NCBI RefSeq assembly: GCF_029714285.1 | Contig: NZ_CP121663.1 | Coordinates: 1,116,001-1,180,000, forward strand | Origin: Rhizobium sp. CB3090 | GTDB taxonomy: Bacteria > Pseudomonadota > Alphaproteobacteria > Rhizobiales > Rhizobiaceae | DNA length: 64,000 bases | Direction of reading: 5' to 3' | Shown: piece by piece, positions 1 through 64,000 of the stretch | Layout: every line of letters starts with the position of its first letter | Position numbering within the stretch: position 1 is the first letter of the stretch | The notes under the pieces: generated by a model | What the model was told of the DNA's origin: nothing | Databases searched by the model: none | Seen by the model: the letters and a program-made list of their open reading frames with translations, nothing else | Program-made: the position numbers and the translations under genes

Positions 1-35
1 TCGATCAAGAACAGACATTTGGCGAGGGCAGACAC

Positions 36-752
36 TTGGCAAAGAGCCTAGCGGATTTCAAATATTTCACCTTTGATGTCGTCGGAACCCTGATCGACTT
101 CGAAGGCGGCATCAAGGATTGCCTGGCGGCAATCGCCGATCAAGCAGGTGTTTCCGTCGATGGCGAGGAAGCGCTCGCCCTCTATCGCGCTGAACGCTAT
201 TCCGACGATGCCGATCTGTTTCCCGACGATCTGCTCCGTGTCTATCTGGCCATCGCGCCGAAGCTGGGGCTACCGGCTAAACAGGCATATGGCGAGCGCT
301 TGCGTGATTCCTGCAAGGGCTGGAAAGGCTTTCCCGATAGCGCCGCAGCTCTCCAGCGCCTTTCGCAGCGTTACAAGCTTATCGCCATGACGAATGCCCG
401 CCGCTGGGCGTTCGAGCACTTTTCCAAAGAACTCGGCAACCCGTTTTATGCCGCATTCACCACTGACGATACCGGCACGGAAAAGCCCGATCCGGCCTTC
501 TTCGAGCAGGTCTTCGCTTTTGTCGCGAAGGAAGGCGGTTCGAAAGACGACATTCTGCATGTTGCACAGAGCCAGTATCACGACATCGGCATCTCGCGGC
601 AGCTCGGCATGACCAATTGCTGGATCGAGCGGCGCCATGCCCAGAAGGGCTATGGCGGCACGATCGAGCCCAAGGAGTTCACCAGGCCCGATTTCCATTT
701 CACCTCCATAGCAGGGCTTGCCGATGCGGTGGAGGCAGTCAGGGCCGCCTGA
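36..752 (+). CDS. HAD-superfamily hydrolase (haloacid dehalogenase type II-like)
   Basis: Predicted cytoplasmic HAD phosphohydrolase/dehalogenase, 238 residues, a usual length. All four HAD motifs are visible: DVVGT at residues 14-18 with nucleophile Asp14, Thr119 in AMTNARR, Lys150 in EKPDP, and Asp183 in YHDIG. The start is a TTG at 36 preceded by GAGGG about 7 nt upstream; the frame stays open to the window edge, so a start outside the window cannot be excluded. It is followed after 74 nt by an ABC-importer operon on the same strand and is probably co-transcribed, which suggests it acts on the imported compound or a derivative. The substrate is unknown; the dehalogenase label is only a family name. 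Confidence 0.85.
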   Translation: MAKSLADFKYFTFDVVGTLIDFEGGIKDCLAAIADQAGVSVDGEEALALYRAERYSDDADLFPDDLLRVYLAIAPKLGLPAKQAYGERLRDSCKGWKGFPDSAAALQRLSQRYKLIAMTNARRWAFEHFSKELGNPFYAAFTTDDTGTEKPDPAFFEQVFAFVAKEGGSKDDILHVAQSQYHDIGISRQLGMTNCWIERRHAQKGYGGTIEPKEFTRPDFHFTSIAGLADAVEAVRAA

Positions 753-826
753 GTGACGACTATCCGGTACCGACCTCGCGTGAAAAGACGAGGCGCGCCA
801 ATCAAACCTTAACAAGGGGAACGCAA

Positions 827-2437
827 ATGAACGACAAGATCACGAATTGGACCAGCGCAGACGATGCCATGGTCGAAAATGCCATTCGCCGCGGTGCTAC
901 CCGCCGCGATCTCCTGCAGATGTTCCTTGCCGGCGGCATCGCTGCCGCAGCCGGCGGCGCGATCTTCGGCCGCGCCTCGGCGGCTTTCGCCGCAACCCCG
1001 GTCTCGGGCGGCTCACTGAAAGCGGCCGGCTGGTCGTCATCGACGGCCGACACGCTTGATCCGGCCAAGGCATCGCTTTCGACGGACTATGTCCGCTGCT
1101 GCGCCTTCTATAACCGCCTGTCCTTCCTCGACAAGGACGGCGTCACGCAGATGGAACTTGCCGAAAGCATCGAAAGCTCCGACGCCAAGGTATGGACCGT
1201 CAAGCTTCGCAAGGGCGTGACGTTCCACGACGGCAAAACCCTTTCTTCCGCCGACGTCGTCTATTCGCTGAAGCGCCATCTTGATCCGGCTGTCGGCTCG
1301 AAGGTCAATGCGATCGCCAAGCAGATGACCGGCATCAAGGCCGTCGATCCGCAGACCGTCGAGATCACCCTCGCCAATCCGAACGCTGATCTTCCGACCA
1401 TCCTTGCCATCCATCATTTCATGATCATTGCCGATGGCACCACGGACTTCAGCAAGGCCAATGGCACCGGCGCATTCGTCTGCGAAAGCTTCGAACCCGG
1501 CGTCCGGTCCATCGCAGTCAAGAACAAGAATTATTGGAAGAAAAGCGGTCCGTACCTCGACTCCTTCGAGTTCTTCGCGATCGAAGACGACTCCGCACGC
1601 GTCAATGCGCTGCTTTCGGGCGATATCCAGCTCGCCGCATCCATCAATCCACGCTCCATGCGGCTCCTGGACAGCCAGAAGGGCGTGACATTGTCGAAGA
1701 CCACCTCCGGCAATTATACCGACCTCAACATGCGTCTGGATATGAGCCCGGGCAACAGCAAGGACTTCGTGACCGGCGTCAAGTATCTCCTGAACCGGGA
1801 AGTCATCCAGAAGTCGGCGCTACGCGGACTTGCCGAGATCGGCAACGACCAGCCTGTGCCTCCTTCCAACATCTACCATAATGCCGATCTGAAGCCGAAG
1901 GCCTTCGATCCGGAGAAAGCCAAGTTCCACTTCCAGAAGTCGGGTCTGCTCGGCCAGTCCATTCCTGTTGTCGCGTCCGACGCTGCAACCTCGTCTGTCG
2001 ACATGGCGATGGTGCTGCAGCAGGCCGGCGCCGAGATCGGTATGAAGTTCGACGTCCAGCGCGTGCCCTCAGACGGCTACTGGTCGAACTACTGGCTGAA
2101 GGCGCCGATGCATTTCGGCAATATCAATCCGCGTCCGACCCCCGACATTCTGTTCTCGCTGCTCTACGCCTCCCAGGCTCCCTGGAACGAGAGCCAGTAC
2201 AAGTCGGAGAAGTTCGACAGCATGCTGATCGAGGCGCGCGGCTTGCTCGATCAGGCCAAGCGCAAGGCGATCTACGGCGACATGCAGGCGATGATCGCCG
2301 AAGAGGCGGGTACCGCCATTCCGGCCTATATCTCCAATGTCGACGCGATTTCTTCGAAGCTGCACGGCCTGGAGGCCAATCCGCTCGGCGGCATGATGGG
2401 TTATGCCTTCGCGGAATATGTCTGGCTTGATGCCTGA
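827..2437 (+). CDS. ABC transporter substrate-binding protein, peptide/opine family (SBP_bac_5), Tat-type signal
   Basis: Periplasmic binding component of a DppA/OppA-class importer, 536 residues. The start ATG at 827 follows AAGGGG about 9 nt upstream and gives a clean N-terminus; an upstream in-frame extension overlapping the HAD gene is rejected. Residues 25-31 read TRRDLLQ, a twin-arginine motif, followed by a hydrophobic stretch and an AFA-A type cleavage site near residue 55, so Tat export is likely. The body has the family style of long cluster C binding proteins (for example VTFHDGKTLSSADVVYSL). It is first in an importer operon whose permeases follow after a hairpin-containing gap. 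The ligand is not predictable; a neighbouring DadA-like oxidase suggests an amino acid derivative, opine or small peptide. Confidence 0.9.
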   Translation: MNDKITNWTSADDAMVENAIRRGATRRDLLQMFLAGGIAAAAGGAIFGRASAAFAATPVSGGSLKAAGWSSSTADTLDPAKASLSTDYVRCCAFYNRLSFLDKDGVTQMELAESIESSDAKVWTVKLRKGVTFHDGKTLSSADVVYSLKRHLDPAVGSKVNAIAKQMTGIKAVDPQTVEITLANPNADLPTILAIHHFMIIADGTTDFSKANGTGAFVCESFEPGVRSIAVKNKNYWKKSGPYLDSFEFFAIEDDSARVNALLSGDIQLAASINPRSMRLLDSQKGVTLSKTTSGNYTDLNMRLDMSPGNSKDFVTGVKYLLNREVIQKSALRGLAEIGNDQPVPPSNIYHNADLKPKAFDPEKAKFHFQKSGLLGQSIPVVASDAATSSVDMAMVLQQAGAEIGMKFDVQRVPSDGYWSNYWLKAPMHFGNINPRPTPDILFSLLYASQAPWNESQYKSEKFDSMLIEARGLLDQAKRKAIYGDMQAMIAEEAGTAIPAYISNVDAISSKLHGLEANPLGGMMGYAFAEYVWLDA

Positions 2438-2451
2438 TCCCTGCCTTCGTG

Positions 2452-2508
2452 CCCGACGGGTGGTGCCTCGGCACCACTTGTCGGGTACAGTGCCGTATAG
2501 TCGGCACT
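2452..2508 (+). promoter_or_regulatory. Two consecutive intercistronic hairpins between binding protein and permease genes
   Basis: The first hairpin pairs CCCGAC (2452-2457) with GTCGGG (2480-2485) and TGGTGCC (2461-2467) with GGCACCA (2470-2476) around a 2-nt loop, a 13-bp stem with one 3x3 internal loop. The second pairs AGTGCCG (2489-2495) with CGGCACT (2502-2508). No T-run follows, so they are more likely mRNA-stabilising or attenuating structures that raise the binding-protein level over the membrane components than a full terminator. Confidence 0.7.
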
Positions 2509-2533
2509 TCCGTTCTCGCGATGGGGATCTGTC

Positions 2534-3484
2534 ATGAACCGCCACGTTCTATCTCTCGTGCTCGGCCGCGTGATCGTAGCCTTGATCACGCTGCTCATCG
2601 TGTCATTCACGGTGTTTGCGGCAACGGAAATGCTGCCCGGCGATGTGGCTCAGATCCTCCTTGGTCAAGCCGCAACACCCGAAGCTGTCGCGGGCCTGCG
2701 CGCCGCCATGCATCTCAATGATCCGGCCATCCTGCGTTTCGTTCGCTGGCTTGCCGGGCTCGCCACCGGCGATCTCGGCATTTCCTATGCCAACAACATG
2801 CCGATCGCCGATCTGATCGGTGCCCGGCTCGGAAACTCGCTGAAGCTTGCGGCGGCCACGACACTGTTTTCCGTGCCGATCGCTCTCACGCTGGGCATCA
2901 CCGCGGCCATGCTGCGCGGCTCCCTCTACGACCGGATTGTTACCGTGATTTCGATCGGCGTGATTTCAGTGCCCGAATTCATGGTCGCAACATCGGCGGT
3001 GCTGATCTTTGCCGTCTATCTCAAATGGCTGCCCGCGCTCGCCTTCGCCAATGAGATCCACTCTTTCTCCCAGATGCTGCGTGTCTTCGCGATGCCGGTC
3101 ATCACGCTGAGCTTCGTGATATCGGCACAGATGATCCGCATGACCCGAGCCGCCGTCATCGAGACGCTGAACACGCCTTATGTCGAAATGGCGCTCCTGA
3201 AAGGCGCCTCGCGCCCGCGCATGGTCCTGAAGCACGCCCTGCCGAATGCGCTCGGCCCGATCGTCAATGCCGTGGCGCTTTCGCTCTCCTACCTGCTCGG
3301 CGGCGTCATCATCGTCGAAACCATCTTCAACTATCCCGGCATCGCCAAGCTGATGGTGGACGCGGTCGCAACGCGAGATCTGCCGCTCATTCAGACCTGC
3401 GCCATGATTTTCTGCCTGGTCTATCTGCTGCTGATCACCATTGCCGACATCATCGCCATCATGTCCAATCCGAGGCTGCGCTGA
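2534..3484 (+). CDS. ABC transporter permease, DppB/OppB type
   Basis: Inner-membrane permease of the peptide/opine importer, 316 residues, typical of DppB. It begins with a hydrophobic helix (about residues 9-30), has further membrane segments around residues 100-200 and 250-310, and carries an EAA-type ATPase-contact loop near residues 215-240 (KGASRPRMVLKHALPNALGP). The start is ATG 2534, with GATGGGGAT upstream as a weak ribosome site. It is followed after 2 nt by the second permease gene, so the two are translationally coupled. It forms the translocation pore with the DppC-type partner. Confidence 0.9.
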   Translation: MNRHVLSLVLGRVIVALITLLIVSFTVFAATEMLPGDVAQILLGQAATPEAVAGLRAAMHLNDPAILRFVRWLAGLATGDLGISYANNMPIADLIGARLGNSLKLAAATTLFSVPIALTLGITAAMLRGSLYDRIVTVISIGVISVPEFMVATSAVLIFAVYLKWLPALAFANEIHSFSQMLRVFAMPVITLSFVISAQMIRMTRAAVIETLNTPYVEMALLKGASRPRMVLKHALPNALGPIVNAVALSLSYLLGGVIIVETIFNYPGIAKLMVDAVATRDLPLIQTCAMIFCLVYLLLITIADIIAIMSNPRLR

Positions 3485-3486
3485 CC

Positions 3487-4329
3487 ATGGCTCTTACCGC
3501 ACTCACACCTCGCCGGTTCGGTTTCCGATTCAATGTCGTCGGTATGCTCGGCCTTGCCGTCATCCTTGCCTGGGCATTGGTCGCCATCTTCGCGCCGCTG
3601 CTGACGCCTTACCCGATCGGCGACATCGTCGATTTCGATTATTTCGGGCCGATGTCGGCCAAGTTCTGGCTCGGCACCGATTATCTAGGCCGGGACATCT
3701 TCTCCCGCATCCTCATGGGCGCGCGCTACACCGTCGGCATTTCGCTTGCCGCCGTCTGCATTGCCTGCTTCGTCGGTGTCGCGCTCGGCATGATCGCAGC
3801 GGTGATCGGCGGCTGGTTCGACAGCGTGCTCAGCCGCTTTCTCGACGCGCTGAACTCCATCCCGAGCAAGCTGTTCGGCCTTGTGGTCGTCGCCGGCGTC
3901 GGATCGTCGATCCCGGTGCTGATCATGACGCTCGCCGTCATCTATACGCCCGGCGCCTATCGCTTCTCGCGGGCGCTCTCGGTCAATATCAACACCATGG
4001 ATTTCATCACGGTTGCCCGCGCCCGCGGTGAAGGGGCGCTCTATCTCATCCGCTCGGAAATCCTGCCCAACATCCTTGGGCCTGTGATGGCCGATCTCGG
4101 CCTGCGCTTCGTCTTCATCGTGCTGCTTCTGTCGGGGCTCTCCTTCCTCGGCCTCGGCGTGCAGCCGCCGAATGCGGACTGGGGTGCGCTGGTGCGCGAA
4201 AACATCGGCGGCTTGCCCTTCGGCGCGCCGGCGGTGATGTTCCCGAGCATTGCGATCGCCAGCCTGACGATCAGCGTCAACCTGCTGATCGACAACCTCC
4301 CCCAGAAGATTCGAGACCGGAGCAATTGA
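3487..4329 (+). CDS. ABC transporter permease, DppC/OppC type
   Basis: Second inner-membrane permease, 280 residues, DppC length. The N-terminal transmembrane helix (about residues 18-40) is followed by the family sequence FWLGTDYLGRDIFSRIL near residue 60 and an EAA loop (ARARGEGALYLIRSEILPN) near residues 178-197. It starts 2 nt after the preceding permease gene, and its stop TGA overlaps the next start in a TGATG junction at 4327-4331. That tight packing supports one operon with the binding protein and the double ATPase. Confidence 0.9.
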   Translation: MALTALTPRRFGFRFNVVGMLGLAVILAWALVAIFAPLLTPYPIGDIVDFDYFGPMSAKFWLGTDYLGRDIFSRILMGARYTVGISLAAVCIACFVGVALGMIAAVIGGWFDSVLSRFLDALNSIPSKLFGLVVVAGVGSSIPVLIMTLAVIYTPGAYRFSRALSVNINTMDFITVARARGEGALYLIRSEILPNILGPVMADLGLRFVFIVLLLSGLSFLGLGVQPPNADWGALVRENIGGLPFGAPAVMFPSIAIASLTISVNLLIDNLPQKIRDRSN

Positions 4330-5990
4330 TGGCCAAACTCGTCGACATTCGCGACCTGAAGGTCGAGGCCAAGACGGATGCGGGCCGCCAGGTCGACATC
4401 ATCCGCGGCGTCAGCTTCGATATACAGGAGGGGGAAATCGTCGCCCTGATCGGCGAAAGCGGCTCGGGCAAGACGACGATCGCGTTGACCCTGATGGGGT
4501 ATACCCGGCAAGGCTGTCGCATCAGCGGCGGCCAGGTCCTGCTCGCCGGCAAGGACATGGCAAGCCTGCCCGAAAAGGCCAGAGCGCGCATTCGCGGAAC
4601 CGAGGTCGCCTATGTCCCGCAAAGTGCTGCGGCAGCTTTCAATCCGGCGCAGACGATCATGGAGCAGGTGATCGAAATCACCCGCATCCACGGCCTGATG
4701 CCGGCCGAGGAGGCAAAGACCCGCGCCGTCGAGCTCTTCAAGGCGCTGAGCCTGCCGAACCCGGACACGATCGGTTCGCGCTATCCGCATCAGGTGTCCG
4801 GAGGCCAGTTGCAGCGGCTTTCAGCCGCGATGGCACTGATCGGCAATCCGAAACTTATGATTTTCGACGAGCCGACGACGGCGCTCGACGTCACCACGCA
4901 GATCGAGGTTCTCAGAGCTTTCAAATCGGTGATGAAAAAGGGCGGCATCGCCGGCGTCTATGTGTCTCACGACCTCGCCGTCGTGGCGCAGGTCGCCGAC
5001 CGCATCGTTGTTCTGAAGGGCGGGGAAGTCCAGGAAATCGGCAAGACGGAGCAGATCCTCTCTGCGCCCTCGCATCCCTATACACGCCAGTTGCTGGGTG
5101 CTTTCGAACCCAAGCTCTATGCCTCTCCGGTATCGAAGGAGCCAGAAAAGATACCGGCCCTGCTGGAGGTTACCAACGTGGTGGCGGGCTATGGCCCTAT
5201 CCGGCCGGACGGTCTGCCGGCAGCGACCGCACTCAGATCCGTGAGCCTCAGGCTCGAAGCCGGCCGTAACCTCGGCGTCATCGGCGAATCCGGCTGCGGA
5301 AAATCGACGCTTGCCCGCGTCATAGCCGGCATCCTGCCACCGGTTTCCGGAAACATCGTCTTCAACGGGAAACAGCTTGCAGCCGATGCCCGCAATCGCC
5401 AGCGCGAAGAGCTGCAAAAGCTGCAGATCGTCTTTCAATTTGCCGATACGGCGCTCAATCCCGCCAAGTCGATCGGTGAAATACTCGGGCGTCCGCTTGC
5501 CTTCTATCACAATCTCGGCCGCAGGGAGCGCGAGGCGCGCATCGATCAGCTACTCGACATGGTCCACCTGCCCAAGGCTCTCAAGCATCGGCGCGCGCCG
5601 GAACTCTCCGGCGGCCAAAAGCAGCGCATCAACCTCGCGCGCGCACTTGCCGCCGAGCCGAAGCTCATCCTCTGCGACGAGATTACATCAGCCCTCGACA
5701 CGGTCGTTGCGGCCGCCATCCTCGATCTCCTCAAGGAGCTGCAACGCGAACTCGGCCTCTCCTACGTCTTCATCAGCCACGATCTATCGACCGTGCAGGC
5801 GATCTGCGATGAGATTGCGGTGATGTATGCAGGCGAGAAGATCGAGCAACTCGCATCCGCCGATCTCGCCGGCGGCGCCAAACACCCCTATTCCAAACTG
5901 CTCTTCTCCTCCGTGCCGAAGCTCAGCACCGGCTGGCTGGACAGCCTGGAACAAAATCCTGAGCTGGTGGGCGCCTTTGCGAAACGCTGA
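4329..5990 (+). CDS. ABC transporter ATP-binding protein, fused DppD-DppF type (two nucleotide-binding domains)
   Basis: Cytoplasmic ATPase of the importer, 553 residues, carrying two complete ABC domains in one chain. Domain 1 has Walker A GESGSGKTT (42-50), signature VSGGQ (156-160) and Walker B LMIFDEP (176-182). Domain 2 has Walker A GESGCGKST (319-327), signature LSGGQ (426-430) and Walker B LILCDE (446-451), where the usual DEPTSALD reads DEITSALD. The HPYT sequence after domain 1 is typical of the oligopeptide family. The ATG at 4329 overlaps the upstream stop; a TTG one codon earlier is less likely. This completes a five-part importer with one binding protein, two permeases and two NBDs. 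Confidence 0.92.
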   Translation: MAKLVDIRDLKVEAKTDAGRQVDIIRGVSFDIQEGEIVALIGESGSGKTTIALTLMGYTRQGCRISGGQVLLAGKDMASLPEKARARIRGTEVAYVPQSAAAAFNPAQTIMEQVIEITRIHGLMPAEEAKTRAVELFKALSLPNPDTIGSRYPHQVSGGQLQRLSAAMALIGNPKLMIFDEPTTALDVTTQIEVLRAFKSVMKKGGIAGVYVSHDLAVVAQVADRIVVLKGGEVQEIGKTEQILSAPSHPYTRQLLGAFEPKLYASPVSKEPEKIPALLEVTNVVAGYGPIRPDGLPAATALRSVSLRLEAGRNLGVIGESGCGKSTLARVIAGILPPVSGNIVFNGKQLAADARNRQREELQKLQIVFQFADTALNPAKSIGEILGRPLAFYHNLGRREREARIDQLLDMVHLPKALKHRRAPELSGGQKQRINLARALAAEPKLILCDEITSALDTVVAAAILDLLKELQRELGLSYVFISHDLSTVQAICDEIAVMYAGEKIEQLASADLAGGAKHPYSKLLFSSVPKLSTGWLDSLEQNPELVGAFAKR

Positions 5991-6026
5991 GCTGCCGTCC
6001 GGCGAATAGACAGCAGCGAAGACGGC

Positions 6027-6503
6027 TCAGACCGGAAACAGGCTGGTGAGCGGCATATGCGCTTTGACGATCGGCGATTTCAGCACGACGAAGCTGAAAT
6101 ATTTGTCGATGCCGATTTCCATGTCGATCAGCCGTTCCATGGTCGTCTGGTATTCGGCAATTCCGGCGGTCACGAACTTCACCAGATAGTCATAGCCGCC
6201 GGAGACGAGATGGCACTCCACCACCGAGTCCACCTTCTCGACCGCCGCCAGAAATCGGGCAAAATCGATCTGGCGATGGTTCTTGAGCGTAACCTCGGTG
6301 AACACGGTGAGCGTCTGCCCAAGCTTGGCGATGTTGATCTGTGCCGAATAGCCGACGATGTATCCTTCCGCCTGTAATTTCTTGACCCGCATCAGGCAGG
6401 GGCTGGGAGAGAGGTTGACGAGTTCGGCCAGTTCCACATTGGTGATGCGGCCGTTCTTCTGCAATTCGTAGAGGATCTTGATGTCGATCCGGTCGAGTTT
6501 CAT
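6027..6503 (-). CDS. Lrp/AsnC-family transcriptional regulator
   Basis: DNA-binding regulator of the leucine-responsive family, 158 residues, the standard length. The N-terminal winged helix-turn-helix is clear (LDRIDIKILYELQKNGRI, then VELAELVNLSPSPCLMRVKKL), followed by the RAM effector-binding domain from about residue 65. It is convergent with the importer operon and divergent from the FAD oxidoreductase gene, sharing a 255-bp intergenic region. Regulators of this class usually sense an amino acid and control the adjacent catabolic gene, so control of the DadA-like oxidase and perhaps the importer is inferred. The effector is unknown. Confidence 0.92.
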   Translation of the reverse strand: MKLDRIDIKILYELQKNGRITNVELAELVNLSPSPCLMRVKKLQAEGYIVGYSAQINIAKLGQTLTVFTEVTLKNHRQIDFARFLAAVEKVDSVVECHLVSGGYDYLVKFVTAGIAEYQTTMERLIDMEIGIDKYFSFVVLKSPIVKAHMPLTSLFPV

Positions 6504-6758
6504 CGGCGCGCTCCAATTTCGCGGGCGGCATGGCGCCGCCGCCTTGCGGAATAATCTTTTGTCATCTTATGCGGAAAGCCTTACTTAGCAAGCGGAATTC
6601 AACCCGTTCGCGCCAATATAACTTCGTAAAATCCGCACCTTAGCACAAGTATTCGCCATAGCTGCATGCGACCGAAGGAAATGCTGTCTGACGGCGATCT
6701 GCAGCATTTGCGCTGGGAAACCTCGACTAAAATGCTCGCCTGTAAACCGGAGAGTGCC
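6504..6758. promoter_or_regulatory. Divergent promoter region between Lrp-type regulator and FAD oxidoreductase
   Basis: 255 bp between divergent start codons. It contains three GCGGAA words on the plus strand (in TTGCGGAATAAT, ATGCGGAAAGC and AAGCGGAATTC, about 6543-6597) and one inverted copy in AAATCCGCAC near 6628-6637. Spaced repeats like these would suit an Lrp-type multimeric operator, but this is only a pattern seen by eye. Confidence 0.35.
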
Positions 6759-8084
6759 ATGCCCGCCCCCCTTCTGCACATCGCAACCAGCCCTGCCCTG
6801 CCCGACGAGGCTGATGTCGTGGTGATCGGCGGCGGCATCGTCGGAAGCTTTGCCGCCTACTATCTCGCGCGGCGGGGCTTGAAGGTCGCGCTTCTGGAAA
6901 AGGGGCGGATCGGCGCCGAGCAGTCCAGCCGAAACTGGGGATGGTGCCGGCAGCAGAACCGGGATGCCCGCGAACTGCCGATGGCAACCAAGAGCCTGGC
7001 TCTTTGGGAGGACTTCGGCAATGACAGTGGAGAGGACACAGGATTCAGCCGTTGCGGCCTGCTCTATCTGAGCAATGACGATGCGGAACTCGCCGGCTGG
7101 GCGCGCTGGGGTGAGTTTGCCCGCGGCGTCGGCGTCACCACCCATATGCTGGACCAAAAGCAGGCAAGCGAATTCGGCTCGGCGACCGGCCGGCGCTGGA
7201 AGGGCGGCGTCTTCTCGCCGACTGACGGCACTGCCGATCCGTCTCGCGCTGCCCCTGTGGTCGCCCGTGCCATCATGGCGCTCGGCGGCAGCGTTCATCA
7301 GATGTGCGCCGCTCGCGGCCTCGAGACCAAAGCCGGCCATGTCAGTGCCGTGGTGACCGAGGCCGGCATAATCCGCACCCGCGCGGCGGTGATGGCCGGC
7401 GGCGCCTGGGCATCGTCCTTTTGCCGGCAGCTCGGCATTCGCTTTCCACAAGCGTCGATCCGCGCTTCGATCCTCTCGGTCGCGCCCGGTGCCGAGGGTT
7501 TGCCGGCGGCGCTGCACACTGCCGCGGTCTCGGCCACGCGCAGAGGTGACGGTGGCTACACGCTTGCGATCAGCGGCCGCGCCCGCATAGATCCGACATT
7601 GCAGCAGTTTCGTTTCGCCCGCCATTTCGTGCCGATGTTCGCCAAGCGCTGGCGCAGCCTCGCTCCCGGCTGTCTCGAAGGTGTAAAGAGCGGGCATGAA
7701 ACCCTGTCGCGCTGGCGGCTCGACCGCCCGACACCGATGGAGCAGAACCGCATTCTCGATCCTCGTCCGGATCGCAAGCAGATCGAATTGACCCTAGAGC
7801 GGGCGCGGACATTGCTTCCAGCGCTTGCCCAAACGCCCGTCTCCGCCGCGTGGGCCGGGTATATCGACAGCACGCCCGACGGCGTGCCGGCAATCGGCGA
7901 AATTCCGGCACTCCCCGGATTGATCCTGGCGGCAGGCTTCAGCGGCCACGGGTTCGGAATCGGCCCGGGGGCGGGTCATCTCGTCGCCGATCTCGTCACG
8001 GGCGCGAAACCGATCGTCGATCCGAAACCGTATCATCCGGATCGGCTGAATGGCTCGGTCTGGGGCGCGGTCGCGGAATTTTGA
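6759..8084 (+). CDS. FAD-dependent oxidoreductase, DAO family (DadA-like D-amino acid dehydrogenase)
   Basis: Flavoprotein of the DAO superfamily, 441 residues, expected to oxidise the C-N bond of an amino acid or secondary amine. The N-terminus has the dinucleotide-binding fold: GGGIVG at residues 24-29 and Glu47 at the end of the second strand. SSRNWGWCRQQNRD follows soon after and is typical of this subfamily. The C-terminus carries the second FAD contact (GFSGHGFGIGPGAGHLVADL). The start ATG at 6759 has GGAG about 8 nt upstream; longer in-frame starts are possible but unlikely. It is divergent from an Lrp/AsnC gene and close to an importer, giving a coherent uptake-and-oxidation locus. 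The substrate is not determinable from sequence. Confidence 0.85.
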   Translation: MPAPLLHIATSPALPDEADVVVIGGGIVGSFAAYYLARRGLKVALLEKGRIGAEQSSRNWGWCRQQNRDARELPMATKSLALWEDFGNDSGEDTGFSRCGLLYLSNDDAELAGWARWGEFARGVGVTTHMLDQKQASEFGSATGRRWKGGVFSPTDGTADPSRAAPVVARAIMALGGSVHQMCAARGLETKAGHVSAVVTEAGIIRTRAAVMAGGAWASSFCRQLGIRFPQASIRASILSVAPGAEGLPAALHTAAVSATRRGDGGYTLAISGRARIDPTLQQFRFARHFVPMFAKRWRSLAPGCLEGVKSGHETLSRWRLDRPTPMEQNRILDPRPDRKQIELTLERARTLLPALAQTPVSAAWAGYIDSTPDGVPAIGEIPALPGLILAAGFSGHGFGIGPGAGHLVADLVTGAKPIVDPKPYHPDRLNGSVWGAVAEF

Positions 8085-8369
8085 CGGCTTCACAGGTGGC
8101 CCGACCGCGCGTAATATAGCCAGTCGCCAGCACCGGAATTGTGCTTGCAAACACCATCGCCGAAAATCTGGACGCCAGTAGCCTTAAGTCCGGCTGTCCA
8201 ACGATTGATGCCCTTGACAGGGCGTCATCGGAAGCAGCCCGCTTTGCAAAGCCATGTTTACTTGCGCAGCTTTTTCGTGCGGAGATGGAACTTTTTGATC
8301 TCACTCGTGGAACCGACCGACAAAACCATCGTTTGCCTAACTTCACCTGAAAGACAAAGGAGGATCAGA

Positions 8370-8612
8370 ATGAGCGCTCTCGCATGGAAGGCACCCGTCT
8401 CCGTCATTGTCAGCAGTGGGAAACAGAAGGTCGTCAAGAGTCCGGCCGAAGCTGTGGGGTGTCTGGAAAGAGAATGGCCGATTGCCGATGGCGTCTTTCT
8501 AAGGGAAGCTAAGAAGGTCTGCAGCGCCGCCCTCGAGCACGAATGTACGGCGAGCGAGGCGCGTGACGCCTTTGAAATGGCCTCGATCGAGGCGCTTCTG
8601 GCCCGTCGCTGA
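8370..8612 (+). CDS. DUF982 family small protein (copy 1)
   Basis: 80-residue protein of the rhizobial DUF982 family (pattern W..PV.V, AV.CLEREWP, AR..C..AL, A..AFE.A..EA). The start ATG at 8370 is set by the strong ribosome site AAAGGAGG ending 7 nt upstream; an upstream in-frame extension is rejected. There is no signal peptide or membrane segment. A second DUF982 gene follows about 270 bp downstream on the same strand and shares the family pattern but is only distantly similar. Function is unknown; such genes occur in many copies in Rhizobium genomes. Confidence 0.85.
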   Translation: MSALAWKAPVSVIVSSGKQKVVKSPAEAVGCLEREWPIADGVFLREAKKVCSAALEHECTASEARDAFEMASIEALLARR

Positions 8613-8886
8613 GGTTATTTGCCGATCGCTCCCGTGCCGCGTGTAACGCGGAGCACGGCAACCTGTTTTACGCTTCATCGACATCTCTCCCTCACAGCCC
8701 GAGCTTTGGCCGCCTCAGGCCGAGCCCTGCCTTGTCTGCCGCGCAGCCGGGCATCGGCATGCCTGGTTCTCAGGAAGCATACCCTGCGATTTAGCCCCTT
8801 ACATGTAGGAGAACGGGTCGTGCTGCTTTCCGCGGAATGCTTTTTGCAAGGTTACCAAGGTCTTTATGTTTCGGAGGTAATGCGTT

Positions 8887-9141
8887 TTGAAACGAAACAC
8901 CTTGCGGCCCTTCTCCGCCGTGACGCTCGTGATGGGAGGCACGGAGGGATATCGGCGGGTCAATTCGGTACAGGATGCGGCTGAGACGCTGCTGGAACAT
9001 TGGCCGATTGAAGATGGCGAAGAATATGTGACCGCCGTACGGACATGCCTTGATGCGATGATGGGTGTGGTCTGCGCGGAAGCCGCCCGAGAAGCATTCA
9101 TCAAGGCGGCGGAAGAAGCCGGCGTAGCTTTGCTGCAGTAA
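8887..9141 (+). CDS. DUF982 family small protein (copy 2)
   Basis: 84-residue DUF982 protein (VTLVMGGTEGYRRVNSVQDA, LLEHWPIEDGEEY, CLDAMMGV, AREAFIKAAEEAGV). The start is taken as TTG 8887 because GGAGG at 8874-8878 lies 8 nt upstream. An ATG at 8880 is in another frame and gives no family match. It is predicted soluble and of unknown function. With the gene at 8370 it forms a diverged tandem pair of one family. Confidence 0.8.
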   Translation: MKRNTLRPFSAVTLVMGGTEGYRRVNSVQDAAETLLEHWPIEDGEEYVTAVRTCLDAMMGVVCAEAAREAFIKAAEEAGVALLQ

Positions 9142-9152
9142 GAGACCCCCAA

Positions 9153-9178
9153 GCCGCTCCTCATCTGGTGCGAGCGGC
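9153..9178 (+). terminator. Candidate terminator hairpin after second DUF982 gene
   Basis: GCCGCTC (9153-9159) pairs with GAGCGGC (9172-9178), a 7-bp GC-rich stem beginning 11 nt after the stop codon at 9141. No clear T-run follows, so termination is uncertain. Confidence 0.4.
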
Positions 9179-9424
9179 CGGCTGCATCGCACGCGGCCAT
9201 GGTCCGACGCGCGAATTGTCGCAACACAGACAAGTCGCGGAACTTAAATGCTTCTTCTTGGTTTCATGCCAGTGGGACGCTTTCCCCGCAGCTCACGGTG
9301 TACCACGCCGGCCACTGGAGCGTGAGCCCGCCGCGATTACCGACTCCCGGTCTGCGGCGGGCTTTTGTTCACGGCCATCGGCTCTTACGCAAGTCGCCAC
9401 CGGGCTCCACGACAAGCCGCCATC

Positions 9425-9925
9425 TCATTCGCAGACCTTTATTCGCTTCAGGGCTGCCGTAATGCCTGAAAGCGAATAGGAATAACTCGTCGCTGTCCCG
9501 CGCCGCGATGTGGCTTGCAGGCTAAGTTCGCTGCCCGATTTCATCGCATCCACCATCGTGGGCTCTTTTGATTGATCTTCGACCCAGCCGTGCCGGTCCT
9601 TCGTAAACATGGTAAAAGTGGCGTCCCCGATCGTGGCTTGCATCGGCGCTCCCTGCTTCAGATCATACCCCATGGCGGCTTCCGGCATATATGCCTTGCC
9701 GTCGGGCCCTCGCGCGACGATGAAGTAGTTGTTCCCGTGGTCAACCGTCGACGGTGCCTGGCTGGTCGGGGTCGATAGGACATAGCAGCTCACCTCTCCT
9801 CCGGACCGATAGGAATAGGCGCCCCAAGCGTCAAATTGCCCGATACGGGCGGGTGGCTCAGCATATGCCGTGGAAAAACCGAACAATACGAGCGCAAACG
9901 CGGTGGGGAGTCTTCTAGCGAACAT
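9425..9925 (-). CDS. Secreted protein, invasion-associated locus B (IalB)-like
   Basis: 166-residue exported protein. Starting at 9925 it has a signal peptide (MFARRLPTAFALVLFGFSTA, cleavage near AYA-EPP at residues 22-24). The mature part begins RIGQFDAWGAYSYRSGGEVSCYV, the IalB-like pattern of a W-x-x-Y/F opening with an early Cys, and has a second Cys at the C-terminal end (RIKVCE), allowing one disulfide. AGGCAGGAAATC precedes the start; an upstream in-frame start at 9973 would hide the signal peptide. The periplasmic or envelope role is unknown, since IalB homologues in rhizobia are mostly uncharacterised. Confidence 0.7.
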   Translation of the reverse strand: MFARRLPTAFALVLFGFSTAYAEPPARIGQFDAWGAYSYRSGGEVSCYVLSTPTSQAPSTVDHGNNYFIVARGPDGKAYMPEAAMGYDLKQGAPMQATIGDATFTMFTKDRHGWVEDQSKEPTMVDAMKSGSELSLQATSRRGTATSYSYSLSGITAALKRIKVCE

Positions 9926-10170
9926 GATTTCCTGCCTCTTCCTATGACGTGCCGAAGCCAAAAGAGCGTACAACTCTCTGGCTCGGGCAGTCTGGCTGCA
10001 TGTTCGTTATCTGTTTCTTAAGGGGTCGATTAAAATCTGTTAATGTTTGCCGCATGGGGTCACCGGAACGCGGCTGAAAAACATCCTCCCGGGCGATGCG
10101 CCGAAGAGATAATCGGAACAATGAAGGTCAGAACTGCTTTCTGTCTTATTGGCCGTAACAAAAGGCTGAG

Positions 10171-10404
10171 ATGTTCATGTCAGCGATTTTAATCGGAGTA
10201 ATATTGGTCATCGGAGGGTTGCTTTACCTGCTTAGGGAGGCCCTCGGCAGACGGTTGAGCGAACCGCACCGATCGATGCAAGGTGGTGAAACGCTGGAGC
10301 CACAGCACCAGGGGCTCCGCTTTCTCGGAGTGTCAAGAAACTGGCCGGGATTATTGTTTATCGCTGCCGGCGTGCTTCTGTTGGTTTTCGGAGGCTATTT
10401 GTAG
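10171..10404 (+). CDS. Small integral membrane protein, unknown function
   Basis: 77 residues with two hydrophobic helices, about residues 4-22 (AILIGVILVIGGLLYLL) and 58-76 (LLFIAAGVLLLVFGGYL), joined by a charged loop of about 35 residues. This hairpin topology suggests an inner-membrane protein. ATG 10171 has AAAGG 5 nt upstream; ATG 10177 (MSAIL) is an equally possible start. No family is recognised. It is convergent with the next single-pass membrane protein gene, and both are isolated from longer operons. Confidence 0.6.
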   Translation: MFMSAILIGVILVIGGLLYLLREALGRRLSEPHRSMQGGETLEPQHQGLRFLGVSRNWPGLLFIAAGVLLLVFGGYL

Positions 10405-10582
10405 TGCTTCCTTGACGCCTTGCGCCATTTCGCCATTTGCCCACAGCGGCTCGGCACCACAGCCTCACCAATCGCAAAGGCTACTCAACCTTCACCGTAA
10501 AACGGACATGCGCGTTCAGCATTCGTGCTGACATGACATATGGCTCTCATCAGGAACAGGCGAGCTCGTCGGCGAACGACCG

Positions 10583-10924
10583 CTATCGCTGAACGCCATT
10601 TCTACTGGGCTGCGAAGGGGTGCTGGTAATGCCTCTCTGATTATTTTCACTGCGATCCGCAGGTGCGGGCTGCATCTGCTCATTCGGCTGCGTGTTGTTA
10701 ACCGTACCTGCTCCCGATCCCGAACCCGGAAGAGTGGTGGACGAAGTCGTTTGCTGGTCGGTGCCCGCCGGGTTTTCTCGCCAATAGTTCGATGAAATAG
10801 CCGCGATGACGAAGAGAAGTACGATCGCCGCGATAATCGCTGTGCCGACCATCCCTGAACGCCGCTTCGGCGGGATTTCCGGTGGCCGATCGTTTGGTGT
10901 CGGTTGATGATCAAAGTTGCTCAT
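10583..10924 (-). CDS. Single-pass membrane protein with low-complexity C-terminal tail
   Basis: 113 residues: a short polar N-terminus (NDRPPEIPPKRRS), one transmembrane helix at about residues 25-45 (MVGTAIIAAIVLLFVIAAI), then a tail of about 65 residues rich in Thr, Ser, Asn, Gln, Gly and Pro. The positive residues before the helix predict a cytoplasmic N-terminus and periplasmic tail. GAGGAGG lies about 7 nt upstream of ATG 10924. A GGAAC-N18-TT motif upstream suggests general-stress control. No homologous family is named; function unknown. Confidence 0.65.
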   Translation of the reverse strand: MSNFDHQPTPNDRPPEIPPKRRSGMVGTAIIAAIVLLFVIAAISSNYWRENPAGTDQQTTSSTTLPGSGSGAGTVNNTQPNEQMQPAPADRSENNQRGITSTPSQPSRNGVQR

Positions 10925-10946
10925 GAATCAATCCTCCTCTCGACCA

Positions 10947-10971
10947 AACCTCTGTGTGCCTTTCTGGTTCC
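10947..10971 (-). promoter_or_regulatory. Candidate EcfG/RpoE2-type stress promoter
   Basis: On the minus strand, GGAAC (10967-10971) is followed by exactly 18 nt and then TTT (starting 10948), fitting the remembered S. meliloti RpoE2 pattern GGAAC-N18/19-TT; the -10 reads GGTT rather than CGTT. The predicted transcript start would lie almost at the ribosome site, giving a very short leader, which lowers confidence. Confidence 0.4.
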
Positions 10972-11219
10972 GGAAGAAATCGCGCTACCCTGTTTCCATC
11001 TTTCATTGCGACGCCGCCGCTTCCCTTTCGGATGATGCGTACAACAGGACAGCTTCAGATTGAATGCAGCGCTCTTTAGCCGGAAAAACATTACGCATGG
11101 CTGAAATTAACATCCAAAGGGGCTATGCTGCGGCGCGGAAAATGTTATCTTTCCAACGTAAGCACGGAGGAATATTGGCTCTGTGGAGGGGACAGCCAAG
11201 CACAATGGAGAGGTTTCCG

Positions 11220-12659
11220 ATGCCCAATACGGTTCTCAATGCACTAGGCCAAACGCTCTATTACAGCGGCACTTCCACAAGCTGGTTTTCCGCCACGGGC
11301 TCCGGTCCGACGCTTTACGGCACGGCGGGAAATGATTCGATCTGGGGTGACGGCTCCGTCAACGTAACGATGGTCGGCGGCACGGGAGACGATATTTATT
11401 ATCTCTATTCAAACATCAACCACGCGTCCGAGGCGCCCGGCGGGGGCGTAGATACCATCAACACCTGGATGGACTACACGCTTCCCGATAATTTCGAGAA
11501 TCTCACGGTGACCGGCGATGGCCGCCATGCCTTCGGCAACAGCGCCGACAATATCATCACCGGCGGCACGGGCAGCCAGACTATCGACGGCGGGGCGGGC
11601 AACGACGTTCTGATCGGCGGAGGCGGCGCCGATACCTTTATTTTCACCAAGGGCAATGGCAGCGACCTCATCACCGACTTCAGCAGTGATGACAAGGTGC
11701 GCCTGAACCAATACGGGCTGACGTCTTTCGATCAGGTCGTCAGTCATCTTACTCAGCAAGGCGCCAATCTGCATCTGGATCTCGGCAACGGCGAAAGCCT
11801 TGTTTTTGCCAACAAGACCGCTGCCGACCTGCATTCGGACCAGTTCCAGCTCGGGCTCGACCGTTCCGACCTCACGCAAACATTTTCGGACGATTTCAAT
11901 ACGCTTTCTCTGCATCAGGGAACGCAAGGCACCTGGGATGCGAAATACTGGTGGGCGCCAGACAAGGGCAGCAGCATAACCGGAGACGGCGAGTTGCAGT
12001 GGTTTGTCAATCCGCTCTATGGCCCGACCGCATCGGCCAATCCATTTTCCGTTTCGAACGGCGTGCTGACGATTACAGCCAAACCGACGCCCGATTCGCT
12101 GAAATCGCTTCTGGACGGCTATGACTATACGTCCGGCATTCTGACGACCCACTCCACTTTCGCCCAGACTTATGGATATTTCGAAATGCGGGCCGAGATG
12201 CCCCACGATCAAGGCACATGGCCGGCTTTCTGGCTTCTGCCGGAAGACGGTTCCTGGCCGCCCGAGCTCGATGTGATGGAAATGCGCGGGCAGGATCCGA
12301 GCACGGTCAATGTCACTGTTCATTCGAACGAAACGGGTCAGCACACGAAGCAGCTCATTCCGGTGCAGGTTCCCAGCACCGATGGCTTTCACAATTACGG
12401 CGTGCTGTGGGATCAGGATCAGATCGTCTGGTATTTCGACGATGTGGCCGTTGCCCATGCCGACACGCCAGCCGATATGCACAGCCCCATGTATATGCTG
12501 GTGGATCAGGCCGTCGGCGGCGTAGCAGGCACTCCGACGGATAGCCTGCAAAACGGGTCTGAGATGAAGATTGACTACATCAAGGCCTATCAGTTGAATG
12601 ACCATCTCACCCAGACCGCAGCGACAGCGGCTGCCCATACTCCGGACTGGCATATCTGA
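11220..12659 (+). CDS. Type I-secreted GH16 endo-beta-glycanase with RTX repeats (ExsH/PlyA-like)
   Basis: Extracellular glycanase, 479 residues from ATG 11220 (GGAGAGG 6 nt upstream). It has no N-terminal signal peptide. Residues 33-145 contain RTX-type calcium repeats (GTAGNDSIWGDG, GGTGDDIYYL, GGTGSQ, GGAGNDVLIGGGGADTF), the mark of type I secreted proteins. The GH16 domain occupies about residues 225-460, with the catalytic ELDVME motif at 349-354 (Glu349 nucleophile, Glu354 acid/base in the family). This layout resembles S. meliloti ExsH and R. leguminosarum PlyA, which cleave exopolysaccharide and depend on PrsDE. The next two genes, convergent, encode such an exporter. Likely role: trimming succinoglycan-like or mixed-linkage glucans during biofilm or root colonisation. 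Confidence 0.9.
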   Translation: MPNTVLNALGQTLYYSGTSTSWFSATGSGPTLYGTAGNDSIWGDGSVNVTMVGGTGDDIYYLYSNINHASEAPGGGVDTINTWMDYTLPDNFENLTVTGDGRHAFGNSADNIITGGTGSQTIDGGAGNDVLIGGGGADTFIFTKGNGSDLITDFSSDDKVRLNQYGLTSFDQVVSHLTQQGANLHLDLGNGESLVFANKTAADLHSDQFQLGLDRSDLTQTFSDDFNTLSLHQGTQGTWDAKYWWAPDKGSSITGDGELQWFVNPLYGPTASANPFSVSNGVLTITAKPTPDSLKSLLDGYDYTSGILTTHSTFAQTYGYFEMRAEMPHDQGTWPAFWLLPEDGSWPPELDVMEMRGQDPSTVNVTVHSNETGQHTKQLIPVQVPSTDGFHNYGVLWDQDQIVWYFDDVAVAHADTPADMHSPMYMLVDQAVGGVAGTPTDSLQNGSEMKIDYIKAYQLNDHLTQTAATAAAHTPDWHI

Positions 12660-12663
12660 TAAA

Positions 12664-12775
12664 AGCCCCAGAGCAGGAAAGCGTTTCACGGAATCGCTTT
12701 CCTGCTCTATCTCTTTGTTTTTACGCATCCCGGATGGAAAACCGCTGCGCACTTTTCCGGGAATTGCTTTAAGCG
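12664..12775. repeat. Candidate rhizobial intergenic mosaic repeat (two palindromes)
   Basis: The segment holds two palindromes back to back: a 14-bp stem at 12670-12708, then a TCCCGGA..AAAA / TTTTCCGGGA inverted repeat across about 12728-12762 (GGATGGAAAACCGCTGCGC then ACTTTTCCGGGAATTGC). The arrangement and wording resemble dispersed palindromic elements I recall from Rhizobium intergenic regions (RIME/ABC class). Copy number cannot be checked here. Confidence 0.45.
12670..12708 (+). terminator. Strong terminator downstream of GH16 glycanase
   Basis: AGAGCAGGAAAGCG (12670-12683) pairs perfectly with CGCTTTCCTGCTCT (12695-12708) around an 11-nt loop and is followed by a T-rich stretch (TCTCTTTGTTTTT). 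It lies 11 nt after the stop codon. It may be part of a dispersed palindromic element serving as terminator. Confidence 0.75.
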
Positions 12776-12855
12776 CTCTGCGCAGCCGTTCATGGCGGCT
12801 GCGCTTATACCCTGAACCCGGTATATCGGCTCATATAACGCCTCAGAGGAACGTC

Positions 12856-14166
12856 CTAATCCTCTCTGAATGCGCGCTTTATCTGATCGGTCATCGGCTT
12901 GGTCAGATAGGCGAGAACGCTTCTTCGGCCCGTCTGCATGAACGCTTCCACCGGCATACCGGGGAGAGGCGTCAGCTTCCCCAATCGATCCCATTCATCT
13001 TTCGGCACTTTGGCGCGAACGATGTAATAGCTGAGCCCTGAATGCTGGTCGGTCGTCAGATCGGCCGAAACGGTTTCGACATGCCCATTCAGTTCCGGTG
13101 TAATGCGCTGGTTGAAGGCGGAAAAACGCAAGGCGACCACCTGCCCGACAGCGATCTGATCAATATCCTGCGGCGGAAGCTTGAGTTCGGCGACCAGTGC
13201 ATCCTTGTCGGGGACGATCTGCATGATGGTCTCTTTCGGCCCGATCACGGCGCCGGCCGAGTGGACATTCAACTGATCGACGATGCCTGCCTGCGGCGCT
13301 CTTATATCCACGCGTTTGAGATCGTCCTCCGCGGCGATCAACCGTTCCGAAAATTGACCGGTATCGCTTTCGGCCTGCCGCAATTGATCGGAGACTTCGG
13401 AGCTGTGGTCATCGTCGATCTGAATGATCTGAAGCTCGGTTTCGGTGATCTTGCCGTTGGTCTGAGCGATCGATGAGATGAGGTTACCAAGTTCCCCCGT
13501 CAGACGAGCGCTGTCCCTTTGCAGCGAATAGACCTTTGCCGCCGGAACGATGCCTTGATCGAACAGTCGCTGAAGGCTGCTCAGTTCCTTGGTGACAAGC
13601 TCGATCTCGATCCGTTTCCCCTTCTCCTGCGCGACGAAGCCGTCCACTTCCTGTTTCAACTGCTGAACTCTCTCGCGCAACTGCGACTTCTGGCCCTGTC
13701 GCGACGCCAACCGGTCGGCGAACAGTTGCCGCTCGCCGGCAAGTATGCTCGCCACACCATCGTCACCGGCATTGGAGAGCAGGTTTGCCGGAAAGCTGAT
13801 CGCATCCTTGTCGTCACGCTCGGCGACCAGACGCGCCGTTCGGGCGGAAAGCTCATTCAAACGCTTTCTGATAATGCCGAGATTGGCTCTGGTTTGTGTA
13901 TCGTCCAGGCGGATCAATATCTGGTCGGCATCGACGTGGTCGCCATTCTTCACACGGATTTCCCCGACGATCCCGCCCTTGAGGTGTTGAACGGCTTTTA
14001 CATAGCTGTCGACGACAAGGGTACCGGAGGCAATGACCGCTCCCGAAATCTTCGTTGCTGCCGCAAGGCCGCCGAGGACGCCGAAAAGGAGAAGAACTGT
14101 CGCCACTATGAAAATGGAAAGGCGGCGGATCGCTCGTTCTGTGGAAGACAAGCTCGTGTTTTTCAT
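12856..14166 (-). CDS. prsE: Type I secretion membrane-fusion (HlyD-family) protein, PrsE-like
   Basis: Periplasmic adaptor of a type I exporter, 436 residues. A cytoplasmic N-terminus is followed by one transmembrane helix at about residues 17-36, a lipoyl-like half motif (VQHLKGGIVGEIRVKNGDHV near 59-78), a long coiled-coil hairpin through the middle (many Gln, Leu, Glu; about 90-280), and the HlyD C-terminal beta-barrel with PLPGMPVEAFMQTGRRS. Its start overlaps the upstream ABC gene by 4 nt (ATGA), so they are one operon. It links the inner-membrane ABC protein to an outer-membrane TolC-type channel, which is not encoded here. The adjacent RTX glycanase is the likely substrate. Confidence 0.9.
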   Translation of the reverse strand: MKNTSLSSTERAIRRLSIFIVATVLLLFGVLGGLAAATKISGAVIASGTLVVDSYVKAVQHLKGGIVGEIRVKNGDHVDADQILIRLDDTQTRANLGIIRKRLNELSARTARLVAERDDKDAISFPANLLSNAGDDGVASILAGERQLFADRLASRQGQKSQLRERVQQLKQEVDGFVAQEKGKRIEIELVTKELSSLQRLFDQGIVPAAKVYSLQRDSARLTGELGNLISSIAQTNGKITETELQIIQIDDDHSSEVSDQLRQAESDTGQFSERLIAAEDDLKRVDIRAPQAGIVDQLNVHSAGAVIGPKETIMQIVPDKDALVAELKLPPQDIDQIAVGQVVALRFSAFNQRITPELNGHVETVSADLTTDQHSGLSYYIVRAKVPKDEWDRLGKLTPLPGMPVEAFMQTGRRSVLAYLTKPMTDQIKRAFRED

Positions 14167-15908
14167 CCACTCACATCCTCGCCGGCGATCATCAAGCGCA
14201 CCGGTCCGGTCCCCGAATGTCTCGCCGGTGTTCCAAGAATCTCATCCTTGGCTCCGAATGCCTGTAACTGGCCGTTGGCAATGATCGCGACTTTATCCGC
14301 AGCAGCCAGAGCACTCGGCCGGTGCGCAACAACGATGGCGATGCCGCCGCGTGCCCGGATGCCCATCAAGGCTTTGGTCAAGGATGCCTCGCCCTCGGCA
14401 TCGAGATTGGAGTTCGGCTCGTCAAGAACCACCAGAAACGGATCGCCATAAAGTGCCCGGGCCAAGGCTATGCGCTGCCTCTGACCGGCGGAAAGCCGCG
14501 AGCCGCCCTCGCCGATGACCGTGTCGAACCCATCCGGCAGCTTGACGATCATGTCATAGACGCCGGCCGCCTTGGCCGCCGCGATAATCGGTCCGGGCTG
14601 CATGTCCGTCGCGAAGCGGGAAATATTCTCGGCTATCGAGCCGTCGAACAAGCCGACATCCTGGGGCAGATATCCGATATGGCAGCCTAGCTCGCCTTGC
14701 TCCCACTGCGACAACGCTGCCTGGTCGAGCCGGATCGCGCCGATCACGACCGGCCACAAACCGGTGATCGCTCTGGCAAGTGACGATTTTCCGGAAGCAC
14801 TGGGGCCGATCACGCCCAGCACTGTCCCAGCAGTTATCTTGAGCGAGATGTTGCGGAGGATGAAGTCGCGGCTACTAGGAGGCGTTAGGCTGATATTTTC
14901 GACGCTGAGCTCCTTTTGCGGGGCCGGCAGGGCCACTGCCCGCTGTTCGCTAGGGACCACATCCAGCAGCTTGGCGAGCCGCGACCAGCTTTGGCGGGCG
15001 GAGACAAAGCTCTTCCAATGCCCGATTGTAAGCTCCACCGGAGCCAGCGCACGGGTGACCATGATCGAGCTGGCGATGATGATGCCGCCCGTTGCCTCCT
15101 GCCTGATGACGAGGATTGCACCGACAGCCAATACGGCGGATTGCAGCATCATCCGCAATATCTTCGCGATCGTGGTCAGCGTGCCGACGATGTTGCCGGC
15201 GGAGAGCTGGTTTCCCAGATAGTCCTCGTTCATTGCCGTCCATTTCTCGGTAAGACGGCCGCTAAAACCCATTGCGACCACTGCTTCCCAGTTTCGTCGC
15301 GCCGCCTGTGCGAAGCCGAGACGGGCGGCGGAGGACTTCGCGGCCTGCAGCGCTGGCTTTTGGGACAGCACCTCTGCCAGCATCGTCAGGACAATGAGCA
15401 CGATGGCGCCGCAAAGGGCTGTAAAGCCGATCCAGAAATGGAACAGAAAACACAGGACAAGATAGAAAGGCATCCAGGGCAAATCGAACAACGCCGTAGA
15501 CCCGCCTCCGGACAGGAACGATCGGACCTGCTCCAAATCGCGGACGGGCTGCAGCCCATCATCGGGCGTCTGCATCCTCGTCGGCAAAAAAATGAGCGAG
15601 CCGAAGACCTTTTGGTTCAGCCGTTCATCGAGAGATACGCCCACACGCGCAAGCAGCATCGAGCGCAGCAATTCCAGCGCCCCTTGAAAGATGAACAGGG
15701 TCGCAGTGATGATCGCGAGGCCGGCGAGCGTTGGAAGGCTGCGGCCCGGAATAACCCGATCGTAAACCTGCAGCATGAAGAAGGAGCCGGTCAGCGCCAG
15801 CGTGTTTATCGCAGCGCTCGCAATGGTAATGCTGAAAAACGCCTTTCGAAGGGACGAGAGTATCAGCAGGATGAACTTCTGTGGTGGCTCTTTCGGGACA
15901 GCAAGCAC
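14163..15908 (-). CDS. prsD: Type I secretion ABC transporter ATPase/permease, PrsD-like
   Basis: Inner-membrane exporter of the type I secretion ABC class, 581 residues, lacking a C39 peptidase domain. The membrane domain (about residues 20-300) opens with LAAINTLALTG-like helices and the family sequence LQVYDRVIPGRSLPTL near 48-63. The ATPase domain has Walker A GPSASGKSS, signature LSAGQRQRI and Walker B LVVLDEP (with DEPNSNLD, typical of T1SS). The start is GTG 15908 with AAGGA about 10 nt upstream. It overlaps prsE by 4 nt. It energises direct cytoplasm-to-medium export of RTX-type proteins, here probably the neighbouring GH16 enzyme and possibly others such as the large repeat protein at 54-61 kb. 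Confidence 0.9.
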   Translation of the reverse strand: MLAVPKEPPQKFILLILSSLRKAFFSITIASAAINTLALTGSFFMLQVYDRVIPGRSLPTLAGLAIITATLFIFQGALELLRSMLLARVGVSLDERLNQKVFGSLIFLPTRMQTPDDGLQPVRDLEQVRSFLSGGGSTALFDLPWMPFYLVLCFLFHFWIGFTALCGAIVLIVLTMLAEVLSQKPALQAAKSSAARLGFAQAARRNWEAVVAMGFSGRLTEKWTAMNEDYLGNQLSAGNIVGTLTTIAKILRMMLQSAVLAVGAILVIRQEATGGIIIASSIMVTRALAPVELTIGHWKSFVSARQSWSRLAKLLDVVPSEQRAVALPAPQKELSVENISLTPPSSRDFILRNISLKITAGTVLGVIGPSASGKSSLARAITGLWPVVIGAIRLDQAALSQWEQGELGCHIGYLPQDVGLFDGSIAENISRFATDMQPGPIIAAAKAAGVYDMIVKLPDGFDTVIGEGGSRLSAGQRQRIALARALYGDPFLVVLDEPNSNLDAEGEASLTKALMGIRARGGIAIVVAHRPSALAAADKVAIIANGQLQAFGAKDEILGTPARHSGTGPVRLMIAGEDVSG

Positions 15909-16237
15909 GTTGCTTAAATCCTTACGTTATCGTCACACGCGGCAGAGAGGCACCTGAAGCTTGTCGACTACGGCACATATATTCCCTTACGGCAGGTATG
16001 CGACCAGAGATGGTCTAGCGGCGCTGGTCGTCAAGGCTGCGCACCGCTTAAGTACAAACCAGGATGCGGAATTGCATGGATTTGCCGCAGATAAGAGCCT
16101 CTTCCAAATTCATAGCCGCCGCTCCTTTAGGTTTTCGACCTGGGTCCGCTCAAGTCTGCTAAACTGGAAGAGGCTGGGCGTCGGCATCCAGTTCAACCGG
16201 ACATGAAAACAGACATCAAACTGCGGGAGGGATAAGC
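15909..16237. other. Intergenic region (329 bp) between divergent prsD and MerA-like gene
   Basis: It contains the prsD upstream region and, close to the flavoprotein start, the ribosome site GGGAGGG (about 16224-16230). I see no convincing promoter pair, operator palindrome or small gene. Confidence 0.5.
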
Positions 16238-17602
16238 ATGAGAACCTTCGACGCAATCATCGTCGGTGCCGGGCAAGCGGGGCCGTCTCTGGCGGGACGT
16301 CTTGCGGCTGCCGGCATGACGGTGGCTCTGATAGAACGAAAATTCGTCGGCGGAACCTGCGTCAATGCCGGCTGCATGCCGACCAAAACCTTGGTCGCCA
16401 GCGCCCGCACCGCTCAGGTGATACGACGAAGCGCGGAATACGGCATCCGCAGAGATGGCGGCATGCAGACGGACATGGCGGCTGTCGAGAAGCGTGCGGC
16501 GACCGTTATCAATAACGCCAGAAATTCACTCACGAGCTCGCTCACATCCACCGAGGGAATCTCCTTGATACGGGGACATGCCCGCTTCGAGAGTGCGAAG
16601 ACCATCCGCGTCGGAGATGAGACGCTGACGGCGCCGCGCATTTTTCTCAACGTCGGCGCAAGGCCGGTCATTCCCCCTTTGCCCGGACTTTCAGACATCG
16701 AGTACCTGACAAGTACCTCCATCATCCATCTGACGGCCCTGCCCCGGCATCTCGCCATCATCGGCGCCGGTTATATCGGCCTCGAATTCGCGCAGATGTA
16801 CCGGCGCTTCGGCACCGAGGTCAGCATCATCGAACGCGGCCCGTACCTGGCGCCGCGGGAGGATGACGATATCTGCCAGGCGATCGGTGATGTTCTTCGC
16901 GCCGAAGGTATATCGATCCATAAGAACGCCGAGGACATCAGGCTCTCGAAGAGCGGCGAGAATATCCGCATCTCCACCGCAGGCAATCCGGATGTCGAAG
17001 CAAGCCATCTCCTCATCGCCACGGGACGCCGGCCCAATACCGACGATCTCGGCCTCGAAAAGGCCGGTGTAGCGCTGGACAGCAAGGGCTATATCGTCGT
17101 CGACGATCACCTCTCCACAAATGTCGACGGCATATGGGCACTTGGCGATTGCAACGGCCACGGTGCCTTCACGCACACCTCTTACAATGATTTCGAGATC
17201 GTCGCCGCCAATCTCCTGGACGGCGAAGACCGGAAGGTAAGCGAGCGTATCCCCGCCTACGCGCTCTATATCGATCCGCCACTCGGGCGCGTCGGAATAA
17301 CGGAGAAAGAGGCGCGGGCAAAAGGACGATCAGTCGCTACATCGACCATGCCGATGAGCCGCGTCGGCCGCGCCGTCGAAAAGGGCGAGACACAAGGCCT
17401 GATGAAGGTCGTCGCCGATGTTGAAACCGGACAGATCCTCGGTGCCGCAATCTTCGGCGTCGAAGGCGACGAGGCGATCCACGGTTTCATCGATGCGATG
17501 CATGCGCGCACGCCCTACCCGGTGCTGAAATGGGCTGTGCCGATCCACCCCACAGTGTCTGAACTTATTCCCACGCTTCTTGGCGGGCTCAAATCGGCTT
17601 AA
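16238..17602 (+). CDS. FAD-containing pyridine nucleotide-disulfide oxidoreductase (mercuric reductase-like)
   Basis: Class I flavin disulfide reductase, 454 residues. FAD-binding GAGQAG at residues 10-15; redox-active disulfide Cys41-x4-Cys46 in GGTCVNAGCMPTK; NAD(P)-binding GAGYIG around residue 175; second FAD motif ending ALGDCNG near 306; C-terminal dimer interface with HPTVSELIP near 440, containing the conserved His and Glu. It lacks the N-terminal heavy-metal domain and the C-terminal Cys pair of true MerA, so it belongs to the MerA-like/dihydrolipoamide dehydrogenase-like group without proven mercury activity. Start ATG 16238 follows GGGAGGG. It is monocistronic and convergent with htpG. 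The physiological substrate is unknown. Confidence 0.85.
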   Translation: MRTFDAIIVGAGQAGPSLAGRLAAAGMTVALIERKFVGGTCVNAGCMPTKTLVASARTAQVIRRSAEYGIRRDGGMQTDMAAVEKRAATVINNARNSLTSSLTSTEGISLIRGHARFESAKTIRVGDETLTAPRIFLNVGARPVIPPLPGLSDIEYLTSTSIIHLTALPRHLAIIGAGYIGLEFAQMYRRFGTEVSIIERGPYLAPREDDDICQAIGDVLRAEGISIHKNAEDIRLSKSGENIRISTAGNPDVEASHLLIATGRRPNTDDLGLEKAGVALDSKGYIVVDDHLSTNVDGIWALGDCNGHGAFTHTSYNDFEIVAANLLDGEDRKVSERIPAYALYIDPPLGRVGITEKEARAKGRSVATSTMPMSRVGRAVEKGETQGLMKVVADVETGQILGAAIFGVEGDEAIHGFIDAMHARTPYPVLKWAVPIHPTVSELIPTLLGGLKSA

Positions 17603-17691
17603 CCGGTTCGGGTATGATGTCTCCCGCAGCGGATGGGAAACGACCCAGCCGCTGCGAAGTCTTGGATTGCGGAAATCGCTCATGAGCCTGC

Positions 17692-19581
17692 TTACTGCAG
17701 CGCTTTTTCCATCAGCCGCGCCAGCCGCTCAACGAAAGCGCGCGGATCGGCCGGTTTGTCACCGTCCAAAACCCGTGCCTGATCGAGCAACAGGAAGGCC
17801 GCATCGTCGCGCAACGAAGGCGCATCCGCCTTGGCGGCGATAGCCTTGACGACGGGATGATCCATGTTGATTTCGAGTATTGGCTTGGCGCCGGATTCCA
17901 GACGGCCGGCCCCCTGCAGGATCTTCTCGAGTTGCCGGTCATAACCTTGTTCGGAAGCAACGAGGCAGACGGCGCTTTCGATCAGGCGATCGGATGCGCG
18001 CACGTCGGATACCTCATCGGCGAGCTTCTGCTTGGCATAGTCGAGGAAGGCTTGTACTTCGGCCGGAGTACTTTCGCTTTCCGGCTTGTCGTCCTCCTGC
18101 TTCTTGAACTGCGCGAGATCCGCGGAGCCCTGGGTGATCGACTTGAAGCTCTTGCCCTCGAATTCCGGGGCATTGGTTACCCAGAAGCTGTCGACGGAAT
18201 CGGTGAGCAGCAGAACTTCGATGCCGCGGGCACGGAAACCTTCGAGCTGTGGCGAAGCCTTCAGTTGATCCAGGCTGCCGCCCACGAGATAGTAGATCGA
18301 CTGCTGACCCTCCTTGGCATCTCCAACGTAATCGGCGAGCGAACGATAACCGTCCGCAGACGCAGTCGTGCGGAAGCGCGACAGGGCCAGAAGTTGCGAG
18401 CGGCGCTCGAAGTCCTCGTAGATGCCTTCCTTGATAAGGCTGCCGAAGTTCTCCCAGATTTTCAGGAAGGCATCCTTATCGCTTTCCGCTTGTTTTTCGA
18501 TGGCCGTAATGATGCGGTTGGTGACGCCCTTGCGGATCGCCGTCAGGATCGGGCTTTCTTGAATCATCTCACGCGAGACGTTGAGCGGCAGGTCTGCCGT
18601 ATCGACGAGGCCGCGCACGAAGCGGAGATAACGGGGCAGCAATTCCGCCTCATCGGTGATGAAGACGCGCTTCACATAAAGCTTCATGCGGCCCTTGCGA
18701 TCCGGATCGAAGAGATCGAACGGCTGCGAACCGGGCACGAAGGCGAGAGCCGAATATTCATGGCGGCCTTCGGCGCGGAAATGCACCGTCAGCGCCGGCT
18801 CGTCATACTGACCGGACACGCCGCGATAGAAATCAGTATATTCCTCGCTCGTAATGTCATTCTTGGATTTGGTCCAGAGCGCGGTGCCGTCGGTTAGCTG
18901 CGTGGCTTCAGCACCGGGCTTCTCTGCGATCCTGATCGGAACCGGTACATGGCCGGACTGCTCTTTGACGATCCGCTCGACGGTCCAGCGAGACGCGAAG
19001 CTCTTGGCGTCCTCCATCAGATGCAGAGTAATGCGCGTGCCCCGCGCCGGCGCCTCACTCACATCGATCGGGCTGACACTGTAGCCACCCTTTCCGTCGG
19101 AAGACCAAAGCCAGGCACTATCAGCGCCCGCGTGACGCGATACGACATCGACGCGCTCGGCGACCATGAAGCAGGAATAGAAGCCGACGCCGAACTGTCC
19201 GATGAGTTGCGCGCCCTCGCCCTGCTTGTTTGCCTCGATGCGCTCCATGAACGCCCGTGTTCCCGAGCGAGCGATCGTTCCGAGTGCTTCGATCATCTCG
19301 TCGCGGCTCATGCCGATGCCGTTGTCTTCGACGAGAAGCCTGCCGCCCTCCTCATCGAGCGTCAGTACAATGCGGCTGTCGGGATCGTTCGCAAGAAGCG
19401 CCGGCGTGGCGATTGCCTCATATCGAAGTTTTTCGCAGGCGTCGGCCGCGTTCGAAATCAGCTCTCGTAGGAAAACATCCTTATCCGAATAAACCGAGTG
19501 AACCATCATGTGCAGAAGGCGGGCGACGTCGGCCTCAAAGACGTGGCTCTCAGCGGGATTTTCTGCGGTGGTCGTCGTCAT
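17692..19581 (-). CDS. htpG: Chaperone protein HtpG (Hsp90)
   Basis: Cytosolic Hsp90 chaperone, 629 residues, normal length. The N-terminal GHKL ATPase shows LISNAADACEKLRYE, DNGIGMSRDEM and GQFGVGFYSCFMV; the middle domain has the client and gamma-phosphate Arg region (LPLNVSREMIQESP), and the C-terminal dimerisation domain ends KALQ. ATG 19581 is chosen because AGGAG lies about 10 nt upstream and the Hsp90 N-terminus (HVFEADVARLLHMMVHSVY) begins right after; an extension to 19650 would overlap the candidate heat-shock promoter. The gene is monocistronic. Role: ATP-dependent folding and remodelling with DnaK, induced under heat or other protein stress. Confidence 0.98.
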   Translation of the reverse strand: MTTTTAENPAESHVFEADVARLLHMMVHSVYSDKDVFLRELISNAADACEKLRYEAIATPALLANDPDSRIVLTLDEEGGRLLVEDNGIGMSRDEMIEALGTIARSGTRAFMERIEANKQGEGAQLIGQFGVGFYSCFMVAERVDVVSRHAGADSAWLWSSDGKGGYSVSPIDVSEAPARGTRITLHLMEDAKSFASRWTVERIVKEQSGHVPVPIRIAEKPGAEATQLTDGTALWTKSKNDITSEEYTDFYRGVSGQYDEPALTVHFRAEGRHEYSALAFVPGSQPFDLFDPDRKGRMKLYVKRVFITDEAELLPRYLRFVRGLVDTADLPLNVSREMIQESPILTAIRKGVTNRIITAIEKQAESDKDAFLKIWENFGSLIKEGIYEDFERRSQLLALSRFRTTASADGYRSLADYVGDAKEGQQSIYYLVGGSLDQLKASPQLEGFRARGIEVLLLTDSVDSFWVTNAPEFEGKSFKSITQGSADLAQFKKQEDDKPESESTPAEVQAFLDYAKQKLADEVSDVRASDRLIESAVCLVASEQGYDRQLEKILQGAGRLESGAKPILEINMDHPVVKAIAAKADAPSLRDDAAFLLLDQARVLDGDKPADPRAFVERLARLMEKALQ

Positions 19582-19622
19582 GTGCGTCTGGTCTCCTGAG
19601 AATGTTAAAAGTCGCGCGGAAG

Positions 19623-19651
19623 AGGTGGCGGAAGAAGGACAAAAATTCAAG
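19623..19651 (-). promoter_or_regulatory. Candidate RpoH (heat-shock sigma) promoter of htpG
   Basis: On the minus strand CTTGAA (19646-19651) is followed after 17 nt by CCACCT (19623-19628), close to the alphaproteobacterial RpoH pattern CTTGAA-N17-CCATnT. It sits about 42 nt upstream of the htpG start, a sensible leader length. The -35 is perfect; the -10 is partial. Confidence 0.6.
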
Positions 19652-19913
19652 AGCCGTCATCCGTGCCACCCTGACGAACTGGCCGCCTGCTTGGCGGTTC
19701 TTTTCCTGCATCTCAGTGAAGTGTTGGCTGCTGGCTGGACCCTGCGGTGGGAAATTGCCTGATAAGGGGATCTTTGCGGCCGTAAACGAAATAGGCCAGC
19801 AGCCGCTCATAAATCCCTGCATTTTCCCTCGGACTGCAGCGCCACATCGTTTGTTCCAGCATCTCGCCGAGCGCCGCCGGCTGCTGATTTCTTCCCGAAA
19901 TCGTCGAGAAAAA

Positions 19914-20198
19914 CTATTTGGCGATCGTGTGGAACAGGTTCAGTTGCGAATTGTTTTTCAGCTTGCCGCTGTCGTCCAGATCCTCGAAATACCCCTGGAC
20001 CATATCGAGACGATGCGCCTCTCCTTGAATGTAGGCTATCATCACCTGGGCAATAACAACACGCTCATTCGCCCAATGCGGGAATACTGCGCCTTCTTCC
20101 GGCAAAGCGCCGTTGACGACGAAGATAGTCCGCATATCCGGTCCGAGAATAACCGTCTTCATCTCGTAGCTGTCGACGATCTGGTGTGCCATTTTCAT
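19914..20198 (-). CDS. Conserved small protein of unknown function
   Basis: 94 residues, mixed charge, no signal peptide or membrane segment. The sequence looks like a real folded protein (VDSYEMKTVILGPDMRTIFV, VIAQVMIAYIQGEAHRLDMV) but I recognise no family. The start may be ATG 20198 or the Met two codons later; the nearest Shine-Dalgarno-like word is weak. It lies about 330 bp upstream of htpG on the same strand, with the htpG promoter region between them, so it is probably separately transcribed. Confidence 0.6.
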   Translation of the reverse strand: MKMAHQIVDSYEMKTVILGPDMRTIFVVNGALPEEGAVFPHWANERVVIAQVMIAYIQGEAHRLDMVQGYFEDLDDSGKLKNNSQLNLFHTIAK

Positions 20199-20318
20199 CG
20201 ATCTATCTGATTACCTGCGGTAGCCTATAGGCACCTTCTGACAGCGACCTGAATCACGGCCGGGCCAGCAGGGCATGTACCTCGTAGGGTACGACTCCAT
20301 GTGCGGGAATGATTGTCG

Positions 20319-20807
20319 ATGAAGAAGAGCGCCGGCATCCTGATATACAGAAGGACGCAAAGCGGCATGCTGGTGCTGCTCGTTCATCCCGGCGGTCCCT
20401 TCTGGCGCAAACGGGACGAAGGCGCCTGGTCTATTCCAAAAGGCGAATATCCGGAGGACGAACCGGCCGAGACCGCCGCCCGACGCGAATTCGCCGAGGA
20501 AATGGGCCATCTCCCCGAAGGGAGGCTGCAGCCGCTGGGTGAGCTGCGTCAGAAGGGCGGAAAACACGTGACTGCTTTTGCTCTCGAAGGCGAATTCGAC
20601 GTGGCCGCCCTGCGCAGTAATCTGTTCGAAATCGAATGGCCGCCCGGAAGCGGCCGCCTTCAGTCTTTTCCCGAAGTCGATCGGGCCGAATGGTTCACTC
20701 TCACCGACGCCCGCCGGAAGATCCTCGGCAGCCAACTCCCTTTCCTGGAACGCCTGGAAGCGCTCAGCCCTTTGACAAAGCAGGGTGCAGTCGACCCCAC
20801 GGACTGA
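20319..20807 (+). CDS. Nudix hydrolase
   Basis: Nucleoside-diphosphate-linked pyrophosphohydrolase, 162 residues. The complete Nudix box G-x5-E-x7-REU-x-EE-x-GU is present at residues 42-63 (Gly42, Glu48, Arg56-Glu57, Glu60-Glu61, Gly63). Upstream, SAGILIYRR and PFWRKRDEGAWSIPKG are typical of the NUDIX family with an ADP-ribose/NTP-like or diadenosine-type specificity, not further resolvable. ATG 20319 is preferred to a TTG two codons earlier. The protein is cytoplasmic and the gene monocistronic. Likely a housekeeping sanitation enzyme. Confidence 0.9.
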   Translation: MKKSAGILIYRRTQSGMLVLLVHPGGPFWRKRDEGAWSIPKGEYPEDEPAETAARREFAEEMGHLPEGRLQPLGELRQKGGKHVTAFALEGEFDVAALRSNLFEIEWPPGSGRLQSFPEVDRAEWFTLTDARRKILGSQLPFLERLEALSPLTKQGAVDPTD

Positions 20808-20912
20808 GGGCTCGACCGCCTCGTCGCAGCCGCAACATCCAGGGTCGACCAATATGAAGGCGAAAAGCAAAGGCATATGCGATTGCCTTTGCCGCCATTT
20901 GCCGCCGGCTGA

Positions 20913-21413
20913 TCAGTCGTTGAGCGGCTTCAGCGAATGCATGATGTTCTGCACCGCTTCGTCATGCTTGTCCTGAGTTTCCTTCGATCCCCAGTAGGTG
21001 ACGATCAGAAGCTTATGCTCGGAAGGCTGGAGCAAGCCGAGCTCGACATCGACCGGGCCGTCCTTGTCTTTGCCATCCCATTCGAGATGCGCCATCTTCA
21101 TGCCGTTGAGCACGGAATCCGGAAACTCATGCTTGGACTTGTCATCGATTTCGACGCCATTCTTCGACAGAAAATCGATAACGTCGTCGAGGGTCTTATC
21201 AACCGTCTTGTCGCTGGCGATATCGATCGAAAAATAGATCGCGGAGTCCGGTGACGTTGCGTCGACGCCGGTTTCCGTTTCCTTAGGCCCCCAGCTATGC
21301 GGAATCGAAACCTCGGCGATCGGTTCCTCGCTTGGGAACTGTATGGTTTCGGCGTGAGCAAGAAGCGGAAAGGCTGCTGCGAATGCCGCGGCGATGAGAA
21401 GCGTTTTTTTCAT
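20913..21413 (-). CDS. Exported protein of unknown function
   Basis: 166 residues with a clear Sec signal peptide (MKKTLLIAAAFAAAFPLLAHA, cleavage after residue 21). The mature domain of about 145 residues includes PSEEPIAEVSIPHSWGPKETETGVDATSPDSAIYFSID split by short turns, and ends MHSLKPLND. It contains no cysteines and no membrane anchor, so it is probably soluble in the periplasm. The layout (signal peptide, a W-x-P-x-E-T motif, then an amphipathic domain and a C-terminal helix) recurs in alphaproteobacterial hypotheticals, but I cannot name the family. It is monocistronic and convergent with the Nudix gene. Confidence 0.75.
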   Translation of the reverse strand: MKKTLLIAAAFAAAFPLLAHAETIQFPSEEPIAEVSIPHSWGPKETETGVDATSPDSAIYFSIDIASDKTVDKTLDDVIDFLSKNGVEIDDKSKHEFPDSVLNGMKMAHLEWDGKDKDGPVDVELGLLQPSEHKLLIVTYWGSKETQDKHDEAVQNIMHSLKPLND

Positions 21414-21748
21414 GGATAGGTCCTGTCAGCGTCCGTTGTGTGCTGTTTTGTCAGCGGCAGGCGTGAGACTCACGTTGCTAAGGCCAAAATATCGACAAGC
21501 TATTGCGAACACGAGACAAAGGCCGATCGCCCCGAGGCCCAAATTTGGGGTGTTTTCCGATAGCAATGTCGAGCTCCCTGCGGACCTCTCCCGAACGTTC
21601 TGCGGTACTGGTTTACAAATTTCCCGCCATAGGAACTTATAGGTCCCCCTTTGCCGTTGCGATTGCGGCGAACCGATCGTAAGGAAGCACGCGGCGGCTC
21701 TGGCGGTTGAACAACCCAGCGAGCTTGGGCCGGAGGCGATATGCGACG
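21414..21748. other. Intergenic region (335 bp) upstream of nasT
   Basis: This is the divergent space between the exported protein and nasT. It contains the nasT ribosome site GGAGG (21732-21736) and a GGAAC at 21632 followed by CGTT after 18 nt, a spacing one or two bases too long for an EcfG promoter. No NtrC-type or NasT-type hairpin was recognised. Confidence 0.4.
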
Positions 21749-22351
21749 ATGAAATCCCATACCCTTGCCGTATTGGTCATAGACGAGAACCGCATTCGCG
21801 CCTCAATCATCGAGGCCGGATTGCGCGAGGCCGGTTATCAGAATGTCACGGTCGTCCATGACATCAATGGCATCGCCCGCAGGATCAGCGAGATCAATCC
21901 GGATGTGATCGTCATCGATCTGGAAAATCCCAATCGAGACATGCTCGAAAACATGTTCCAGCTCTCGCGCGCCGTGAAGCGGCCGATCGCCATGTTCGTC
22001 GACAGCTCGGACGAAGCCTCGATCGAAGCGGCCGTCGATGCCGGCGTTTCCGCCTACATCGTCGACGGGCTAAAGCAGGAGCGCGTACGGCCGATCCTGA
22101 AGATGGCCATCAGCCGCTTCAACGCATTCGCGCGCCTCAATCGCGAATTGGAAGAGACCCGGGGCGAACTCGAGAACCGCAAGGTGATCGACCGCGCCAA
22201 GGGACTGCTGATGAAATCGCGGGGCATTTCCGAAGACGAGGCCTATGCGCTGATGCGCAGGACGGCCATGAACCAGAACCGAAAGATCATAGACATAGCG
22301 CAAAGTCTGGTAACCGCGATCGGCCTGCTCGATCCAGGAGAAAATGCATGA
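21749..22351 (+). CDS. nasT: ANTAR-domain response regulator/antiterminator NasT
   Basis: 200-residue RNA-binding antiterminator. An N-terminal pseudo-receiver domain (LAVLVIDENRIRASIIEAGL; acidic residue in DVIVIDLENPN) is followed by a coiled-coil linker and a C-terminal ANTAR domain (IDRAKGLLMKSRGISEDEAYALMRRTAM). In the known NasS-NasT system NasT binds leader hairpins of nitrate/nitrite assimilation genes to prevent termination, and NasS holds it inactive without nitrate. ATG 21749 gives the family N-terminus; GGAGG lies about 12 nt upstream. It overlaps nasS by 4 nt (ATGA), as in other alphaproteobacteria. The nas structural genes are not in this window. Confidence 0.92.
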   Translation: MKSHTLAVLVIDENRIRASIIEAGLREAGYQNVTVVHDINGIARRISEINPDVIVIDLENPNRDMLENMFQLSRAVKRPIAMFVDSSDEASIEAAVDAGVSAYIVDGLKQERVRPILKMAISRFNAFARLNRELEETRGELENRKVIDRAKGLLMKSRGISEDEAYALMRRTAMNQNRKIIDIAQSLVTAIGLLDPGENA

Positions 22352-23577
22352 CGCAGAAACACGAGATCATCGCCGGGTTCCTGCCCCTGCTCGACAGCGC
22401 CCTGCTCGTCATCGCCAAGGAAGAGGGTTTCGCGGAGGCCGAGGCGATCGACCTCCAGCTCGCCCGCGAGGTCTCATGGGCCAATATTCGCGACCGCCTA
22501 GCAGTCAGTCGCTACAATGTGGCGCATATGCTCGCTCCGATGCCGATTGCCTGCAATCTCGGACTGACGCCGCTGGCTCCGCGGATGATCGTACCGATGG
22601 CGCTCGGCCTCGGCGGCAATGCGGTGACGGTATCGAATGCGCTTTGGGCAGAAATGGCCGCCGCCGACGCAACGGATGACCTCGATGCCGGACGCAACGG
22701 CAAAGCCCTGCATCAGGTCGTCCTCAGCCGCTCGGAACGTCCGCTGCGTTTCGCCGTCGTCCATCCGCATTCCGGGCATAATTACGAGCTGCGCTATTGG
22801 CTTGCAGCTTGCGGCATGGATCCAGATCGCGACATCGAGATCATCATCCTGCCACCGCCGGAGATGGCGGATGCGCTCGGTGCCGGGCAGATCGACGGAT
22901 ATTGCGTCGGCGAACCGTGGAATACTGCTGGTGTCTTAAGCGGCAAAGGCCATATGGCAACGGTCAAAGCCGCCATCTGGAAGTCCAGCCCCGAAAAAGT
23001 GCTCGGCGCCAATGCCAGCTGGGCGGACGATCACCCCGACGCGATGGCCGCCCTTCTTAGAGCCCTATATCGCTCGGCTGTCTGGTGCTCCGACCCGCAA
23101 AACCGGGAGGCCTTGGCATCTATTCTCGCCAAGCCCGCCTATATCGGCCGACCCGTCGACTGGCTGTTGCCGGCTCTTTCCGGCAATTTGCAGGTCGGGG
23201 GAGGTCAGGTCACCAGCGTCAGGGATTTCTTCGTTCCGCGTGCCAAGGCGGCAACCTTCCCGTGGAAGAGCCATGCGCTATGGTTCTATACGCAAATGGT
23301 GCGCTGGGGACAGGTCGCCCATGATGAACACAACGAGACCATCGCCCGTAATACCTACAGGCCGGACATATATCGATCGGCATTGCAGGCGCTTGGTGTG
23401 CCCCTGCCCGGCGCCAGCGCCAAGGTCGAAGGCGCTCTTCGCGTGGAAACGCCGGTTGGCTCCACCGACGCCAGCCTGACCCTCGGCCCCGATGGTTTCT
23501 TCGATGGCGGCTTGTTCGATCCGGACAAGATCGATGCCTATATCGAAGCGCAGAGACAGCCGAAGGCGGCTGATTAA
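22348..23577 (+). CDS. nasS: Nitrate sensor protein NasS (NrtA-like, cytoplasmic)
   Basis: 409 residues, homologous to nitrate/nitrite-binding NrtA but starting directly with the binding fold (IIAGFLPLLDSALLVIAKEEGF) and lacking a signal peptide, so it is cytoplasmic. Conserved NrtA features include REVSWANIRDRLAVSRYNVAHMLAPMP (in two parts) and DGYCVGEPWN. Known role: binds NasT without nitrate and releases it when nitrate is bound. It is translationally coupled to nasT. Its stop codon region overlaps the stop of the convergent GMC oxidoreductase gene, leaving no intergenic terminator. Confidence 0.92.
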   Translation: MTQKHEIIAGFLPLLDSALLVIAKEEGFAEAEAIDLQLAREVSWANIRDRLAVSRYNVAHMLAPMPIACNLGLTPLAPRMIVPMALGLGGNAVTVSNALWAEMAAADATDDLDAGRNGKALHQVVLSRSERPLRFAVVHPHSGHNYELRYWLAACGMDPDRDIEIIILPPPEMADALGAGQIDGYCVGEPWNTAGVLSGKGHMATVKAAIWKSSPEKVLGANASWADDHPDAMAALLRALYRSAVWCSDPQNREALASILAKPAYIGRPVDWLLPALSGNLQVGGGQVTSVRDFFVPRAKAATFPWKSHALWFYTQMVRWGQVAHDEHNETIARNTYRPDIYRSALQALGVPLPGASAKVEGALRVETPVGSTDASLTLGPDGFFDGGLFDPDKIDAYIEAQRQPKAAD

Positions 23578-25331
23578 TGCGTTTCCAGCGTTCGGTGATA
23601 ATCCGACGCGGAAGGTTCAAACCCTTGCCAGTTTGAATCCAGGTGATCGGCCAGTCTTATCGCAAAAGCCAGGATCATCAATGTGGGATTTGCGTGGCCG
23701 CTGGTTGGAAACACCGATCCGCCGGCAACATAAAGGTTGGGCAATCCGTGGACCCTGCAATTCTGGTCGACGACGCCTGTCTTCGCGTCGGCCGACATGC
23801 GCGTCGTGCCAAGCGTGTGTGCCATGTCGATGATGACGATGTCCTGTGGCCGCCGCTCCAGCGCCCAATCTTCCAGTATAGGGGCAGGCAGGCCGGCACT
23901 CATCAGGGCGGTGCGTGAAAGCTCAGCAATCCTCAGCAGTGTTTGACGTTCGACATCGTTGATCCGCCAGGCGATCTTGGCCAATGGCACACCAAACCGG
24001 TCCTTTCGGGAGCTGAGAGTGATCCTGCTGTCGGGATTGGGAATTTGCTCGGAGATCGCCTCGATCCTCAAGCCGACCAGCTTGTGCGGCACGCCATGAT
24101 CCTGGAATTCATTGGCGACCAAATTCGGGGACATCCTGATGGCGGTATTGATTACGATGTCCTTGAGGGCCTTGGGCGTCCGGCCGTCAGAAAGGACCTT
24201 CATTCCGAGTCCCTTGACGATAAGCCCGGAACCCGTCGCAACCGAAAGCAGATCGCGTCCGACATTTGTAGTCTGTCGGCGCATCAGCCGCTTCAACGCA
24301 TCCCATGGATCGTCCGGTGCGCGCTCCGTGGCGAAATAGACAGCGGCGTTCAGCAGCTTCTCGCGCTCCTGTATCTCCGGGGTCAGCGCCAAGCCATGCA
24401 TGAACATGTGCGCGCGGCCATTGTGATGAACGCCGAAGAAGCCGAAGAGCTGGGTAAGCACGGCCATTTGGTCGGGCGGGATGGCACCGATGCGTGCGCC
24501 GGGATGATCCATGAGATATCGCCCGACGGCATCGTGGTGGTTGCCAATTCCATTGGAATGCACATCGTTAGACGCCAGCAGCAGCCTGGCGTTTTCAATC
24601 CCGCTCGCGGCCAGCACGCACTGTCCGGCCTGGATGCGCGCGCGCTTGCCTTCCATGCTTGCGACGTCGAGGTGTGAGAAACGCGCTCCGTCCGGGCTCA
24701 GGCCGACACGCGTCACCGTCGCATTCAGAAGAACATGAACGTTATCCGGCCGTTGCGCCATGAATTCGCTGCCGAAGCGCATGACGTCAAGCCGATCCAC
24801 GCGCGAGCGGGCAAACTGCCAATAGAAGGAATGAAGTCCCTCCTTGTCAAAGCGGCCCAATGGCTCCTTCGGGCTGAGATTCAGCACGTCCATTGCGCGC
24901 AGGATATAAGAATCCATGTGTTCGCGATCGACTGGCCAACCGGAATTCGGAACCCACGAGCGAAGCTTGAAGTCAATACAATCAAAAGATGCAGATTTCC
25001 CGGCCCAGGCATGCGTCGATCCACCAAGCGCTCGGCAGCGTACACCGAAAGGCTGGATTTCCTGGGACCAGAACTTGGCTTGTGGGCTGTGAAATTCGAT
25101 CCGCTTGCGGGTTTGCGCTTCGGACTGCGGTTGGCCGACGCTCTCGACCTCGTTGAGCGCCGAGTGCTCGGAATCTTCGAGTTCAAGTCCACTTTCGACG
25201 ATGAGTACTTTCCTGCCCGCTCTCGCACATTGGGCTGCAATCGTCAGCCCCGTGGGGCCAGCCCCTACGATTACGAGGTCCGCTGTAATGACCGAATTGT
25301 CGTCGTAATTAGACAGTTGCTCGATTTTCAT
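23574..25331 (-). CDS. GMC-family FAD oxidoreductase in polysaccharide cluster
   Basis: Flavoprotein of the glucose-methanol-choline family, about 585 residues. The FAD-binding GAGPTG lies near residues 23-28 (DLVIVGAGPTGLTIAAQ), with Glu at the end of strand 2 (VLIVESG), and GMC C-terminal signatures GTTRMSADAKTGVVD and GHANPTLMILAFAIRLADH. No signal peptide. It is last in the five-gene minus-strand run with uxs, uxe, a GT2 synthase and a GH26-like enzyme, separated from the latter by about 190 bp. It could oxidise a sugar, polyol or polymer end during production of the cluster's polysaccharide, which is inference from position. ATG 25331 is preferred over a GTG one codon upstream. Confidence 0.85.
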   Translation of the reverse strand: MKIEQLSNYDDNSVITADLVIVGAGPTGLTIAAQCARAGRKVLIVESGLELEDSEHSALNEVESVGQPQSEAQTRKRIEFHSPQAKFWSQEIQPFGVRCRALGGSTHAWAGKSASFDCIDFKLRSWVPNSGWPVDREHMDSYILRAMDVLNLSPKEPLGRFDKEGLHSFYWQFARSRVDRLDVMRFGSEFMAQRPDNVHVLLNATVTRVGLSPDGARFSHLDVASMEGKRARIQAGQCVLAASGIENARLLLASNDVHSNGIGNHHDAVGRYLMDHPGARIGAIPPDQMAVLTQLFGFFGVHHNGRAHMFMHGLALTPEIQEREKLLNAAVYFATERAPDDPWDALKRLMRRQTTNVGRDLLSVATGSGLIVKGLGMKVLSDGRTPKALKDIVINTAIRMSPNLVANEFQDHGVPHKLVGLRIEAISEQIPNPDSRITLSSRKDRFGVPLAKIAWRINDVERQTLLRIAELSRTALMSAGLPAPILEDWALERRPQDIVIIDMAHTLGTTRMSADAKTGVVDQNCRVHGLPNLYVAGGSVFPTSGHANPTLMILAFAIRLADHLDSNWQGFEPSASDYHRTLETH

Positions 25332-25518
25332 CACGGTCAGCTTCCGTTACTGCAAGCAGGTATTCCGACGTCAAAACGACCAGACCTGCCTTCTACGAAA
25401 TTTTCGGTCGATAACCAAGATGACCAAAAAGTGGAGGCTCAGACGCCTATTATATTATGAGACGTCAGAGCCTCGTGTGAAAGATCATCCTGCGCGCATA
25501 GGTCGAAAAACTTCACGA

Positions 25519-26478
25519 TCAGAAGCTCGCCTCTTTGACGACCCGCCAATTGGGAAGACCGTAGGGTTTCGGCCAAGGATAGAGCTCCTTGTCATTGAAG
25601 TAGACGACGGCCGTCAGCTTCGGAAATTCCGGATATTGCTTGGCCGCGTTCGCAGCCCAATTGGCGACATAAGTGGAATCGCCTTCATAACCCAGTTCAG
25701 CCACGACGACGGGCTTGTTGAAGGCCCTGACCAGCTTGTATTTCGGCGCGAGCAATTGGGCAAACGTCCGGTCCGCGCCGAAATGATCCCTGTCAAACTG
25801 TTGCAGCCCGAACACCGAAAGGCCGATGACATCGACAACATCGTCGCCTGGGTAGAAGGCGGCAAGACCGGGTTCGCCTTTAGGCGACCACATATATTTC
25901 GCCGACTTGTCGTGCTGGCGGCAAACATTCACCATTCGCCGATAAGCCGTGACGTAGCTGCTGGGCTTCCAGTGCGCCCAGGTGAACTGGTTGTCGGTTT
26001 CGTCCATCTCCTGCGCCCAGCGGATGGTCACATCGCTCTTCAACGTGGCTGCAGCCTCGCAGACAGCAGCCATGTTGCTATCATACTTGCCGGCGAGAAT
26101 GCCTTGGAGCAGCGCTTCGGATGTCAATCGCCAACCCACTGCCCAAGACCACGGTTCCACGGTGATCAAAAGCTTCCGTCCCCGCTTCTGGGCATAATCA
26201 TCGGCAAGCGGCAGCGTTCCCAGATCGACATCTTCCCAGGGAAGGAAAATATGTTCGATCTTCGAGTTCGCGTCGTCCTTGAAATCACCGTGCGGATCAT
26301 ATGCGCCGAAGATAACCGAGTCCGGACCGATCTGCGGCCGCTTGTCGGTAATCGGTGCGGGATGAGTCGCTTCACCGACGGGGATCCCGCGGGGTATGCT
26401 TGCCGCCAAAATTGTTCCAGTCGTCGCCAAGGTTACAAATAAGGCGACTGTCGCTGCTTTGGTTTTCTTGTTGCTCAT
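25519..26478 (-). CDS. Exported GH26-like glycoside hydrolase in synthase operon
   Basis: 319-residue exported enzyme. Residues 1-26 form a signal peptide or anchor (KKTKAATVALFVTLATTGTILAA). The body matches the clan GH-A/GH26 beta-mannanase-like fold: candidate acid/base Glu157 in RWAQEMD (153-159) and candidate nucleophile Glu261 in VVVAELGYEGD, with Trp-rich substrate loops (VEPWSWAVGW, FTWAHW). It lies 60 bp downstream of the polymer synthase, where processive-glycan operons often place a hydrolase (as BcsZ in cellulose operons). Likely role: clipping or editing the nascent extracellular polymer in the periplasm. Substrate is unknown; a lichenase-like or xylanase-like activity is also possible. 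Confidence 0.8.
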   Translation of the reverse strand: MSNKKTKAATVALFVTLATTGTILAASIPRGIPVGEATHPAPITDKRPQIGPDSVIFGAYDPHGDFKDDANSKIEHIFLPWEDVDLGTLPLADDYAQKRGRKLLITVEPWSWAVGWRLTSEALLQGILAGKYDSNMAAVCEAAATLKSDVTIRWAQEMDETDNQFTWAHWKPSSYVTAYRRMVNVCRQHDKSAKYMWSPKGEPGLAAFYPGDDVVDVIGLSVFGLQQFDRDHFGADRTFAQLLAPKYKLVRAFNKPVVVAELGYEGDSTYVANWAANAAKQYPEFPKLTAVVYFNDKELYPWPKPYGLPNWRVVKEASF

Positions 26479-26538
26479 TGGTTTTTCCTCCTGTCAACAA
26501 CACATCGGCAACGTCTGCCGCTAATCGTTTCTGATCGA

Positions 26539-28401
26539 CTAGCTCGGATTTGATGTTTCATCTTGCGAAAGGTCGCTATTCGACGTATCGGCCAACCAGT
26601 GTGGCTTGAACGTCAGTTTTTGGAGGTCCTGCCTTCCAAAACCGGCACCGGCCACCGCATACTGTGTTTCATAAAGCCGGAAGCGTCCGGTACCCCACGT
26701 CAGAGACGCCAGCCCTTCCGATCCGCGTTCGATGGTGGCGAATCCAGGAGCGGCGATAAGGCAAAGAAGGCCCGCAGCCATTGCCGGCCGATATAATCTT
26801 GCTCGAATTCTGACGACATTCTCCCGAGCGTGCTGGATGACGATGGTCAGCAGCAGAAGGGTATAGAGCACGGAGTTGATAATCGCGAAGATATAGAAAC
26901 CCCGCGTTTCACCAGCCCTGTCGACAAGGAGAACCGGCAGAACGGAAGCCACCGACAGAAAGCCGTAGGGCAGCAGAACTCGCCAAGGCAACGGATCGAC
27001 TTCGGACGCACCCTTGGGCGTGATGCGAAAGTCGACATAGGAGTCGGTCATCCAGTCCCTGACAGCAGCGACCGTTCCAGCTACCGCCCAAGGCCAACGG
27101 GCGAAGAGGAAAAATACTCCCTCCCAGCTCAGGATCTTGGCATCGAACGGCCGGAATGAGCCGCTGGCGCGCCACCGATAGGCCAACAGCATCAAGGTGA
27201 TGGAGAGTGGTGCGCAGTGGGCGAAAAATTCGGGATAGGTGACCGCAACAAAGTTCTGATGGAAGGCGAGCGCCAGAATTGGCGTGACGAACATTAGGCC
27301 CATGAACAGCGCAAAGAGCGGATACCACAACTGGGAAAACACAAATTGGCATTTCAATCTCAGCGGCAGACGCGGAACGTAAATCGGCGAATATCGCAGC
27401 AGCAGCATGACAAGGCTGCGTGACCACTGAAATTCCTGGGTGACGAGATCGGCGAACGTGCGGGGACCGTCGCCATGCGCGATGGCATCAAGCGCATGCA
27501 CCCCACGCCAGCCATAGGCGTTCATCATCAACGTCGTCGAATGATCTTCCGCAAGTTCCGGCCCCAGCCCCCCGATTTCCTTGAGGGCGACGGTGCGCAC
27601 GGCATAGTGCGATCCGATGCAAAGAGGAGCGAGCCCGTCATTGTAGCCGGCCTGGAGAGAACCATGCATGCTCGCCTCTGCATAAAGCCGCCCGCGTGCC
27701 GCCCAGCTTTCCGATGCGTTACGATCGCAAATGCTCGGCGCCGACACATAACCAACCTTTGGGTCGCCAAACGGACGCAACATTTCGACGAGATAACCAG
27801 GCTCCGGAACATGATCGGCATCGAGCTGCACAACGAAATCATAGCGCTCATAGCCATAGTGGTCGTAGAAGAAGGCGAGATTGCCCTCCTTGCAGCGCGT
27901 GCGGCGCGGCCAGGTCGTGCGGTGATAATCCAGCCTGTTCTTTCGTGTGGAAACGAGGACGCCATGCTGGCGGCACCAGTTCAACGTCTCGGGAATCGGA
28001 TCTTCGTCGGCGAGCCATGTGTCATGCGGAAATGCTTGATCGAGCATGGCTTGCAAGGTCGTCGCGACGACGGAAAAAGGCTCGGACGGCGCTTTGGTGA
28101 CCACCATGGCGACGCGGCTGCCTGCCGGCAATTGCAGCGGTCCGGCGGGTTTCTTCGCACGATAGAATATTGCGATGAAATAGGCCGGCAGAAGGGTGAC
28201 CCAAGCAAGTATGGCCGTCACCAAAGTAAAGCGCCAAAAGCCGATATAATGCCCCGGCTTCAGCCACCAGGCCCAAAAATACATGAGCATCGCCAGCCAG
28301 ACTGCAGCACCGGCGAGATATTCCAACCGATCGCGGCCTTGGAGAACCGATATCAGGCGCGGTTCGGTCGCTTCATTGGACGTGTTGGTCGTGTTTGTCA
28401 T
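26539..28401 (-). CDS. Processive GT2 glycosyltransferase (cellulose/hyaluronan synthase-like membrane polymerase)
   Basis: 620-residue inner-membrane synthase. Two N-terminal helices (about 28-46 and 56-80) precede the GT-A domain, which has DAD at 194-196, ED at 285-286 and a terminal QEFQW at 322-326, corresponding to the Q(Q/R)xRW motif of processive synthases but with Gln in place of Arg. At least four further helices follow (about 345-530). There is no PilZ domain, so any c-di-GMP control would be transcriptional. It overlaps uxe by 4 nt (ATGA). In S. meliloti the equivalent cluster makes an arabinose-containing polysaccharide; this enzyme would polymerise and extrude the backbone. Confidence 0.88.
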   Translation of the reverse strand: MTNTTNTSNEATEPRLISVLQGRDRLEYLAGAAVWLAMLMYFWAWWLKPGHYIGFWRFTLVTAILAWVTLLPAYFIAIFYRAKKPAGPLQLPAGSRVAMVVTKAPSEPFSVVATTLQAMLDQAFPHDTWLADEDPIPETLNWCRQHGVLVSTRKNRLDYHRTTWPRRTRCKEGNLAFFYDHYGYERYDFVVQLDADHVPEPGYLVEMLRPFGDPKVGYVSAPSICDRNASESWAARGRLYAEASMHGSLQAGYNDGLAPLCIGSHYAVRTVALKEIGGLGPELAEDHSTTLMMNAYGWRGVHALDAIAHGDGPRTFADLVTQEFQWSRSLVMLLLRYSPIYVPRLPLRLKCQFVFSQLWYPLFALFMGLMFVTPILALAFHQNFVAVTYPEFFAHCAPLSITLMLLAYRWRASGSFRPFDAKILSWEGVFFLFARWPWAVAGTVAAVRDWMTDSYVDFRITPKGASEVDPLPWRVLLPYGFLSVASVLPVLLVDRAGETRGFYIFAIINSVLYTLLLLTIVIQHARENVVRIRARLYRPAMAAGLLCLIAAPGFATIERGSEGLASLTWGTGRFRLYETQYAVAGAGFGRQDLQKLTFKPHWLADTSNSDLSQDETSNPS

Positions 28402-29384
28402 GTCCGCGGCTCCAAACCAAAAAAGGGAGCCGCAGTTTTGATGATGGTGTCGATGTCGGAGTATTCAGGCGAGAAGCCAAGCGCCTCACGCGCAAAGGTC
28501 GGGTCGGTATAGAGCGCCGGCGGATCGCCGGCCCGTCTTGCATGCATCTCGACCGGGACTTCGCGTTTGGTGATACGGCCGATGGCGCTGACGATCTCGT
28601 TGATGGAAGCGCCGTAGCCCGTTCCGAGATTGACGGAAAGGTTGTCGCCGCCATTGACGAGGTGCTCGAGCGCCAGAACATGGGCACGCGCCAAATCCGT
28701 CACATGGATATAGTCGCGAACGCAGGTTCCATCTTGCGTGTCATAGTCGTCGCCGAAGATGGCAAGATGCGGGATTGTCTCGGCGGCCGCGAGCAAAGCT
28801 CTCGGAATGAGATGCGTTTCCGGCTCATGCCATTCGCCGAGTTCTCCATCCGGATCGGCGCCGCAGGCGTTGAAGTATCGCAGCGCAACATATTTCACTT
28901 GATAGGCTGCCGCGTAATCCTTCAGGATCTGCTCAACGATGAGTTTCGTCCTGCCGTATGGATTGATCGGCACCTGCGGCGTTGTCTCGGTTATGGGGAG
29001 AGACGCCGGGGTGCCGTAGGTCGCACAACTTGACGAGAAAATGATCTTGTCGATTTCGGCATGACGGCAGGCGTCCAGAAGGGACAACGTCCCGCTGACA
29101 TTGTTGCGATAATATTTGGCGGGATCCTCTACGGACTCGCCGACATAGGCGGATGCGGCAAAATGCACGACCGCATCCGGCTTATACTGCAGGAGGGCTC
29201 GGGTCAGGGCGCTGGTATCGAGGATATCGCCATGCACGAATGGTCCCCAACGCACCGAAGAGCGATGCCCCGTAACCAGATTGTCAAAGACGATCGGCTC
29301 GATATCTTTTGAACGGAGCAGCTTGGCCGTGTGGCTGCCGATATATCCGGCGCCACCGGCTACCAGAACTTTTTTCTGCGACAT
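28398..29384 (-). CDS. uxe: UDP-sugar 4-epimerase (Uxe/GalE-like)
   Basis: Cytoplasmic SDR epimerase, 328 residues. NAD-binding GGAGYIG near residues 9-15, and extended-SDR sequences (FSSSCATYGTP; YGRTKLIVEQIL containing the catalytic Tyr-x3-Lys). Sequence alone reads as UDP-glucose 4-epimerase, but its position directly after a UDP-xylose-forming decarboxylase matches the S. meliloti uxs1-uxe pair, where the epimerase converts UDP-xylose to UDP-arabinose and can also act on UDP-glucose. ATG 29384 overlaps the uxs stop (TGATG) and is preferred to an ATG 18 nt upstream. It supplies the activated pentose for the downstream synthase. Confidence 0.85.
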   Translation of the reverse strand: MSQKKVLVAGGAGYIGSHTAKLLRSKDIEPIVFDNLVTGHRSSVRWGPFVHGDILDTSALTRALLQYKPDAVVHFAASAYVGESVEDPAKYYRNNVSGTLSLLDACRHAEIDKIIFSSSCATYGTPASLPITETTPQVPINPYGRTKLIVEQILKDYAAAYQVKYVALRYFNACGADPDGELGEWHEPETHLIPRALLAAAETIPHLAIFGDDYDTQDGTCVRDYIHVTDLARAHVLALEHLVNGGDNLSVNLGTGYGASINEIVSAIGRITKREVPVEMHARRAGDPPALYTDPTFAREALGFSPEYSDIDTIIKTAAPFFGLEPRT

Positions 29385-30433
29385 CACGCGGTCCCCACCC
29401 ATTCATGTGCTTCTTCGGTGAGAAGACGGTCGAAATAGCAGATCGTCTTTTCCAAGCCGGTTGAGAGCGGCACCAGCGGCTTCCATCCCAGTTTGTCCTG
29501 GGCAAGGGATATATCCGGGCGGCGCTGGCGCGGATCGTCTGTCGGCAACGGCTTGCAAATGGTCTTGGAGCGGGAGCCGGTCAGCTTGATCACCTGTTCG
29601 GCGAGTTCCAGAATGGTGAACTCACCCGGATTGCCGAGGTTGACGGGCCCGGTGAAGGAGGGATCGGTCGCCATCAACTGCTGAAAGCCCTCGATGAGAT
29701 CATCAACGAAGCAGAACGAACGCGTCTGCGAGCCATCGCCATAGATGGTGATGTCCTGACCCTTCAGCGCTTGCACGATGAAGTTCGATACGACGCGACC
29801 ATCGTCGGGACGCATATGGGGCCCGTAAGTATTGAAGATTCGCGCAATCTTGATTTCGACGTCGTATCTTTGATGAAAATCGTAGAACAACGTTTCGGCG
29901 CTGCGCTTGCCCTCGTCATAGCAGGACCGGGGGCCAAACGAGTTTACATTGCCCCAATAGTTCTCGACCTGCGGGTGCACAAGCGGATCACCATAGACTT
30001 CAGAGGTGGACGCTTGGAAAATGCGAGCACCGGTACGGGCAGCCAATTCCAGCAAATTGAGCGCACCGAAGACGGATGTCTTCATCGTGTGCACCGGATC
30101 AGCCTGATAATGAGGAGGCGATGCCGGGCAGGCAAGGTTGTAGATTTCATCGGCTTCGATGTCGATCGGATCGACGACGTCATGCCTTATGACGCTGAAG
30201 CGGTTATAGCTGCGCAAATGGCTGATATTGCGCTCAAGTCCGGTTGAGAAATTGTCGACGCAAACGATACTGTGCCCCAATTTGAGGAGACGCTCACAGA
30301 GATGTGATCCAAGAAAACCCGCGCCGCCGGCGACTAGAATATGCCGAGGTTGCTGCTTGGAATGGAGAACGCGGATGTCGCCAAGGAGAGTAGTAATATC
30401 AGAGCGATCTGTTGTTGGACGCATTACTTTCAT
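29384..30433 (-). CDS. uxs1: UDP-glucuronate decarboxylase (UDP-xylose synthase)
   Basis: Extended SDR enzyme, 349 residues, converting UDP-glucuronate to UDP-xylose. NAD-binding GGAGFLGSH around residues 36-44, then [12 protein letters not shown], which is characteristic of UXS, the catalytic pair in SCYDEGK, and the [20 protein letters not shown] segment. The N-terminal 30 residues extend beyond the core and may begin at the Met four codons in. It is first in the polysaccharide operon, 334 bp downstream of the CuxR-like regulator gene. A UDP-glucose dehydrogenase must be supplied from elsewhere. Confidence 0.93.
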
Positions 30434-30476
30434 CTGACCGACCTCAAAATCTACCTATTCTTTTTCCTGAGATAGA

Positions 30477-30514
30477 AACACTTTGTTAGTGATTTCATGT
30501 CAGGCTAAAGTGTT
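30477..30514. promoter_or_regulatory. Inverted repeat upstream of uxs, candidate CuxR operator
   Basis: AACACTTT (30477-30484) and AAAGTGTT (30507-30514) form a perfect 8-bp inverted repeat with centres 30 bp apart, about three helical turns, lying 44-81 bp upstream of the uxs start. A dimeric AraC-type activator could bind both half sites on one face. The rest of the 334-bp gap (30434-30767) shows no gene. Assignment to CuxR is inference. Confidence 0.5.
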
Positions 30515-30767
30515 ATAAGGCAGCGTTGATATTGCTGTTTTTATACTTGCAGCAACATGAACTGTCGTTAGCTGCGCATCCTGAAATTTGCCACAGCGTC
30601 CATATTTGCAACCGCTCATACAAGCCAGTCACGATTTTCGGGACAGCACCGGATCACAATGGTTTGCTGGGGGAGATCTGGTCAGATGAAGGGTTGACCG
30701 TCGGTCATCGCTGGCTCTGGAGACAGAATCCCAGCCAGCAGCAGCTCCGCTCTTATTTCCGTTCTTA

Positions 30768-31955
30768 TTAGTGTCCGAGGGAATTCAGCCAATCGCCGAA
30801 GGGGTTTGCGCTATCCTTCGCGTCCATGGGTGAAACTGGGCGTGCAAGGAAGGGTGGCGCGGCGATATTTCGGGCTTCGCGAGGCGTATAACCAAACTCC
30901 TTGCTAAAGGCCCGACTGAAGTGGGCAGCAGAGGCAAAACCGGCCTCGGCGGCGATTTCCACTATCTGCTGTCGGTTGACGGTGTTGCTGAGTGCGACAT
31001 GCGCCGAAAAAAGGCGACGTTTTTGTATATAATGAAGCACGCCGCCGCTCGACTCGAACAATTGGTAGAGCCGAGTACGAGAAATGCCAAGTTCCCGGCA
31101 TAGCGTATCCGGTGTGAGATCCTGCGAACTCAAGTTACGCTGAACGAAGCGGCGCACGCGCTCCATCAGGGCTAAATTGCTCTGATGTTTTTCAGGTCCG
31201 GAATGTTCAGCCGATGACGAAATGCATGTCACCAGCATATCGTGGGTCGTTTGCACGACGCGGGGAAGGTCTGCCGCAGTCATGCTGGATAGCTTCGCCT
31301 CGACGCTGTCGAGATAATCGATCAGCAGCTTGGCGTAGGTATCTGAGAATATCGTGTTGCTTTTGATTTCGTTGAAAGCGGGCACGTCCAAAAACAGTTC
31401 CCGCGGCAGATAGACCGAGAGGCTTCGCGAGTCGGTAGCCCTTCCTCTGAACGGATGACCCAAGGACCTCAGTTCCACGCGACCGGGTTCACCCTTCGAT
31501 ACGTTTCCATCAACCTCTGTCCAACTCCCGCCGTTCCGCAACAGCACGATATGCCAATGGTCGATTGAATTGGACCGCAGCTTTGCCGCTGTACGAGAAT
31601 AAGAATGCGCAGGCGCCGATTGCTGGACGACAAGCATGCCGCCGAGATTCCAGGCTGTATGATCGGCGGGGAAGCCTGTTTCCTCCGATACACCATCCGG
31701 CAGTCTGATATCTATTAAAGGAGCCAAATACGCCTGCCAGGCTGCGAATTGATCGCCCGGCGGCAAGTCGTGGGTGGAAAACCGCAGAGGTGTAAGGGCC
31801 GGCGGCAAAGGCGGACTTGCTTCTTGAACAATATCCGACGACCGAGGCCAACGCCGGCGCTCGACCTGGACAGTGGGGTGCGTGGCCGCCTGCCCGTCAT
31901 TTTGCCTTTCGACGGGAACCTGTGGCGAATGCCCTTTCTGAGGTGAGTCAGGCAA
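30768..31955 (-). CDS. cuxR: AraC-family regulator with N-terminal RxxxR, CuxR-like c-di-GMP-responsive activator
   Basis: 395-residue regulator. The C-terminal part (about 265-370) has the double helix-turn-helix of AraC proteins (LTPDTLCRELGISRTRLYQL; IVEIAAEAGFASAAHFSRAF; FGYTPREAR). The middle (about 60-200) fits a cupin-type sensor domain. The N-terminus reads RRRWPR at residues 33-38, containing RxxxR (Arg34, Arg38); in S. meliloti CuxR an N-terminal RxxxR plus the cupin domain binds dimeric c-di-GMP. It lies immediately upstream of uxs, as cuxR does. The only available start is a TTG at 31955 with a closely spaced GAGGA, so the exact N-terminus is uncertain. A 30-residue tail follows the HTH. 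Confidence 0.8.
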   Translation of the reverse strand: MPDSPQKGHSPQVPVERQNDGQAATHPTVQVERRRWPRSSDIVQEASPPLPPALTPLRFSTHDLPPGDQFAAWQAYLAPLIDIRLPDGVSEETGFPADHTAWNLGGMLVVQQSAPAHSYSRTAAKLRSNSIDHWHIVLLRNGGSWTEVDGNVSKGEPGRVELRSLGHPFRGRATDSRSLSVYLPRELFLDVPAFNEIKSNTIFSDTYAKLLIDYLDSVEAKLSSMTAADLPRVVQTTHDMLVTCISSSAEHSGPEKHQSNLALMERVRRFVQRNLSSQDLTPDTLCRELGISRTRLYQLFESSGGVLHYIQKRRLFSAHVALSNTVNRQQIVEIAAEAGFASAAHFSRAFSKEFGYTPREARNIAAPPFLARPVSPMDAKDSANPFGDWLNSLGH

Positions 31956-32556
31956 TGTTTCCTCACAACTTTCGGGAGGCTTTTTGTACCACCTGAAGTC
32001 TTTATCAGCAAATGATTTAAAACCAAATCGTTAATGATGGACTGCACATATATCTGTTCAATCTGGCGGGGAAAGTACCATCCGTTCTCGCCGCCGAAAT
32101 TTCGCGCCAACGCCGGTACGTCTTCTTGAGAATCATCAACGACATTAGAATAAACACCTCGACGACCTGAGGCTACCGCCTTGGGCCGCAAATCCAAGCT
32201 CAATCCCGTACGGCAAGAAAATAGCCCGCGAACGGGCATATCCAGTTCAAGAACCAGTCTTATCTAGGGATCGCGGAACGCAGTTCGTCCCTATCGTTCG
32301 ATGCTGTAATCATTGGCAACGCGGCGATGGTTTGGAGAACCGCTGTCCCTCCTCATTCATGTTTGCATACAACGCGGCGGCAATAACCTGCTGTTGCAAG
32401 AAAGGATCAAATGCTGCTGCAAAAGAACCAGCAGCTTGCAAGATCAACCGCAAGCTGCTCAAATCGGTGAACGGACGGTCGGAATTCCAATTCTTGCAAA
32501 GCCGATCTGTCGCAATTCATTCGCCGACCGATAATCAACAGACAGGAGGAAAACCA
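31956..32556. other. Intergenic region (601 bp) between cuxR-like gene and DUF995 gene, with leader hairpin
   Basis: No credible gene is seen. Near the DUF995 end a perfect 10-bp hairpin pairs AGCAGCTTGC (32430-32439) with GCAAGCTGCT (32450-32459) around a 10-nt loop, about 98 nt before the start codon, and related CTGYTGCAA words precede it (about 32390-32422). It could be an operator or a leader structure. The regulator's promoter must lie in the left part but is not recognisable. Confidence 0.45.
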
Positions 32557-33069
32557 GTGACTGTATTCCGAACGCTGTTCCTATTGAGCGCTTTTGGTGC
32601 GATCAGCACCTGCGCCTTTGCCGCCAATACCGCGCAAAATAAGATGACAAAACCGCCAGCCAAGTCAGTATCGCTGACTGCTGAGGATGTGTTTCAGCTC
32701 TATTACAATCGCACTTGGATCTGGAAAGACGGCGCGGGCTATTTTGCGGCGAAAGGGCGCGAATTCAAGGCCTGGTCTGGCGAAGGAACAGGTTCATACG
32801 GGGTTGGCCGTTGGTTTGTGACGGATCCGGGCAAACTCTGCTTCAGGGCCACATGGTACGCGAAGACGGGAAATGCCTTGGCGGTGACGTGTTTCAGTCA
32901 TCGGAGGAAAGGCAATATCATATTCCAGAAGCGCGAACCCGACGGAGATTGGTATCCCTTCAAAACAAGGCCGGCCAAGGCCGACGATGAATACAACAAG
33001 GTGCGGCCGGGCGATTATGCGACAGCGGGATACGATCGCATGCGGATCAAATTGTCGGAAAACAAATAG
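32557..33069 (+). CDS. DUF995 family exported protein
   Basis: 170-residue exported protein. The start is GTG 32557, fixed by AGGAGG at 32544-32549 seven nt upstream; in-frame codons further upstream are rejected. Signal peptide: VTVFRTLFLLSAFGAISTCAFA (split here as VTVFRTLFLL and SAFGAISTCAFA, cleavage near residue 22). The mature part has the DUF995 pattern: YYNRTWIWKDGAGYFA, REFKAWSGEG, GRWFVTDPGKLCFRATW, then CFSHRR, with two cysteines available for a disulfide. Periplasmic or extracellular, role unknown. Its placement next to the CuxR polysaccharide locus hints at envelope or matrix biology. Confidence 0.75.
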   Translation: MTVFRTLFLLSAFGAISTCAFAANTAQNKMTKPPAKSVSLTAEDVFQLYYNRTWIWKDGAGYFAAKGREFKAWSGEGTGSYGVGRWFVTDPGKLCFRATWYAKTGNALAVTCFSHRRKGNIIFQKREPDGDWYPFKTRPAKADDEYNKVRPGDYATAGYDRMRIKLSENK

Positions 33070-33203
33070 ATCGAGCATTCCAGAAGGTCATTGATCCTGT
33101 TTCACGAAGCCGTCTGAATTTGTGCTCACTCAGGAGCAGAACGGACGGCTTCTCTGGCTTTGCCACAAAGCCAATTCGGCGCTCGGGTGAGTGAGGAAGC
33201 CGC

Positions 33204-33554
33204 TCACCTCAAGAAGCATTTTGACGTATGTCCGAAGCCGCTTGGCGTACAAATGTACGGCGCCCCACCGAGATAAATCGGCCTTGCGAATTTTGCCGAA
33301 ACGCTTTTGCTCTTGATTATTTTCTTCTTTGCATCTGATTGCTTTGTAACGTTTTGAGCTCCCTGCTCTGCCGGGATTGATTGTGCGACGGCCATGTTCA
33401 TCGGGACGGCTGCACAAAAGGCGGCGATCAACGCGAGCCGCACTATCTCCCGCAACTTCAAGCGCCGTATTACTTTAAATTTTTCTCGTTTAAGCCTATC
33501 AAATCGCAGAAAAATCCCCATTCTACTGTCAGAAAACATCCCAAATCTCCCCAT
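33204..33554 (-). CDS. Small secreted protein with C-terminal YICTPSGFG-x-x-x-x-C motif
   Basis: Up to 116 residues. A basic N-terminus precedes a signal-peptide-like helix (IVRLALIAAFCAAVPMNMAVAQ), a polar Lys/Ser linker, and a C-terminal module APYICTPSGFGHTSKCFLR with two cysteines. This module recurs, by my recollection, at the end of many small exported rhizobial proteins. Several starts are possible (33554, Met6 at 33539 with GGGGAG upstream, or an internal codon just before the hydrophobic stretch), so the mature form is more certain than the start. Function unknown. Confidence 0.6.
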   Translation of the reverse strand: MGRFGMFSDSRMGIFLRFDRLKREKFKVIRRLKLREIVRLALIAAFCAAVPMNMAVAQSIPAEQGAQNVTKQSDAKKKIIKSKSVSAKFARPIYLGGAPYICTPSGFGHTSKCFLR

Positions 33555-33803
33555 AATTTGGAATTATTTTAAAGCAGGATGTATTTCAGGACGTTTAACG
33601 AACATCCGCGACCGGACTTAAGATTTACGAGGCGAACGGCATTTTGGCGTTGCGGCGATGGAAGCGTGCACAAACTTATTAGGGGCTGCACGGATATCCA
33701 TATCCCTGCAGCCACATTCGTACTTCGGCGGACATTGGTTTAGCCACCTGCATGCCAGCCTACTACGCGAATCGCGTTACTGTTTTACTGTTGTTTTCGT
33801 CAG

Positions 33804-34115
33804 CTATTGCGGTGACGCCGCCATGCGGTTCAGTTGATGGACGCTCTCACGCCCGTTGGAATCCAGTTTGGACTGGTTGCTGCCGACAGCCTCTACGGCT
33901 GCATCGAGTAGCTGAAAAGCATACTCAACCGCGGCATCGGTGTCTTCGCCGCAAAGTCCTGACTTCTTGCACCGACTTTGAAGCGCTTGTTTGATCCCCC
34001 GCCTTATCGAGGACAACGGTTCAGTCTCTGGTCCGGCGAGGAGCTGACGCAGGCAATTTGCGGCGACGACTTCCGAAACTATGAGTTTTCCCTCGATTTC
34101 ACCGAGCGTCGGCAT
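33804..34115 (-). CDS. Hypothetical small soluble protein
   Basis: 103 residues from ATG 34115 (MPTLGEIEGKLIVSEVVAAN), rich in Leu, Ala and Glu, with two alpha-helical segments (EVVAANCLRQLL; AAVEYAFQLLDAAVEAVG) and a short KKSGLCGED turn. GGTGGAGAG lies upstream at a slightly long distance. No family is recognised. It sits in a region with a degraded two-component system, so it could be real or a remnant. Confidence 0.4.
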   Translation of the reverse strand: MPTLGEIEGKLIVSEVVAANCLRQLLAGPETEPLSSIRRGIKQALQSRCKKSGLCGEDTDAAVEYAFQLLDAAVEAVGSNQSKLDSNGRESVHQLNRMAASPQ

Positions 34116-34163
34116 TGCAAATCGCTCTCCACCTCTCCGGCATTCCCGATCTGTTGTCAGCAT

Positions 34164-34490
34164 CGTTTTCCTCCCGTGGAATTCATTTTCACCGGCGTCC
34201 TCATTGAAGGCTTCTCAAGCCGCGCAAATGATGGCGCTTGCCTTCCAACGAGAAGTCTTTTGTAAGCGTTCCCTAGATCAAGAACGACAGGCAGGTAATC
34301 ATAGTGCTGATCCGCATGCCCGACATCTGGTGGCGGGAAACGGCTACTGGGGTGGAGCGTGCATCGAAGCCGCCGCCCTTCTTGTCGGGCGTAACCATCA
34401 TCCAGCGTCGGCACTATGAGCCTTACATCGAATTTTTCCAAGACCAGATTTCAAGCCGATCCAAGAATCCGCGTGCGATACCTTCAATCT
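34164..34490. other. Region without a supported gene (327 bp)
   Basis: A 94-codon minus-strand frame exists but has no protein-like pattern, no ribosome site and no recognisable domain. I see no repeat or operator. It may be decayed sequence, consistent with the pseudogenes nearby. Confidence 0.4.
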
Positions 34491-34916
34491 TCATTGTTTC
34501 GCCCCGGAAATCCGGTCGATATGCACGCGACATTTTGCGTGATGCATGATGTCGTCGACGGTCGACCCGAAGACGCGATCGAGGACATCGGGCTTATGGG
34601 CCGCGACAATGATCAAATCCGCGTTGGTTTCAGCCGCAATTGCCAGGATCGTATCGGCGGCACGCCCCACGCGAACATGGATAAGTGCCGGAACCTGCAA
34701 CTGCTTGCAGAGCTGTGACAGCTTTTTCTCAGCTTCGTCGATCACCGAGATGGCCCAATCGTCCGGTTCCTGATTAACAACGGAAGGAAAACGTTCCACG
34801 ATATGAACGACATGCAAGGTTCCATCGGCTTCGAGAAACGCCTGAGCCGTACGTACCAGATGTTCTGCCCTTTCCCGTGATCCAAGACCTACGGCGCAGA
34901 TGATCGTCCTGTACAT
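34491..34916 (-). CDS. Universal stress protein (UspA family), single domain
   Basis: 141-residue cytoplasmic Usp. It has the fold's opening strand (YRTIICAVGLG), the ADLIIVAAHKP strand and a weakened nucleotide loop (DRVFGSTVDDIMHHAKCRVHI) matching G-x2-G-x9-G[ST] only in part, so ATP binding is uncertain. Proteins of this kind are commonly induced by low oxygen or stationary phase in rhizobia. It lies 1.1 kb from a tandem-Usp gene on the same strand, with a broken two-component system between. Confidence 0.88.
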   Translation of the reverse strand: MYRTIICAVGLGSRERAEHLVRTAQAFLEADGTLHVVHIVERFPSVVNQEPDDWAISVIDEAEKKLSQLCKQLQVPALIHVRVGRAADTILAIAAETNADLIIVAAHKPDVLDRVFGSTVDDIMHHAKCRVHIDRISGAKQ

Positions 34917-35107
34917 ATGTCACCTCAGAAGAAATCTCTGCCGCTTCCGCCGACAAATTCGGTTCGAAATCCCAGAGCATGTGCTTGTTTCAGAAATCGG
35001 TCCGCGTTCAGTATATATATTTTGAAGCTGTTGCTTAAGCATAGGCCGAGAGGCGTGCACAATTCCTCAATGGATCAATCCAGCAGTTCGTGCAGGCGAA
35101 TGGCGAG

Positions 35108-35325
35108 TTCATGGGCGGTATTCGGCAGCCGCGTGCGCCTCGGACAGCAGCGACAACAGCTTCTCATCGTGAAGCTTGCCTTCGATCATTTCCAGATTGC
35201 CGCTGATGACCGTGAGCAAATTGTTGAAATCGTGCGCCAGGCCCCCGTAAGCTGGCCGACGGCATCCATTTTTTGAGCCTGCCGCATCTCCTCCTCAATC
35301 TTGTGCCGGTTGGTCAGGTCGGCAG
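35108..35325 (-). pseudogene. Remnant of a sensor histidine kinase (HisKA region), frameshifted
   Basis: Read on the minus strand, this encodes FAADLTNRHKIEEEMRQAQ then KMDAVGQLTG, the end of a PAS linker and start of a HisKA domain. At a run of five C on the plus strand (35242-35246) one base is missing; restoring it continues the frame as GLAHDFNNLLTVISGNLEM and IEGKLHDEKLLSLLSEAHA, with the phosphoacceptor His in AHDFNN. A stop follows at about 35108. No full ATPase domain remains. It abuts, head to head, a response-regulator remnant on the other strand. Confidence 0.75.
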
Positions 35326-35566
35326 CGAAGTCGAATTGACGACGGGCGAATTCGATATGCTCGTCGTCTTCGTCCGGCATGCCGGGCGCGTGCTCGGCCG
35401 CGAATTCCTGATGGATCTCATCCGCGGTCGCAATCTGGAAGCTTTTGACCGGACGATCGATGCCCAGATCGCACGGCCGCGCAAAAAGATTGAAACAGAC
35501 CCCAAACATCCGCAATTGATCAAATCGATACGCGGGGTCGGCTATATGTTCACCGGCAAGGTTTAA
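35321..35566 (+). pseudogene. Remnant of an OmpR-family response regulator (C-terminal winged helix only)
   Basis: The plus strand encodes VELTTGEFDMLVVFVRHAGR, LGREFLMDLIRG, EAFDRTIDAQIARPRKKIE and LIKSIRGVGYMFTGKV, the complete C-terminal winged-helix of an OmpR-type regulator ending at a normal stop. No receiver domain precedes it: the sequence switches at about 35321-35330 to the histidine-kinase remnant on the opposite strand. A short product from a TTG at 35273 is conceivable but would be an orphan DNA-binding domain. Confidence 0.75.
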
Positions 35567-35605
35567 TCCTGCCCTTTACGAGGCACGACACCTTTCGTTT
35601 TCGTG

Positions 35606-36445
35606 TCATCGCGTCATCATCAATGGAACGGGTGTGGCCTCAAGCATGGAACGCGTTGTTCCTCCGAAAATCCGCTCCCGCATGCGCGAATGTCCATAAG
35701 CACCCAGCACGATCAATTCGGCGCCAATATCCACGGCATGCTGCCGCAGGACGTCGGCGGTCGTCCTGCCGCCACCCGCCAGGATATCGACTGAGATATG
35801 GACGCCGTGTCGCGCAAGGAAGGCGGCGATATCTGCGCCCGGCTCCTCGCCATTGCCGCGGGTCGATGCGTGTGGATCGACGATAGCGACATGCACGTTT
35901 TTGGCCGTCGTCAATTGCTCCATTGCGGCGCGGACGGCGTGACTTGCCTCGTTGCGGGAGTCCCAGGCGACAAGCACCACACGCGGCTGAAGCGAGGCCA
36001 AACGCCCTTTCGGTACAACGAGGATCGGCGCCGGTGAGTGAAACAGCGCACCGTTCAATATGCGCCACCGCATATCGTCCTGAGCCAAGAGACCGCCGCC
36101 GACCAGCGTCAAGTCGGCGTAGCGAGCGCGCTCGCCAATTTCATTCTCGATCCATCCGTATTCCGTGAACAGGCTGTCCACATCAAACGAAATATCGCTG
36201 GATTGCAGTAGATTTTTTGCGGTTTCAGCCTGCTGGCCAAGCTTCTGCAACTCGCGCTCGCGTTCTTCAGCCCATGCTGACGAGGAGATTTCGCCGTATC
36301 CGCCGACAGGAGCGATCGCAAGCGCCGTCACCAGCACGGAAAGATGTGCCCCGGCTGCACGGCAGAGCTCGATAGCCGAACGCAGATCCTCGTTGTCTTG
36401 ATTGATGCCTATGATGCTTAAGACGGTTTTGGCTCGCATAGCCAC
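35606..36445 (-). CDS. Tandem universal stress protein (two Usp domains)
   Basis: 279 residues. Domain 1 (about 1-145) is degenerate but retains the ADLTLVGGGLL strand. Domain 2 (about 150-279) has RVVLVAWDSRNEASHAVRAA, AELIVLGAYGHSRMRERIFG and GTTRSMLEATPVPLMM, a good match to the ATP-binding G-x2-G-x9-G[ST] loop. Soluble and cytoplasmic. A FixK/FNR-type palindrome 60-70 bp upstream of the start suggests induction at low oxygen, a common theme for rhizobial Usp genes. It flanks the two-component remnants. Confidence 0.9.
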   Translation of the reverse strand: MAMRAKTVLSIIGINQDNEDLRSAIELCRAAGAHLSVLVTALAIAPVGGYGEISSSAWAEERERELQKLGQQAETAKNLLQSSDISFDVDSLFTEYGWIENEIGERARYADLTLVGGGLLAQDDMRWRILNGALFHSPAPILVVPKGRLASLQPRVVLVAWDSRNEASHAVRAAMEQLTTAKNVHVAIVDPHASTRGNGEEPGADIAAFLARHGVHISVDILAGGGRTTADVLRQHAVDIGAELIVLGAYGHSRMRERIFGGTTRSMLEATPVPLMMTR

Positions 36446-36503
36446 ACCTCGCGTTTGGAATTATCCGATCAATGCGAATTTAGCCCGATATTGGCGCTCC
36501 ACC

Positions 36504-36517
36504 TTGATCCTGGTCAA
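36504..36517. promoter_or_regulatory. FixK/FNR-type box upstream of tandem Usp gene
   Basis: TTGATCCTGGTCAA is a near-perfect TTGAT-N4-ATCAA anaerobox (reverse strand TTGACCAGGATCAA). Its centre is about 65 bp upstream of the Usp start on the minus strand, compatible with class II activation and a short leader. It is also about 250 bp from the divergent DUF899 gene. The rest of the 316-bp gap (36446-36761) shows no gene. Confidence 0.65.
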
Positions 36518-36761
36518 GAACGTGGACAACGGCTGGAATGTTGCGCCGCTTCGTGGCCCCATCCTCAGCGTCCAATGGCTTGATGTGCTTCATGCGTAGG
36601 ACTGCAATCAGCGGCTCCATCGGAATGCCGCCACACTTGTTACTCCCACTGTTCGCTCTCCGGTGCCAGACTATCTCACGACAAACAACGAGCATTAACC
36701 GGCGAATGAAATCGCGCCTCTGAGACACGGAAATTCGCCCAAGCCAGGAGATTTCGAAACC

Positions 36762-37556
36762 ATGACTACATCAGCCGAAAACGGACGGAATGGCGGACAG
36801 CCTATGCACACTCCCCCGGTCGTGTCGTCACAGGAATGGGAGGCGGCCCGCCAGCGATTGCTCCTAAAGGAAAAGGAGCAGACTCGTGCCCGTGACGCCC
36901 TGGCCGCCGAGCGCCGGCGAATGCCATGGATGGCCGTGAAGACGGATTATGCGTTCGAGGGGCCTGCCGGCAAGGTAAGCCTGCTCGATTTGTTCGAAGG
37001 CCGGCGCCAACTGATCGTCTACCGCGCCTTCTTCGAGCCGGGAGTGTTCGGCTGGCCCGACCAGGCCTGTCGGGGTTGCTCCATGGTGGCCGACCAGGTT
37101 GCCCACGTCGCACATCTGAATGCGCGTGACACCACCCTCGTCTTCGTCTCGCGCGCGCCGCAATCGGATATCGCGCGGCTGAAGGCGCGGATGGGTTGGG
37201 AGGAAATACCATGGGTTACCATCACGGACAGCTTCGATGCCGACTTCGGCGTCGGCGAATGGCACGGCACGAACGTGTTCTATCGTGACGGCGACCGCGT
37301 ATTCCGCACCTACTTCATCAACAATCGCGGCGATGAACAGATGGGAGGCACCTGGAACTACCTCGACATTACGCCGCTGGGCCGGCAGGAGGTCTGGGAG
37401 GATTCGCCCGAGGGCTATCCCCAGACGCCGACTTACAAGTGGTGGAACTGGCACGACAGCTACGTCGCGGACGCAGCGCCCGACAAGAAGTGGGTCGAGG
37501 TATCCGATGCCGGCGAGGCGGCGTTCCGAAAAGAACAAGCTGGCAAGAATCCATGA
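36762..37556 (+). CDS. DUF899 family thioredoxin-fold protein
   Basis: 264 residues, cytoplasmic. The DUF899 family (AhpC/thioredoxin-like fold) is recognised from EWEAARQRLLLKEKEQTRAR, ERRRMPWMAVKTDYAFEG, LLDLFEGRRQLIVYRAFFEP, and YPQTPTYKWWNWHD near the C-terminus. CRGC in QACRGCSMVADQV occupies the position of the family's putative redox pair (C-x2-C). ATG 36762 has AGGAG about 12 nt upstream. It is monocistronic, between a Usp gene and the glyoxylate regulator, convergent with the latter. Biochemical role unproven; a peroxide or thiol function is inference. Confidence 0.85.
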   Translation: MTTSAENGRNGGQPMHTPPVVSSQEWEAARQRLLLKEKEQTRARDALAAERRRMPWMAVKTDYAFEGPAGKVSLLDLFEGRRQLIVYRAFFEPGVFGWPDQACRGCSMVADQVAHVAHLNARDTTLVFVSRAPQSDIARLKARMGWEEIPWVTITDSFDADFGVGEWHGTNVFYRDGDRVFRTYFINNRGDEQMGGTWNYLDITPLGRQEVWEDSPEGYPQTPTYKWWNWHDSYVADAAPDKKWVEVSDAGEAAFRKEQAGKNP

Positions 37557-37610
37557 ACGGGCCTGTTCCGTTGAATCGGGGACAGGCAGCCACGTCGAAA
37601 ATTGCCGGAC

Positions 37611-39023
37611 TCACTGGAAGTCGAAGACGCTGAGCCCCGCAGCCATTTCATCGAGCCCGAGCGGCCGCGTCACCGGCGGCTCGGCCCTTGCTAGACAACC
37701 CTGACGCTCGCAGAGACGACAGGCCGCGCCGATTGCGATCGGAGCGGCCGAGAGAGCCTTGCCATAAACAATCTCCTCCCGAAATCCGAGATCGCAGCCG
37801 AGGAGAAGCGCGGTGCGGCGAACCCTTTCGCCGAAATTGGCCTGCGGACCTTCGATCGTGCGCGATATCGTCAGAAAGCCGGTGCCGTCAGGCATTTCGG
37901 CCGCTTCGACCAGGATCTGCCCAGGCTGTGCGAAGGCCGCATGGACGTTGAGCTTGGGACAGCCGCCGCCGAAACGCGCTTGCGGAAAGCCTTGAGCGCC
38001 CACCTTGCGCAGCCGGTGCCCTGCCCCGTCGATCTCCATCAGGAAGAAAGGAATGCCAGCCGCACCCGGCCGCTGCAGGGTCGTCAAGCGACTGGCTGCC
38101 TGTTCATAGGACGTGCCGAAACGGGCGCGCAACCCGTCAATATCGTAGTGCAAACGCTGCGCCGCGTTGTGGAAGGTGCCGTAGGGCATCATCAGCGCAT
38201 GAGCGGCGTAGCGCCCCAGTTCGAAGCGGGCGATACGGCTCGCTTCCGGCGTGGATAGCGATAGCGGCTCGAGCTCGGCGTGGATTTCCTGGCGCAGCGC
38301 CAGCAGCGAGACTTCGGTCGCAATCTCCTGCAGTTGGTCGAACGGCGACAGACGCTCCGACAGAAAGAGCCGCATCGAGTGGCGGTCGTAGCGCCGGCGC
38401 AGATTGGGCATGGCGTGGACCGGCAGCGTGCGCACAGCAATGCCGTGCTCGCTGCGAAGCCATGCCTTCAGCGCCGCGACCAGATCGTCTCCCTGCGTCA
38501 GTCTCGCATGAAAAGCCTCTGCCGCATCGTCGATCCCGGCAAAGAAATTCGGACGATGCTGCAGCTTGTCGTGTACTTCGTCGAGCGGCAGGCGCGGGCC
38601 GGCGAGTGCCGGAATATGCCCCTCCCGCGCGAGAAGCTCTGCCAGATCGGATAGCCGCGCCGCCTGCTCACGATAGGCGCGGTAAAGCTTGATCATACCA
38701 TTCGCGGCATTCGGCGCCGCTTCGGCAACCTCGATCAGCTCCTGTTCTCCCGGGATCTCACCCGCCAATAGCGGATCGGCGAAGACCTCGCGCAACTGTC
38801 CGGCGCTGCCGCCGGCCTCGCCCTGGAGCTCATCCAGATCGACCCGGTAAACCGAAGACAGCTTCAAGAGAAGCTGGACAGTCAGCGGCCGCTGATTGCG
38901 CTCGATCAGATTGAGATAGGAAGGCGAAATTTCCAGCGCCTGCGCCATCGCCGTCTGGGTCAAACCCAGGCTGTTGCGGATGCGCCGCATACGCGGTCCG
39001 GCGAAGATCTTGCGCTCAGCCAT
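37611..39023 (-). CDS. XRE-family short-chain-acyl regulator (RamB/ScfR-like) of glyoxylate genes
   Basis: 470-residue regulator. N-terminal XRE helix-turn-helix (MRRIRNSLGLTQTAMAQALE, SPSYLNLIERNQRPLTV), then an ImmA/IrrE-like M78 region lacking the HEXXH metal-binding core (EIHAELEPLS, FELGRYAAHALMMPYG), then the DUF2083 C-terminal domain with cysteines in GAACRLCERQGCLAR. This layout matches RamB/ScfR proteins, which sense acyl-CoA or acetate status and control isocitrate lyase genes. It is divergent from aceA across 195 bp containing three repeated boxes. AAAAGGAATG precedes the start. Autoregulation is also likely from the shared promoter. Confidence 0.88.
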   Translation of the reverse strand: MAERKIFAGPRMRRIRNSLGLTQTAMAQALEISPSYLNLIERNQRPLTVQLLLKLSSVYRVDLDELQGEAGGSAGQLREVFADPLLAGEIPGEQELIEVAEAAPNAANGMIKLYRAYREQAARLSDLAELLAREGHIPALAGPRLPLDEVHDKLQHRPNFFAGIDDAAEAFHARLTQGDDLVAALKAWLRSEHGIAVRTLPVHAMPNLRRRYDRHSMRLFLSERLSPFDQLQEIATEVSLLALRQEIHAELEPLSLSTPEASRIARFELGRYAAHALMMPYGTFHNAAQRLHYDIDGLRARFGTSYEQAASRLTTLQRPGAAGIPFFLMEIDGAGHRLRKVGAQGFPQARFGGGCPKLNVHAAFAQPGQILVEAAEMPDGTGFLTISRTIEGPQANFGERVRRTALLLGCDLGFREEIVYGKALSAAPIAIGAACRLCERQGCLARAEPPVTRPLGLDEMAAGLSVFDFQ

Positions 39024-39037
39024 CTGTCATTCCTTTT

Positions 39038-39080
39038 ACAAATTTGCCCAACCGCAAGATTTACAAGTTTGACAAATTTA
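39038..39080. promoter_or_regulatory. Triple ACAAATTTG-like boxes in the divergent ramB-aceA promoter
   Basis: ACAAATTTG (39038-39046), ACAAGTTTG (39063-39071) and ACAAATTTA (39072-39080); the last two are directly adjacent. They lie just upstream of the regulator start and about 140 bp before aceA, so they could serve as operators for both genes. AAA/TTT-rich half sites of this type suit XRE/RamB binding, though the exact consensus is not known to me for this genus. Confidence 0.55.
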
Positions 39081-39218
39081 CTGCATGGCTTTGTCAAGCA
39101 CAATACATCCTAACCCTTTTCGATCGGCGTTTTCGCTATTTTCATTGGCCCTATATCGCACTGCAATGTAAATTTAGTCACATCAGCAATACGAAAGCTT
39201 GGGAGAAGGAAAATCTCT

Positions 39219-40508
<1,290 letters not shown>

Positions 40509-40531
40509 CTATCAATCGGAGGAGAACGACA

Positions 40532-40777
40532 ATGGCATCCATCGCACGCATCAGCGAAAGAACGGAAGAACAGTCTTCCACCATGAATGCAGACCAACAG
40601 GCTGTTATCCGCATGCTCGCCAACGAGCTCCATCGGCTCAATCAGGTCGTTATGGATGCGGTCGAGGCGGGCGTCTCCGTCGAGCTGGTCCGCTCCGCCC
40701 GCCATCACAGCGGCAACGGCAACTGGGGCGACCTGCTTACTCCCGTCATCGTCGCCAACGTCTCTCACACAGACTAA
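40532..40777 (+). CDS. Small conserved protein co-transcribed with aceA
   Basis: 81 residues with a helical pattern (QQAVIRMLANELHRLNQVVM, DAVEAGVSVELVRSARHH), no signal peptide. GGAGGAG lies 6 nt upstream of ATG 40532 and the gene begins 23 nt after aceA, so it is in the same operon. I recall similar small genes beside aceA in Rhizobiaceae but no function is known. A role tuning the glyoxylate shunt is only a guess from position. Confidence 0.8.
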   Translation: MASIARISERTEEQSSTMNADQQAVIRMLANELHRLNQVVMDAVEAGVSVELVRSARHHSGNGNWGDLLTPVIVANVSHTD

Positions 40778-40833
40778 TTTAGAGGGCTCTGCGTTCATTT
40801 GAACGCACCAAGGTCACTCTTTTCAAACTGCAA

Positions 40834-40872
40834 CGCCCCGCTTTCTCTGGTGAAACCACTGAAAGCGAGGCG
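40834..40872 (+). terminator. Candidate terminator hairpin downstream of aceA operon
   Basis: CGCC (40834-40837) pairs with GGCG (40869-40872), CGCTTTC (40839-40845) with GAAAGCG (40861-40867), and TGGT (40848-40851) with ACCA (40855-40858), giving a long interrupted stem. Only a short T stretch follows. Confidence 0.45.
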
Positions 40873-40980
40873 TTCTGAGGTGTTTTATAGAAAACATCCC
40901 GCATTTCGGCTGCGACAACCGGCCTCGGCAATCGAGAGCCTGTTGTCAGGCCTTCAAGCCCTTGGGCGAGAGGAAGGCTC

Positions 40981-41307
40981 TCAATCGCAGACGCGCATAC
41001 GCTCGTAATGATATCCGTCATCATATTCGTTTTGAACCGGGCGGCTCTCATACCAGCACCTCGGCGGCGGCGGTGCAGGCTCGTACCCTCCGCCATTTGC
41101 GATGGCGCCGCCGATCAATCCGCCAATAAGCCCGGCAGCCACGCCGCCAGCGATGACATTTCCATCATGATGATGATGATGATGGTGATACGGGGGCGGC
41201 CTGTCGCGCCAATCATATTGCTGCGCTTGAGCGACGCCGCCAGAGAATAGTGCGCTGCCTGCAAACCCAGCAGCAAGGAAAACCGAGAGAACTGTCTTTT
41301 TCATCAT
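40981..41307 (-). CDS. Exported His-rich, glycine-zipper protein
   Basis: About 108 residues. A signal peptide (MKKTVLSVFLAAGFAGSALF, cleavage near VAQA-QQ) precedes a PPPY segment, a run of seven His encoded by repeated ATG/GTG complement triplets (about 41165-41185), and a glycine-zipper stretch (AGGVAAGLIGGLIGGAIAN) that may insert in or lie on a membrane. The C-terminus has two Cys and many Tyr. The poly-His run suggests metal binding, but this is inference. Start at 41307 or 41304; AAGGTGG lies just upstream. Monocistronic. Confidence 0.7.
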   Translation of the reverse strand: MMKKTVLSVFLAAGFAGSALFSGGVAQAQQYDWRDRPPPYHHHHHHHDGNVIAGGVAAGLIGGLIGGAIANGGGYEPAPPPPRCWYESRPVQNEYDDGYHYERMRVCD

Positions 41308-41488
41308 GACCACCTTCGACGCCTTACGCCATTCGATTCAAGTCTTCGACTCAGGTAAGGAACGCTTTCAAACATGATAATGTTCGCCTGAATGTGGCGT
41401 GAACGCGTCGTTTCGATTTAATTCATCGAAATCTCGAAGTGGTCATGATGATATTCCTGTCGCAAACTTCGCGGGTTGCCCACAGATC

Positions 41489-42478
41489 TCAGAACCTCTG
41501 CGGGGCAGCCGGCTTGTTTCCGACGATGGCGTCGACACGGGCCAACACCTCAAGCGTCAGCTTGTCTTTGTGTGCCAGCGCCGCCAGATTGTCTTCTAGC
41601 TGGCTCATGCGCGATGCGCCGAGAATGACCGTCGATACGTTGCGGTTCGAAAGGCACCAGAGCAGCGCAAGATGGGTGATCGAAATGCCGATCTCTTCCG
41701 CGAGATTCGCCAATTCCACCACCTGAGCAAGCCGGGAGCGACCGGCTTCGCTCGCCCACCTCTCCTTCAGCCATTCATAACCGGGCAGGTTCATACGGCT
41801 GTCGTTGGGCACGCCCTTGTTGTACTTGCCGGTCAGAACGCCCGATGCAAGCGGCGACCAAATCGTGGTGCCCAGACCCATCAGCTCGTAAAGCGGCAGG
41901 TAGTCGCCTTCTACCTTCTGGCGTTCGAAAATATTGTATTGCGGCTGCTCCATCGTCGGAGGCGTGATGCGCAGGTCGCGTGCCACGGCATAAGCTTCAG
42001 TCAATTGCTGGGCCGACCATTCCGACGTGCCCCAATAGAGGATTTTGCCTTGGGTCACGAGGTCGTGCATGGCACGAACCGTTTCCTCGATCGGAGTGTC
42101 GATGTCGGGCCGGTGGCAGAAATAGAGATCGAGATAATCGACCTGCAGCCGCTTCAATGCAGCGTGAGCGGCGTCGGTGACATGCTTGCGCGATAGACCC
42201 CTTTGTGTCGGCTTCTCACCACCCCAGAACACCTTGCTGGAAACGATGAAGCTGTCGCGGCTCCAACCGAGGGTTTTCAGGGCTTCACCCATAACGACTT
42301 CGGACTTGCCGCTCTCATAACCCTCGGCATTGTCAAAGAAATTGATGCCGCTGTCATAGGCTCGCGCCATCAGGCTGACTGCATCGCTGCCCTCGACCTG
42401 CCTGCCGAAGGTAACCCATGATCCGAACGAGAACTCGCTGACCTGCAGGCCAGATTTTCCAAGACGACGATATTCCAT
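41489..42478 (-). CDS. Aldo/keto reductase (voltage-gated K+ channel beta-subunit type)
   Basis: 329-residue NADPH-dependent aldo/keto reductase of the YghZ/KvBeta-like branch. Family features: MEYRRLGKSGLQVSEFSFGS at the N-terminus, FDNAEGYESGKSE (catalytic Asp and Tyr), the Lys in SSKVFWG, and the C-terminal cofactor loop GASRMSQLEDN. ATG 42478 with AGGA about 9 nt upstream is the start; an extension to 42514 is rejected. Soluble. It is divergent from the diaminopropionate operon across a 407-bp gap and is probably unrelated to it. Confidence 0.9.
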   Translation of the reverse strand: MEYRRLGKSGLQVSEFSFGSWVTFGRQVEGSDAVSLMARAYDSGINFFDNAEGYESGKSEVVMGEALKTLGWSRDSFIVSSKVFWGGEKPTQRGLSRKHVTDAAHAALKRLQVDYLDLYFCHRPDIDTPIEETVRAMHDLVTQGKILYWGTSEWSAQQLTEAYAVARDLRITPPTMEQPQYNIFERQKVEGDYLPLYELMGLGTTIWSPLASGVLTGKYNKGVPNDSRMNLPGYEWLKERWASEAGRSRLAQVVELANLAEEIGISITHLALLWCLSNRNVSTVILGASRMSQLEDNLAALAHKDKLTLEVLARVDAIVGNKPAAPQRF

Positions 42479-42885
42479 GGCGCAATTCCTAAGGGACAAA
42501 GGATGCGGCAACATAGGCCCATAGCGACTGCAAAGACAATCACCTTCCCGTCAGCTTCGTCGAGGACAGCGCCTGTCGGCATTGAAGCGCAACGACGGTG
42601 AGCGCGCTTGCCCGAAATCATCGACGGCGCCGCATATCCATGCAATATGGATGTTACGACCAACCCCGATATTGACTCATTTTCATACAACCGCACAAAC
42701 AATCCTTAGTTGTTATCATTTTGTTAGCCAGATTCTAACAGTCTGTTTTTAGAGACATTCTTAGTTCTATTCTAATCTTGATTATTTTAATCATCTTTTG
42801 TTGACTGCAGCTTAAAAGGGTGTAAGTTCCCGCTCATAAACGATCTGGCTCGCGTTTTCGCGAACCGTGATTCGGGGAGACATGA
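42479..42885. other. Intergenic promoter region of the diaminopropionate operon (407 bp)
   Basis: The first half is ordinary GC sequence. The part from about 42690 to 42800 is strikingly AT-rich with several ATTCTAA/TTCTTAG words that recall Irr-type boxes, and ends in the iron-box-like palindrome annotated separately. I see no gene here. Confidence 0.45.
42779..42793. promoter_or_regulatory. RirA-type iron-responsive operator (TGA-N9-TCA)
   Basis: TGATTATTTTAATCA is a perfect 6-3-6 palindrome and matches the rhizobial IRO pattern TGA-N9-TCA exactly. It lies 93 bp upstream of the first gene of the sbn-like operon, in the AT-rich part of the promoter region. RirA would repress under iron sufficiency. 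The match is visual; binding is unproven. Confidence 0.6.
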
Positions 42886-43326
42886 ATGAAGACGAGCATT
42901 GTTCAATACCAGCTTCTCGACCCCCGGAAGCTCATTCCGACCGAAGAAATCGATGGCGACAGAGTCGTCGAGCTCGAACAGGAGATCGTGCAATCCGGCC
43001 GGTGGACGCGACCGATCACCGTCCATCGGGGCGATTGGTTCGTCATGGACGGGCACCACAGGCTCACCATTGCGCAACGCCTTGACTTCAAAGTGCTCCC
43101 GGTTGTTCTTTTGGACTACGACACCGTTCGGGTGGAGGCATGGCGGCAAGGTGAAACAATCACGCCCGACATGATTTTCGAGATGGCGCGCAGCGGCCGA
43201 AAATTCCCCTGCAAGACGACGCGCCACATTTTCGAAAGCCCGCCTCCGGCTTGCGACATCCCCCTGGGAGAGCTTCGGCATCCCGACCCTGCCCCAAGCG
43301 CCAAACATTCAATGGCTCCTTCTTAA
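42886..43326 (+). CDS. ParB/sulfiredoxin-fold protein, SbnI/SerK-like free-serine kinase candidate
   Basis: 146 residues with the ParB N-terminal (sulfiredoxin) fold: LLDPRKLIPTEEIDGDRVVE, then a nucleotide-binding DGHHR at residues 55-59 and the preceding Glu20/Glu21, matching the residue types used by SerK and SbnI. SbnI phosphorylates free L-serine to O-phosphoserine, the substrate of SbnA. It is shorter than SbnI (about 250 residues), lacking the C-terminal part that binds heme in that protein. It is first in an operon with sbnB-, sbnH- and sbnA-like genes, which strongly supports the role. Plasmid-partition function is unlikely since it lacks the ParB HTH domain. Confidence 0.75.
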   Translation: MKTSIVQYQLLDPRKLIPTEEIDGDRVVELEQEIVQSGRWTRPITVHRGDWFVMDGHHRLTIAQRLDFKVLPVVLLDYDTVRVEAWRQGETITPDMIFEMARSGRKFPCKTTRHIFESPPPACDIPLGELRHPDPAPSAKHSMAPS

Positions 43327-43455
43327 GGGGAGAGCGCCAAACAGCCCAACGCGGATCCTTCCGCCGCGATAATGGACGAGCGAAATCGACGCGCTCGCTC
43401 AACGGGCACCCTTTTGCTCCTCACATCACATCGGCAACATCGAAAGGCATCGACG

Positions 43456-44451
43456 ATGACCAAGACGTTCATGCATACGCCTGCCATCCATATCCTCACG
43501 CGTTCTGATTTATCGGATATCGAACTGCCACCGGCAGAGGTCATTCGGCTCGTCGAAGATGCCTATTTGTCCTATGCTGAGGGACAATCGCGTTGCCCGA
43601 CCAAGCTTATGATGCCGCTGCCGAATGAACAGCGGGACGCGGTCTCCTATTCTATGCTGGGATATGACGGTGCGCTCGAACAAGTCGGGTTCAAGACCTC
43701 CTATCGCCAAGGCAGCGAAAGCGCTGAAAAATACTACACCACGATCAGCCTCTATGACGATACGACCGGACTTCCCTTCGCCTTCATGGATTGCCATCGT
43801 GTCGGCGGTTCGCGCACGCCGGCCACAACCGCCATCATTGCCAAACATTGCGCCAAGGAGGACGCACGATCGGCGCTGATGCTCGGGACAGGCGCGCAGG
43901 GTATCAATACGCTGCCCTATCTTCTGACCGCCCTGCCCCGCCTGCAAACCCTGCGCCTCTTTGGCACGCATCCCGACGGGCTTGCGGCGAGCCTTTCCAC
44001 ATTTGTCAAGTATTTTCCCGATCGTGAGATCGAGTTGGTGAAGGACGTCCCGGAGGCGGTCGCCGCATCCGACATCGTGGTGGCCGCCTCCGGCCGCGCC
44101 GCCCACCCCAAAATCCAGACCAAGTGGCTCAAGCCCGGCGGCCTGTTGATCTCGGTTGCCAGCAAAGGGGTCGAGGCGGGTGCATTGCACGATGCCGACT
44201 ATGCGATCGCCACGAACGAGGGTCAGTTGGGCGTGACCGGAAAGCGGCTCGCCGGCACGGAGGGCATCGCCAAGATCGATGCCGAGCTGCCTGATATCGT
44301 CGCTGGCCGCAAACCCGGGCGTAACAGTCAGGAAGACCGGGTATTCGCATTCAGCAGCGGCATGATCATTACCGATATCCCAGTTGCTCACGCATTGGCC
44401 ACCAGAGGGATTGCCGCCGGCCGCGGCAAGCGGGTCGAACTATGGAGCTAG
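43456..44451 (+). CDS. sbnB: SbnB-like 2,3-diaminopropionate biosynthesis dehydrogenase (ornithine cyclodeaminase/mu-crystallin family)
   Basis: 331-residue NAD-dependent enzyme. SbnB oxidises N-(1-amino-1-carboxy-2-ethyl)glutamate to L-2,3-diaminopropionate (Dap) and 2-oxoglutarate. Family features: LMMPLPN near the substrate site, FKTSYRQGS, the Rossmann motif LGTGAQG near residue 145, and DIVVAASGRAAHP. ATG 43456 with AAAGG upstream is chosen over an upstream in-frame extension. The frame overlaps the next gene by 10 nt. Homologues can act reductively like opine dehydrogenases, so the direction here is not certain. Confidence 0.85.
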   Translation: MTKTFMHTPAIHILTRSDLSDIELPPAEVIRLVEDAYLSYAEGQSRCPTKLMMPLPNEQRDAVSYSMLGYDGALEQVGFKTSYRQGSESAEKYYTTISLYDDTTGLPFAFMDCHRVGGSRTPATTAIIAKHCAKEDARSALMLGTGAQGINTLPYLLTALPRLQTLRLFGTHPDGLAASLSTFVKYFPDREIELVKDVPEAVAASDIVVAASGRAAHPKIQTKWLKPGGLLISVASKGVEAGALHDADYAIATNEGQLGVTGKRLAGTEGIAKIDAELPDIVAGRKPGRNSQEDRVFAFSSGMIITDIPVAHALATRGIAAGRGKRVELWS

Positions 44452-45776
44452 TGATCAATTCGATGCGCGCCCGGGAACAGGCCTGGGCGATTGCCGTCAG
44501 GCAAGACATTGAGCTGCTGAGCCAGATTCACCGCGCGACGGATGGCCCGTTTCATATCATCCATCCCGAGAGCTTTGCCGACAATCTGGCGGCCTTCCAA
44601 GACGTTCTGCGGGAAAGAAACGTGACGGGACACGTTTATTTCGGCAAGAAAGCCAACAAGGCGGGCGCATGGCTGCGTGAAGTCGCAAGACTACGCGGAT
44701 CGGTCGATGTCGCCAGTCTGCCCGAATTTGTTCATGCGCTCGCCAATGGAATCCTCGGCGAGGATATTGGCGTGACGGGCGCCGCCAAAAGCAACGATCT
44801 CCTTTGGCTGGCTTGCCGCCACGGTGCCACCGTTGCCATCGACGCCCTGGATGAACTGGAACGGGCAATCGATATCGCGGCGGAAACCGCTCCCTTGCGC
44901 ATCCTGCTGCGGGTGCTGCCGCCCACCGGGCAGAACAGCCGCTTCGGATTGAACTCAAATGACCTTCGCGTCGCGTTGGAGCGCTGCGCGAAGGCCAGAC
45001 GCCACCTGATCATGGATGGCTTTTCCTTCCATCTCGATGGTTATGCGGTAGAGCCGCGCGCCGAATTGGCGTCGATATTGATCGACCAATGCCTGGAAGC
45101 ACGCCGACAGGGCTTTCCGGCAACCGCCACTTCCATCGGCGGAGGCTTTGCCTGCGCCTATGTCGAAGAAGAGGAGTGGAAGGCTTTTAAGGAAACGATC
45201 GATCCGGCCGAGTTTCACGCCGGAAAGAGCTTCAACCACTTCTATCCCTATTACCAGGCTCCCACCGGCGCCGCCATGCTCGACGCGATCCTGCAAAGCC
45301 CGGACTCTGAAGGGACGCTTGCATCGAAGCTCATCGCTGCGGAGGTGCAATTGTATCTCGAGCCGGGACGGGCGCTTCTCGACGGTGCAGGGATCACGGT
45401 CTTTCCGGTGCAGAGTTTCAAGCGCAATGCGGAACACGGCATCGTAACCGTAGCCGGCCTCAGCATGAGCTTGTCGGAACAGTGGAAAAACAGCGAATTT
45501 CTGCCGACCCCTATTCTGGTGCAAAGAGGAGCGGCCCGTCCCCAGGAGCCCATTCGCGCCGCGATCGGCGGCTCCAGTTGCATGGAATACGACGTTCTGA
45601 CCTGGCGCAAGATCGCGTTTCCCGCGACCCCTCGGTATGGCGATCTGATCATTTATCCCAACACAGCCGGCTATCAGATGGACAAGAACGAGAGTGAGTT
45701 TCACCAACTCGCCTTGCCGCCGAAAATTGTTGTGACCCGGCAGGGCGAGCGTTTCACCTGGAGGATGGATCAATGA
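44442..45776 (+). CDS. SbnH-like type III PLP-dependent decarboxylase (Orn/DAP/Arg decarboxylase 2 family)
   Basis: 444 residues with the alanine-racemase-type barrel and its C-terminal beta domain. PLP Lys70 in FGKKANK; SRFGLNSNDL; GFSFHLDGY with the stacking His; GGG in SIGGGFACAY; EPGR; and the C-terminal substrate motif CMEYD in place of CESGD. These intact motifs indicate an active decarboxylase. SbnH in staphyloferrin B decarboxylates a Dap-containing intermediate; related rhizobial proteins are called Y4yA-like in my memory. It overlaps sbnB by 10 nt and sbnA by 4 nt. It could generate an ethylenediamine unit from a Dap derivative, which is inference. Confidence 0.82.
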   Translation: MELVINSMRAREQAWAIAVRQDIELLSQIHRATDGPFHIIHPESFADNLAAFQDVLRERNVTGHVYFGKKANKAGAWLREVARLRGSVDVASLPEFVHALANGILGEDIGVTGAAKSNDLLWLACRHGATVAIDALDELERAIDIAAETAPLRILLRVLPPTGQNSRFGLNSNDLRVALERCAKARRHLIMDGFSFHLDGYAVEPRAELASILIDQCLEARRQGFPATATSIGGGFACAYVEEEEWKAFKETIDPAEFHAGKSFNHFYPYYQAPTGAAMLDAILQSPDSEGTLASKLIAAEVQLYLEPGRALLDGAGITVFPVQSFKRNAEHGIVTVAGLSMSLSEQWKNSEFLPTPILVQRGAARPQEPIRAAIGGSSCMEYDVLTWRKIAFPATPRYGDLIIYPNTAGYQMDKNESEFHQLALPPKIVVTRQGERFTWRMDQ

Positions 45777-46840
45777 CCAGACACATTAGCCGGCCTGCTG
45801 AACGCGTGGTAACGACATGCTCCGAGCTGATTGGCGATACGCCCCTGCTGGAACTTGCGCGAACCGGATCCGGCAGCCGATTGCTGCTGAAGCTGGAACA
45901 GTTCAACCCCACCGGAACCTGCAAGGTTCGGATGGCACGGGAAATGATCCTAGCGGCTGAGCGGGACGGAAAGCTGAAGCCGGGCGGCCGCATCGTCGAG
46001 CCAACCTCGGGCAATACCGGAACGGGTCTGGCGCTTGCAGCAGTCGAGCGGGGCTATAAGTTTACCGCTGTCGTCGACAGCCACGCATCGCGCGACAAGC
46101 TTCGGGCGATGCGGGCCATGGGCGTCGATCTCGTTTTTGCCGAGAGCAAGGGGGACGGCCCCAGCACTGTCGAGCGGCGGCGCATCGCGGGAGAAATCGC
46201 CGAGGAAACCGGCGCATTCTGGCCGGATCAGCACTACAACCCCAACAACAACAATGGCTATGTCGGCTTGGCGGCCGAACTGCTCCGCGACCTCGGTACG
46301 GATATCGACTATCTCGTCGGCGCGGTCGGCACCGGCGGCACCCTATGCGGAACGGTAAGGGAACTACGCCGCCTCGGCTCGCAAGTCACGAGCATCGGTG
46401 TCGAACCGACGGGATCGATCATCTTCGGGGGCCGGCCTGGCAAATATTGGCAGACTGGCGCCGGCGCACCGGGCGGATTTACCGTCGGCCCCAACGTCGA
46501 TCATGCTCTGATCGATGAGGGATTGACGGTCGGAGACATCGAAGCATTCACGGCAGCCCGGGTCGTCGCTCGCCGAACGGGCATGCTTGTCGGCGGGACC
46601 GCGGGTGCCGGCATCCATGTGGCGCTCAAACGTCTGGCCCTCATCGAGCCGAACAGCACGATGGTGGTTCTGGTCTGCGACGCCGGCGAAAAATATCTCG
46701 ACACCATCTACGACGACGACTGGCTTCGGGAACGCCATCTGTTTGACGAGACGGCACATCGGCGACTGCATAGGCTTTTCGATGCATACCGTGAATCGAT
46801 ATATCTCGCCTCTCGAACTGCGGCAGCGGTGGGAGCATAA
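45773..46840 (+). CDS. sbnA: SbnA-like 2,3-diaminopropionate biosynthesis PLP enzyme (cysteine synthase family)
   Basis: 355-residue beta-replacement enzyme. In staphyloferrin B biosynthesis SbnA condenses O-phosphoserine with L-glutamate. The PLP Lys is Lys51 (NPTGTCKVRMA, where O-acetylserine sulfhydrylases have NPTGSVKDR), the phosphate-binding loop is GTGGTLCGT, and TSGNTGTG is the substrate loop. The long C-terminus (LDTIYDDDWLRERHLF) is a hallmark of SbnA-like proteins. It overlaps the decarboxylase gene by 4 nt. Cytoplasmic. With the SbnI- and SbnB-like genes it forms a complete serine-to-Dap set. Confidence 0.88.
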   Translation: MTRHISRPAERVVTTCSELIGDTPLLELARTGSGSRLLLKLEQFNPTGTCKVRMAREMILAAERDGKLKPGGRIVEPTSGNTGTGLALAAVERGYKFTAVVDSHASRDKLRAMRAMGVDLVFAESKGDGPSTVERRRIAGEIAEETGAFWPDQHYNPNNNNGYVGLAAELLRDLGTDIDYLVGAVGTGGTLCGTVRELRRLGSQVTSIGVEPTGSIIFGGRPGKYWQTGAGAPGGFTVGPNVDHALIDEGLTVGDIEAFTAARVVARRTGMLVGGTAGAGIHVALKRLALIEPNSTMVVLVCDAGEKYLDTIYDDDWLRERHLFDETAHRRLHRLFDAYRESIYLASRTAAAVGA

Positions 46841-46844
46841 CGAC

Positions 46845-48257
46845 GTGGCCACAATGCAATTTCGAAACTATCGGGACATCGTCACGCTCGCTGCCCCCAT
46901 TGCCGGCATTCAGTTCGCTCAGGTCGCCCTTACCAGCACTGACCTCCTGATGATGGGCTTCATCAGCGTTCAGGCCGTTGCTGCGGGCGGCCTTGCGATC
47001 CTGCTCTACAACCAACTGCGTACAATGTGCGTCGGCATGGTGACGGGCGTCGGCAATATGATTGCCGCCTCCGTGGGACGAGGAGAAAAGAGAACCGGAA
47101 CCTCATCCATCGACACCACAACGCATGACGAAGTTCGCGATCTGCTGCGGGCATCGATGATGCTGGCAACGATCGTTGCGATTGTCGCGGGCATCATCCT
47201 CGTCGCTCTCAGCTATTGCCTGGTCTTTCTCGGGCAGAGCGGCGCGGTCGTCGAGCTTGCGAAACCAATCATGCTGACGCTCGCACCGGGCCTGCTGCCC
47301 ATGCTGTGGCTCAATGTTTTGCGTCAGTTTGCGGTGGGAATGCGCCGCGCCGGCTCCCTCCTGTGGGTTACGATCCTCTCGATCGCCGTCAACGCTCTGC
47401 TCGATGCCGCTTTCATTTACGGATGGCTTGGCTTGCCGAAGCTCGGCCTGGCGGGCATCGGTCTGGCAACCACGCTTGTCCAGATATGGACCTTTTTCGT
47501 TTATCTGCGGACTGTCTGGCGGGATGAAAAACTGAACGCCCTTCTCGCACTGGACGGATGGCGGGCTCAGCCCGCGACGATAAGAAAAATCGCCAGGATG
47601 GGAACGCCGATCGCTTTGACCTATGGTTCCGAAGCGGCAATTACCTCCATCGCGACCGTTTTCATGGGTACCTTCGGTCCGGTCGCTCTCGCCGCTTCCA
47701 ACATCGTCAATCAGCTCGCCTATATCGTCTATCAGGCCAATATCGGACTATCTCAGGGATCATCGATATTGGTGAGCCGCACGGCCGGAAAGGGCCAGGC
47801 CGGTGAAATCGGTGCGATCGCAAGGCGCACCTTCACGATCAGCTTCTCCCTCATGACGGCTGTTGGCCTTCTCTACGTCCTGCTTCCGCAGGCAGTGCTG
47901 CGCCCCTTCCTGGGTGACGAGGCCGATCCGACCGTGCTTTCCGCGGCGACCACGCTGCTCTGGTTCGCCATAGCGCATCAATTCTTCAAGGGGTCGCAAA
48001 ACATCTGCATCGGACTGCTGCGCGGGCTTGGAAACACGAAGGCCGGGCTGACAAATACGCTGATCGGCTATTGGCTGATCGGCATCCCCGCTATGGCGGT
48101 CTGCGGATATTGGATCGGCTGGGGCAGCTATGGCATCTGGTTTGGCCTTTGCCTCGGATTCGGAGCCACCAGCTTCTTGCTGTGGTGGCGTTTCGTTACC
48201 GACCTCAGAACGGCATCGGCTTCGCTGCAAGACGCTGAATATCAAGGTGCCAGTTAG
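46845..48257 (+). CDS. MATE-family efflux transporter, candidate metallophore exporter
   Basis: 470-residue inner-membrane antiporter with about 12 hydrophobic helices. MATE features: LAAPIAGIQFAQVALTSTD at the start, YNQLRTMCVGMVTGVGNM, IVNQLAYIVYQANIGLSQGS in the second half. The start is set at GTG 46845, 9 nt after GGGAG (46831-46835) and 4 nt after the sbnA stop; ATG 46854 is the alternative. It is the fifth gene of the operon. MATE transporters use Na+ or H+ gradients to expel small polar compounds; secretion of the operon product is inferred from position. Confidence 0.85.
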   Translation: MATMQFRNYRDIVTLAAPIAGIQFAQVALTSTDLLMMGFISVQAVAAGGLAILLYNQLRTMCVGMVTGVGNMIAASVGRGEKRTGTSSIDTTTHDEVRDLLRASMMLATIVAIVAGIILVALSYCLVFLGQSGAVVELAKPIMLTLAPGLLPMLWLNVLRQFAVGMRRAGSLLWVTILSIAVNALLDAAFIYGWLGLPKLGLAGIGLATTLVQIWTFFVYLRTVWRDEKLNALLALDGWRAQPATIRKIARMGTPIALTYGSEAAITSIATVFMGTFGPVALAASNIVNQLAYIVYQANIGLSQGSSILVSRTAGKGQAGEIGAIARRTFTISFSLMTAVGLLYVLLPQAVLRPFLGDEADPTVLSAATTLLWFAIAHQFFKGSQNICIGLLRGLGNTKAGLTNTLIGYWLIGIPAMAVCGYWIGWGSYGIWFGLCLGFGATSFLLWWRFVTDLRTASASLQDAEYQGAS

Positions 48258-48260
48258 CGA

Positions 48261-48279
48261 GCCCGACGCGGGCAATTTT
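48261..48279 (+). terminator. Short terminator after MATE gene
   Basis: GCCCG (48261-48265) pairs with CGGGC (48269-48273) and is followed by AATTTT, 4 nt after the stop codon. It plausibly ends the biosynthesis-export operon ahead of the importer operon. Confidence 0.55.
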
Positions 48280-48289
48280 CCCGCATACC

Positions 48290-48326
48290 GCGATAAAATA
48301 TGATTGTAATCATCATGTTTTATCGC
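48290..48326. promoter_or_regulatory. 37-bp palindrome with embedded TGA-N9-TCA box upstream of importer operon
   Basis: Arms GCGATAAAATATGAT (48290-48304) and ATCATGTTTTATCGC (48312-48326) match at 14 of 15 positions around a 7-nt centre. Within it ATGATTGTAATCAT is itself a perfect palindrome, and TGATTGTAATCATCA (48301-48315) fits the RirA TGA-N9-TCA pattern. It lies about 130-165 bp upstream of the binding-protein start. It is most likely a metal-responsive operator; as RNA it would also fold into a 15-bp hairpin. Confidence 0.6.
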
Positions 48327-48454
48327 TAAGCAGAGTAATATAGTCAAGTTTTACGGCCAGACCGTCGAGACGCCGCTTCTTGCAAGCGGCTGGGAGACGG
48401 CGTCTGCCAACGAAACGTCATGTTGTAACAAATACTGAACTGGAGGATATCCCC

Positions 48455-49423
48455 ATGAGGCGGCGCGCGTTGGGCGTATTTAATATTGCAAGCATTATTG
48501 TCATGTTGACCTCGGGTGGCGCTTTTGCCGAGGACAAAAAGACTCTTTCGATCGTGGATGATCGCGGTGTGACCGTGCAGGCCCCGGTCAACCCGAAGCG
48601 GATCGCCTCGGTTTCCTACCTTGCGGTCGATGTCGCGCTTGCCCTCGGCATCAAGCCTGTCGCGACCACCTACATGACGGCCGGACGCGAACCGGACTTC
48701 CTTCTCGGCCTGACGAAGGACATGAAGCAGATCGGACAACGGGCGAAGCCCAATCTCGAATTGCTGTCGGAAGTTCGGCCCGACGTTATCATTGCCATGA
48801 AACGCTACACCGTCGGCAATGCCCCACAGTTCGAAAAGATCGCGCCCTATATCGCCTACAATATGGAGCTTCTGAGCCAAAGCTATCAGGAGGTCGCCGA
48901 CCTTTCGAAGCTGTTCGGAAATCCGAAGCGCGGCGAAGAATTGAACGCCGCTTTCAAGAAGGATCTCGAGGAGTTCGCCGCAAAGGCGCCGAAGAACACG
49001 CGCCCGCGTTTCCAGATCATGTGGGCGGGCGATACCCCCTTCTCCTTCCATACCGAAAACACGGCAGCATCGATCGTTGCAGCGCTCGGAGGCGACAATA
49101 TCGTTGGCCCGATGACGAAGGACGGCCGCTTCGGCGAACAGCTCAGCCTCGAAACGATGCTGGAAAAAGATCCGGAGGTGATCTTCGTCTATGACAGCGG
49201 CCCGGATCGTCCGCACGAGAATAATCCCATCTGGAAACAGCTCTCGGCCGTCAAGAACGGTCGCGTGCACTATGTCGGTGACGAATGGGTGGAGACCAAT
49301 GGTCCGATCGGCCGTGAGCTGGTGCTGCGTGAGGCCGCCCACTACCTCTACCCCGACACCTTCCCTGCCGTCGACGTCAAGGCGGAGGCGGCGAAGCTGA
49401 TCCCGACCGAGCTGCAAAATTGA
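48455..49423 (+). CDS. Iron-chelate ABC transporter substrate-binding protein (FecB/FepB type)
   Basis: 322-residue periplasmic binding protein of the helical-backbone class for ferric siderophores, heme or cobalamin. Signal peptide (RRRALGVFNIASIIVMLTSG, cleavage near AFA-ED). The PF01497-like core includes NPKRIASVSYLAVDVALALG, the two-lobe linker helix through QSYQEVADLSKLFGNP, and PEVIFVYDSGP near the C-terminus. The start ATG 48455 has GGAGG (48442-48446) 8 nt upstream. It lies 197 bp after the MATE gene with its own candidate promoter. The next gene start overlaps its stop (TGATG). Presumed ligand: the ferric form of the Dap-derived chelator, by context. Confidence 0.9.
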   Translation: MRRRALGVFNIASIIVMLTSGGAFAEDKKTLSIVDDRGVTVQAPVNPKRIASVSYLAVDVALALGIKPVATTYMTAGREPDFLLGLTKDMKQIGQRAKPNLELLSEVRPDVIIAMKRYTVGNAPQFEKIAPYIAYNMELLSQSYQEVADLSKLFGNPKRGEELNAAFKKDLEEFAAKAPKNTRPRFQIMWAGDTPFSFHTENTAASIVAALGGDNIVGPMTKDGRFGEQLSLETMLEKDPEVIFVYDSGPDRPHENNPIWKQLSAVKNGRVHYVGDEWVETNGPIGRELVLREAAHYLYPDTFPAVDVKAEAAKLIPTELQN

Positions 49424-50451
49424 TGAGGATCGCGGCTGCTCAGCCGCCACGCAATGATCTTCGATCGCTGGTGATGACAATCACGATCGTGGCCGTTGCC
49501 GCGATCGTGATTGTCGGCGGGCTTCTGATCGGCGCAAAGCCGCTTCAGCCGCGAGCTCTTTGGACGGTTCTGTTCGAGCCCGACGGGAAGATCGATTCCA
49601 TTGTCGTATGGACATTGCGGCTGCCGCGCAGCCTCGCGGCTTACATCGGAGGCGCCGGTCTCAGCGTCTCCGGTTATCTGCTGCAGACACTGACCCGCAA
49701 TCCGCTCGCCGGGCCGGGCCTGACCGGCGTGATATCCGGAGCGGTGACACCGATCGTTTTCTGTTTCGTTTTCATGCCGTGGCTTTCGTCCGCATATTAT
49801 CCGTTGGTCGGGCTGGCGGGCGGTTTGGCGGCTGCGCTGTTGACCTTCTGGGTCTCACGCGGAGGCAGAGGACGCCCCTTGCATCTGGCCCTTGGCGGCG
49901 TCAGCATTTCTTTGTTCCTCAGCGCAGTCACGACCTACATCCTGTTGTTGAGCGGACCGCAGGTGCCGTCATTGCTTTTCTGGCTGGCCGGCGGCTTTCA
50001 GGGACGTTCGTGGACGCAGCTCGCATACATGACACCTTGGGTTTTTCTTGGCACCGCCGGCGCATTGGCATGCCAGCGCGTGATCGGACTTCTCGCCCTT
50101 AGCGAGCAGGCGGCGGCCGGGATGGGATTGCAGCTCTCGTTTTGGAAGCCATTGCTGCTTCTTCTCGCAGTTTTGCCGGTGGCGGGCGTGACGCCCGTGG
50201 CAGGTCCTGTCGCCTTCGTCGGGTTGGCAGCGCCGCATATCGCCCGGCTTTTGGGGCCGAAAAGTCCAGGATGGACGATTGCGCTCACCGCGGCCATCGG
50301 CGGCCTGATGGTGGTTGTCGCCGACGTCATTGCGCGAAGCGTTGCCGCTCCCCAAGAACTTCCGGTTGGCATCGTCACGGCGCTGATAGGAGGGCCGTTG
50401 TTCATCTACCTCGTGCAAAGCCGCAACTTCTCCTTCAAGGGAGAAGCGTGA
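49423..50451 (+). CDS. Iron-chelate ABC transporter permease (FecCD family), first subunit
   Basis: 342-residue inner-membrane permease with about ten helices. FecCD signatures: LRLPRSLAAYIGGAGLSVSG near residue 68, LTRNPLAGPGLTGVISGA, LWLAGG-like FWLAGGFQGRSW, and GPVAFVGLAAPHIARLLG near the C-terminus. It starts at ATG 49423 overlapping the binding-protein stop; a TTG one codon upstream is possible. It pairs with the next permease to form a heterodimeric pore, as in FecC/FecD or FhuB halves. Confidence 0.92.
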   Translation: MRIAAAQPPRNDLRSLVMTITIVAVAAIVIVGGLLIGAKPLQPRALWTVLFEPDGKIDSIVVWTLRLPRSLAAYIGGAGLSVSGYLLQTLTRNPLAGPGLTGVISGAVTPIVFCFVFMPWLSSAYYPLVGLAGGLAAALLTFWVSRGGRGRPLHLALGGVSISLFLSAVTTYILLLSGPQVPSLLFWLAGGFQGRSWTQLAYMTPWVFLGTAGALACQRVIGLLALSEQAAAGMGLQLSFWKPLLLLLAVLPVAGVTPVAGPVAFVGLAAPHIARLLGPKSPGWTIALTAAIGGLMVVVADVIARSVAAPQELPVGIVTALIGGPLFIYLVQSRNFSFKGEA

Positions 50452-50453
50452 GC

Positions 50454-51488
50454 ATGGCCACTTCTCTGTCGCTCCGAAACACCGGCAGCACCGGATTCCT
50501 GCTCGCCTTTATCTTCATCGCGCTCCTCTCGTTCATGCTGGCGGTGTTTGTGGGCGTGGCCGATATTCCCCCATCGGATGTCATCGCTGTGTTCACGGGA
50601 CACGGTTCGCAGCAGGCGCAATCGGTCATCATGGATATCCGCCTGCCCCGAATTGTGACGGGTATACTGGCTGGCATTCATCTCGCTGTTGCCGGCCTTA
50701 TTCTTCAAAGCGTTACCCGCAACCCGCTGGCCGATCCTTCGATCATGGGTGTCTCGCAGGGGGCAACGCTCGCAGTCACCGTCTTCCTGCTGTTCACAGT
50801 CTATATTCACTATACCGGATCGACGACCGTCGCCGAACTTCCCCTTGAGTGGCTGCCGGCCGTCGGCACGGTGGGCGGTCTTCTGGCAGGCGGCATCATC
50901 TATATGCTGGCCTTTCGTCTCGACCTTGGACCGCTTCGCATCACGCTTTGCGGCATTGCGGTGGGAGCCGTGCTACAGGCGCTAGCCATCGGATTGATCG
51001 CAGGCTGGGGCTCTGCGCGGATTGAAGTGCTACTGGAATGGCTTTCCGGCAGTCTCTATGCGCGCAGTTGGGAACATGCCGCCTTCCTGTTTCCGTATAC
51101 GATTGCCGGTCTCGCTGTCTTGCCCATGATCCGAAGGCCGCTGGAACTGCTGCGCTTCGATGTTTCCACGGCCCGGTCCTTCGGGCTTTCCTACCGGCGG
51201 CAATTTTCGCTTGCGCTGCTTTTGTCCTGCGCGCTTGCGGCAAGCGCGGTTGGCACGGTCGGACCCATCGTCTTCATCGGGCTTATCGTCCCTCACCTTG
51301 CCCGCTTTCTGGCCGGCAAGCGCACCGCCCTCGTTCTGCCTCTGACGATCGCCCTCGGCGCCGTGACCGTAACCCTCGGAGATCTTGTCGGCCGGCTCAT
51401 CGGGCAGGCCGACGAAATCCCGATCGGTATCGTCACGGCGATCTGCGGCGTTCCCGTGCTCATCGCGCTTCTGCGCAAAACCCCATGA
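50454..51488 (+). CDS. Iron-chelate ABC transporter permease (FecCD family), second subunit
   Basis: 344-residue permease with the same signatures as its partner: DIRLPRIVTGILAGIHLAVA, TRNPLADPSIMGVSQGA, EWLSGSLYARSW and GPIVFIGLIVPHLARFLAG. ATG 50454 with GGGAG about 10 nt upstream is preferred; a GTG at 50448 overlapping the previous stop is the alternative. The first 100 codons of the longer frame overlap the upstream permease and are rejected. It is translationally coupled to both neighbours. Confidence 0.92.
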   Translation: MATSLSLRNTGSTGFLLAFIFIALLSFMLAVFVGVADIPPSDVIAVFTGHGSQQAQSVIMDIRLPRIVTGILAGIHLAVAGLILQSVTRNPLADPSIMGVSQGATLAVTVFLLFTVYIHYTGSTTVAELPLEWLPAVGTVGGLLAGGIIYMLAFRLDLGPLRITLCGIAVGAVLQALAIGLIAGWGSARIEVLLEWLSGSLYARSWEHAAFLFPYTIAGLAVLPMIRRPLELLRFDVSTARSFGLSYRRQFSLALLLSCALAASAVGTVGPIVFIGLIVPHLARFLAGKRTALVLPLTIALGAVTVTLGDLVGRLIGQADEIPIGIVTAICGVPVLIALLRKTP

Positions 51489-51495
51489 GGATGCC

Positions 51496-52284
51496 ATGCT
51501 GCTGTCCTGCTCCCGCCTGTCCGTCGCCTATGGTGCTCGAAGAGCACTGAAGGCTCTCAATCTCTCCTTCAGGCCAGGCGAGATCCGTGCGCTGATCGGA
51601 CCCAACGGCTCCGGAAAGAGCACGGCCCTCCAAGCCCTTTCCGGTCTGATCAAACCGGCGGGAGGCAACACCGAGATCGACGGCAGACCGATCACCTCCA
51701 TGTCGCGCCGGCAGTTGGCAAGGCACCTTGCATTTCTGCCGCAGCAGCCGGCCGCACCTGACGAGATGACCGTGGCGCAACTGGTGAGGCAAGGTCGCTT
51801 CGCACATGTCGGCCTGTTCCGGAACTACGGCCCGCGGGACGAAGATGCCATTCGCTGGGCCCTGGAAAGCACCGGCCTTCATAGTTTCGCCGACAGGAGC
51901 CTGCGGGAATTGTCCGGCGGCGAGCGCCAGCGGGCCTGGATCTCGGCGGCGATTGCACAGGAAGCACGAATCCTGCTTCTCGATGAGCCGACGTCATTTC
52001 TCGACATCGGCTACCAGGTGGAAGTCCTCGATCTTGTCTATCGGCTCAGCCGGGAAAAAGGCGTCACCATCATCATGGCGATCCACGACCTCAACCAGGC
52101 AATGTCCGTTTGCGATCAGATCTCATTGCTCGATAGGGGCAATCTGGTCTTTGACGGCGATCCAAAGGTACTGGCCGACACTGGGCTGATCGAAAAGGTC
52201 TTCCGGGTGAAAGGCCGTTTCGTGCCGATCACCTCCGATGCGCCCCCGCATTTCGATGTCGAGCTTGCGCATCGGTATCACTAG
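51496..52284 (+). CDS. Iron-chelate ABC transporter ATP-binding protein (FecE/FepC type)
   Basis: 262-residue ATPase. Walker A GPNGSGKST at residues 35-43, Q-loop LPQQPAAPDEMTV, signature LSGGERQRAW, Walker B ILLLDEPTSFLD, and switch His in IMAIHDLNQA. The start ATG 51496 follows GAGGATGCC. It completes the four-gene importer (binding protein, two permeases, ATPase). No TonB-dependent receptor gene is present in the window; one must exist elsewhere if the ligand crosses the outer membrane by active transport. Confidence 0.95.
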   Translation: MLLSCSRLSVAYGARRALKALNLSFRPGEIRALIGPNGSGKSTALQALSGLIKPAGGNTEIDGRPITSMSRRQLARHLAFLPQQPAAPDEMTVAQLVRQGRFAHVGLFRNYGPRDEDAIRWALESTGLHSFADRSLRELSGGERQRAWISAAIAQEARILLLDEPTSFLDIGYQVEVLDLVYRLSREKGVTIIMAIHDLNQAMSVCDQISLLDRGNLVFDGDPKVLADTGLIEKVFRVKGRFVPITSDAPPHFDVELAHRYH

Positions 52285-52321
52285 GACAGGCGGAGTCACG
52301 GGGCTTTGGGAGGCTTTGGAA

Positions 52322-52579
52322 ATGTATCCGGAAGATCATGATTCGAACGCATCCTCCAAGGGTTTCCTGGCTGAACTTCTGATTCGCATGCCGATGCTTC
52401 GGTGGCTTTTGGGCAACCTGCCCGTTCGCACCGCCCCCGAAAAGCAATCCGTTTCCGGCTATGGCGCCGATGAGCCTCTCTGCAAGGAATTGGCGGATGC
52501 CGCGATAGGCGATCTACGCCGGAAGGCTCTGATTTCCTCGGTGCTCCATTCCGCTTCTTCCCGTTGGCAGCGCGGCTGA
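52322..52579 (+). CDS. Small hypothetical protein at end of importer operon
   Basis: 85 residues (MYPEDHDSNASSKGFLAELL at the start). GGGAGG lies 8 nt upstream of ATG 52322, a strong ribosome site that fixes the start. There is a short amphipathic segment (LLIRMPMLRWLLGNLPV) that might associate with a membrane. It begins 38 nt after the ATPase gene and is probably in the same transcript. No family is recognised and no function can be proposed. Confidence 0.65.
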   Translation: MYPEDHDSNASSKGFLAELLIRMPMLRWLLGNLPVRTAPEKQSVSGYGADEPLCKELADAAIGDLRRKALISSVLHSASSRWQRG

Positions 52580-52695
52580 CGGAGAACAATGACCTTACAT
52601 CTTCCAGGAGCGGGCTTTTCCGCCAACTGTTAATCGCAAGCAGCGTTCCTATATATAGCTGCAAATCGTCTTTCTGCCTAAGGACAGGAGAAACA

Positions 52696-53679
52696 ATGCT
52701 TGGTGCAGTTCCGCGTTTCACGCAGCTAGCAGTCATCGTCGCTCTCGCCGTTGCCACCACCCTTGCAAGCTTCGGCGATGCCGATGCACGGCGGGCCGGC
52801 GGCTTCGGTGGATTTGGCAGCCGTGGAACCAGAACCTTTGACTCTCCGGCGATAACGCGCACCGCTCCGACGCAGGCAGCTCCCATCGACCGGACCATGA
52901 CGCCGCGGCCGCAGACCGCAACGCAATCGCCGATCAATGCGCAGCCGCGTCCCAGCTTGTTCAACGGTTTCGGCCGGTCGATGCTCGGCGGATTGATCGC
53001 GGGCGGCCTTCTCGGCATGCTGCTCGGACACGGCTTCGGCGGCGGCTTTGGCTTCCTTGGCCTGCTGCTGCAGATTGGCCTGATCATTGCGGCCATCAGC
53101 CTCGCCATGCGGTTTTTCGCAAACCGGCAGCAAACCTCCTATTCCGCATCGGGATCGAACACGCCTTATCATATGAACGCGTCGCGGCCCTCCTCCTTCG
53201 CCATTCCGACGATCGGCGGCGGAGCTGCCAGCCCCACGCAGCAAAGAAAGGCGAATGACGAGATCGGGCTGTCGCAGGCCGACCTCGACCGTTTCGAACA
53301 GCTTCTGACGGAAGTCCAGTCGGCTTATGGCGCTGAGGATTACAACAGCCTGCGCCGTCTTACCACGCCGGAGGCAATGTCCTATCTTGCCGAGGAGCTT
53401 GGAGAAAACGCGACCAAGGGCGTTCGCAACAGCGTCACCAACGTTCATCTGCTGCAGGGCGATATCTCGGAAGCCTGGCGCGAGGGCAATACCGACTATG
53501 CCACCCTCGCCATGCGTTATTCGAGCATCGATGCGCTACTCGACCGTGCGACGGGCCGGGTTGTCGACGGCGACGATCGCAATGCGTCCGAGACCACCGA
53601 GATCTGGACCTTCGTGCGCAAGCCCGGTTCGGACTGGAAGCTTTCCGCTATCCAGGGAACGGAACTCCATAATGCTTGA
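52696..53679 (+). CDS. Tim44-like domain protein, exported/membrane anchored
   Basis: 327 residues. A signal-type helix (LAVIVALAVATTLASF) leads to a Gly/Arg/Thr/Pro-rich linker (GGFGGFGSRG), a long glycine-rich hydrophobic segment of two helices (about 95-145, ending GLIIAAISLAMRFFAN), and a C-terminal Tim44-like/TimA domain (about 190-327: ADLDRFEQLLTEVQSAYGA, WTFVRKPGSDWKLSAIQGTE). This architecture is common in alphaproteobacterial Tim44-like proteins associated with the inner membrane. ATG 52696 has AGGACAGGAG upstream; the longer frame from 52564 is rejected. It is convergent with the giant repeat gene. Function uncertain. Confidence 0.85.
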   Translation: MLGAVPRFTQLAVIVALAVATTLASFGDADARRAGGFGGFGSRGTRTFDSPAITRTAPTQAAPIDRTMTPRPQTATQSPINAQPRPSLFNGFGRSMLGGLIAGGLLGMLLGHGFGGGFGFLGLLLQIGLIIAAISLAMRFFANRQQTSYSASGSNTPYHMNASRPSSFAIPTIGGGAASPTQQRKANDEIGLSQADLDRFEQLLTEVQSAYGAEDYNSLRRLTTPEAMSYLAEELGENATKGVRNSVTNVHLLQGDISEAWREGNTDYATLAMRYSSIDALLDRATGRVVDGDDRNASETTEIWTFVRKPGSDWKLSAIQGTELHNA

Positions 53680-53697
53680 GCCTGCCTCGGCAGGCTC
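53678..53697. terminator. Terminator hairpin between Tim44-like gene and octapeptide-repeat gene
   Basis: GAGCCTGCC (53678-53686) and GGCAGGCTC (53689-53697) form a perfect 9-bp stem with a 2-nt loop, starting within the stop codon of the Tim44-like gene. Being symmetrical, it could also serve the convergent gene. The T-run is weak. Confidence 0.55.
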
Positions 53698-53748
53698 AAT
53701 GCCTCATCGTGCCCGGAAAGCAACGATCAATCCACCTCACCGCCGACG

Positions 53749-56700
53749 TCAGACTGTCAGGTAAGACAAAGCGTCTGCCGCGGCATCGGACGTCGCCAAC
53801 GCGTCAACCTGCGCCGATGTCATGGCGGCGATCTGAGCCGGAGTAAAGGCCTCAGCCTGGGAGGTCGACAGGGCGGCGAGCGCAGTGGTGCTCAATCCGG
53901 AGATTGCGCTCGTATTCAGGGAGACGATCTGCTCGGCGGAAAACGCCGATAGATCATCCGCGCTCAGCGCGGCGGCCTGAACCACGTTGAAGGAGCTGAC
54001 CTGCGATGCCGACAACGCTCCAACTTGCGCAGTACTCATCGCCGCCACCTGGACGTAGCTCAGCGAAGCAACCTGGCTTGTCGTCAAACCTGCGATCTCG
54101 TCGGAGGATAGGGACGCGAAAGCCGTCGTGGACAATCCCCTGATTGCCGTCGAGCTAATCGCCGCAAGTTCGTCAGTCGAGAACGTTTCCAGATCCGCAG
54201 TAGTCAACCCGGCAAGCCCGGCGGAACTCATAGCGGCTATCTGGCTGGTGGAGAGCGCTTCGATCTGCTCCTCGCTCAGAACGTTGACCTGATCGCTCGT
54301 CAGTCCGGAGATGCCTCCAGTGCTCAAGGCTGCAATCTCATCGGTAGAAAGCGTTGCGATGAAGTCCGTGGACAGCCCCTTTATCGAGCCTGAGCTAATC
54401 GCGGCAAGTTCTTCCGGCGAGAAGGTGTCCAGCATTTCCGCAGTCAGGCCCTTGAGCGCGTCCGAACTCAACGCAGCTATCTGATTGGTCGAGAATGTTT
54501 CGACCTGCTCAATGGTCAAAGCGCCGGCCTGCGCACTGCCGAGGCCCGCGATACCTGCCGTACCAAGCGCCGCGACCTGCTCGACCGAAAGCGAGGCGAT
54601 ATCGGCCGTACTCATCGCCGCAATCTGCTTGGAGGTCAGAGCGCCGACCTGTGCCGTCGTCAAAGCGTCTACCTGATCCGTGCTGAGGACGGCGATCTGG
54701 TTGGTGGTCAGCCCCGATATCGCCGCCGTACCCAGAGCCTCGACCTGGGTTGCCGTCAGCGAGGCGACCGTTGCCGTTGACAAGCCCGAGATCGCACTCG
54801 AACTGATCGCGCCTATCTCTGCGGTCGTGAAGGTATCCAAATCGGCCGTGGTAAGAGCAGCCATCTGTTTCGAGCTAAGCGCGCTGATCTGCACACTAGT
54901 CAGTGCCTCGACCTGATCGGTGCTGAGCACGGCGATCTGATCTGTGGTCAGCCCTGCGATGCCTGCCGTGCCGAGTGCCGCGACCTGCTCCACGGAAAGG
55001 GAAGCGATGTCGCCAGTGCTCATTGCCGCAATCTGCTTCGACGTCAGCGCACCAACCTGAGCCGTCGTCAGGGCATCCACCTGACTGGTGCTGAGCACTG
55101 CGATCTGGTCACTGGTCAGGCCCGATATAGTCGCCGTGCCCAAGGCTGCGATCTGGGTCGGCGTCAGCGACGCAATCGTTGCCGTCGACAAGCCCGAGGC
55201 CGCGCTGGAACCGATCGCCGCCATCTCCGCGGCGGTGAAGGTATCCAGATCCTCCGCACTGAGGGCGGCAATCTGTTTCGAGCTGAGCGCACCAATCTGC
55301 GTACTGGTCAGTGCCTCGACCTGATACGTGTTCAGTGCCACGATCTGAGCGGTGCTTAGGCCGGCGATGCCTACCGTGCCAAGTGCAGCAACCTGATCCA
55401 GCGAAAGCGAAGCGATGTCGATAGTGCTCATCGCCGCAATCTGTTTCGAGGAGAGAGCATGGACCTGCGCAGTCGTCAGGCCATCAACCTGATCCGTGCT
55501 GAGGACAGCGATCTGGTCGGTGGTCAGCCCCGATATGCCCACCGTGCCCAGCGCTGCGACCTGGGTCGGCGTCAGCGAGGCGATCGTTGCCGTCGACAAG
55601 CCCGAGACTGCACTCGAACCAATGGCGGCCATCTCGGCGGTCGTGAAGGTATCCAGATCGTCCGTACCGAGGACGGCAATCTGTTTCGAGCTGAGCGCGC
55701 CGATCTGCGTACTGGTCAGTGCCTCGACCTGATCGGTGCTGAGCACCGCGATCTGATCGGTGCTCAGACCCTCGATGCCTGCCGTGCCAAGTGCCGCGAC
55801 CTGCTCTACCGAAAGCGAAGCGATGTCGGCCGTACTCATGGCCGCAATCTGTTTCGATGTGAGAGCACCGACCTGCGCCGTGGTCAGGGCATCCACCTGA
55901 TCCGTGCTGAGGACGACGATCTGATCCGTGGTCAGACCCGATATGCCCGCCGTGCCCAAGGCCGCGACCTGGGTCGGCGTCAGCGAGGCGATCGTTGCCG
56001 TCGACAAGCCGGAGACCGAGATCGAGCCGATCGCGGCCATCTCCGCGGCGGTAAAGGTATCCAGATCCTCCGCACTGAGGGCGGCAATCTGCTTCGAGCT
56101 GAGCGCACCGATCTGCGTACTGGTCAGGGCCTCGACCTGATCGGTGCTGAGCGCTGCGATCTGATCGGTGGTCAGACCCGCCATACCCGCCGTGCTCAAA
56201 GAGGCTATCTGACTCGCCGAAAGCGAGGCGATCTCGCCGGTGCTCAGGGCCGCAATCTGTCGCGAACCGAGCGCACCGACCTGAGAATTGGTCAAAGCGT
56301 CGACCTGATCGCTGCTGAAGGCGGCGATCTGCTTGGTGCTCAATCCGCTAATGCCTACCGTACTCAGGGCTGCGATCTGAGCCGTCGTCAAGGCGGCGAT
56401 CGCATCCGTCGACAATCCGGGGATGGCGGCCGAACCGATCGCCGCAATCTCCTTGGTCGAGAACGTTGCGATGTCGTCAGCTCCCAGCACCGTAAGCTGC
56501 GCGGAACTGAGGGCGCTGATCTGCGCACTGGTCAAAGCCTCCATCTGAGCAGTGCTCAGGGCCGCGATCTGCTTGGTGCTTAGCGTATTGATGTCTAACG
56601 TACTCAATGCTGCGACCTGGGCGGTCGTCAGGGAGGCGAGCGTGTCCGTCGACAAGCCGGCGATGGCATTCGAACTGATCGCTGCAATGTCCTTGGTCGA

Positions 56701-59700
56701 AAAGGTTGCTATGTCGTCCGTGCCGAGGACGGCGATCTGCCTCGAGCTCAGTGCGCCGACCTGAGTACTCGTCAAAGCCTCCACCTGAGCCGTGCTCAAG
56801 GCCGCGATCTGCGCGCTGCTCAGAGCGCTGATGCCCAGCGTACTCAGGGCCGCGATCTGGGCCGTCGTCAGGGAAGCGATCGTCGCTGTCGACAACCCCG
56901 GGATCGCGCTCGAACTGATCGCCGCGATGTCCTTGGTCGAGAAGGTTGCTATGTCATCCGCACTAAGCACGGTAATCTGTGATGAATTGAGAGTGCCGAC
57001 CTGGGCGCTGGTCAAGGCTTCCGCCTGACTGGTACTGAGGACCGCTAGCTGCTTGGAGCTCAACCCTGCAACGCCACCGGTGCTCAGGGAGGCGATTTGG
57101 GCCGTTGAAAGAGCCGCTATGTCGCCTGTGCTCAAGGCAGCAACTTGCGTGGAACTCAGCGCCGCTATCTGCTTGGTCGATAGGAGCGAAATCTGGCTGG
57201 TGCTGAGCGCAGCGATCTGGCTGGTCGAAAGTCCTGCGACGCCACCGGTGCTCAGAGCCGCGATTTGGGTCGTTGAAAGCGATGCTATGTCGCCCGTGCT
57301 GAGAGCCGCGATCTGCGTCGAGCTGAGTGCACCGATCTGAGTACTGGTCAAGGCGTCGATCTGACTGGAGCTGAGGGTCGCAATCTGATCGGCGGTCAGG
57401 CCCGAGACGCCCGACGTACTCAACACGGCAATCTTGTCGGTAGACAAGACCGCAACATCGTCGCCCAAGGCGGCGACTTGCGCTGCGCTCAACGCCTTGA
57501 CCTGTGCGGCGGACAGGAGACCGACCTGCACGGTACTCAAGGCATCGATCTGATCGGTCGTCAGGCTTGTGATCGCGCTGGTGCTCAGCGAAGCGAGCTG
57601 AACTGTGGTGAGAGCTGCAATAACATCCGCACTCAAGCCCGACATGCCTTTGCTCGCGATCGCCGCGATATCGGCGGTCGAGAAGGTCGCGATGTCATCG
57701 GTGCTCAGAGCCCCAAGTTGCGTTGAACTCAGCGCCTTCACCTGTGCCGTGGACAGGGCTTCGACCTGATCGGTGCTCAAAGCTTCGATCTGGTCGGCCG
57801 TCAAGCTTGCAACCGCGCTGGTGCTCAGGGCAGCGATCTGTGTGGTGGTGAGAGCTGCGACAACATCCGCGCTCAGGCCCGGCATGGCCTTGTTGGTGAT
57901 CACCGCGATATCCGCGGTGGAGAAGGCCGCGATGTCATCCACGCTCAAAGCGGCAAGCTGTACCGAACCCAGCGCCTGCACCTGTGTCGTGGACAGGGCC
58001 GCGATCTGATCGGTGCTCAAAGCCGCGACCTGATCGTCCGTCAGGCTTGCAACTGCATTGGTGCTCAGGGCGGCAATCTGGGCGGTCGACAGGGCTTCGA
58101 TCTGATCGGCGTCCAAAGCCTGAAGCTGTACCGTTTTGAGGCCGCTAATCTGGGCAGTCGTCAAGACTGCGATCTGATCGGCGGTAAGCGCCGCGACGGT
58201 GTCCGTGCTCAGACCCGAGATGCCCTTGCTCGTAATCGCCGCGATATCCGCGGTGGAAAACGTTGCTATGTCCTCCGCGCTCAAGGCTCCAAGTTGCGTC
58301 GAAGTCAGCGATTTCACCTGGACCGACGACAGGGCTTCGACCTGATCGGTGCTCAAGGCTGCGAGTTGCGCGGTTTTGAGGACTGTGATCTGCAGCGTCG
58401 TCAGCGCCGCGATCTGGTCGGTGCTAAGCGCCGCGATAGTGTCCGCGCTCATGCCCGGCAGGGCTTTGGTGGTGATCGCCGCGATATCGGCGGTCGAGAA
58501 TGTCGCAATGTCATCCCCGCTCAGAGCTGCAAGTTGCGTCGAACTCAGCGACTTCACCTGTGTCGGCGACAGGGCTTCGACCTGATCGGTGCTCAAGACC
58601 TGTAGCTGTACCGCCGTGAGGGCAGCGACCTGGGCCGTCGTCAATGCGGCGATCTGACCTGTGGTAAACGCTGCTACAATCTCCGTGCTCAGGCCCGGCA
58701 TGGCTTTGCCCGCGATCGCCGTGATATCGGCGGTCGAAAACGTCGCTATGTCCTCCGCGCTCAGGGCAGCAAGTTGCGTCGAGCTCAGTGCTTTCACCTG
58801 TGTCGACGACAGGGCTTCGACCTGGCTCGTGCTCATGGCAGCGAGTTGCGCTGTCTTGAGGGCAGCGATCTGCAGCGTCGACAAAACAGAGATCTGCTTC
58901 GTGGAAAGCTCTGCGACAACATCCGTGCTCAGGCCCGGTATGGCTTTGGTGGTGATCGCCGCGATGTCCGTGGTCGAGAACGCCGCTATGTCCTCTGTGC
59001 TCAGGGCAGCAAGCTGCGTCGAACTCAGCGCCTTCACCTGTACCGAGGATAGGGCCTTGACCTGATCGGTGCTCAAAGCTGCGACCTGATCCGTCGTCAG
59101 GCCTAGGATCGCGACGGTGCTCAAAGCGGCGATCTGGTGGGTGGAAAGGGCTCCGATAATGCCCGTACCTAGGCCCGAGATGCCTTTGCTCGTAATCGCC
59201 GCCATATCGGCAGTCGAGAATGTCGCTATGTCATCCGCGCTGAGCGCGCCAAACTGTGCCGAGGAGAGGGCCTTCACCTGTGCCGTCGTCAGGGCCTCGA
59301 CCTGATCGGTGCTCATGCTCGCAATCTGATCGGTCGTCAGGCTTGCGACCGCACCGGTGCTCAGAGCGGCAATCTGGGTGGTCGACAGCCCATCCAACTG
59401 ATCGGTGTCCAAGGCCTGGAGCTGCGTTGTTTTCAGGGCGTGTATCTGGGCTGTCGTCAACACGGCAATCTGATCGGCGGAGAGTGCGGCGATAATGTCC
59501 GTGCTCAATCCCGGCACGGCTTTGCTCGTGATCGCCGCCATATCGGCAGTCGAGAACACCGCTATGTCCTCCGTGCCGAAGGCAGAAAGTTGCGCCGAAG
59601 TCAGCGCTGCCACTTGTGCCGACGACAAGGTTTCGACCTGATCCGTGTTCATGGCCGCGACTTGCGTCGTCGTGAGGCTGGCGACCTGAGCCGTCGTCAA

Positions 59701-61017
59701 TGCGGCGATCTGATCGGTGGAGAGCCCCGCGATAATATCCGCGCCCAGGCCCGGGATGGCCTTATTCGTGATCGCAGCGATATCGGCGGCCGAGAACGTC
59801 GCCATATCCTCCGAACTCAGAACCGAGAGCTGCATTGAACTCAACACCTTGATCTGTGCCGACGACAGAGCATCGACCTGATCGGCACTCAAAGCCACGA
59901 TCTGATTGGTCGTCAGGCTTGCAATCGCGCTCGTGCTGAAGGCAGCGATCTGATCCGTGGTGAGGGCTGCAATCATATCCTCGTTCAAGCCATGCACGGC
60001 CCTGTTCGTAATGGCCGCGATATCGGCGGTCGAGAATGTGGCTATGTCATCCGTGCCAAGGGCCTCAAGCTGCGTCGAACTCAACACCTTGACCTGCGCC
60101 GGCGACAGGGCTTCGGCTTGATCGGCACTTAAAGCCATGACCTGATCGGTCGTCAGGCTTGCAACCGCACTGGTGCCCAGAGCGGCGATCTGGCCGGTGC
60201 TGAGCCCCGCCAGAATCTTGGTACTCAAGCCCAAGATGCCCTTATTCGTGATCGCCGCCATATCGGCGGTCGAGAACGTCGCAATATCATCCGAACCGAG
60301 GGCCGCGAGTTGCGCCGAGCTCAGCGACTTCACCTGCGCCGAGGTCAAGGCCTCGACCTGATCGGTACTCAAGACGGCGATCTGATCGGTCGTCAGGCCT
60401 GCGATTGCGCTGGTATTCAAGGCAGCAATCTGATCGGTCGACAGGGTCTCCAACTGCTCGGTGTCCAGCGCCTGGAGCTGCGTCGTTTTGAGAGCACTGA
60501 CCTGGCCCGTCGTCAATGCGGCGACCTGCTCGGTGGAGAGCGCCGCGATAGCATCGGTGCTCAGGCCCGACATGGCCTTGCTGGCAATCGACGCGATATC
60601 GGCGGTCGAGAACGTCGCAATATCATCCGCAGTCAGAGCCGCGAGTTGCGATGCTTTGAGGGCGCCGACCTGAGACGTGGTCAGCGCCTCCGCCTGATCT
60701 GTCGTCAGAGCATGAAGCTGTGTTGTCGTGAGCGCGGAAACCTGACCCGAACTCAGACTTTCGATGGCAAGCTTATCGAGAATGCTCAACTGATCCAGCG
60801 TCAAACCAATGATGGCGCCTTGCGAAATGGCGCCCAACTGCTCGGTATCGAGGACTTTGACATCCTCCGTGTCCAGAGCTGCGAGCTGAGCCGAAGAAAG
60901 CGCTGCGATCTGAGCTGTGGAAAGCGACGCCACATCGTCGGTAGACCAAGCGGCGACCGTCGCTGTCGACAGAAGTCTGATCTGACTGACACTTAGGGAA
61001 GAACTGATCGAAGTCAT
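53749..61017 (-). CDS. Giant octapeptide-repeat protein (about 2,422 residues), unknown function
   Basis: From ATG 61017 the protein is about 2,422 residues, almost all in consecutive octads with the pattern [I/V/L]-x-x-L-[S/T]-[S/T]-x-[Q/D], for example IAALSTAQ, VEALTSAQ, LAALGTDD; about 300 octads, with one 7-residue break (VAALGDD) near the middle. Octads group into about 22 superrepeats marked by x-DIATFSTAD-IAAI and GLST, usually of 10, 14 or 17 octads. There is no signal peptide, cysteine or RTX nonapeptide; the C-terminus ends ATSDAAADALSYLTV, which could be a type I secretion signal. A start further upstream (61095, 61185 or 61368) is possible, but the last overlaps maiA. A periodic solenoid is expected; secreted adhesin or matrix role is only a guess. 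Confidence 0.88.
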   Translation of the reverse strand: MTSISSSLSVSQIRLLSTATVAAWSTDDVASLSTAQIAALSSAQLAALDTEDVKVLDTEQLGAISQGAIIGLTLDQLSILDKLAIESLSSGQVSALTTTQLHALTTDQAEALTTSQVGALKASQLAALTADDIATFSTADIASIASKAMSGLSTDAIAALSTEQVAALTTGQVSALKTTQLQALDTEQLETLSTDQIAALNTSAIAGLTTDQIAVLSTDQVEALTSAQVKSLSSAQLAALGSDDIATFSTADMAAITNKGILGLSTKILAGLSTGQIAALGTSAVASLTTDQVMALSADQAEALSPAQVKVLSSTQLEALGTDDIATFSTADIAAITNRAVHGLNEDMIAALTTDQIAAFSTSAIASLTTNQIVALSADQVDALSSAQIKVLSSMQLSVLSSEDMATFSAADIAAITNKAIPGLGADIIAGLSTDQIAALTTAQVASLTTTQVAAMNTDQVETLSSAQVAALTSAQLSAFGTEDIAVFSTADMAAITSKAVPGLSTDIIAALSADQIAVLTTAQIHALKTTQLQALDTDQLDGLSTTQIAALSTGAVASLTTDQIASMSTDQVEALTTAQVKALSSAQFGALSADDIATFSTADMAAITSKGISGLGTGIIGALSTHQIAALSTVAILGLTTDQVAALSTDQVKALSSVQVKALSSTQLAALSTEDIAAFSTTDIAAITTKAIPGLSTDVVAELSTKQISVLSTLQIAALKTAQLAAMSTSQVEALSSTQVKALSSTQLAALSAEDIATFSTADITAIAGKAMPGLSTEIVAAFTTGQIAALTTAQVAALTAVQLQVLSTDQVEALSPTQVKSLSSTQLAALSGDDIATFSTADIAAITTKALPGMSADTIAALSTDQIAALTTLQITVLKTAQLAALSTDQVEALSSVQVKSLTSTQLGALSAEDIATFSTADIAAITSKGISGLSTDTVAALTADQIAVLTTAQISGLKTVQLQALDADQIEALSTAQIAALSTNAVASLTDDQVAALSTDQIAALSTTQVQALGSVQLAALSVDDIAAFSTADIAVITNKAMPGLSADVVAALTTTQIAALSTSAVASLTADQIEALSTDQVEALSTAQVKALSSTQLGALSTDDIATFSTADIAAIASKGMSGLSADVIAALTTVQLASLSTSAITSLTTDQIDALSTVQVGLLSAAQVKALSAAQVAALGDDVAVLSTDKIAVLSTSGVSGLTADQIATLSSSQIDALTSTQIGALSSTQIAALSTGDIASLSTTQIAALSTGGVAGLSTSQIAALSTSQISLLSTKQIAALSSTQVAALSTGDIAALSTAQIASLSTGGVAGLSSKQLAVLSTSQAEALTSAQVGTLNSSQITVLSADDIATFSTKDIAAISSSAIPGLSTATIASLTTAQIAALSTLGISALSSAQIAALSTAQVEALTSTQVGALSSRQIAVLGTDDIATFSTKDIAAISSNAIAGLSTDTLASLTTAQVAALSTLDINTLSTKQIAALSTAQMEALTSAQISALSSAQLTVLGADDIATFSTKEIAAIGSAAIPGLSTDAIAALTTAQIAALSTVGISGLSTKQIAAFSSDQVDALTNSQVGALGSRQIAALSTGEIASLSASQIASLSTAGMAGLTTDQIAALSTDQVEALTSTQIGALSSKQIAALSAEDLDTFTAAEMAAIGSISVSGLSTATIASLTPTQVAALGTAGISGLTTDQIVVLSTDQVDALTTAQVGALTSKQIAAMSTADIASLSVEQVAALGTAGIEGLSTDQIAVLSTDQVEALTSTQIGALSSKQIAVLGTDDLDTFTTAEMAAIGSSAVSGLSTATIASLTPTQVAALGTVGISGLTTDQIAVLSTDQVDGLTTAQVHALSSKQIAAMSTIDIASLSLDQVAALGTVGIAGLSTAQIVALNTYQVEALTSTQIGALSSKQIAALSAEDLDTFTAAEMAAIGSSAASGLSTATIASLTPTQIAALGTATISGLTSDQIAVLSTSQVDALTTAQVGALTSKQIAAMSTGDIASLSVEQVAALGTAGIAGLTTDQIAVLSTDQVEALTSVQISALSSKQMAALTTADLDTFTTAEIGAISSSAISGLSTATVASLTATQVEALGTAAISGLTTNQIAVLSTDQVDALTTAQVGALTSKQIAAMSTADIASLSVEQVAALGTAGIAGLGSAQAGALTIEQVETFSTNQIAALSSDALKGLTAEMLDTFSPEELAAISSGSIKGLSTDFIATLSTDEIAALSTGGISGLTSDQVNVLSEEQIEALSTSQIAAMSSAGLAGLTTADLETFSTDELAAISSTAIRGLSTTAFASLSSDEIAGLTTSQVASLSYVQVAAMSTAQVGALSASQVSSFNVVQAAALSADDLSAFSAEQIVSLNTSAISGLSTTALAALSTSQAEAFTPAQIAAMTSAQVDALATSDAAADALSYLTV
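54600..56160. repeat. Four tandem 408-bp intragenic repeats in the octapeptide gene
   Basis: The 10-base anchor GTATCCAGAT (first copy GTATCCAAAT) occurs at 54833, 55241, 55649 and 56057, exactly 408 bp apart each time, and the surrounding sequence is highly similar. Each unit encodes 136 residues, 17 octads. Flanking superrepeats are more diverged. Ends are approximate. These near-identical copies suggest recent duplication or gene conversion and a risk of assembly collapse. Confidence 0.85.
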
Positions 61018-61313
61018 GCCCGCAAATCCTAAACGTGAGGTCCAACGCCTCAACAACCGACAGGCGGCCTGTCTGCCCAAGCTCTGAACGAGCATCGGCC
61101 ATGTGAGTCCGCCATCCTGTAAAGCTGAGTACGAAAAGGGGCTTGCCTGAACCTGAAGTAGGTCGGCTTTCGTCGATCTCTCCATCAGATGCCGTCCGGA
61201 TGATTTTCCGTCGTAAAACCAAATGGATCGAGGCGTTCGTCGATGCCGGACCAGCCTTTGGTCATTCTGAAGCGGGTAAAAGGCCGCAACGGCTTGTAAA
61301 ACCCGGTCTGCCG

Positions 61314-61946
61314 CTATGGTTTCGCGCGGTCGGGATGCGCCGCCTGAAAGGCGGGCAGTTTGACGCATTTGCCATCGATATCGACAATGCGCTTGAAATC
61401 GCTCAGGTCCACTCCCCAGCGGCGGGCGTTGTAGACCTGGGGAACAACACAGAGATCCGCCATCGTCGGCCGATCTCCAAAGCTGAATTCCCCATTGAAT
61501 TCACTGAGCATCGCTTCAACTTTGCGAAGTCCATCCCCGATGAAGTGCTTCATCCATTCGTCCCGGGCATCGGCTTTGCCCGTTATGTTCATGACGTGGG
61601 CCACGACATGCGTATTGCATATGGGATGGATGTCCATGGCGACCGCGTAAGCAAGTGCCCGCACGTGTTGCCGGTCCGCAATGTCAGACGGCAGCAATCC
61701 ACACTCCGGCCGAAGCTCGGCCAGATATTCGATAATTGCGAGCGACTGCGTCAGCGTCCTTCCATCGATCACCAGCGTCGGCACGAACCCCTGCGGGTTG
61801 AGCGCCAAATAGTCTGGGCTTCTCTGCTCTCCTTCCAGCAGGTTGATCGATACGGCTCTATAGCCGATCTCAAGCATGTTGAGCGCGATGCGGACACGGT
61901 AGCTCGCTGATGATCTCCAATAATCGTAGAGAACGACATCGTTCAT
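61314..61946 (-). CDS. maiA: Maleylacetoacetate isomerase (zeta-class glutathione transferase)
   Basis: 210-residue cytoplasmic enzyme converting maleylacetoacetate to fumarylacetoacetate with glutathione. The zeta-class signature SSASYRVRIAL is at residues 12-22 (catalytic Ser13/Ser15-Arg17 region), then GFVPTL, LTQSLAIIEYL and the C-terminal helical domain with HPICNTHV and MADLCVVPQVYNARRW. It overlaps the upstream hydrolase gene by 4 nt (ATGA) and is last in the homogentisate operon of tyrosine and phenylalanine catabolism. Confidence 0.94.
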   Translation of the reverse strand: MNDVVLYDYWRSSASYRVRIALNMLEIGYRAVSINLLEGEQRSPDYLALNPQGFVPTLVIDGRTLTQSLAIIEYLAELRPECGLLPSDIADRQHVRALAYAVAMDIHPICNTHVVAHVMNITGKADARDEWMKHFIGDGLRKVEAMLSEFNGEFSFGDRPTMADLCVVPQVYNARRWGVDLSDFKRIVDIDGKCVKLPAFQAAHPDRAKP

Positions 61947-62968
61947 CGCGACTTCGACCCTTCATATCTCTCGACCGTCTGCTCGATCGCGCCGAAGATT
62001 GAATGCCCGGCCCGATCCTTCATCTCGATGCGGACTTGATCGCCGAAGCGCATAAAGGGGGTCTTCGGCGATCCGGTTTCGATGGTCTCGATCATCCGTA
62101 TCTCGGCGATGCAGGAATAGCCGTCACCCCCATCTTCCACCGGCTTCCCCGGCCCGCCGTCAAGTTTGTTGGAAACCGTTCCTGAGCCGACGATCGTTCC
62201 GGCCACGAGATTGCGGGTCTTGGCGGCGTGGGCGATAAGCTGGCCAAAATCAAACGTCATGTCGATACCGGCGTTTGCCTTGCCGAATGCCTTGCCGTTC
62301 AAGGTCACAAGCAGCGGCAGATGCACCTTGCCGCCATCCCAGGCTTCTCCAAGTTCGTCCGGCGTCACCGCGACCGGAGAAAATGCCGATGCGGGCTTGG
62401 ATTGGAAGAAGCCGAAGCCCTTTGCCAACTCTTCGGGTATGAGGCCGCGCAGCGACACGTCGTTGACGAGCATCACCAGCCGGATGGCGCTGCGGGCGGC
62501 CTCCGGAGTCGAACCCATGGCAACATCGCCAACAATGACGGCAACCTCGCCTTCCATGTCGATCCCATAAGCCTCGTCAGCCATCACGATTGGATCACGG
62601 GGCGCGAGGAAGCCGTCCGATCCCCCCTGATACATCAACGGATCGATCCAGAAGCTGGCCGGCATCTCGGCGTTGCGCGCCTTGCGTACCAGTTCGACAT
62701 GGTTGACATAGGCCGAGCCATCAGCCCATTGATAGGCCCGCGGCAAAGGCGAGGCAGCTTCATGTTCGTGAAACCGGATCGTCGGCTGGGCTCCGGTCTC
62801 GATACCCTCCGCGATCAGGGCAAGCCTCGGAGCCACATGCTCCCAGTCATCGAGGGCTGCCTGCAGCGTTCGGGCGATGTGACCGACCTCGGAGCAGCGG
62901 GTCAGATCGCGGGAGACGACGACGAGCCGGCCGTCCCTTGTGGAGTCTTTCAGTGTCGCAAGCTTCAT
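61943..62968 (-). CDS. Fumarylacetoacetate hydrolase family protein (fumarylacetoacetase)
   Basis: 341 residues. Cleaves fumarylacetoacetate to fumarate and acetoacetate, the last step of tyrosine degradation. Family features: RNAEMPASFWIDPLMYQGGS, YGIDMEGEVAVIVGDV with the metal-ligand Glu/Asp cluster, and GSGTVSNKLDGGPGKPVEDGG toward the C-terminus. The start ATG 62968 (MKLATLKDSTRDGRLVVVS) follows GGGATTGGGAC; a frame open to 63085 overlaps hmgA and is rejected. It lies 37 nt downstream of hmgA and overlaps maiA by 4 nt. Its length fits the single-domain bacterial form found in hmgA-fah-maiA operons. Confidence 0.92.
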   Translation of the reverse strand: MKLATLKDSTRDGRLVVVSRDLTRCSEVGHIARTLQAALDDWEHVAPRLALIAEGIETGAQPTIRFHEHEAASPLPRAYQWADGSAYVNHVELVRKARNAEMPASFWIDPLMYQGGSDGFLAPRDPIVMADEAYGIDMEGEVAVIVGDVAMGSTPEAARSAIRLVMLVNDVSLRGLIPEELAKGFGFFQSKPASAFSPVAVTPDELGEAWDGGKVHLPLLVTLNGKAFGKANAGIDMTFDFGQLIAHAAKTRNLVAGTIVGSGTVSNKLDGGPGKPVEDGGDGYSCIAEIRMIETIETGSPKTPFMRFGDQVRIEMKDRAGHSIFGAIEQTVERYEGSKSR

Positions 62969-63005
62969 GTCCCAATCCCAGTGTCGGAGGATGCTTGGCC
63001 GGATG

Positions 63006-64000
63006 TCACTTGATGCCCGGCGTTCCATCGAACTTGCGTTCCAGGCCGTCCCAGCACTCCAGATAATTATCCTGCCGCGTTTCAATCTCAGCCGCGTATT
63101 TCGTCACCTGCTGCGGAAACCTGGTCTCGAACATGAAAGCCATGGTCTGCTCCAGCTTCACGGGCTTGAGCTCGGAATTGGATGCCTTTTCGAAGCCCGA
63201 GGCATCCGGCCCGTGCGGGAGCATCATATTGTGCAGGCTCATGCCGCCCGGCACGAAACCCTGCTCCTTTGCGTCATACTGGCCATGAATCAGGCCCATG
63301 AACTCGCTCATGATGTTGCGATGATACCAGGGCGGGCGGAAAGTGTGTTCCGCCACCAACCAGCGCGGCGGAAAGATCACGAAATCGACATTCGCGGTGC
63401 CGGCGCTTTCGGTCGGAGCGGTCAACACGGTGAAGATCGACGGATCGGGATGGTCGAACAGAATCGCGCCGACCGGGGCAAATGTCCGCAGGTCGTATTT
63501 ATAGGGAATGTAGTTGCCGTGCCAGGCGACCACATCCAGCGGCGAGTGCCCGATTTCGGTGACGTAGAACTTTCCGCACCATTTGACATGCACGCGGCAG
63601 AGCGTTTCCTTGTCCTCGAAGGCGGCAACGGGGGTCTTGAAGTCTCGCGGATTTGCCAGGCAGTTCGCGCCGATAGGCCCGCGATCCGGCAGCGTGAATT
63701 TCGCGCCGTAATTCTCACATATATATCCGCGCCAGACCTTTTCGTCGCCAATGCGCTGCACCTTGACCATCATGCCGCGAGGGAGGACGCAGATTTCCAA
63801 GGGCTCGATGTCCATGATGCCCATTTCGGTGAACACCCTGACAGCGCCGACCTGGGGAACGATCAGCAATTCGCCATCAGCATTGAAGAAATAATCATCC
63901 ACCATGTCCTCGTTGAAGACATAGGCGTGGGCTGCCATGCCCGCTTGGGTCATGACATCGCCGGCGGTCGTGATCGTGCGAATACCGTCCAGTAAGGTCA
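63006..64000 (-). CDS. hmgA: Homogentisate 1,2-dioxygenase (5' end beyond window)
   Basis: Fe(II) ring-cleaving dioxygenase converting homogentisate to maleylacetoacetate. The C-terminal ~330 residues are present; the frame continues to the window edge ([15 protein letters not shown] precedes the first internal Met), so the true start lies outside. The metal site region is clear: [20 protein letters not shown] with the His and Glu ligands and [12 protein letters not shown] with the third His. Full-length homologues have about 450 residues. First of the three tyrosine-catabolic genes seen here, followed after 37 nt by the fumarylacetoacetate hydrolase gene. Confidence 0.95.

Follow-up and report, generated by a model that had tools for sequence, protein, structure and literature searches.

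The organization of the locus

The analysed window is a stretch of 64,000 nucleotides from Rhizobium sp. CB3090 (NZ_CP121663.1, positions 1,116,001 to 1,180,000). The locus under study lies on its forward strand at positions 42886–52284. A preliminary description had placed here genes resembling sbnI, sbnB, sbnH and sbnA, followed by those for a MATE-type exporter and for an importer of the FecBCD type, without a synthetase. The open reading frames and family scans agree with this gene content, and no synthetase is encoded between the genes of the locus.

The first gene, designated I (42886..43326), encodes a short free-serine kinase of the SerK/SbnI type with 146 aa, as indicated by model scans and alignment. 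The protein scores 47 bits against the SerK model (cut-off 380), stays under the cut-off of the SbnI model with 19.5 bits (cut-off 350) and gives no match in the Pfam scan. The short form retains the motifs E20, D55-G-H-H-R59 and K110-T-T-R-H114, and it aligns to both ends of a solved free serine kinase. Gene B (43456..44451) encodes an NAD(P)-dependent enzyme of the ornithine cyclodeaminase/SbnB family according to model scans and predicted fold; its open reading frame opens at 43372 and the likely start codon is at 43456. The product of B reaches 108 bits against OCD_Mu_crystall and 93 bits against the SbnB model, under its cut-off of 327. Its predicted fold resembles SbnB and an imine reductase to the same degree. 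SbnB works in the oxidative direction. As the fold is no closer to imine reductases than to SbnB, a reductive role of B is tentative.

Gene H (44442..45776) overlaps with B and encodes a PLP-dependent amino-acid decarboxylase of the Y4yA type, assigned by model scan and sequence comparison. It scores 55 bits against the PLP-binding Orn_Arg_deC_N family and 87 bits against the LysA model (cut-off 298); its plasmid relatives are annotated either as "alanine racemase" or as "Y4yA family". The gene A (45773..46840), which overlaps with H, was assigned by model scan and alignment and encodes an SbnA/cysteine-synthase-like PLP enzyme with 225 bits against PALP and 231 bits against the SbnA model, under its cut-off of 350. 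Lys51 of this enzyme is invariant in 27 aligned rows, and A clusters separately from eleven outgroup rows, a set defined here by sequence alone. Conserved motifs are found in I, A and H.

The remaining genes were recognized by family scans. They encode a MATE-family exporter (46854..48257), a periplasmic binding protein (SBP) of the Fe-siderophore type (Peripla_BP_2, 48455..49423), two FecCD-family permeases (49420..50451 and 50454..51488) and a FecE-type ATPase (51496..52284). The best models for the binding protein and the permeases are those for Fe-siderophore, Fe-dicitrate and haem transport. No TonB receptor gene is found at the locus; the genome contains two receptors above the cut-off, and comparison of these with the TonB receptor of the related locus L015 gave a single match with 23% identity.

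Both transcription units are preceded by the same kind of predicted operator. The binding rule of the iron regulator RirA, TGA-N9-TCA, is given in PMC6386902, and a tested fhuA box, TGACTAAAATAATCAT, in PMC10510648. A predicted IRO box that follows this rule, TGATTATTTTAATCA, lies before the kinase gene (42779..42793, forward strand). It has six of seven symmetric pairs and is matched by 3 of 500 dinucleotide shuffles, which were made by an approximate block-swap scheme. Before the SBP gene, the palindrome AAAATATGATTGTAATCATCATGTTTT (48295..48321, forward strand) contains the IRO box TGATTGTAATCATCA (48301–48315). A RirA gene is present in the genome, so that the promoters carry the operator and the genome the regulator expected of the RirA regulon, which is consistent with a siderophore locus.

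In nine further loci an IRO box likewise stands ahead of the SBP gene, and in seven of them (L013, L014, L018, L019, L021, L022 and L056) the longer palindrome is among the top two of the promoter. The region ahead of B, the first gene, yielded no IRO box in L015, L016, L017, L023, L024 and L025 (in L016 and L025 one does precede the SBP gene), and none was detected in the Methylobacterium locus L020 or the Ti-plasmid locus L026. A Zur consensus has no match at 41001–53500 of the window, and L022 contains a match with three mismatches to an alphaproteobacterial Zur consensus before I. A candidate Irr ICE box before I, with three mismatches in the window and similar matches in L013 and L014, was not relied on.

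Relatives of the locus and the search for synthetases

The same gene order was sought among 87 loci with a match to A. Contiguous B-H-A-MATE genes are present in 34 of them, the window itself (L001) included and with L002 and L013 apparently from one genome. This recurrence shows that the arrangement in the window is not due to chance. The hosts are alpha-, beta- and gammaproteobacteria and Nocardia. An SBP gene whose product is more than 50% identical accompanies 13 of the 34 loci in varying orientations, and none of the 15 Nocardia loci in the stretch examined around each. Ti plasmids carry I-B-H-A without MATE or FecBCDE homologues. Mycobacterium plasmids retain only H and MATE of the clade, with B in one plasmid; their A genes were considered as clade members and rejected, since they fall with the outgroup. 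The locus L056 shows an A-MATE-Fec arrangement, with B and H not found in the stretch examined.

The 15 Nocardia loci have the gene order of the window and share 67–71% (A), 68–79% (B) and 57–62% (H) identity with it. Unlike the window, they have no kinase gene in the stretch examined. Seven of the 15 have promoters that reach 15 of 19 positions for a Fur/Zur-like box, as does one of four in Micromonosporaceae/Amycolatopsis, scored with consensus strings, 60 single-base shuffles per promoter and FurA and Zur pooled; Streptomyces relatives also have such boxes. An IdeR box in Nocardia was discarded, as the matches of 9–11 of 19 positions do not exceed shuffled sequences. Control of a Nocardia cluster by the iron regulator DmdR1, as described in PMC10920908, disagrees with the Nocardia loci examined here. 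A cluster reported for N. mangyaensis NH1 on the basis of antiSMASH is likely to be the same B-H-A-MATE locus.

More distant are the type 3 loci, 15 in number and found in Streptomyces, Micromonosporaceae and Amycolatopsis. They share A (52–55% identity in tblastn), B (36–39%) and H (39–45%) with the window and presumably are EDDS or EDHA clusters. They differ from it by a HisC-like aminotransferase gene in all 15, by an ATP-grasp protein in L051/L052 and by a MATE match in only 11; the serine kinase, FecBCDE and IRO boxes are features of the window. An SbnA-like gene, an OCD/SbnB-like gene and a PLP decarboxylase gene together make up the feature set of an aminopolycarboxylic acid metallophore, and the window contains all three. 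The idea of an undescribed kind of system is not supported: aminopolycarboxylates are already covered by the actinomycete clusters for EDDS (aes, A. japonicum) and EDHA (S. scabiei) and by a rule that antiSMASH 7 includes.

The genome of CB3090 encodes no IucA/IucC-type (NIS) synthetase in a profile search (PF04183). A single stretch at C2:590-595 kb, unlinked and about 564 kb from the B-H-A locus, does encode two condensation domains of the NRPS type. Among 20 tested genomes with contiguous B-H-A-MATE, a set without L056, L025, L026 (no MATE) and L054 (divergent), none has an IucA/IucC synthetase. The sole genome with a NIS gene, that of L025, in which H is split in two pieces, was dropped before the counts. 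Condensation domains are missing in three of 13 Gram-negative genomes with a contiguous locus and present in some form in the other 10; this set leaves out L025, L056 and the NRPS-bearing CB3090 genome itself. Similar NRPS matches were obtained for G013, G018 and the L014 genome, and genome completeness is given for G000, G013 and G018 alone among those scanned. These counts suggest that neither enzyme is a general part of the pathway.

A proposed route to an EDDS-like chelator

We propose that the locus probably directs the synthesis, export and re-import of a small iron siderophore, an EDDS-type aminopolycarboxylate with an ethylenediamine bridge that is made without a synthetase. A synthetase-free route to EDDS is described in PMC4993170. 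The first reaction would be the phosphorylation of serine to O-phosphoserine by I. In the second step A would couple O-phosphoserine with an amino acid X, replacing the phosphate by its alpha-amine to give N-(2-amino-2-carboxyethyl)-X; aspartate or glutamate is the most likely X. H would then decarboxylate the serine-derived end, which carries the free alpha-amine, to N-(2-aminoethyl)-X and so create the ethylenediamine unit. Finally, B would use a 2-oxo acid, Y, to alkylate the free amine reductively, yielding a di-N-carboxyalkyl ethylenediamine. With aspartate as X and oxaloacetate as Y, the product would be EDDS itself. The MATE protein would export the chelator, SBP-FecCD-FecE would re-import its iron complex, and RirA would switch the system off when iron is plentiful. 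The substrates, the direction of the B step, the product and the transport roles are those that we infer for this route.

Free diaminopropionate is not required in such a pathway, and the full serine-to-Dap route claimed before is not supported: A and B score far under the SbnA and SbnB cut-offs, and A lies outside the outgroup. What stands of the proposed synthetase-free chelator from Dap-type genes is the absence of NIS genes, the iron operators and the RirA gene; the Dap route, the link to rhizobactin and the novelty do not. Staphyloferrin B biosynthesis (sbnA–I) has SbnA-, SbnB- and SbnI-type enzyme families in common with the window, and the predicted fold of B is SbnB-like. It differs by its NIS synthetases and by models that the window proteins fail to reach. 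That free L-2,3-diaminopropionate, formed by SbnA/SbnB chemistry, or ethylenediamine is built into a metallophore by an unlinked NRPS or another ligase has these family memberships and the NRPS stretches of CB3090 and its three counterparts on its side. We regard this as improbable, since three of the 13 Gram-negative genomes lack both condensation domains and NIS genes, the locus has its own exporter and importer genes, and decarboxylation of Dap would mean the loss of the building block.

With the same chemistry, the chelator might be meant for zinc or a different metal and respond to iron only secondarily. EDDS production is under Zur control, as stated in PMC6103462 and PMC4993170, and the Fur/Zur-like boxes of the Streptomyces and some Nocardia relatives and the L022 match point in this direction. 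For the window this seems unlikely in view of the IRO boxes in the window and before nine more SBP genes, the lack of a Zur-like match and the iron-type models closest to the SBP and permeases. The metal bound may vary with the host, because these actinobacterial boxes occur alongside the zinc control of EDDS. A signal or antimicrobial diamine, next to FecBCDE genes by chance, is very improbable as the product. The Ti-plasmid loci without transport homologues, L026 also without an IRO box, and the Nocardia loci without a similar SBP would suit such a role, but the 13 SBP-associated loci with differing orientations and the shared operator kind of both transcription units argue against it.

Rhizobactin and a sister operon

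The preliminary description had also brought in rhizobactin chemistry. No enzyme for the lysine-malate amide is encoded at the window locus, and this assignment is not supported. Its statement that the rhizobactin genes are, as far as known, unassigned agrees with the papers searched: no assignment for strain DM4 was found in the accessible parts of open-licence PMC articles. PMC7676072 points to rhbAB homologues, and PMC12815270 applies the name rhizobactin to the rhizobactin 1021 cluster. To judge from its structure, rhizobactin should need two activities, an N-(1-carboxyethyl)-forming enzyme and one that ligates the malyl-lysine amide. Homologues of opine dehydrogenase and NIS synthetase are absent from the type-1 loci, to which the window belongs. 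Both are present in a sister operon with the order I-H-A-opine dehydrogenase-IucA/C-MFS-SBP-TonB, found in Sinorhizobium meliloti AK83, S. chiapasense and others; y4yB-yA-xP-xO-xN-xM of NGR234 is counted with it. The sister operon has the kinase, decarboxylase and SbnA-like core of the window, an octopine-dehydrogenase-family enzyme instead of B and an MFS instead of a MATE protein, and it adds the NIS synthetase. Across 13 loci its A and H products are 44–49% and 33–38% identical to those of the window, and an IRO box precedes the kinase gene in nine. Owing to its opine dehydrogenase and NIS synthetase, the sister operon is a better rhizobactin candidate than the window, and by sequence such operons look like genes for rhizobactin.

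We lean towards the view that an "ethylenediamine module" of kinase, SbnA-like enzyme and Y4yA-type decarboxylase is common to two rhizobial siderophore families. Combined with an OCD-type enzyme it would give EDDS-like compounds, and with opine dehydrogenase and NIS synthetase it would give rhizobactin; in the latter, lysine would be the nucleophile, pyruvate would provide the N-carboxyethyl group and malate the amide. The rhizobactin genes would then be the operon of the S. meliloti AK83 type, testable in a sequenced S. meliloti strain, and y4yB-yA-xP-xO-xN-xM of NGR234 would gain a function. The Y4yA family, which has only a locus-derived NCBI name, obtains a concrete hypothesis. The B-H-A locus is probably a rhizobial variant of known EDDS-type metallophore clusters, and the sister operon is the more novel of the two. 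If the proposed route is true, an EDDS-like chelator would be under a rhizobial iron regulator, in contrast to the zinc control of EDDS in actinomycetes, and three to four small enzymes from tractable rhizobia would provide a natural, biodegradable, EDTA-like chelator for practical use.

Gene content of the locus and the synthetase search

The window occupies G000:C2:1116001-1180000 in its own genome (G000), which comprises 6.49 Mb in four contigs. The nearest named species, judged by a genome scan with the SbnA-like enzyme (A), are Rhizobium leucaenae (95%) and R. freirei (94%). ORF calls and family scans confirmed every gene that the preliminary description had named in the locus (window 42886-52284), namely those for the serine kinase (I), the OCD/SbnB-family enzyme (B), the Y4yA-type decarboxylase (H), A, the MATE exporter and the FecBCD-type importer. 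They added a FecE-type ATPase gene, which makes the importer complete. The gene pairs B/H and H/A overlap, MATE starts 13 bases past A, and a 197-base gap precedes the gene of the periplasmic binding protein (SBP), which has a separate operator. The scores of the SbnA, SbnB and SbnI models are all far under the curated cut-offs; the window enzymes are thus related to those of staphyloferrin B but are not their equivalogs. Window positions 53749-61368 (-) hold a 2539-aa ORF consisting nearly entirely of degenerate 'ALSTxQIAALST'-like repeats.

The preliminary description had seen neither a NIS synthetase nor an NRPS in the locus. At the genome level this absence extends to NIS synthetases: the IucA/IucC family (PF04183) was found in none of the 20 genomes with contiguous B-H-A-MATE, the own genome included. 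When 24 whole genomes carrying an A of this clade were searched, it was absent from 23, the exception being Aureimonas pseudogalii (L025), in which H is split in two pieces. The absence does not extend to NRPS, as the own genome contains two condensation domains at C2:590-595 kb with an adenylation domain in the same stretch. Read by eye, this NRPS stretch (L095, C2:580000-599000) opens with a ketosynthase-like part and includes a PPTase-like ORF. The condensation domain (PF00668) is absent from 4 of 15 Gram-negative genomes, a set that excludes the own genome, and from 3 of 13 Gram-negative genomes with the contiguous locus (L016, L017 and L021). Since such a synthetase is missing in these genomes, a NIS or NRPS synthetase cannot be a general component of the pathway; a ligase of another class is possible.

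Three architectures of the A and H genes

The use of A as a query against genome contigs yielded 62 loci, and plasmid searches yielded 93 records with H and 74 with A (the latter at E <= 1e-40). Three architectures were distinguished among the loci examined, with A and H common to all. The gene order reported for the window recurs: type 1, the contiguous B-H-A-MATE, is present in 34 of the 87 loci with an A match, three of the 34 being 4.3-kb pieces with their flanks outside view. The hosts are Hyphomicrobiales, Undibacterium, Trinickia, Erwinia, Nocardia and, on a plasmid, one Rhodococcus. A kinase match accompanies 14 type-1 loci and an SBP more than 50% identical accompanies 13; no match to two type-2 NIS proteins was found in the stretches examined. 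Type 2 (13 loci) has the order I-H-A-opine dehydrogenase-IucA/C-MFS, after which SBP and a TonB receptor mostly follow; it was found in Sinorhizobium, Rhizobium, Bradyrhizobium, Nitratireductor, A. vitis and Serratia, the order being rearranged in Serratia. SBP and TonB are both missing from L091, and no TonB match was found in L092. Type 3 has the order H-B-(MATE)-HisC-like-A; its 15 loci belong to Streptomyces, Micromonosporaceae and Amycolatopsis. Several of these also contain ABC exporters, one of which, in L051 (locus at 6398-15983), starts His-rich, and L051 and L052 contain an ATP-grasp protein.

In maximum-likelihood trees of A and H, types 1-3 form one clade separate from the outgroup rows, with support of 100/99 for A (50 rows, one of which, L060, is an outgroup row that strays into the clade on a long branch) and 100/100 for H (50 rows against two outgroup rows). 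Types 2 and 3 each form a single group, and the two Mycobacterium A rows group with the outgroup. The tree program warned of long branches, among them L054, L060, L081 and L088. Mycobacterium plasmids carry B-H-MATE (L079, 9262-14753, adjoining copper-handling genes) and H-MATE (L080, 8105-14768) of this clade; their A-like genes are only distantly related. The Ti plasmids L076 (3287-12420) and L026 (7221-11068) have I-B-H-A but no homologues of MATE or FecBCDE, and may put the module to another use. Next to these genes, L076 has ABC importers together with genes for PEP mutase and cytidylyl/CDP-alcohol transferase. In Nocardia, the genus of G113, an H homologue is present in 20 of 20 genomes, at 47-50% identity in 19 and as a partial 52% match in one. 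The 47-50% homologues apparently represent a second, widespread cluster beside the 60% one.

Predicted iron operators and uptake

The own genome encodes RirA, as one of its four Rrf2 proteins reaches 294 bits with the RirA model (cut-off 193). IRO boxes (TGA-N9-TCA), of which the tested fhuA box is TGACTAAAATAATCAT (PMC10510648), are predicted in the window beginning 107 bases before I and 154 bases before SBP. A symmetric box (at least 4 of 7 pairs) precedes I in 6 of 10 loci; none was found before I in L017, L020 and L026, and L040 has a weak one. A TGA-N9-TCA box precedes SBP in 10 of 14 loci, L017, L020, L024 and L040 being without it. Three further loci have boxes before both I and SBP (L075, L077) or before SBP only (L078). 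Among 14 B upstream regions, 8 of which lie inside the operon and so act as a control, one contains a box, a weak one. In L015, L016, L017, L023, L024 and L025, B is the first gene and the box is missing upstream, which counts against a general rule. Single-site significance is modest (3 to 42 of 500 shuffles), though box position and sequence recur across loci. Of 13 type-2 operons, 9 have an IRO box (at least 4 of 7 pairs) ahead of I; ahead of TonB, such a box was found in 7 of the 10 tested. Fur/Zur-like boxes were found in 11 of 11 Streptomyces promoters at 14 or more of 19 positions and in 7 of 15 Nocardia promoters at 15 or more of 19.

The SBP site lies within a longer palindrome, AAAACATGATTG-N5-ATCATGTTTT, which recurs in Rhizobium, Roseibium, Xaviernesmea and Aureimonas. 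Allowing at most 3 mismatches, it occurs at two places in the own genome, and the reversed control gave none. These places are the window SBP promoter and a TonB-receptor promoter (L101, C1:2200500-2209500), where the palindrome lies 182 nt upstream of the first possible start of the receptor gene, encloses one IRO box and is accompanied by a second. This receptor, one of two own-genome TonB receptors over the cut-off, reads by eye like a haem receptor. The window locus itself has no TonB receptor gene. Two other loci, Bradyrhizobium L015 and Undibacterium L017, have directly 5′ of B a receptor that shares 42-43% identity with the type-2 one; the own genome has only a 23% match to the L015 receptor. 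As a guess, an iron complex weighing a few hundred daltons may enter through porins.

Proposed chemistry, rhizobactin and distribution

In the proposed route, the serine kinase I would act first, followed by SbnA-like condensation by A and decarboxylation of the serine-derived end; N-carboxyalkylation by B would then give an EDDS-type ethylenediamine dicarboxylate. In type 2, an octopine/nopaline dehydrogenase (PF02317) occupies the place of B. Enzymes of this family join 2-oxo acids to amines reductively, and this swap is the strongest hint that B works reductively.

Rhizobactin has been described as an ethylenediamine to which alanine, lysine and malic acid are coupled (PMC7676072). The gene content of the type-2 operon matches these needs, with a predicted enzyme for each part: the kinase and A would use lysine, H would generate the ethylene bridge, the opine dehydrogenase would form the alanine part with pyruvate, and one NIS synthetase would form the malyl amide. 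The synthetase scores best with the FslA (rhizoferrin) model, at 285 bits against a cut-off of 1000. A different link, to rhbAB homologues, has been made for rhizobactin B of a Pseudomonas (PMC7676072). The operon in L087 (8190-19023, S. meliloti AK83 pSINME01) has the order kinase-Y4yA decarboxylase-SbnA-like-opine dehydrogenase-IucA/C-MFS-SBP; such operons were also found in L082-L084, L089, L090, L092 and L096-L099, mostly with a TonB receptor near and an IRO box before the kinase. Seven plasmid records, four from S. meliloti and three from S. medicae, contain this opine dehydrogenase at 99.5% identity or more. A copy of the operon on a Sinorhizobium symbiotic plasmid (L091, 8202-15235) lies within a type III secretion region, like NGR234 y4yB-y4xM; no IRO box was found before its kinase, which has DDYHR in place of DGHHR. 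For the NGR234 region, y4yA is tabulated as an uncharacterised enzyme, y4xP as a cysteine synthase, y4xO as an oxidoreductase, y4xN as a siderophore biosynthesis protein and y4xM as an MFS transporter, each duplicated on pNGR234b (PMC10970691).

The aminopolycarboxylate metallophore is a known kind. EDDS was linked to its genes via Zur sites, and its route differs from NRPS and NIS (PMC4993170, PMC6103462); antiSMASH 7 added a rule for the class (PMC10320115), and a S. scabiei EDHA cluster is cited from MIBiG (PMC12420677). Published antiSMASH calls of the class include a Nocardia with a MATE gene and Burkholderia semiarida (44%; PMC12981146), so a Gram-negative case has already been flagged. 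In the literature searched, we found no rhizobial case, no RirA control of this class and no link of it to rhizobactin.

Within the own genus (60 genomes including the own), H matches exceed 900 bits in 3 genomes and reach 210-233 bits in 4, the wider neighbourhoods of which are type 2. Among 297 genomes of the family, 11 have an H match at E <= 1e-40; the score is above 700 bits in 3 and 142-245 bits in the other 8. This patchy spread, together with the plasmid locations, suggests that the module has spread by transfer.
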